The notes under the pieces: model-generated | The model's input: only the letters and a program-made list of their open reading frames with translations | What the model was told of the DNA's origin: nothing | The model's database searches: none | Part shown: one piece after another, positions 1-21,867 of the stretch | Numbering within the stretch: position 1 is the first letter of the stretch | Layout: each line of letters opens with the position of its first letter | IMG/VR virus record: IMGVR_UViG_3300032893_003198 | Coordinates: 1-21,867 of that record | DNA: 21,867 bases | Reading direction: 5' to 3' (one strand) | DNA from: a virus | Made by a program: the position numbers and the translations under genes

Positions 1-843
1 TCATGAAAGTTCCTTAACGATTGGACGCAATATTTCTATAAGCTCATTAAATTCATATTGCGGTACTTTGTTTGAATAAAGCGCATCTCCTTCATACTCT
101 GTGCGAAGACACTCAATGAGTTTTTCTCCAGGACGAGTTGGAATTTTACATGTTTTATAGGAATTAATTCCCAATAGGGCGGCTATAGCTCCAGATATTT
201 GAGTAATGACCGCCCCTTTCATTGCAGGAATTTTTAATCCGCCATTATGTTGAGATAGCCCATTTGCCACCACAAAATGTGCGGCATCTTCAATGGTTAT
301 CCAAAATCGAGACATATGTTCGTCTGTTATATAGACGCAATTTTTTTCTCTAAGCGTTTTTACAAACTTTTCAACAACACTGCCGCGGCTTGCTAGTACA
401 TTTCCGTAACGGCAGACAACATTGTTGGGGTTTCGAAGCACAAGTCTTTCAGCAATGGCTTTAGACATCCCATAAACATTGATGGGATAGGCTGCTTTAT
501 CGGTTGAAGAAAAAACTACTCTATTGACCCCATTTACTCGTTGGGCATGAAGAACATTCATGGTGCCCTGTAGATTTGTAGAAATAGATTCTTCTGGGTT
601 TTCTTCAAGCTTGTCGACATGCTTTAGGGCTGCGAAATGAAAGATGAGGTCAGCCCCTCTTGATGCTTCTATTAGGCGCTTACTGTCGCGAACATCGCCT
701 AAATAAAGAGGCAGAGAGATCTCAAATTTGGACTGCTTTAATTCATCTCTCGAATAGCCCATCAAATAATACGGCTCTTCGCTTAAGATCTTAGCTACCG
801 CGGTTCCTAATGTGCCTGTAATTCCAGTTATGAGAATTTTCAT
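1..843 (-). CDS. pseB: PseB-like UDP-GlcNAc 4,6-dehydratase (SDR family)
   Basis: Extended short-chain dehydrogenase acting on a UDP-sugar in the cytoplasm. In the PseB family it converts UDP-GlcNAc to the 4-keto-6-deoxy sugar, the first step to pseudaminic acid. Seen: NAD-binding TGITGTLG (6-13), YSRDELKQS (30-38), which is a PseB hallmark, HFAALKHVD (69-77), catalytic D115-K116 with Y124 and K128 in the STDKAxxPxNxYGxxK pattern, RYGNVLASRGSVV (145-157), MSRFWIT (177-183) and RPGEKL (237-242). At 280 residues it is shorter than typical bacterial PseB (about 330), but all core motifs are present. It starts at ATG in an ATGA overlap with the membrane-protein gene and has no clear Shine-Dalgarno site, so it is probably translationally coupled. 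The stop codon is the first base triplet of the window, so later pathway genes could lie just outside. FnlA/CapD-type dehydratases are the main alternative for the exact product. Confidence 0.85.
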   Translation of the reverse strand: MKILITGITGTLGTAVAKILSEEPYYLMGYSRDELKQSKFEISLPLYLGDVRDSKRLIEASRGADLIFHFAALKHVDKLEENPEESISTNLQGTMNVLHAQRVNGVNRVVFSSTDKAAYPINVYGMSKAIAERLVLRNPNNVVCRYGNVLASRGSVVEKFVKTLREKNCVYITDEHMSRFWITIEDAAHFVVANGLSQHNGGLKIPAMKGAVITQISGAIAALLGINSYKTCKIPTRPGEKLIECLRTEYEGDALYSNKVPQYEFNELIEILRPIVKELS

Positions 844-1079
844 TTTTGAGTTTTTGGTGATCTTAATAGCTGCATGTCAGGATCAATCCTATGCACTGCT
901 ACTAAGGCTCCGCCCGTATTGAGGTCAGTAAAAAAGTCTCTAAGCTCCTGTGATTGACCGCGCTTTTTTTTCGCCTGATTTAGGAGAAAAAATAGATAGG
1001 CATTGACGGCGAGAGAAACTAAAAAGAGAAGAATAAAAATAGCAAAAACAGTGGCTACGACTAGCAAAGTAAGTTGCAT
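840..1079 (-). CDS. Small single-pass membrane protein, unknown function
   Basis: 79 residues. Residues 3-34 are almost wholly hydrophobic (a long single helix or a tight hairpin). A basic stretch KKKRG (37-41) follows, then a soluble tail with DFFTDLNTGG (48-57) and a charged end. The positive charge after the helix predicts N-out, C-in topology. It lies between the divergent endolysin gene and pseB, overlapping pseB by 4 bases (ATGA). Its place next to the endolysin makes a holin or other lysis-helper role possible, but the long conserved-looking soluble tail is not typical of a simple holin. A membrane anchor working with the PseB-like enzyme is equally possible. I do not recognise the family. 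No good ribosome-binding site precedes the ATG. Confidence 0.65.
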   Translation of the reverse strand: MQLTLLVVATVFAIFILLFLVSLAVNAYLFFLLNQAKKKRGQSQELRDFFTDLNTGGALVAVHRIDPDMQLLRSPKTQK

Positions 1080-1140
1080 TGCGTTACAAAGTATTGATTT
1101 GATTATGGTAGCTTAATTCGCATCTTTTGTACCGAAACTT
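1080..1140. promoter_or_regulatory. Divergent intergenic region between endolysin and membrane-protein genes
   Basis: This 61-base AT-rich gap separates the only plus-strand gene from the minus-strand pair membrane protein/pseB. Promoters for one or both directions would be expected here. A CATAAT -10-like hexamer is readable on the minus strand at 1102-1107, but I find no convincing -35 box at the right distance, and no clear promoter on the plus strand. Neither start codon has a good Shine-Dalgarno sequence. The intergenic repeat found elsewhere in the window is absent. The promoter role is inferred from gene orientation only. Confidence 0.3.
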
Positions 1141-1494
1141 ATGACACTTTTAGAAAAACAGCAGGTTTTCGCCTCTCTTCTCCCACGTCTTATAAATAAA
1201 GCTAGAGAGCTAGGCTATGAAGTAACTATTGGCGAGGCATATAGGCCACAAGCCATGGCAGATCTCGATGCGAAAGAAGGAAAAGGCATAAAATGTAGCC
1301 TTCATGGCGAGCGATTAGCGATTGATCTGAATCTTTTTAAAGATGGAGAATATCTTACTGATACTAGGGCGTATCAGGCATTAGGAATGTATTGGGAATC
1401 TTTATCCCATAGCGAATATGAAACTAGATGGGGTGGATTTTTTGCAAAGCCAGATGGGGACCACTTCAGCATTATGCATGAAGGAAAAGCTTAA
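1141..1494 (+). CDS. Endolysin, M15 (VanY/L-Ala-D-Glu type) zinc peptidase
   Basis: A single-domain peptidoglycan peptidase of the M15 family, which cuts the peptide stems of the host wall at lysis. Seen: SLHGERLAID (53-62), giving zinc ligands H55 and D62; WGGFF (97-101); and PDGDHF (104-109), giving probable catalytic acid D105 and third zinc ligand H108. The 55/62/105/108 spacing matches T5-type endolysin (H66, D73, D130, H133). At 117 residues it has the catalytic domain only, with no signal peptide and no binding domain, as in many phages of Gram-negative hosts, so it would need a holin. It is the only plus-strand gene of the window. Its stop and that of the facing tail-fibre gene share the palindrome TTAA. 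The ATG has no evident ribosome site, but the family N-terminus fits this start. Confidence 0.88.
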   Translation: MTLLEKQQVFASLLPRLINKARELGYEVTIGEAYRPQAMADLDAKEGKGIKCSLHGERLAIDLNLFKDGEYLTDTRAYQALGMYWESLSHSEYETRWGGFFAKPDGDHFSIMHEGKA

Positions 1495-2222
1495 TATCTG
1501 ACTCCAGCACATATGAATGAAAATTGGGTGTTTGCTCCCGCAATAGCACCCTCTAATGAACCGTTAGAAAACTCATAATAATAAACTGCGACAGTAAATC
1601 CAGCGGAGGTAGCGGTAGAAACGCCTGCCCATACCGTCGGATTAGGCATTGGACTTACCACAATTATTGGCGCAGCGTTAAAAGCAGTATTGAATGTGAC
1701 ATTATATCCTACGCCTGTATTTATCGACGATGTCCAACCTTCTCCTGCGATCATTGTGTTAGAAAGTCCAACGGTTCCCCTAACTATAGCAAGAGGTGTA
1801 GTTTGTGAAGATACGCTTGTTACTATTGGAAAAGATGTGCCAGAACTTGAATTATCTATTGTCACGGAGCTAACGGATTGAGCCGTAAGAGTGGCTAGAG
1901 AATTCAATTTCAAAGCTCCGCTCATTACAAAGCCATTAGTGTTTTTGGAAAATGTGTATCCGCCCCAGCTAAAGCTAGCGGTTCCATTAATATTTACTGT
2001 GTTAATGATCGTCCCACTGACGATCACTGTATTTGAACTCGATGCTCCTAAAACAACGTTTCCATTAGCCGTTAATGTTCCGCCTAAGGTCAGAGCTGAG
2101 ATATTGAAAGTTTTTGTTCCATCGGTCATTGCGGATATTAGATCAGTGAAGTTCTGATTTACTGCATTAGCATCCGCTTCCGATCCATTTGTGAATGTAT
2201 TGGTTACCGCTGGATTTGCCAT
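1491..2222 (-). CDS. Tail fibre/receptor-binding protein
   Basis: 243 residues, rich in S, T, G, N and A, with regular beta-type alternation. The N-terminus has NGSEADANAVNQNF (12-25), a pattern I recognise from the start of many phage fibre and appendage proteins. A Thr/Asn/Gly-rich shaft follows (about 40-150). The C-terminal part has YNVTFNTAFNAAPIIVV (172-188) and a final aromatic strand ending CAGVRY, like the beta-sandwich receptor-binding tips of fibre proteins (gp53-like or H-type lectin-like). It would sit on the tail and contact the host surface. It is the last structural gene on the minus strand. Its ATG follows the ejection protein's stop by one base, with GAGGAA as ribosome site. 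It converges on the endolysin gene with no spacer. Confidence 0.72.
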   Translation of the reverse strand: MANPAVTNTFTNGSEADANAVNQNFTDLISAMTDGTKTFNISALTLGGTLTANGNVVLGASSSNTVIVSGTIINTVNINGTASFSWGGYTFSKNTNGFVMSGALKLNSLATLTAQSVSSVTIDNSSSGTSFPIVTSVSSQTTPLAIVRGTVGLSNTMIAGEGWTSSINTGVGYNVTFNTAFNAAPIIVVSPMPNPTVWAGVSTATSAGFTVAVYYYEFSNGSLEGAIAGANTQFSFICAGVRY

Positions 2223-2223
2223 A

Positions 2224-3537
2224 TCATTCCTCTTTTTTACTAGTTGCTTTAGAAGCTAAGTATGCTGCCATTGCTCGGGAGATCGCATTGCCTGGCGCAG
2301 CCTCCAATAAATTTGCAAGACCATAGGCTCCAGTTCCAACCGTTGAAGCCACTCGCCCTTTGGTCAAAGCCCTTAAAATCGGCGTTGATGCAGCAGCTGC
2401 GGCTGCGGGATAATGCCCACTTGCAGCCAATGTCGCAGCGGCCGGCATTCCTACTGCCCATGATGTCATATCGCCAAGTCTTCCAATAAGACCCGCTCCA
2501 TGATCAGTTAAAGAAGCTGTCCTATTAGCCATTTTTCTAGCAGCTTCCGCATTGCCAAATTGAGTTTTCGCATCGAGAAAATCTTGCAATCTTTCCGCAT
2601 CCTGATTCTGAAGAGCGTCTTCTGATGCTTGCCTTAGGGCACCGCTAAATGCTCGATCCGCTTTTATCTTTGCCGCTGGTTCTGGAGCTCGATAATTAGT
2701 AGCCGCCTGTTCTGCTGTTTTTTCTGCCTCTATCTGAGATACAGGGACTGGTTCGTTTCCCAAATGTTCCATTAAAGAATCAAGTTTTTCCTGAATTGGT
2801 GCTGCTATTTTCTTTCCGGCATTTGTTTCTTGAAGGGGAGTAATTATATTTTCTTGAATATTTTGCGCGATATCGGCTGGATTAACCATTGCATCGCTTT
2901 TACTTATTATCTCGCCGATCTTCTGCCCCGCTTGGGCCTTGGTTTTTGCAAGATTTTGTGCAGTAGAAGCTACTTTTTGAAATGGTTGAATGTCTCCGTT
3001 CTCCAAAGCCTGTGTGGCTATTTCATCTAACTTTTCTGGACCCAATGCATTTGCGACTTGTGGAGTAGGCCTTAAATGTTGGACGGCCGATCCTATTCCA
3101 ACTTTTCGGAGCATATTGGAAAGCGCACTTCCTGTAACTTGACCTCCGAGATCGGCCATCGTGCCAGTCGCCGTATCTCCTAAAATATCGCCATAATCGC
3201 TATTAGGGACATTCTCATTCAAAAGGTATTTGCGCCCCAATCGTTCTATTTGTTTACCTGCGGCATATCCCGCTCCAGCGCCTAAGGCACTTCCAAAGCC
3301 CAACGTTTCAGGAGCAGCAGCTATTCCTCCTGCGATCGCACCGGCCGCTGGCGTTAATCCAAGAATCCAACTGCCCCATTTCTGAACTCCCTTTGCTGCT
3401 TTTTGAGCTAATGTATCGTCAGACGATTTTGTAAAAGGCTTATTTTCATCGAAAGCGGGCTTTCCTCCAGATGATGAAGCTGTAGTGGTAAAGGGCTGCG
3501 ATGGATCAAACTCTGGTTTTGCTTGAGCTTCAGCCAT
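2224..3537 (-). CDS. Probable DNA-ejection (internal virion) protein with glycine-zipper segments
   Basis: 437 residues. The N-terminus carries two copies of an FDxxxPFT motif (FDPSQPFT at 10-17 and FDENKPFT at 29-36) in a disordered Ser/Gly stretch. A hydrophobic Ala/Gly block with GxxxG-like repeats (about 57-100) could insert into a membrane. A long Ala/Gln/Glu-rich helical region (about 160-345) and a second Ala-rich hydrophobic stretch (about 355-430) follow. The protein ends in basic and acidic residues. This composition and its place among glutamine-rich genes before the fibre gene fit podovirus ejection proteins, which leave the capsid and form a channel through the cell envelope. No catalytic motif is seen; a transglycosylase domain is not evident. 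Its ATG overlaps the previous stop as TAATG. Confidence 0.6.
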   Translation of the reverse strand: MAEAQAKPEFDPSQPFTTTASSSGGKPAFDENKPFTKSSDDTLAQKAAKGVQKWGSWILGLTPAAGAIAGGIAAAPETLGFGSALGAGAGYAAGKQIERLGRKYLLNENVPNSDYGDILGDTATGTMADLGGQVTGSALSNMLRKVGIGSAVQHLRPTPQVANALGPEKLDEIATQALENGDIQPFQKVASTAQNLAKTKAQAGQKIGEIISKSDAMVNPADIAQNIQENIITPLQETNAGKKIAAPIQEKLDSLMEHLGNEPVPVSQIEAEKTAEQAATNYRAPEPAAKIKADRAFSGALRQASEDALQNQDAERLQDFLDAKTQFGNAEAARKMANRTASLTDHGAGLIGRLGDMTSWAVGMPAAATLAASGHYPAAAAAASTPILRALTKGRVASTVGTGAYGLANLLEAAPGNAISRAMAAYLASKATSKKEE

Positions 3538-4808
3538 TATTCATATCTTCCGGTGGATGAATTCCAGTTATAAATATGCCCATTTTGAATAACTGTCGGA
3601 CCATGCGGCGCCACGGAAGGACGCGCTGCCTCAGGAGCTCTTGATTCAGAAACGCTTCCGCCAGCGGGGTTATATGGTTTTTCGTCTTTTCCGAAACCAT
3701 AATTATCTAAAATTCCATAATAGGTATCTGGATCATTCTTTTTGAGCCATGTATGAGCACCTAGACGTCTTTGCTGAATTTGCTGCATCTGTTTCTGAGC
3801 TAAATCAGCCTCTCGATTGATGGTCCCCAAAGTATATTGAGTAAATTCCTGTTGTCCTTGGCCTGTGGGTTTACTTGTGAACCATTGTTTAAATTTATTT
3901 ACATCGCCCAATGCATCTCTTGGTACTAATGCCTGTACTCTCGAGTCACTGGCCATTGCCCCGGAACTCAGCATGTTAGCCATTCCAATTGCGAGTTCTT
4001 CATTTTCTTGTGGAATAAGGTTTCTGACCCCGCCAGCTTTATCGGTTGCTAGAACTTTTAATCGTTGTGCAGTTAAATACTTATTGCTTATTTGACCGAA
4101 ATTTCCGGCTCTTGATGCATCAGGATCTAAATCTTTCTGAAGCTTTGCCGCTTCTTCTGGAACTTTTAAGTCGATTTGTTGTCCTTGTCTGCTTTCGAAT
4201 CTATTGTTTTCGTTTTGTTGCCTTGCTCCAAACAATGCAAGCTGTTGATCACGAGTTGCTTGCCTATTTTTCTCTGCTGCCTGTGTCTCAAGAATAGCTT
4301 TCGCAAGAGGCGTAATATCATTAATCTCGTTTGCCTGTTTGATAGCCGCCGCACTCATTCCGGGGCGAGCTTCTCTAGCTGGTTGAGCAGGAATGATGGT
4401 TTGTGGCTGATCGGGATTATAAGGAATCCCACTTTGCCCCTTAGCTTGCGCCTGTTGAAATAGGTTTGGTTGTACTTGTTCGGGTGTTGCTTCTTGAGCC
4501 GTCACACCGCCAGTTCTATCAATCGCTGCTTTGTAATCATCATCGTTCATCAATCCCTGTTGATGAAGAAGGCTATAATGGGCTAATTGACCTTGCTCGG
4601 CAGCTTTAGATACATCGCTGTTTGGATCGTTTAATTGCTGGGTTGATGCGATCTGTGATTGAAGCGCGCTATTTTTTAATCCTTCATTTGCAATCTGAGT
4701 TTTGAGCAAATCATTTTTAGTTTGCTGAGCGGCTAGGGTTCCAATGGCATCAAGAGCATTTGTTATTGCTCCTATTGTCGCTCCTCTATAACCTGGAAGT
4801 GAAACCAT
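3537..4808 (-). CDS. Glutamine-rich internal virion/ejection protein
   Basis: 423 residues, strongly Gln/Ala-rich, with long predicted helices. A coiled-coil-like stretch at about 20-70 precedes a Pro/Gln-rich linker (about 105-150), further helices with NRQATRDQQ-type repeats (about 170-235), a more globular middle (about 240-330) and a Pro/Ser-rich C-terminus ending NWNSSTGRYE. No enzyme motif is visible. Placement between small ejection-type genes and the glycine-zipper protein suggests a second ejection protein, as podoviruses usually have two or three. The start is supported by an AAGGAG site five bases before the ATG, inside the 9-base gap after the upstream stop. The family is not recognised by name. 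Confidence 0.6.
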   Translation of the reverse strand: MVSLPGYRGATIGAITNALDAIGTLAAQQTKNDLLKTQIANEGLKNSALQSQIASTQQLNDPNSDVSKAAEQGQLAHYSLLHQQGLMNDDDYKAAIDRTGGVTAQEATPEQVQPNLFQQAQAKGQSGIPYNPDQPQTIIPAQPAREARPGMSAAAIKQANEINDITPLAKAILETQAAEKNRQATRDQQLALFGARQQNENNRFESRQGQQIDLKVPEEAAKLQKDLDPDASRAGNFGQISNKYLTAQRLKVLATDKAGGVRNLIPQENEELAIGMANMLSSGAMASDSRVQALVPRDALGDVNKFKQWFTSKPTGQGQQEFTQYTLGTINREADLAQKQMQQIQQRRLGAHTWLKKNDPDTYYGILDNYGFGKDEKPYNPAGGSVSESRAPEAARPSVAPHGPTVIQNGHIYNWNSSTGRYE

Positions 4809-4817
4809 TTTATCTCC

Positions 4818-5090
4818 TTATTCGTCAGCAAGACCCGTTACTGAATTTGAGTTTTCATCAGTGGAAACATCTCCGGCGCGCTCAGGAGTCCCTGTTTTAA
4901 ATGCCGGCACATCTGGACCTACTTTATGAATCGCTCTTAAGATATGTTCTCCAGCTTTCATTCTTATATGAAATGGGATAGGGGTATTAGGATCATTCAC
5001 CGCCTTCCAACCCTGATGAAGAACATAATCAGGATCTGAGCGTTTATGGGCTAATGCTCTTTCAATAGCTTGCTGTGAATTTTCATCCAT
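4818..5090 (-). CDS. Hypothetical protein in ejection-protein cluster
   Basis: 90 residues. The first two thirds look folded and mainly helical (AIERALAHKRSDPDYVLHQG at 8-27, then HIRMKAGEHILRAIHKVG at 41-58). The last 25 residues are acidic and Ser/Thr/Asn-rich, probably disordered. No motif is recognised. The start is well supported: AAGGA lies a few bases before the ATG, and the stop of the 35-codon gene upstream is only three bases away. Its position within the ejection-protein cluster suggests a small virion protein or a chaperone for one, but that is inference from context. Confidence 0.6.
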   Translation of the reverse strand: MDENSQQAIERALAHKRSDPDYVLHQGWKAVNDPNTPIPFHIRMKAGEHILRAIHKVGPDVPAFKTGTPERAGDVSTDENSNSVTGLADE

Positions 5091-5093
5091 AAT

Positions 5094-5201
5094 TCATCCT
5101 TGCGTATAATCTTTAATCGAAGTATTTACAGCGCCACCATTTAATCTTCTTGCAATAGCTTGAAGCTTGGCATTTGGATCAATTGTCTCTTTAGGCTTCA
5201 T
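5094..5201 (-). CDS. Small ORF (35 aa) with an LxAIxRRxNGG motif
   Basis: A 35-codon frame beginning MKPKETIDPNAKLQAIARR and ending IKDYTQG. Its ATG overlaps the stop of the 86-residue gene as ATGA, and its stop lies three bases before the ATG of the next gene, so it fills an otherwise empty 100-base gap with coupled starts and stops. Residues 13-23 (LQAIARRLNGG) closely match residues 48-58 of the gene just upstream (LAAIGRRINGG). Function is unknown. The fit of spacing, coupling and shared motif is why I call it a gene despite its size. Confidence 0.5.
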   Translation of the reverse strand: MKPKETIDPNAKLQAIARRLNGGAVNTSIKDYTQG

Positions 5202-5458
5202 AAAGCAGCAATAATATTAGCTATGCTAAGAGCATTGCTTCCCATTTGATTTTTATTTTGGGAAGAATTGCCCTGTCCCTGTCCGCCTCCATTTATTCTT
5301 CTCCCAATTGCCGCAAGAGACCCGGCGCCAGTGGATCCACTGCCCCCTCCAGCCAATTGACCTAATACATCCGCGATATTTGATGGGTCCATTCCGGCAT
5401 TAGTGGGCGTATTGCCTAATGGGCCAAAAAATGGACCAAGTATGTTTGTCATAGCCAT
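5198..5458 (-). CDS. Gly/Asn-rich small virion-type protein
   Basis: 86 residues. A hydrophobic Gly/Pro-rich start (MTNILGPFFGPLG, 3-15) is followed by a segment DPSNIADVLGQLAGGG (24-39), a Gly/Ser linker, LAAIGRRINGG (48-58), a Gln/Asn/Gly-rich stretch (59-75) and a hydrophobic end SIANIIAAL. It resembles the neighbouring 192-residue protein in style and probably acts with it. No family is recognised. It is downstream of that gene by 11 bases and coupled to the 35-codon gene by ATGA. An internal virion role is inferred from context. Confidence 0.5.
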   Translation of the reverse strand: MAMTNILGPFFGPLGNTPTNAGMDPSNIADVLGQLAGGGSGSTGAGSLAAIGRRINGGGQGQGNSSQNKNQMGSNALSIANIIAAL

Positions 5459-5469
5459 ATTTTTTTACC

Positions 5470-6048
5470 TCAGAAAGAGATCCCTGTTCCCAAGAATCCT
5501 CCGCCACCAAGCAATCCTCCACTATGAGCGGCCTGAAATTGCGCCATCGCTTGTTGAAAGGCATCATTGGCCTGATTTTGCGCCATGCCAAATTGCTGAT
5601 TTTGTAATCCAGCTAGACCCTCTTGCGCACCAACGCCAGCCGAATAGGCCTGAAGTGCCATTTGATTATTGGCTTGATCGGCCTGCAATTGCGCTTGTGC
5701 TTGTTGAGTATTTAAATTTGAAAGATCAGATGATTCTTGTTTTGCTGTCTGATTTTCTAGATTCTCTGTTTGTTTTGCTTGGGCACCATTTCCAGGCCCA
5801 CCGCCAGCTGCTGCAAATTGACGATTAAGAGCCATTTGGGCCTGATTTTGATTCTGGCTATATTGCGTCTTCACATTATTTATCATGGGCTGATAAATAC
5901 CCGCGGCATTAAGCGGGGTAATCGTCGGCATATTGTTTACCATGCCAGCTAGCCCCGAAAGTGAAGGCATATTGGGCATCGATGTTGGGATCGTAGGAGG
6001 AGCATTGCCTCCTCCTAGAAAACTATTTAGAAAGCTACCTAGACTCAT
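5470..6048 (-). CDS. Glutamine/alanine-rich internal virion protein
   Basis: 192 residues. It has a short hydrophobic start (SLGSFLNSFLGGG, 2-14), a Pro/Met/Asn-rich linker (15-50), and then a long helical region dominated by Gln, Asn and Ala (about 52-175) with QNQNQAQMALNRQF (65-78). The C-terminus is Gly-rich and hydrophobic (GGLLGGGGFLGTGISF). This layout, with small hydrophobic ends around a Q-rich helical core, is common in podovirus ejection or needle-associated proteins. There is no catalytic motif. The ATG overlaps the stop of the nozzle gene as ATGA, which fixes the start. The exact virion location cannot be told from sequence. Confidence 0.55.
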   Translation of the reverse strand: MSLGSFLNSFLGGGNAPPTIPTSMPNMPSLSGLAGMVNNMPTITPLNAAGIYQPMINNVKTQYSQNQNQAQMALNRQFAAAGGGPGNGAQAKQTENLENQTAKQESSDLSNLNTQQAQAQLQADQANNQMALQAYSAGVGAQEGLAGLQNQQFGMAQNQANDAFQQAMAQFQAAHSGGLLGGGGFLGTGISF

Positions 6049-8126
6049 CGATACCCCCTAATGTTGTACAAAAATTGCATATGATGAACTTTAAAGCTTT
6101 GATTCACCACGTTTTGATTACTAAATTGGAATTGTACTCGTTTGCCAGAAAGGCCACCTAAATAGACTCTAAAATCTTGCTGAGCGTTACCGGTGCCCCA
6201 ATCTCCACTACCCCAAATGAGTCCACCCGCGCCACTTCCCCATACCGATCCGCCCGATGATAAATCGATTTGAGTAGCTAAGCCTGCGCCAAACTGAGAA
6301 TCTGTTTTATATGCTAAGTTCATATAAAAATTGCCTGGCAGGTCCACCAATATATTCACATAACGAAAATCTTTCGTAAGTTGCGTATCTTCTACAAATC
6401 CAGGGAATTCTTTGGTCCAAAAATATGAATTAATAGCGGTGCCAGCATCATTATAGGTCCCAGTATCCCCAAGCTGGTAGACATATCCATCAGTAAGCGA
6501 TGACGCACCATAGAGCTTTCCACCATAGATACAAAACTGAGCGACATTTAAGCCAGTGCCGCTCCATGGAACCCATGATGCTAATTGCGATTTTTTGACA
6601 TTTGAAAGCGAATAGTCCCACACATAAATCGTATTGTTATATGTGGCACTCCTACCTAACGGCAGGGAAATGAAGGCCCTATTTTTATAAGAGATTCCCG
6701 AAATATTTCCAAGGTAAGCGTTTGGGACTAAAAACATATCCGGCTCAATGACTTGGCTTTGTAAAAGACTTCCAGCGCTGGTCATTGGCTGAATGGTAAT
6801 AGTCGGATCAATAGTTTGCCCGCTTAACGCGCCAAAACCAGCGAATACTTCATTTTGAACTGCTGGATGAAGGAGCATATCCTGCCCTCTTACATCACAG
6901 CGGATTGCACAATAAGGGGATTTTGAGCCATATGGAGAATTGGTAATGATCTGTCTCCAGTTTGAGGGGTCAGCCACCGTGGCGCTTCCACTTACACTTG
7001 GACTTGTATCCACCGAAATGGAAGTATTGGGCGAGCCCATATAATTTATGACTGTGCTTCTCTCGCAAAAAATAACTATATGGTTATCGTATGGAGCAAA
7101 TCCTTTTACGAGATCACCCGTATTATCGCCCACTCTAAAAAAATTAGTGGACGGGAAAGTAAATGGCCCCTGACCCGGATCGGAAAACCAAACGTAGCTT
7201 GGATTATTGACGTCATTACAAAAAAGCATTCCTTGGCAGTAGGCAATAGCATTGTAATTCGGCGGCACTCCATTATCTGTTGGAGCGGGCTGTCCTAATT
7301 TCGTATCATTTACCGTATCCACAAAGGTTGTGGTTGAAACATTTCCTATAGCCCCCACATACCAAAATGCTCCGGAGACTCCGCCGCTATTAATGTTTAA
7401 AGTTCGATAAATATATCTATCGAAATATCCCATCGAAGCGGTGCTTGCTGTTGGTACGCTCAAAATTGCTGCATATCCGCTGGCAGCGCCAACGGTGAAA
7501 GAGACTGGGGGAGAATAATTACTTTCAACAAGATGGGTATTTACTAATGTATAAACATAAACATAATTTCCGCTTGTCGCCAGAGACCCTGTTGTTCCCG
7601 TGGCTACCGTTGGAGCATTAGCGGGAGGATAAACTCCATGCTTTGTGAAATAGGTGCCATCCCATTTATAAGGTGATTCCTGCCCATCACACATGAAAAT
7701 ATAATTTTCAGCTAGAGCTGCACCTATTCGATGGCCTGGAGAAAAAACACTTTGTGCGGAGGGCACGGTAATAAAAGTAGTGGTAGCTAAGGTATAAAAA
7801 CTTCCACCCAGCCATGCGCACATAGTTTCTGAAACTCCATCCTGAGCTCGTCTAGAATACAAACCATCGAATGCATATCCGGCGGAAGTTACAGTTCCCC
7901 CTGATGCGACACTTCCACCGCACGGCGTAGTGTTTAATTGAATAGAGCCTTGCCTAGTTGTTACTGCTCCATTTACAAATTCTACATTTAGACAATCTGG
8001 GGATTCGTTATCTGGAATGAGAGAAGGTTCAAATTTATTATCCTTTCCACCATCAAAAACAATAAGTTCTTGATCTGGGTAGAGCCTTTTGTATGGCTGA
8101 TTTGGTGGATTTGAACTTGGAGGCAT
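6045..8126 (-). CDS. Tail nozzle/stabilisation protein (beta-propeller type)
   Basis: 693 residues, rich in aromatic, Gly, Ser and Thr residues in alternating beta-strand patterns. Near the N-terminus the stretch PDNESPDCLNVEFVNGAVTT (38-57) matches the opening of podovirus tail-hub/stabilisation proteins, where the protein lists a reference to the genes it covers with 'NV.F..G.V..R'. Repeats such as NYIFMCDGQESPYKWDG and YCQGMLFCNDVNNPSYVWFSDPG look like propeller blades. This fits the nozzle of T7 gp12/P22 gp10-type tails. It follows the adaptor gene with stop and start codon directly adjacent (TAAATG), the classical adaptor-nozzle order. The exact family assignment is by pattern, not by search. 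Confidence 0.7.
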   Translation of the reverse strand: MPPSSNPPNQPYKRLYPDQELIVFDGGKDNKFEPSLIPDNESPDCLNVEFVNGAVTTRQGSIQLNTTPCGGSVASGGTVTSAGYAFDGLYSRRAQDGVSETMCAWLGGSFYTLATTTFITVPSAQSVFSPGHRIGAALAENYIFMCDGQESPYKWDGTYFTKHGVYPPANAPTVATGTTGSLATSGNYVYVYTLVNTHLVESNYSPPVSFTVGAASGYAAILSVPTASTASMGYFDRYIYRTLNINSGGVSGAFWYVGAIGNVSTTTFVDTVNDTKLGQPAPTDNGVPPNYNAIAYCQGMLFCNDVNNPSYVWFSDPGQGPFTFPSTNFFRVGDNTGDLVKGFAPYDNHIVIFCERSTVINYMGSPNTSISVDTSPSVSGSATVADPSNWRQIITNSPYGSKSPYCAIRCDVRGQDMLLHPAVQNEVFAGFGALSGQTIDPTITIQPMTSAGSLLQSQVIEPDMFLVPNAYLGNISGISYKNRAFISLPLGRSATYNNTIYVWDYSLSNVKKSQLASWVPWSGTGLNVAQFCIYGGKLYGASSLTDGYVYQLGDTGTYNDAGTAINSYFWTKEFPGFVEDTQLTKDFRYVNILVDLPGNFYMNLAYKTDSQFGAGLATQIDLSSGGSVWGSGAGGLIWGSGDWGTGNAQQDFRVYLGGLSGKRVQFQFSNQNVVNQSFKVHHMQFLYNIRGYR

Positions 8127-8774
8127 TTATGCTTCTCCAACGATTGTGACTGGAAGCACGTCTTCCGATTGCACAGTCGCAAAAGAATCTGTTCTTTTAA
8201 TTCTATTTTTGTATGCTATTGCGTCTTTAACATGTTCTGCCCAAGCAGCTTTATGAAATTCCATATTTCCCAAATCTTTATCTTTCTCAAACATGCGCAT
8301 TAACAAATAATCGACCATATCGAAGTGAAATAGCGGGGGAATTTCCAATGGATCACTTGTGGCTGTTACTTGTTGAGCATCATTATAGGAGAATATCTCT
8401 ATGGTGTAGACCATGTCGGGAATTGGACGCAGAGATATACAATAATTGAAATCAGTATAGTAAATAGGCCAACCCATTGTCGTTGCGCTTTGGTTAGACA
8501 ACGTAATGGCGTCATCATATCTATGAGTAATCCTTTTTATTTTCCTGCCGTTTATGGTGACGCGCTTTAATGCAATCGTAGTAGTTGGATATAAATATTG
8601 CTGCTGCCCGGCGACGGTAGGTGTAGTATAAAGTCGCTCAATTAGCCAAGCTTTTTTTGCAAGTTCATGTGATGCCTGCCAAATCCAATTGTACATGAGC
8701 GTATCGGTGAAAAACGTATCCCCATTAGCATTATAGAGATCCCTTGCTGCACTAATTATATCGGCGATAAGCAT
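8127..8774 (-). CDS. Head-to-tail adaptor protein (gp4/gp11-like)
   Basis: 215 residues. The N-terminal helix ADIISAARDLYNANGDTFFT (4-23), then YNWIWQASHELAKKAWLIER (28-47), a beta-rich middle (52-140) with Pro-rich strands, and a C-terminal helix MVDYLLMRMFEKDKDLG (152-168) follow the usual layout of short-tailed phage adaptors. These form the ring under the portal to which the nozzle binds. The middle part MGWPIYYTDFNYCISLRPIPD (from about 99) is typical of the family. The gene sits directly before the nozzle gene, as in many podoviruses. The start overlaps the stop of the double-LamG gene as TAATG. Confidence 0.75.
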   Translation of the reverse strand: MLIADIISAARDLYNANGDTFFTDTLMYNWIWQASHELAKKAWLIERLYTTPTVAGQQQYLYPTTTIALKRVTINGRKIKRITHRYDDAITLSNQSATTMGWPIYYTDFNYCISLRPIPDMVYTIEIFSYNDAQQVTATSDPLEIPPLFHFDMVDYLLMRMFEKDKDLGNMEFHKAAWAEHVKDAIAYKNRIKRTDSFATVQSEDVLPVTIVGEA

Positions 8775-10615
8775 TAGCTATCTCCTGGAATGCTGATTGA
8801 AAAACTATCTGGTGTGGTCCCATACATCGTAAATGTATTTCCACCTATGGAATCATATAAATATTGGTAGGTGTCGTTTGGACCGCCGAGAAACCAATAA
8901 TTGATCAGATTCGCTGCTGTAGAGGCATTCCTTTGATCAAAAAGAACTCCCTCATTATAAAGCTCGGTAACCTGTGCTTGATTTAAGGCGATATTATAAA
9001 TTGCTAGATCACACAGTAAGCCTTGGAAAACATCTATTGGGCCCACCTGCCCTGTTCCGGGAGGGGGTTCTGTCAATACGACGCCGTCGGTACCAAGTCT
9101 TAAGGTATATACTGAATATGAATTTTTAACCTGAGTATAAGCTGGATAACCAGTTGCTTGATTTACTTCATTTGGATATGTCGTTACTAATTGATTTACT
9201 CCATTTTTATAAAGACCATGTCCATTAATCATGAAAGTATTTGGGCTCATTGGATTAACTGGCGCACCATTTCCGAGCTTACCGTCATAAGTCCATACGC
9301 AATGGATCCATTCATTATTGTAATATTGAGTAGTATCGTCGGTACCGATAGCTCCGCCGATCATGTAAGAATGCCAGGTAGTATTGTCTGAAATAACAAA
9401 TGAGAGCGTATTACATTGAGCGGTCCAATATAGTGGGCTTACTCTTCCGCTTGCGACATCATCGAAATTCGGTGGCGCATTAGTTCCACTTGCTTGAAAC
9501 ATTCCAAAATTAAAAGACATGCCGCTTTGGCCTGTGAATGGGACTTCATTGCCATTTGCTAAGACAACTCGATCGCCAGTAGTAGGAGAAATTTCCCCAG
9601 TCGCTGCTGGCGGCATTTTTACCCATACCACTATGGAGAATGCAGACGTCTGAAAATTGTTATTATATTTTGCGATCCCGTAAGAGCTTTCTCCATTTAG
9701 TGAAAGAGAACGTCTGCCAGTAGGCGATGCTATTCCTCCAGGAACATCACTAACAAATGCAACTGAATGACCGGTTCCTTCGTAGTTTCCGACTGAATCA
9801 AAGACACTAGATGTAAGCTGGCTATCATTTGGTCCAACCATCGGGAACCAATGAGTGGGAGGTGTCGAATAATTGGCTAAATTCGCAAGCGGAACTCCCA
9901 CATTCCAGATATTTGCGGCATCAGCGGCAGTTAAAGTTGTGCCATACCATAGAGCAACTTGCGAAATCATCCCATTGAATGCGATATCTCCGTTCACTGC
10001 GTTAGGGGTACATATTCTTAAGTTATTTGTACTTGAAGAATGTCCGGAATTTAGAGTTTGAGGATGAGTCCCAACTTGAGTGGCAAGTGCGCTATCTACA
10101 TAACATAGCCAATTTGTGGCCACACCACTTGTGTCAGTAGTAACGGTAATATTGTGCCAAAGCCCATCATTTACTGCGATATTCCAATCAGCGGAGATAA
10201 ACCCACCAGGTTGCCCTCCTGAATCTACGAATACAAAATCAACTGTGCCATTTAGCCCATCCGTCTCTGTATTGGCCATTGAAAGTCGCCATCCGCCAGT
10301 CGTACTTGTTGGATTATAAAAGGTTCCGATCCATGTTGGAGTAGTTGTATCGCCTATAACAGAACATTTGAGCCAAATTGATACTGAAAACGCTTCCGTA
10401 TAATCAACATTGAAGGTTTGACCGAAATCAATATAGGAATTACTTCCATCAAAACTTACAGACTGATTATAGACATATGGAGGAGGTCCGGGCGGAGGAG
10501 GCGGCGGAATAATCGGCGGAGTCGGTTGAATGGGATCTACATCAACCCATAATGGCTCAGATATAGACGGATCTGGATCGACATCTGTCCAAGGATATGG
10601 GTTGTATAGAGCCAT
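8774..10615 (-). CDS. Virion protein with two LamG/concanavalin-like domains
   Basis: 613 residues. A short N-terminal part with two W-[TV]-D-V-D-P motifs (positions 9 and 23) leads into a proline-rich hinge (29-46). Two LamG-type jellyroll domains follow, at about 50-290 and 300-605. Each opens with SFDGSNSYIDF- or SLNGESSYGIAKY-like strands, has FSVSIWLK or FSIVVWVK, and a LWHNITV- or WIHCVWTYDG-type strand, and each closes with a WF..GPND segment. LamG domains commonly bind glycans. Placement between the capsid and adaptor genes suggests a capsid- or neck-attached appendage that binds carbohydrates. It shares clear sequence signatures with the 269-residue LamG protein two genes upstream. 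No signal peptide is present, so it is not a host-secreted protein. Confidence 0.7.
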   Translation of the reverse strand: MALYNPYPWTDVDPDPSISEPLWVDVDPIQPTPPIIPPPPPPGPPPYVYNQSVSFDGSNSYIDFGQTFNVDYTEAFSVSIWLKCSVIGDTTTPTWIGTFYNPTSTTGGWRLSMANTETDGLNGTVDFVFVDSGGQPGGFISADWNIAVNDGLWHNITVTTDTSGVATNWLCYVDSALATQVGTHPQTLNSGHSSSTNNLRICTPNAVNGDIAFNGMISQVALWYGTTLTAADAANIWNVGVPLANLANYSTPPTHWFPMVGPNDSQLTSSVFDSVGNYEGTGHSVAFVSDVPGGIASPTGRRSLSLNGESSYGIAKYNNNFQTSAFSIVVWVKMPPAATGEISPTTGDRVVLANGNEVPFTGQSGMSFNFGMFQASGTNAPPNFDDVASGRVSPLYWTAQCNTLSFVISDNTTWHSYMIGGAIGTDDTTQYYNNEWIHCVWTYDGKLGNGAPVNPMSPNTFMINGHGLYKNGVNQLVTTYPNEVNQATGYPAYTQVKNSYSVYTLRLGTDGVVLTEPPPGTGQVGPIDVFQGLLCDLAIYNIALNQAQVTELYNEGVLFDQRNASTAANLINYWFLGGPNDTYQYLYDSIGGNTFTMYGTTPDSFSISIPGDS

Positions 10616-10616
10616 T

Positions 10617-11048
10617 TCACGCCGCTTTCTTTTTTCTATTCAAAGCTTCTTCAACCTCTGGCATAACGAGTTTTTCTGCATTTTGATGACGGACCTTCGT
10701 ATGAGCTTCTAATTCTTCAGCACTGGGAGAAATGTGCGTGCAGTCTTTTGCCATGCATCGGAATATTGGCGCATCGTTTGGTTTTGTCGCTTCAGTTGTC
10801 TCAGGAATTAAACGGATCATTTTATAGAATTTGGAGCTTTCTTCCATTTTGCCTGACATATCGCAGGGGACCGGTCGATATTGTTTTGCATATTCATTGG
10901 CTTCAAAAACATCCATGAGTTTTTTTGAACCATCTTTATTGAGCCAGAATGACTTTGCTCCTATTTCCATCTGTTCACCTTTGAAGATCTCTCGAATGGG
11001 GTGAACATTGTCGTTAAACACATATACTTTTGAACTTGCATAAGACAT
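10617..11048 (-). CDS. Phage protein with a C-terminal C2H2 zinc finger
   Basis: 143 residues from the ATG at 11048. I prefer this to a TTG 15 bases upstream because TTGGAG then acts as ribosome site, and because the ATG stands 19 bases from the repeat exactly as in the Q/P-rich gene. The N-terminal half (YVFNDNVHPIREIFKGEQM, 9-27, then EIGAKSFWL) resembles a family of small phage virion-associated proteins. The C-terminal part contains C98-x4-C103-x12-H116-x4-H121 with the conserved Leu before the first His, a textbook C2H2 finger, followed by a Lys-rich end. It may bind zinc for stability, nucleic acid or another virion protein. The gene lies between two LamG genes. Confidence 0.65.
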   Translation of the reverse strand: MSYASSKVYVFNDNVHPIREIFKGEQMEIGAKSFWLNKDGSKKLMDVFEANEYAKQYRPVPCDMSGKMEESSKFYKMIRLIPETTEATKPNDAPIFRCMAKDCTHISPSAEELEAHTKVRHQNAEKLVMPEVEEALNRKKKAA

Positions 11049-11064
11049 TGAATAATTCTCCAAT

Positions 11065-11086
11065 TAGATTGTTTTGATTCTTGTAA
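11065..11086 (-). repeat. Intergenic repeat copy 2 (TTACAAGAA...CAATCTA)
   Basis: One of four copies of a TTACARGAA-N5-7-CAAT element, always on the coding (minus) strand in a gap between genes. Here it follows the LamG gene's TAG by 12 bases and lies 19 bases before the C2H2-finger ATG. It is identical to copy 3 at most positions, including six spacer bases between GAA and CAAT. It may be a promoter, RNA-processing site or module-boundary sequence. Confidence 0.6.
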
Positions 11087-11098
11087 GTTTAAGAAAAG

Positions 11099-11908
11099 CT
11101 ATGGAACATCAGTCGCAAAAGCACCACTACCCTGCACCGAAAAATTTACTCCATTAATATAATCAACGATAGTACTCGTCGTATCGTTTGGTCCAACCGC
11201 GCGCCACCAATTCGTAGGAGGAGTGCCCAATGTTGCATAATTTTGAAGTGGAGTATTATAAAGCGTCGATATTTGAGTGCTTGATAATTTAGTGCCATTC
11301 CAAAAAGCCAAATTAGATAATCTTCCAGCCGTATATCCATCCGAACTGGCTTCATTGGTATTATCTATTCCACAAACTAATATATTAGTGGGCGCACCAG
11401 TTGTAGTAATTGCGGAATGTGCGACTGTTGAAACTGCTACCGAGCTTCCATTGATATAAAACACAGTTCCAGAACCATTGCTTTGATAAGTTCCATCATC
11501 AGTAACGCACAAATGATTCCAACTGCCATCGATGATTGTATTATTGTTCGCAGTAAGTACGTCATATAATCTAGTGCTCGATCCGCTTGTACTCGTCATT
11601 AAAAATTCAAGCCTAGGATTTCCAGGTCCATTATCGATATTTACCCTGAAGGAAAAGCCTCCAGTATAAAACGTAGAATTATTATTGCACATGAACCCAA
11701 AATATCCGCCAGAACTGCACTTAAACCATGCCGTAACGCTTATTGCAGTTCCGCCAGCCGGCGCCCCGGCCCAGTTTGAAGCAGTTGCAAGATAGGTGCT
11801 GCTACCATCAAATACAAAACTTTGCGTACTATTTGAATAGGCAGCAGCACCAGATCCTGAATCTTGAGACCAGGTACGTTGGGCCGTGTATGAATCTGAC
11901 CATGACAT
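11099..11908 (-). CDS. LamG-domain virion protein
   Basis: 269 residues from the ATG at 11908, which overlaps the upstream stop as TGATG; a TTG one codon earlier is less likely. It has one LamG/concanavalin-like jellyroll: SFVFDGSSTYLA (31-42), ISVTAWFKCSS (56-66), WNHLCVTDDGTY (130-141), VFYINGSSVAV and LSNLAFWNGTKLS (198-210), closing with TPPTNWWRAVGPND. The closing segment matches TPPTHWFPMVGPND of the first domain of the 613-residue protein, so the two genes are paralogues. LamG domains bind glycans, so a carbohydrate-binding appendage on the capsid or neck is likely. It has no signal sequence. It is followed by the intergenic repeat and the C2H2-finger gene. Confidence 0.68.
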   Translation of the reverse strand: MSWSDSYTAQRTWSQDSGSGAAAYSNSTQSFVFDGSSTYLATASNWAGAPAGGTAISVTAWFKCSSGGYFGFMCNNNSTFYTGGFSFRVNIDNGPGNPRLEFLMTSTSGSSTRLYDVLTANNNTIIDGSWNHLCVTDDGTYQSNGSGTVFYINGSSVAVSTVAHSAITTTGAPTNILVCGIDNTNEASSDGYTAGRLSNLAFWNGTKLSSTQISTLYNTPLQNYATLGTPPTNWWRAVGPNDTTSTIVDYINGVNFSVQGSGAFATDVP

Positions 11909-12282
11909 CAATCAGTCCCGCAGATCACCTGGAATGTAATTGGACCAGCCCCACCGGTGCATGTATTTCCAAGTTGGATTTTCATATATGGAAATGCATT
12001 GGGAATAGGCACAACACAGCTAGAGACTGCATTTCCTATGAAAAAGGTCAGTGGCCCACTTGTTGCCGTATTAGCGCAAGGAAACATGACTTGATAGAAG
12101 GTCACATTATCCGCGGAACCTTGCAGATATACGTTACAAGTAGAGGTGCTGACACTGCCACTAAGAGCTGGAATTCCAAGCCATACATATGGCCAGGATC
12201 TCTGACCTAGATTGATAGAGCCGGTAATAGAGCCACCCGTTGTAATCGTTGCGGCAAAATACCGGGATGAACCTTCTGGCAT
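11908..12282 (-). CDS. Beta-rich virion protein, unknown
   Basis: 124 residues. It is rich in Ser, Thr, Gly and aliphatic residues in strand-length alternations, with INLGQRSWPYVWLGIPALSG (23-42), VYLQGSADNVTFYQV (51-65) and PYMKIQLGNTCTGG (98-111). The SADNVTFYQV segment resembles small beta-sandwich proteins of phage heads and appendages ('..gs.Dg.tw..v'). It probably forms a jellyroll or Ig-like decoration, but I do not recognise a named family. It starts one base after the preceding stop with GGAG in the end of that gene, and overlaps the LamG gene by one base. Context suggests a capsid or neck accessory. Confidence 0.6.
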   Translation of the reverse strand: MPEGSSRYFAATITTGGSITGSINLGQRSWPYVWLGIPALSGSVSTSTCNVYLQGSADNVTFYQVMFPCANTATSGPLTFFIGNAVSSCVVPIPNAFPYMKIQLGNTCTGGAGPITFQVICGTD

Positions 12283-12283
12283 A

Positions 12284-12556
12284 TTAGCTCCTTCCAGTGG
12301 AGACTAAATAGAAAACATCCCCAGATGCTACTCCGTTAAGATTTACGCTTCCAACCGTTGTGGAGTTGGTGCCATTTAGATTCACTTTCACAAGAGGAGA
12401 CGCTGTCGCCATGCTGATTGGGCTCAATTCCGATGAAAAAATATATCCCAATCCTGTCGCGATCGTTCCACTTGCTGAATCTGCGGTAACGCTCTGACAG
12501 ATGACTCTCGTATTTCCATAAACTGACTTCCAAGCCGTACTAATCGTATAAGCCAT
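12284..12556 (-). CDS. Small beta-rich virion protein, unknown
   Basis: 90 residues with repeated short strands (VICQSVTADSASGTIATGLG at 18-37, LVKVNLNGTNSTTVGSVNLN at 55-74) and ending DVFYLVSTGRS. No enzymatic motif, signal or membrane segment is seen. The pattern fits a small capsid or tail decoration protein. It follows the DUF115 gene by 28 bases and is preceded by the best ribosome site of the window (AAGGAGGA, about 10 bases before ATG), so it may be made in large amounts. This fits a virion component rather than an enzyme. Confidence 0.58.
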   Translation of the reverse strand: MAYTISTAWKSVYGNTRVICQSVTADSASGTIATGLGYIFSSELSPISMATASPLVKVNLNGTNSTTVGSVNLNGVASGDVFYLVSTGRS

Positions 12557-12584
12557 ACTTCAGTCCTCCTTGTACTTCTGTTGT

Positions 12585-13616
12585 TTAGTATAAAATCTTG
12601 TTCGTAAATACTTCTGGATTTAAACAGGCATCCTTAATGCCTTCATTCATGTTGTACATCATAAGAAAATCATCGACTGGCATCTGCTTAATGCTCATGA
12701 GATTGCCTTCCGGATAGGCTCCAAGCATTCCACCCTCTGTGCAATTTATATAAAGGCCAGGAACCGTAAGTGTGACGTATTCTGTAAAGTTTTTGAAACC
12801 GAAATACGAATTCCAGGTTAGCACTTTATTGCCATAAACATCGACCCCGCGCATAACGGTTCCCATATTTGCATCGTATTTGGAATTCCAGGAATGGAAT
12901 TTAATCCCGTTTCCCTGATCATATCCAAAAGAGAAATCAGCCCCCATAAACGCCACTGGATTTGAGCCAAAGATGGCTTTAGCAATATAAAGGCAGCCGC
13001 CCAGGACGTTTCCGCCATTAGAAACGAACATATGATACGGTTCGCATTCTGTTACCGTCTGAATGTATTTTTGATCTGGCACTGGAGCATTAAAGAGATA
13101 GACTTCCCCTTGCCATTTATTGAAAAGCTCAATGGGTGAACCAATAAATGCGATAAGTTTTTTGTTTTTGGTTCGATCCCAATATTCTTGCTCTGTTTTG
13201 CTCCCGCCTTCTGATACTTCTTCTAAAACCACTTTTCCCGCATCCAAAGAAACGTAGTAATCAATATCGACATCTCTATCTTCGAAGAAATGGAAGTTAT
13301 GGAGCGCAGAGATGGCTAAAATTCCATCCCTGTCTTTAATTTTGGCTCCATTGTAACCAAGACTTGGGCCAGAACCGATGACGAAAGCGGGTTTGTGTTT
13401 ATTGATATTGAAAAGCTTTCCTACGGAATGATCTTTAAAGCTTTTGAATTTAGCATGACATGCTTTTACGTTTTCACACCAGGTTTTAAGCCATGAATCG
13501 ATGGTAATTCTGTCTGAAGCACAGGCATTTCCATAAAGCTGCTTAGGAGTTGCTGGCGGATTCTCAATATAATTTTGATAGCTGAGAACCATTTCTACTT
13601 TTCGAGGTGAACCCAT
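12585..13616 (-). CDS. DUF115/Maf-like protein (MptE or nonulosonate-transferase family)
   Basis: 343 residues. Seen: PAFVIGSGPSL (76-86), the nucleotide-binding start of DUF115; ILAISALHNFHFF (99-111); IDYYVSLDAG (118-127); SNGGNVLGGCLYIAKAIFG (199-217); VAFMGADFSF (221-230); and CTEGGMLGAYPEGNL (292-306). These follow in order the motifs of Maf/DUF115 proteins (GSV..A...A..LG..PI..VG.D, then TEGG..I.G). In bacteria Maf proteins transfer pseudaminic or legionaminic acid to flagellin, while archaeal MptE is a pterin pyrophosphokinase. A phage gene here, just after the capsid genes and the terminator and in one window with a PseB-like gene, suggests glycosylation of a virion or host protein. 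ATG start; AAGGAAGGG lies rather far upstream (14 bases). Which of the two DUF115 activities it has is unproven. Confidence 0.78.
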   Translation of the reverse strand: MGSPRKVEMVLSYQNYIENPPATPKQLYGNACASDRITIDSWLKTWCENVKACHAKFKSFKDHSVGKLFNINKHKPAFVIGSGPSLGYNGAKIKDRDGILAISALHNFHFFEDRDVDIDYYVSLDAGKVVLEEVSEGGSKTEQEYWDRTKNKKLIAFIGSPIELFNKWQGEVYLFNAPVPDQKYIQTVTECEPYHMFVSNGGNVLGGCLYIAKAIFGSNPVAFMGADFSFGYDQGNGIKFHSWNSKYDANMGTVMRGVDVYGNKVLTWNSYFGFKNFTEYVTLTVPGLYINCTEGGMLGAYPEGNLMSIKQMPVDDFLMMYNMNEGIKDACLNPEVFTNKILY

Positions 13617-13639
13617 AAAAAAAATAAATTCCCTTCCTT

Positions 13640-13662
13640 TAAATTGTTGAGAGTTCCTGTAA
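13640..13662 (-). repeat. Intergenic repeat copy 1 (TTACAGGAA...CAATTTAA)
   Basis: A copy of the four-member intergenic element with seven bases between GAA and CAAT. It lies a few bases after the T-tract of the intrinsic terminator and 26 bases before the DUF115 start, which is where a promoter restarting transcription after the terminator would be expected. Confidence 0.6.
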
Positions 13663-13664
13663 GT

Positions 13665-13697
13665 AGAAAATGGGCCCCAGGGGCATCCCTGAGGCCC
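13665..13697 (-). terminator. Strong Rho-independent terminator after the capsid genes
   Basis: On the minus strand the arms GGGCCTCAGGG and CCCTGGGGCCC pair over 11 positions with a single T-G wobble and a four-base loop, ATGC (hairpin at 13672-13697). The run ATTTTCT follows directly. The hairpin begins seven bases after the stop of the decoration gene. It would end most transcripts after the major capsid and decoration genes and lower expression of the DUF115 gene and those beyond. Confidence 0.85.
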
Positions 13698-13704
13698 TAA
13701 TTAA

Positions 13705-14178
13705 TCACGAACCAAACGTCCGGATATATGCATACGCGACACCGGCAGAACCAGTGGCTTGTATAACGATTCCAAACGCAGGAGCGCTAAGGGCACCAGT
13801 AGCTTCAATCACTTTGCCACTGGAAGTAGCATTAATGACTGCGCCCTGTGCTAATGCGGTGCTTGCTTGACCGTTAATAACGGAGCAGAACCCCTTAGTC
13901 ATTAGCCAGCCATAGTACGCCGTGCCGATATTTGTGTTGGCAGCAACACCGACTGGAATATCATAACTGGCCACTGCTGACACAGTTACGCTAAACCCGG
14001 TATTGGCGCTCATCACAGCCAGCATATTCGTAGATATGGACTGTACGCCTGCATTATAGACATAGACATATTCTGCACCGTTATAGATGCGAACTGTGCC
14101 TAGATCTACGCTGTTTGACAGGGTTACGTTTGATACGCTTTCGACTTCGACTGGAAGTCCTTGATAGTTTAATGACAT
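13705..14178 (-). CDS. Probable capsid decoration/head-stabilising protein
   Basis: 157 residues, acid-poor and beta-rich. Strands such as VEVESVSNVTLSNSVDLGTV (10-29), RIYNGAEYVYVYNAG (30-44) and FSVTVSAVASYDIPVG (62-77) are followed by a C-terminal part, GSAGVAYAYIRTFGS, with many Ala and Gly residues. Small proteins of this type encoded directly after the major capsid gene usually coat or stabilise the head. No enzyme motif is seen. It follows the capsid gene by 15 bases with GAAAGGAAG as ribosome site, and the strong terminator follows, as expected for two very highly expressed genes. The family is not recognised by name. Confidence 0.62.
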   Translation of the reverse strand: MSLNYQGLPVEVESVSNVTLSNSVDLGTVRIYNGAEYVYVYNAGVQSISTNMLAVMSANTGFSVTVSAVASYDIPVGVAANTNIGTAYYGWLMTKGFCSVINGQASTALAQGAVINATSSGKVIEATGALSAPAFGIVIQATGSAGVAYAYIRTFGS

Positions 14179-14193
14179 ATTAGGCTTCCTTTC

Positions 14194-15117
14194 TTACGAC
14201 GTCAGCGCCGTCAATGCGCCCTGTAGACGCATATTGGAAGAGCCGTAAGCGCCCATCCAATAGATTTTTGCCACTTTCACATTTTGGTTCACCGGCTTAC
14301 TGAACGGCTCGAACCTCATGTCTTCCTCTTTGTGCGCGAAAAGATGCAGGTAATCTTCGTTTAAGAAGAACATGCAATTTGACGGGCAATGAGAGTCCGG
14401 AAGAACCGGAATTCCATTAAAGAGGAGCGATTGGAATCCGCCACTTGCGCTATCAGTATCCTGGAAGCGCTGTTGAGGCTGGAGTAGTCCATAGTAGTAA
14501 TTGAAGAGCGTCCTGGTCGTAATGACGCAGGTCGGGCTCCAAGAACCAATGGTGCATAGATTCCATACCGTCATCATCGCAGATAGCGATGTAGTAGTGG
14601 TTGTGGAATCAACACTCCCTGGCTGCCACCACGAATAGGTGGATTGCGAGATCCCACCAATAGTATTGCTGGTGGACATCATATATTGAAGTCCGACAAT
14701 ACTTTTCGCATTCGTGTTGTTTGAGAAAACCCCTGTTCCCAATTGATCTTCCATGTTCTTTTCAGCAATTTTCACTTTGGATTTAACCAAAGAGACCATT
14801 TGCTCATCACCGGCGTTTTTTAATTCGTCAGTGCGAAGGATGGAGATATTGGTATAGAGAGCTTTCCAGGTATATTCCGCTGATGTGATCTGATCGTTAT
14901 CATTAACGTTCAGAGTATCAGCTCCCCAGTACCAGCCGCTGGCTGTCGGGGTGGCATAGTTCAACGGAACCATAATCGAGATTCCGCCATCCACTAGCTC
15001 ATACGACCGCTTCCTCGCCCGTTGTAAGTACGGATTGGAATTGAAGATATTATCGTAGAGCTTGGGGATGAACTTTCTCTCGGTTATTCCCGAGATCTGA
15101 TCATATGTAAGACCCAT
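14194..15117 (-). CDS. Major capsid protein
   Basis: 307 residues. The start LTYDQISGITERKFIPKLYD (3-22) and the strand-rich middle with GGISIMVPLNYA (44-55), ADTLNVNDNDQITSAEYTW (66-84) and NISILRTDEL (90-99) are typical of HK97-fold major capsid proteins of short-tailed phages. A long helix VSLVKSKVKIAEKNMEDQLG (108-127) corresponds to the spine helix. The ending VAKIYWMGAYGSSNMRLQGAL is also common in this family. It has the expected place directly after the scaffold gene and before the decoration gene. AGGGGGG stands just before the ATG, a very strong ribosome site. It assembles into the icosahedral shell around the scaffold. Confidence 0.85.
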   Translation of the reverse strand: MGLTYDQISGITERKFIPKLYDNIFNSNPYLQRARKRSYELVDGGISIMVPLNYATPTASGWYWGADTLNVNDNDQITSAEYTWKALYTNISILRTDELKNAGDEQMVSLVKSKVKIAEKNMEDQLGTGVFSNNTNAKSIVGLQYMMSTSNTIGGISQSTYSWWQPGSVDSTTTTTSLSAMMTVWNLCTIGSWSPTCVITTRTLFNYYYGLLQPQQRFQDTDSASGGFQSLLFNGIPVLPDSHCPSNCMFFLNEDYLHLFAHKEEDMRFEPFSKPVNQNVKVAKIYWMGAYGSSNMRLQGALTALTS

Positions 15118-15138
15118 GAGGTCCCCCCTATGTTATTC

Positions 15139-16083
15139 CTACGCGCGCTTGCTTCTGAGTTCCTGTCGGATCTCATTTTCAAGCTCTTCGTAAGAGGTTT
15201 TTCTTATGTCCTTATTGGTCGGCGGCATCCATTGCGTGGATTTCGGGGTGGGCGATTTGCCTAAAACCCCTAATTTCGTTTTCGCCTGTATGCCTTGTGA
15301 GACAGCTATTTTGGCCTGTCCCTGTGCTCTAGCGATAAGGTCATTGTGGAGGAGGTCTCTAAAGGCCGTAGAGAATCTTGGAATCCCATTGGCTTGGGCA
15401 TGTTCCAAGACTCGGAACTCTAGAGATTTTCCATTCTCGTCCAGCGATTGCCAGTCTAAATCCTCATATTCCTTCCGGATGGACTGGATCTCCTGTTCGA
15501 GTTTATGATCTTCCGCTCGTTCAACTTCTAAAATCTTTTCTTGCTGCCATTGATTCGCGAATTGCTCGATCTGTGATAATTTTTGTTCTAGAGATTGGAG
15601 CTTAGGAGCATATGGATCATTGGCAGGCAATGCTTGCCCTGGCTGTTGTGACGGTATTGCTGTTTGTGCTTGTGTTTGGGGATTAAACTGGCTACGGGCA
15701 TTCCACTGTTGCTGAATGAAATTCCACCATTGTGGGTTTTTGGCAGCAAATTCGTCGATTTGAAGATAAGGCGCATATTTTTGTTTTTCCGCCTCTAATT
15801 GCGCTTTTTCCTGATTGAATTTTTGCATGAATTGCGGCCGGTCATATCCCATCTGCGCCCATTTAATGAGCTGTTCACGGGTGCCTTTAATCTTTTTGCC
15901 GCCATGTTCGAATTCAAATTCTTCTTTGGTTTGTGGCTTCTCCTTTTCAGGAGGAGCAGTCATTGGTCTTTCGCTATTACGAGAAGACTTTCCAACGTTA
16001 TCTGCTAGTAAATCTAATTCCTCAGTAGTCCGTTCCGCTGGAGCCGGAGCTGAGTCTTGTTCTTGAAGTAATTCTTCGGCCAT
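15139..16083 (-). CDS. Scaffolding protein
   Basis: 314 residues, highly charged and Gln/Glu/Lys-rich, mostly helical. An acidic N-terminus (MAEELLQEQDSAPAPAE) leads to a conserved small domain, HGGKKIKGTREQLIKWAQMG (about 60-79), then KFNQEKAQLEAEKQKY and long coiled-coil segments (about 165-220). The C-terminus is basic (EEL..EIRQELRSKRA), as in scaffolds that contact the capsid shell. It would guide assembly of the capsid and then leave. The gene precedes the major capsid gene by 21 bases, the standard order. No protease domain is seen. The HGGKKIKGTREQ segment is a feature I know from phage scaffold-type proteins. Confidence 0.75.
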   Translation of the reverse strand: MAEELLQEQDSAPAPAERTTEELDLLADNVGKSSRNSERPMTAPPEKEKPQTKEEFEFEHGGKKIKGTREQLIKWAQMGYDRPQFMQKFNQEKAQLEAEKQKYAPYLQIDEFAAKNPQWWNFIQQQWNARSQFNPQTQAQTAIPSQQPGQALPANDPYAPKLQSLEQKLSQIEQFANQWQQEKILEVERAEDHKLEQEIQSIRKEYEDLDWQSLDENGKSLEFRVLEHAQANGIPRFSTAFRDLLHNDLIARAQGQAKIAVSQGIQAKTKLGVLGKSPTPKSTQWMPPTNKDIRKTSYEELENEIRQELRSKRA

Positions 16084-16096
16084 TTAAAAAATCCTC

Positions 16097-16444
16097 TTAA
16101 TAATTAGGTGAAGGCTGAGCGCCCACTGATGCATTAGCCGGCAATGGCTGACTGGGTGCTTTGCGCTGTTGTTGTGGAGGTTCGGCTGGGCCTGTGATCG
16201 CCTGAATGAAATTATCAGTCGACTGAACGGCTCCTTGGAAAAGCTTGATATCCTGGGGATCGAGTTGATTTCCGGCTGCTTGGATCATTTTTCCAAGCTC
16301 CATAAATCCGGTTTGGATCATCTTAATTGCGCCTTCAGGATTAACCTGAGGCTGTCCTGCCTGCGCTGCGCCGGGAGGAGTGCCTTGATCCGCGCCTTGA
16401 GTTTGGGCTGGATTTGGTGCATTGCGAGGGATTACCTGCGCCAT
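16097..16444 (-). CDS. Q/P-rich small head protein, unknown
   Basis: 115 residues. Disordered Pro/Gln/Ala-rich ends flank one helical core (NPEGAIKMIQTGFMELGKMI, 35-54, through about residue 82). No motif is recognised. It lies between the portal and scaffold genes, so a role in head assembly (a scaffold helper or an internal head protein) is likely by context. The intergenic repeat ends 19 bases before its ATG and an AGAGG ribosome site is present, so expression may restart here. The gap to the scaffold gene is 13 bases. Confidence 0.6.
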   Translation of the reverse strand: MAQVIPRNAPNPAQTQGADQGTPPGAAQAGQPQVNPEGAIKMIQTGFMELGKMIQAAGNQLDPQDIKLFQGAVQSTDNFIQAITGPAEPPQQQRKAPSQPLPANASVGAQPSPNY

Positions 16445-16460
16445 AGATACCTCTAACGAT

Positions 16461-16482
16461 TAAATTGTTTGGATTCCTGTAA
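16461..16482 (-). repeat. Intergenic repeat copy 3 (TTACAGGAA...CAATTTAA)
   Basis: A copy of the four-member TTACARGAA-N5-7-CAAT element, in the 49-base gap after the portal stop. TAA is followed 11 bases later by the element, and the next ATG is 19 bases after it. The upstream side is T-rich (CTTTTTATAT), as in copies 2 and 4. Confidence 0.6.
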
Positions 16483-16493
16483 ATATAAAAAGC

Positions 16494-18485
16494 TTACGGT
16501 CTTGCCGCGTGCGGAGGCGGTGCAGCTTGTTGCGGCTGAATCGCCCTTAAGTGTGCATCATGCAAAGTGGCTATAGCATCTGCTTGACTCTTATTTGCGG
16601 AGGCAACCGTCTGCTGAATCTTCGCTTGTGCCATGCCACCTTGCATTTGTTGCTGTTGCTGCTGCATTGCAGCTTTTTTCTGCTGAACTCTCTGCAGCAC
16701 AGCTTCATAATTCGGATAATCTAAATTCTTTAAGACTTCCTCATCATCAATTATACCAAGCTGAAACAATTTAAATGAAGTATCAGCTTTCGCCGCTTTC
16801 TCAAATGGTAATGATGAGCCGGTAGAGACTCTAACGTCAAAGTCTCCTATGATTTCAATGCGTTTATTAAGCCCATTTTGGGGATCTGTAATATTGGCAA
16901 ATCTTTGGACGGTAGGATTGCCATTTGCGTCGGTTCCTTCTAGTTTCTCCACATGAAAATAGAAGAATTGATCGGCATTTTGGTCCCCACTTACCCTGAC
17001 GATCCGAGGAACCGAATAGAATTGAAATACTCGAGAGAGATAAAGCTTTCCAAAATCCTGAAGGAATGCGTCGATATTCTTGGATTTAAGCCTAAGTCTG
17101 GTTTGTTGCGCCTGTTGCAGATCCTCTATCGCCGACGCAGCCGTAACATCGGCTGGCTCTACGCCCCGAGACAAGTCCGTTTGCCCGGAGATACCGTCGA
17201 AATATTTTCTATAGCGATCGAGCAAGGGCAAGATGAAGCTAGGCATCTCTACACCAGATTCTCTACGCACTTCACTTCCAGCCGTTTTTTCTATTACAAG
17301 CCCAGGCTTATTAAAAAGGTTATCTGTATCAATGCCGCTTGTGTCATCGACGATGTAAATGGGATTGCCCATAAGAGAAAGGCAATCAATCGTAAATGCA
17401 AGAAGCTTATTAATGGTCTTTTGTGGAGGATCGAGGTTTTCCACCTCACCAACACACCAGAACTCTCTAGGTAAAATGTAATTGTCCATCTTCGCAAATG
17501 GATAAAGACCATCATCAAATTCCATTTCGCCGTCTTCAAGAAGAACGCCGCCTGCTGTAATAATCTTTCTGCCCTTAGGGTATTTCTTCTGCTGAATAAA
17601 AGTTTGCTTTGGATTCCCAGTATCGTCGAGAACCGGGGTCCCATCCTCATGAAGTTCAAGCTGCATTTCTTCTTGGAAATCATCGTCTTTAGAATATACG
17701 GTGATTTTCAGTGCTTGGTTTTTGGCGATGGAATCATATCCACTTGGGCCTTCGACGATAAGCTTTGAATCAGTCGGGGATTTGAACATGACTTGATAAA
17801 CATCCGCTTTATCGCCTTGTTGGAAATCAATAATATCTGCGGCTATGAATTGAGCTTTATCTGGATATTCTTTTTTGAGCTCTGAAATATCTGTGGGGAC
17901 CGCGGTAATTACGTACTTTGTCCGTTTGCCGTTTACGTCCCATGCTTGTGGATCGGGAAAGAAATAGAATGGATCTTGGCTTTCAAACTCAATGCAGCCC
18001 AATCCCATTTCAGCCTTCGGATTGTAGCCAATATATGCAAAGCCATTCCCATAAAAGTGCGCATCATAGAGAATTTCAACTAAGGTCTTTAACCAATTAT
18101 TGTGCGCCCAATCATTTTTCGCCACTTTGGTAAGAATGTCGGAAAGTTCATATTGTTGAGGCAACGTGGGCAGAAATTCCAGCTGTGGAGAGGAATCGAC
18201 AAGTATAGGGACCATCGATTGGATCGTTTCGAAGATAAGATTGAGCACTTCTGAGCTTCGGTAGGACGGCCGCACTTCTTTCCATTGACGACCGCGGAAC
18301 ATTTTGTACCAATCAATCCATCTTTGGTCATATCGCTTTCGATATTTTTTTGCCTTCGAATAAAGGCTATCGACTAATTGAAGAATCTTTTTTTCTTCTG
18401 GAGGCGGATTGTAGCCAGGCATTCCGCCATTTGGATTATCTGGAGCCTGATGTTCTTGAAGATATGGAACTGTGATTTCGCTCAT
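16494..18485 (-). CDS. Portal protein
   Basis: 663 residues. The N-terminal region YDQRWIDWYKMFRGRQWKEV (52-71), followed by SEVLNLIFETIQSMVPILVD, is the standard opening of podovirus portal proteins. A long alpha/beta middle follows, with the helical segment IDAFLQDFGKLYLSRVFQFY. The C-terminus (about 590-640) is a Gln-rich helix like the barrel of P22-type portals. It forms the 12-fold ring at the capsid vertex through which DNA enters and leaves. The start overlaps the previous stop as ATGA with AGAGGA seven bases upstream. The poly-Gln part has a run of CAG-like codons. It sits upstream of scaffold and capsid genes and downstream of the terminase genes, as expected. Confidence 0.9.
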   Translation of the reverse strand: MSEITVPYLQEHQAPDNPNGGMPGYNPPPEEKKILQLVDSLYSKAKKYRKRYDQRWIDWYKMFRGRQWKEVRPSYRSSEVLNLIFETIQSMVPILVDSSPQLEFLPTLPQQYELSDILTKVAKNDWAHNNWLKTLVEILYDAHFYGNGFAYIGYNPKAEMGLGCIEFESQDPFYFFPDPQAWDVNGKRTKYVITAVPTDISELKKEYPDKAQFIAADIIDFQQGDKADVYQVMFKSPTDSKLIVEGPSGYDSIAKNQALKITVYSKDDDFQEEMQLELHEDGTPVLDDTGNPKQTFIQQKKYPKGRKIITAGGVLLEDGEMEFDDGLYPFAKMDNYILPREFWCVGEVENLDPPQKTINKLLAFTIDCLSLMGNPIYIVDDTSGIDTDNLFNKPGLVIEKTAGSEVRRESGVEMPSFILPLLDRYRKYFDGISGQTDLSRGVEPADVTAASAIEDLQQAQQTRLRLKSKNIDAFLQDFGKLYLSRVFQFYSVPRIVRVSGDQNADQFFYFHVEKLEGTDANGNPTVQRFANITDPQNGLNKRIEIIGDFDVRVSTGSSLPFEKAAKADTSFKLFQLGIIDDEEVLKNLDYPNYEAVLQRVQQKKAAMQQQQQQMQGGMAQAKIQQTVASANKSQADAIATLHDAHLRAIQPQQAAPPPHAARP

Positions 18486-18862
18486 GCTGATTTCCTCTGA
18501 AGCGAATCAATCCAATCTCGCTTATTGGCGGCGCCGGCCACCGCTGCTGCATAACAACGCCAATTAGGCGGATCTTTTACAAGGGTTGGTAAAGTATTAA
18601 GCCATTCCAATCCCTGCGTTCCCCATAGGCGCCAAATTGCCTTGTCCATTGCATCTTTGATGGCTTCTTTAGTGCAGGTTCGTTGCCATTCATATAGGTC
18701 ACAAATCGCCTTAAATGCTGTATGGGTTATTCCGTAATAAAAATCGGCTGGCTCAAGATATTCATTGATGAGACGAGGAACTATAAATGGCAAACAGAGG
18801 CAACAAGATAAGACATTTTCCTCCCATGCGCGCGGAGGCGGGAAGTTATAAAGCTTTGCCAT
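18482..18862 (-). CDS. Standalone DnaB N-terminal-domain protein
   Basis: 126 residues matching the N-terminal dimerisation domain of replicative helicase DnaB along its whole length: P-x-x-x-E-E-x-V-L (10-18), LEPADFYYGITHTAFKAICD (36-55, compare DnaB 'L.p.dFy...H..If.ai..L'), GLEWLNTLP (84-92, compare 'Gg..yL..L'), and NWRCYAAAVAGAANKR (100-115, compare 'N...YA.iV.e.a..R'). No Walker A or RecA-like domain follows; the frame stops and the portal gene overlaps it. In full DnaB this domain makes the hexamer collar and touches primase. Here it could block host DnaB, or be a domain reused for another role. Its place among packaging genes is unexpected. The intergenic repeat lies just before its start. 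The fold is confident, the function is not. Confidence 0.72.
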   Translation of the reverse strand: MAKLYNFPPPRAWEENVLSCCLCLPFIVPRLINEYLEPADFYYGITHTAFKAICDLYEWQRTCTKEAIKDAMDKAIWRLWGTQGLEWLNTLPTLVKDPPNWRCYAAAVAGAANKRDWIDSLQRKSA

Positions 18863-18868
18863 ATTTTC

Positions 18869-18886
18869 ATTGGTAACTTCCTGTAA
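18869..18886 (-). repeat. Intergenic repeat copy 4 (TTACAGGAA...CAATG)
   Basis: A copy of the element with a five-base spacer, in the 36-base gap between the 57-residue gene and the DnaB-like gene. TAA is followed 12 bases later by the element, matching copies 2 and 3. It lies only six bases before the ATG, so it also supplies the AGGAAG ribosome site. Confidence 0.55.
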
Positions 18887-18898
18887 ATTAGATTTAAG

Positions 18899-19072
18899 TT
18901 ATGAGAGCTGAGACTTAGACATTCTGCGTTTCATTGCATCAGGTTGTCCAGTAGTTTTGGCTTTTTCAGAATAGGCTATTGCAATAGCTTGCTTCTGAGG
19001 CTTGCCCGCATTCATTTCAGTTTTAATATTATTGCTGAAGGCCTGTGGTGTACCGCCGCCCTGTAATGGCAT
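18899..19072 (-). CDS. Small conserved phage protein with KPQKQAIAIAYS motif
   Basis: 57 residues from the ATG at 19072, which overlaps the upstream stop as TAATG with GGGGGG about seven bases away. TTG or ATG starts up to 15 bases earlier are possible but place the ribosome site badly. It has a Gly/Gln start, then NIKTEMNAGKPQKQAIAIAY (15-34), a pattern seen in many small phage proteins ('agkpqkqAvAIAls'), and a basic end with MKRRMSKSQ. These proteins are thought to be small DNA- or virion-associated factors; no function is proven. It lies between the zinc-ribbon cluster and the DnaB-like gene. Confidence 0.7.
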   Translation of the reverse strand: MPLQGGGTPQAFSNNIKTEMNAGKPQKQAIAIAYSEKAKTTGQPDAMKRRMSKSQLS

Positions 19073-19218
19073 TAGCATTCCCCCCAAAAGATAAGAAGCG
19101 GGTTCTTTTGTTCCCCTATAGCCTCGAGGCCAATAATAGCTTCATTCCTCAAGGTTAAATCGACGATTTGCTGCATTGTTACGCATTCGGGAACAATGTC
19201 CCCTTTACTCAGCTCCAA
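19072..19218 (-). CDS. Small ORF (48 aa), TTG start, coupled on both sides
   Basis: A 48-codon frame that begins in the last codons of the zinc-ribbon gene (AAGGG five bases before TTG) and ends with a TAA that overlaps the ATG of the next gene (TAATG). The sequence VDLTLRNEAIIGLEAIG (19-35) looks like a folded amphipathic helix, not noise. It fills a gap of more than 110 bases that would otherwise be empty in a gene-dense operon. An ATG 42 bases further in would give a 34-residue product. No function is recognised. Confidence 0.45.
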   Translation of the reverse strand: MELSKGDIVPECVTMQQIVDLTLRNEAIIGLEAIGEQKNPLLIFWGEC

Positions 19219-19561
19219 CCCAACCCTTGTCCGCTTCTTCCCAGGCTCGCTCTCGCCTTTGTTCTCGCTCTTTATCGAAATATTTATGGATTGTTTCTGG
19301 CTTTTCGTTTCCGATCTCCTCAAGGCCTTTTTGCTTTGCGACCTCATTACGCTGAGCCTTTCCTCTAACAACGCATCCAAGTCCTGGGTTGTATTCCGCT
19401 TCCTCAACCCTAGTGCCATAAAGATGCGTTTTACGAGGCACAAACTCCCTAGTCGCAACGTATTGGCACTTCGGGCAATTCTCATCATCATCGTAATAAC
19501 GAGCTGATTTGATTACTTCGAAGTCGTGCGAGCAATTTTCGCAATGGTAACAATAAACCAT
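19205..19561 (-). CDS. FmdB-like zinc-ribbon protein
   Basis: 118 residues. The N-terminus VYCYHCENCSHDFEV (2-16) with C7-x2-C10 and C29-x2-C32 (NCPKCQY) is the FmdB-type zinc ribbon. A middle segment, NPGLGCVVRGKAQRNEVAKQ, then a charged helix EREQRRERAWEEADKG follow; this whole architecture recurs in podovirus packaging regions. It may bind nucleic acid or a protein partner. It follows the Gly/Ser-rich gene by three bases. It is probably cytoplasmic or virion-associated, as no signal peptide is present. The function of FmdB-type proteins in phages is not known. Confidence 0.72.
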   Translation of the reverse strand: MVYCYHCENCSHDFEVIKSARYYDDDENCPKCQYVATREFVPRKTHLYGTRVEEAEYNPGLGCVVRGKAQRNEVAKQKGLEEIGNEKPETIHKYFDKEREQRRERAWEEADKGWVGAE

Positions 19562-19564
19562 GAA

Positions 19565-19777
19565 TTAACGGACTTTTGCCGGAACCTCGGGGACCGCACC
19601 ATGCTCCATATCGGCTTTATTGAGCGTATAGTTCTCTAAGCCATCACTGGAATCTTGATGAGCGAACTCACCCTTTTGAGAAGATGGTACTGTGGGACCT
19701 CCGCCTGAATCGAAGGTCTCATAGCCGCCTTTATTGCTGGAGCTTCCGCCCTGTCCTGGTACATTCATTTTTCCCAT
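19565..19777 (-). CDS. Gly/Ser-rich small protein, unknown
   Basis: 70 residues. The first 40 are Gly/Ser/Gln-rich and probably disordered; the rest is polar and acidic (HQDSSDGLENYTLNKADMEH, 40-59). No motif is recognised. The start ATG has a good AAGGAA site a few bases upstream in the 13-base gap after the previous gene. It is kept as a gene because of the ribosome site and the tight spacing on both sides. A small virion-associated role is possible. Confidence 0.55.
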   Translation of the reverse strand: MGKMNVPGQGGSSSNKGGYETFDSGGGPTVPSSQKGEFAHQDSSDGLENYTLNKADMEHGAVPEVPAKVR

Positions 19778-19790
19778 GATTATTCCTTTG

Positions 19791-20000
19791 TTAGAAAGTT
19801 CGACCGAGGCGTCTCATTATGGCAAGAACCCCTGGCCGCTGAGAGTTGGGTGTATGTAAAAAATTTGCGTGGGAATTCTCAAAGCTTTTTTGAGCTTCGG
19901 CATTGAGTGGGGCAGATATTTTCAATTGCCCATAATAATTTTGGTTAGGATCCTCAATTGCATGCACAGCAAGTTTTACGTCTGGCTTTACTTGTGTCAT
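19791..20000 (-). CDS. Small protein after large terminase, unknown
   Basis: 69 residues with a folded-looking beta start (KPDVKLAVHAIEDPNQNYYG, 5-24), then LKISAPLNAEAQKSFENSHANF and a basic end PGVLAIMRRLGRTF. No family is recognised. It begins 13 bases after the terminase stop with GGGGGAA just before the ATG, a strong ribosome site. Its place between terL and the small-gene cluster suggests a packaging or head accessory role by context only. Confidence 0.6.
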   Translation of the reverse strand: MTQVKPDVKLAVHAIEDPNQNYYGQLKISAPLNAEAQKSFENSHANFLHTPNSQRPGVLAIMRRLGRTF

Positions 20001-20013
20001 TATATTCCCCCAA

Positions 20014-21339
20014 TTAAACGATTCTGGTTCTAAACTTGGATCTCGTCAATCTCTTGAATCTAGCCTCCTGCGATTCTTGCCGCTCTTCATCAGAACCATC
20101 ATCAGGAGTATAGGGCGTGAAGCGCAATTTTGAGCGATATGTCCTTAGTGTAACAAATCTATTGGCCGACATGGCATGATCATTTTGGCCCACCGGGCCA
20201 GTCTCTTTCGAATCGTCGTCAGAACCGAGATCAACCGGCTCCGGATAGTGATAGGTTTCATATTCATCAATGGTATATGGCGAGGTTCCTGCAAAGACCT
20301 TATAAGCTCCTGTTTTGATAAGTTCATAATGTAAGTCCGTCCCGACTTGAATATCGCGTTCCGGCACAGCCACTGCTGGGAGACCGTTTTGGTTGAACAG
20401 GAGAATATTTTCTGGTCTCTCGTGACCACAATAAAACTGTTTGATTCCAAAGACTGACATTTTTTGCTTTGCGACATTCATTTGCTCCGGCACCGTCATC
20501 CCTGTGCGGTAGAACTCAGATACCTGATAATGCTTTCCATCCGGTGTAATCGCTCTGACAACGATGACAAATGGCTCTGTATGTCCCCAATCGATTCCCC
20601 CATAGAAAACAGTTCCTGCTGGAAGTTTGAAAGGTTCACAGATGTTATTGGTATCATCGAAACAGTCGTAGACGAGTCCGGTTTGTTTTCCCCATTCTCC
20701 CCCGAAGAGCATTTCAAATCGTCTGGGGTCCATACTATTTCGCATGGCGCTCCGTTTCGCTGGGTCGTGGAGCGAATGGAAAGGATTATCCCAGGATGCG
20801 GCTTGGATAAGCTTAATGTCAGAGAGTAGTCCTTTGGATTTCGGTTTAATGTAATCTTTGTAGAGCCAATTTCGTGAATAAGGACTTGTTGTGTATAAGC
20901 CCCTTGCTCCGACTGAGGCGGCGCGGGCTTGAAGGTTTTCATGAAAATAGAGAGATACTTTGCCAGCTTCATCGAGCCAATATGCCCTAACTTTAGGAAT
21001 TCCCACAATGGAATCTGGATCGGTTTCCGTTCTAAAATAAATAGGACGTTTGTCCGCTAGTTCGAACATTCCATCCACTTTGTGCATTGTCCCCATATGC
21101 CCCATGAACTTGTGAAAGTAGGGCATTATGCTTTGCTGCATTATCTTGAAAGTGGGGCTCATTATCAGAAATGTGGCTTCTTTGTCTGGGAAAGCATGGA
21201 GCTGATTCATGAACCATAAGGCGCCCGCGATGCTCTTGCCCCATTGAGTCCCAGTCGCAGCGATAGTCATATCGGAAGCTGAATGAATTAACTGAGATTG
21301 TTTGGGGCTGTGGGGACGGAATCTGCATTGTTCTTCCAT
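20014..21339 (-). CDS. terL: Terminase large subunit
   Basis: 441 residues. The ATPase domain has Walker A GTQWGKS (30-36), Walker B VRAYWLDE (117-124) with catalytic E124, and coupling motif TTSP (150-153). The nuclease domain has GGIDWG with D250 and a final DHAM with D387. The position where many relatives show a second acidic residue (YAD-type) here reads CGHERPEN (304-311). This motor cuts and pumps DNA into the capsid through the portal. The start is sure: the codon directly before the ATG is an in-frame TAA, and the next Met is close to Walker A. It overlaps the zinc-binding gene upstream by 52 bases, which is unusually long. At 441 residues it is near the short end of the family. Confidence 0.93.
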   Translation of the reverse strand: MEEQCRFRPHSPKQSQLIHSASDMTIAATGTQWGKSIAGALWFMNQLHAFPDKEATFLIMSPTFKIMQQSIMPYFHKFMGHMGTMHKVDGMFELADKRPIYFRTETDPDSIVGIPKVRAYWLDEAGKVSLYFHENLQARAASVGARGLYTTSPYSRNWLYKDYIKPKSKGLLSDIKLIQAASWDNPFHSLHDPAKRSAMRNSMDPRRFEMLFGGEWGKQTGLVYDCFDDTNNICEPFKLPAGTVFYGGIDWGHTEPFVIVVRAITPDGKHYQVSEFYRTGMTVPEQMNVAKQKMSVFGIKQFYCGHERPENILLFNQNGLPAVAVPERDIQVGTDLHYELIKTGAYKVFAGTSPYTIDEYETYHYPEPVDLGSDDDSKETGPVGQNDHAMSANRFVTLRTYRSKLRFTPYTPDDGSDEERQESQEARFKRLTRSKFRTRIV

Positions 21340-21548
21340 TTATTTTCGGTCCAACATTCCAAACAAAATAGCCCATGGTTCATTCCCTTGGTGCCCGCGC
21401 CATAAGCGATAGGCTCAGCATCTGCAAGTAATTCAAATAGTGGTTTGGTGCACCCTTTACAAAGAATGACTGTGCCTTTTTGCGTGCAAATGATTACGGC
21501 CCGCTTTCCGTTGACGCTACATACAATGGTTTCTGCTTCCTTAATCAT
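21288..21548 (-). CDS. Small zinc-binding protein between terminase subunits
   Basis: 86 residues with two CxxC pairs, C30-x2-C33 (CKGC) and C62-x2-C65 (CLEC), likely holding one zinc ion. The segment between them is 28 residues long. No HNH or recombinase signature is seen, so a nuclease role is not supported. It overlaps the small-terminase gene by 8 bases and terL by 52 bases, so the three genes are locked in one transcript. A role in packaging by DNA or protein contact is inferred from that context. Confidence 0.62.
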   Translation of the reverse strand: MIKEAETIVCSVNGKRAVIICTQKGTVILCKGCTKPLFELLADAEPIAYGAGTKGMNHGLFCLECWTENKWKNNADSVPTAPNNLS

Positions 21549-21867
21549 TAGTTTCCGCTGCTGCGGTGATGAGCCTTTTTTCGCCTATTGTTTCACCTTC
21601 ATCATTCAATATTTCAACTGCGGTAAATTTACTCCCATCTCGAGTAGTGATGTCCATCTTTTCATCGACGCCACAATAATGGCTTAGAAACCTGAGTAAT
21701 ACCCTATCTGATCCTTCTTGTATTCTCTTCCAGGCTAGCTTTTTGAGATTGGAACGGCCGATCTGCTTACCTTCCTCTAATTCTGTTTCAAAATTACGCA
21801 ATATTGAATTGACTGAGGTATTGAAAATAGCCGCTATTTCCCTCGCACTACAGAATAATGATGCAAG
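21541..21867 (-). CDS. terS: Terminase small subunit, 5' end outside window
   Basis: Partial. The frame is open to the right edge, giving 108 visible residues; a TTG at 21801 is not the true start, because the frame continues upstream with LASLFCSAREIAAIFNTSVN. That edge part forms a helix-turn-helix (AREIAAIFNTSVNSILRN) as in phage small terminases and related DNA-binding proteins, followed by LKKLAWKRIQEGSDRVLLRFL and a GVDEK turn, like the 'sLR..qfk.A..Gn..m...L.k..LG..Dk' pattern of that family. It would recognise the packaging site and recruit TerL. The adjacent terL supports the call. The N-terminus lies beyond the window. Confidence 0.7.
   Translation of the reverse strand, partial: LASLFCSAREIAAIFNTSVNSILRNFETELEEGKQIGRSNLKKLAWKRIQEGSDRVLLRFLSHYCGVDEKMDITTRDGSKFTAVEILNDEGETIGEKRLITAAAETND

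Follow-up and report, generated by a model that had tools for sequence, protein, structure and literature searches.

A Maf-like DUF115 protein in the capsid operon and a partial sugar cassette suggest capsid glycosylation in a lineage of small phages

The window analysed here is the complete IMG/VR virus fragment IMGVR_UViG_3300032893_003198, with a length of 21,867 bp. It belongs to uncultured, podovirus-like phages that form one lineage and have small genomes of about 40 kb. All genes given with coordinates below are located on the minus strand. The structural operon comprises the terminase large subunit (20014-21339; phrog_2, E 1.4e-34), the portal (16494-18485), the major capsid or major head protein (14194-15117; phrog_9953, E 1.6e-56), p157, a predicted capsid decoration protein (13705-14178), a DUF115/Maf-like protein proposed to be a nonulosonic acid transferase (12585-13616) and p90b, a small protein encoded directly 3′ of the latter (12284-12556). 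Two Laminin_G_3 proteins are encoded just downstream of the DUF115 gene. Near the left end follow p243 (1491-2222), a structural-region protein which is the last of the tail operon ahead of the sugar cassette and whose counterparts in relatives occupy the same position, the 79-residue protein p79 (840-1079) and a PseB/FlaA1-like UDP-HexNAc 4,6-dehydratase (1-843). An earlier note on this DNA had proposed that a PseB-like and a DUF115 gene are both present, and the same minus-strand operon indeed houses both, as identified by Polysacc_synt_2 (PF02719, E 9.6e-62) and MptE-like/DUF115 (PF01973, E 8.4e-15), respectively. Since PF01973 is found in 16 of 16 related records tested, and PF02719 in all eight of these that exceed 20 kb, the gene pair is not a matter of chance.

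The dehydratase has 280 residues and carries the conserved TGxxGxxG, S-T-D-K and Y-x3-K motifs, the catalytic elements being present as STDK and YGMSK. Its closest PDB matches are 4j2o (168 bits) and FlaA1 (2gn4, 154 bits). The top NCBIfam model is PseB (TIGR03589), but the score of 190.3 bits falls under the equivalog cut-off of 407.75 and the protein is therefore named PseB-like only. The left end of the record coincides exactly with the pseB stop codon. The window begins with TCATGA, and its bases 1-4 (TCAT) represent the ATG start codon of the next cassette gene, which overlaps the pseB stop by 4 bp and is otherwise lost at the record end. An identical overlap is found at the pseB stop of the relatives L036, L038, L041 and L047. 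At the other side, p79 is kept in relatives, and its homologues immediately precede pseB in most of those that were fully read. The PseB-like gene is the first gene of a sugar cassette interrupted by the record end.

The product of the DUF115 gene comprises 343 residues and scores 55.4 bits against PF01973 (curated cut-off 34.6). Its AF2 model (pLDDT 89.1, pTM 0.88) superposes best on Maf from Magnetospirillum (PDB code 5mu5, Z 22.2, 241 residues, 2.9 Å), followed by the pterin kinase MptE (8sd5, Z 14.8) and by sialyltransferase structures containing CMP-sugar or CMP (Z 8-9). A profile search likewise ranks Maf above MptE (5mu5, E 7e-4; MptE, E 0.54). Judged by predicted fold and profile, the protein resembles Maf-type glycosyltransferases more closely than pterin kinases, as the earlier note had supposed. 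Maf enzymes modify Ser/Thr residues using CMP-nonulosonic acids, in bacteria act on flagellin, and consist of an N-terminal Rossmann-like, a central and a C-terminal flagellin-related domain (PMC11339370). The alignment of the phage model reaches only residues 238-514 of 5mu5, and the protein is single-domain, without the flagellin-binding domains of Maf. Because this three-domain architecture is absent, we denote it Maf-like and not a Maf. It shares PF01973 and the fold with 5mu5 and with CbMaf from Clostridium botulinum, so that a CMP-nonulosonic acid donor would be expected, whereas its gene lies beside capsid genes rather than flagellin. In relatives the gene is under purifying selection (dN/dS 0.02-0.09).

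The position of this gene is nearly invariant. In 66 of the 67 related contigs the gene for the major capsid protein precedes it, and p90b is located at most 300 bp downstream of it in 69 of 77 relatives. The gene between the capsid gene and DUF115 encodes p157, the AF2 model of which (pLDDT 78.6) matches the base of the phi29 head fibre (6qyy, Foldseek 7.5e-5), a capsid chain of HFTV1 (8qsy, Z 13.9) and chains of T1, Pam3, XM1 and TW1 (Z 9.6-11.6). From this fold p157 is predicted to be a capsid decoration protein and a candidate acceptor; the major capsid protein is the alternative candidate. As the DUF115 slot beside the capsid gene is fixed and the neighbouring p157 has a decoration-protein fold, modification of the phage's own capsid is the favoured option. 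The corresponding part of the glycosylation reading in the earlier note hence gains support. A role for the LamG proteins is not supported and was rejected, as none of 81 relatives has a homologue, and pseudaminic acid as the exact product is not borne out by the cassette described below. The protein following the major capsid protein contains 20% Ser+Thr compared with 18% in sister phages; this difference, though significant, is slight and confounded by shared descent, and was given no weight.

Of the proposed pathway, the window itself encodes no more than the dehydratase, the transferase and the possible acceptors, and the other genes were read from relatives. There, further sugar genes do exist beyond the position that corresponds to the left end of the record, in line with what the earlier note had looked for, and the cassette has the order PseB - Gfo/Idh - CTP_transf_3 - AT-III - GNAT. 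The cytidylyltransferase CTP_transf_3 was found in 20 of 26 records and is nearer to KdsB models and PDB entry 6oew than to PseF. The aminotransferase is a class-III, HemL-like enzyme, and no DegT-type PseC was seen within the cassettes. The top NCBIfam match of the GNAT protein is PseH (71.2 bits), under the cut-off of 93.1. All 26 records lack a PseG hydrolase (TIGR03590) at E 0.01, and none of them contains a GT2 glycosyltransferase. Two relatives deviate: the long record G036, which looks rearranged, contains DUF115 and lacks all sugar genes, while G030 has only a divergent aminotransferase from this set.

A further pathway member, a NeuB/PseI-type synthase, is present in 27 of 39 relatives. 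In many relatives it is encoded upstream of the terminase, and the equivalent place in the present record would lie beyond its right end. The SDH, EKH and Lys residues are conserved in these NeuB proteins. The best PDB match is a pseudaminic acid synthase, and the scores stay under the equivalog cut-offs. NeuB occurs in 32 of 37 loci of the DUF115 lineage, whereas a sister lineage that lacks DUF115 has it in none of 43 loci; this co-occurrence, being observed within one lineage, is partly due to shared ancestry. Pseudaminic acid as the exact product is not supported, since PseG was not found in the 26 records nor DegT-type PseC in the cassettes, and PseB, NeuB and GNAT all score under their equivalog cut-offs.

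In comparison with the bacterial PseBCHGIF and LegBCHGIF pathways, the phage lineage shares PseB-like, PseH-like, NeuB/PseI-like and cytidylyltransferase members, whereas its cassettes hold a class-III aminotransferase instead of DegT-type PseC and, in addition, a short Gfo/Idh oxidoreductase. A bacterial counterpart is found on the Pseudosulfitobacter pseudonitzschiae plasmid NZ_CP022416.1, where CTP_transf_3 is joined to a class-III aminotransferase inside a pseB-pseC-pseG-pseI cluster, with a GNAT gene nearby. This cluster differs from the phage cassette in being bacterial, in encoding the pair as a single fused protein, in containing PseC and PseG and in being situated among polysaccharide genes.

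From the observed gene content, gene order, folds and conservation we infer the following substrates, steps, product and acceptor. The PseB-like dehydratase would form a 4-keto-6-deoxy sugar from UDP-GlcNAc, to which the class-III aminotransferase would add an amino group and the PseH-like GNAT an acyl group. UDP would be released by a host enzyme or some further enzyme, NeuB would condense the sugar with phosphoenolpyruvate, and the CTP_transf_3 enzyme would yield the CMP-sugar; the Gfo/Idh protein stands outside this order. Finally, the DUF115 protein, produced from the capsid operon, would move the sugar onto Ser/Thr residues of p157 or the major capsid protein, in the cytoplasm and before or during assembly. 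In its general form, namely that these phages synthesize, or assist their host in synthesizing, a CMP-activated nonulosonic-acid-like sugar and attach it to the exterior of their own capsids, we consider this scheme probable. The more specific version, in which the phages encode a nonulosonic acid pathway nearly in full as well as a reduced Maf within the capsid operon and sialylate their decoration protein, is put forward tentatively.

Alternatively, the same sugar might be placed by the DUF115 protein on a host surface protein or on flagellin, altering the cell surface and excluding rival phages. The modification of flagellin by bacterial Maf proteins (PMC11339370) and the location of the cassette outside the capsid genes would fit. 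We nevertheless regard this as rather unlikely, considering that most relatives keep the transferase between the capsid gene and p90b, that it is devoid of the N- and C-terminal Maf domains and that GT2 transferases are missing from the 26 records. About equally unlikely is another CMP-activated keto sugar, e.g. a Kdo-like or amino-octulosonic acid, or separate products of cassette and NeuB. The resemblance of CTP_transf_3 to Kdo cytidylyltransferases, the lack of PseG in the 26 records, the acceptance of Kdo by Maf (PMC11339370) and a Halorussus plasmid with Gfo/Idh, CTP_transf_3 and AT-III in the same order and no adjacent NeuB annotated all speak for it; it is opposed by the best matches of NeuB (pseudaminic acid synthase) and GNAT (PseH) and by the CTP_transf_3/AT-III fusion within the complete Pse cluster of Pseudosulfitobacter. 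That DUF115 is an MptE-like pterin diphosphokinase with accidental capsid-operon neighbours is very improbable, for although MptE has the same fold and lends its name to the Pfam family, Maf matches clearly better, sialyltransferase folds come next and the synteny is conserved. Equally improbable are accessory sugar genes without a virion role, as in large cyanophages, which commonly carry nucleotide-sugar epimerase genes, or in one T4-like marine virus with DegT, NeuB and several glycosyltransferases; the small genome, the recurrent gene order and the strong purifying selection on the transferase argue against this.

If glycosylation of the own capsid is correct, it would provide phages with a means of masking or adjusting their surface, and would make available a new, compact enzyme for placing nonulosonic acids on Ser/Thr, from the family of the bacterial flagellin sialylation enzyme. 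Virion glycosylation has so far been reported for other phages: glycans on the major capsid proteins of the mycobacteriophages Che8 and Rita are reported, as cited in PMC11256854. In the lineage studied here, the phages appear to contribute both sugar-synthesis genes and a candidate DUF115 transferase. PMC8402811 was considered as an earlier case of phage particles bearing pseudaminic acid and rejected, for it reports host lipooligosaccharide in cystoviruses instead. No description of a phage NeuB/Maf system was found in the literature searched, which mostly excludes subscription journals.

Among 50,697 GenBank phage records, DUF115 has no tblastn match and NeuB occurs in only 2. Searches of genome contigs yielded no relative with the aminotransferase profile and a single match with the DUF115 profile, in an Actinomycetota MAG; as that contig measures only 3.5 kb, it gives no host assignment. 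In the Mx8-like podoviruses Mx8, BUCT555 and ctMlz233, the major capsid protein is related (about 30% identity) and its gene precedes that of another small protein, whereas DUF115, NeuB and the cassette were not found there. The slot proteins of BUCT555 and ctMlz233 show no convincing match to p157, which is weakly similar by profile to p49 of Mx8.

The record is a linear, whole IMG/VR virus entry of 21,867 bp, in which the minus strand carries almost every predicted gene, with a podovirus-type late operon comprising the terminase large subunit, portal, major head protein, adaptor-like protein and tail or internal virion proteins. The major capsid protein (14194-15117, minus strand) has only distant counterparts in GenBank (15 records, 21-31% identity), including Mx8, BUCT555 and the Manatee Spring viruses. 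Both genes from which the earlier note had proposed virion or host glycosylation are real, namely the PseB-like gene (1-843) and the Maf-like DUF115 gene (PF01973; 12585-13616, minus strand).

The PseB-like protein retains the TGxxGxxG and STDK motifs and the Tyr-x3-Lys pair. In alignments with solved relatives, the Tyr position is occupied by Tyr in FlaA1/PseB and by Met in the FnlA-type enzyme, and since the window enzyme has Tyr it looks PseB-type. As its score lies below the PseB equivalog cut-off, "PseB-like" is the furthest permissible label. In the related contig G011 a PF02719 enzyme away from the sugar gene cassette (locus L044, 5033-5989) has Met, as in FnlA-type enzymes, at the position of the catalytic Tyr; the NeuB of this contig is short (257-aa open frame).

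The DUF115 protein was modelled with AlphaFold2 from 17 phage sequences (pLDDT 89.1, pTM 0.88). Its top solved match is the Magnetospirillum Maf glycosyltransferase 5mu5 (Foldseek 1.4e-8; VIA-align Z 22.2 over 241 residues, 2.9 Å), followed by the pterin kinase MptE (Z 14.8) and by eukaryotic and Campylobacter sialyltransferases (Z 8-9), several with CMP-sugar or CMP bound. The sequence profile likewise places 5mu5 (E 7e-4) before MptE (E 0.54). Maf thus leads by fold and by profile, which argues against a likeness to MptE only. In contrast to Maf, the phage protein spans the central Maf domain only. Maf enzymes move CMP-activated nonulosonic acids onto Ser/Thr and can use Neu5Ac and Kdo as well (PMC11339370). 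Clustering at 90% identity sorts the 81 DUF115 sequences into 67 groups, and dN/dS is 0.02-0.09 for close pairs with unsaturated synonymous change. A 3.5-kb contig from an Actinomycetota MAG (L131) codes for the C-terminal half of a DUF115 relative (51% identity); it is probably a mis-binned phage contig and at most a weak host hint.

The further sugar genes expected left of position 1 are carried by relatives; the window itself stops at pseB, whose stop codon coincides with the end of the record, TCAT at 1-4 being the start of the next gene with a 4-bp overlap that is also found in several relatives. There the cassette follows immediately after the tail operon in the order PseB, short Gfo/Idh, CTP_transf_3 (cytidylyltransferase), class-III rather than DegT-type aminotransferase, and GNAT, the latter with PseH as top NCBIfam match. 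All of these except Gfo/Idh are also present in G016, a close relative whose capsid protein is 86% identical. In the contig G004 the aminotransferase (L040, 3936-5699) contains a low-complexity charged insertion of about 150 residues between conserved blocks, which could be either an artefact or an insertion element.

NeuB, a NeuB/PseI-type synthase, lies upstream of the terminase in many relatives (27 of 39 records), including the close relative G017 (capsid 88%). Its SDH, EKH and Lys residues are invariant, and the best solved match of its profile is pseudaminic acid synthase (191 bits). By our own tally, PseB-like, CTP_transf_3, class-III aminotransferase and NeuB are all present in 16 records, counting G043 with its sub-cut-off CTP_transf_3 match; PseG was found in none of the 26 records searched. 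Across GenBank phages, NeuB occurs in only two of 50,697 records, namely on a Moritella viscosa contig and in the T4-like Marine virus AG-345-L05 (L139). In the latter, a single stretch encodes DegT aminotransferase, NeuB, epimerases and several glycosyltransferases and represents a different surface-glycan cluster. When the search was started from NeuB, DUF115 was also within the fetched stretch in 35 of 80 viral loci.

As a control, 80 sister contigs were collected by a scan with Mx8-like capsid proteins and their 10-kb flanks fetched; DUF115, NeuB, aminotransferase, cytidylyltransferase and PseB were found in none of these flanks. Where the sequence extends 6 kb or more upstream of the capsid gene, NeuB occurs in 32 of 37 loci of the DUF115 lineage versus 0 of 43 sister loci. 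The control bears on NeuB and DUF115, because the downstream cassette is too distant from the capsid gene. The joint occurrence of the genes is in part due to shared ancestry within one lineage. Since relatives have the missing genes and sister phages lack NeuB and DUF115, the case for a shared pathway is much stronger than could be known from the window sequence.

The pairing of the phage genes resembles that in nonulosonic acid clusters, given the following parallels. A pseB-pseC-pseG-pseI cluster on a Pseudosulfitobacter plasmid holds a gene annotated as class-III aminotransferase, whose 5′ end also matches the phage cytidylyltransferase; a Halorussus plasmid carries Gfo/Idh, cytidylyltransferase and class-III aminotransferase in the phage order; and in the viral contigs L276 and L277 (5593-7689) a single open frame matches cytidylyltransferase and class-III aminotransferase, followed by PseB and NeuB. 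The latter two have no DUF115 match and are an alternative arrangement of the sugar cluster. Two records fall short of the full gene set: the long record G036, which has DUF115 without sugar genes and looks rearranged, and G030, with a divergent aminotransferase as its only sugar gene. Either these phages depend on CMP-sugar from the host, or errors in the records may account for it.

Profile scans of IMG/VR yielded 189 relatives, and 80 of these were retained. Of the 67 loci with enough upstream sequence, 66 have the major capsid gene on the upstream side of DUF115, at most 1.2 kb away, and the small p90b gene (12284-12556, minus strand) follows DUF115 within 300 bp in 69 of 77 loci. Between capsid gene and DUF115 sits p157 (13705-14178, minus strand), whose model (pLDDT 78.6) resembles capsid decoration-type proteins: the base of the phi29 head fibre (Foldseek 7.5e-5), a capsid chain from Haloferax tailed virus 1 (Z 13.9) and small capsid chains from FCWL1, Pam3, T1, XM1 and TW1 (Z 9.6-11.9). 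Because DUF115 keeps this position and its neighbour resembles a decoration protein, the likeliest use of the sugar is inferred to be its attachment to the capsid. Phage virion glycosylation is already known, and the lineage proteins are "Maf-like" and "PseB-like" without family membership. The Laminin_G_3 lectin-fold proteins of the head/tail operon (8774-10615 and 11099-11911, both minus strand), formerly included in the proposal, were dropped from it, as no homologue was found in 81 related loci.

Among the minus-strand genes, a plus-strand gene (1141-1494) shows a weak, D-Ala-D-Ala carboxypeptidase/endolysin-like Peptidase_M15_4 match below the curated cut-off. The p148 protein (10617-11063, minus strand) matches a C2H2 zinc ribbon weakly (20.1 bits against a cut-off of 30), and in many relatives its homologues lie in the corresponding part of the operon.
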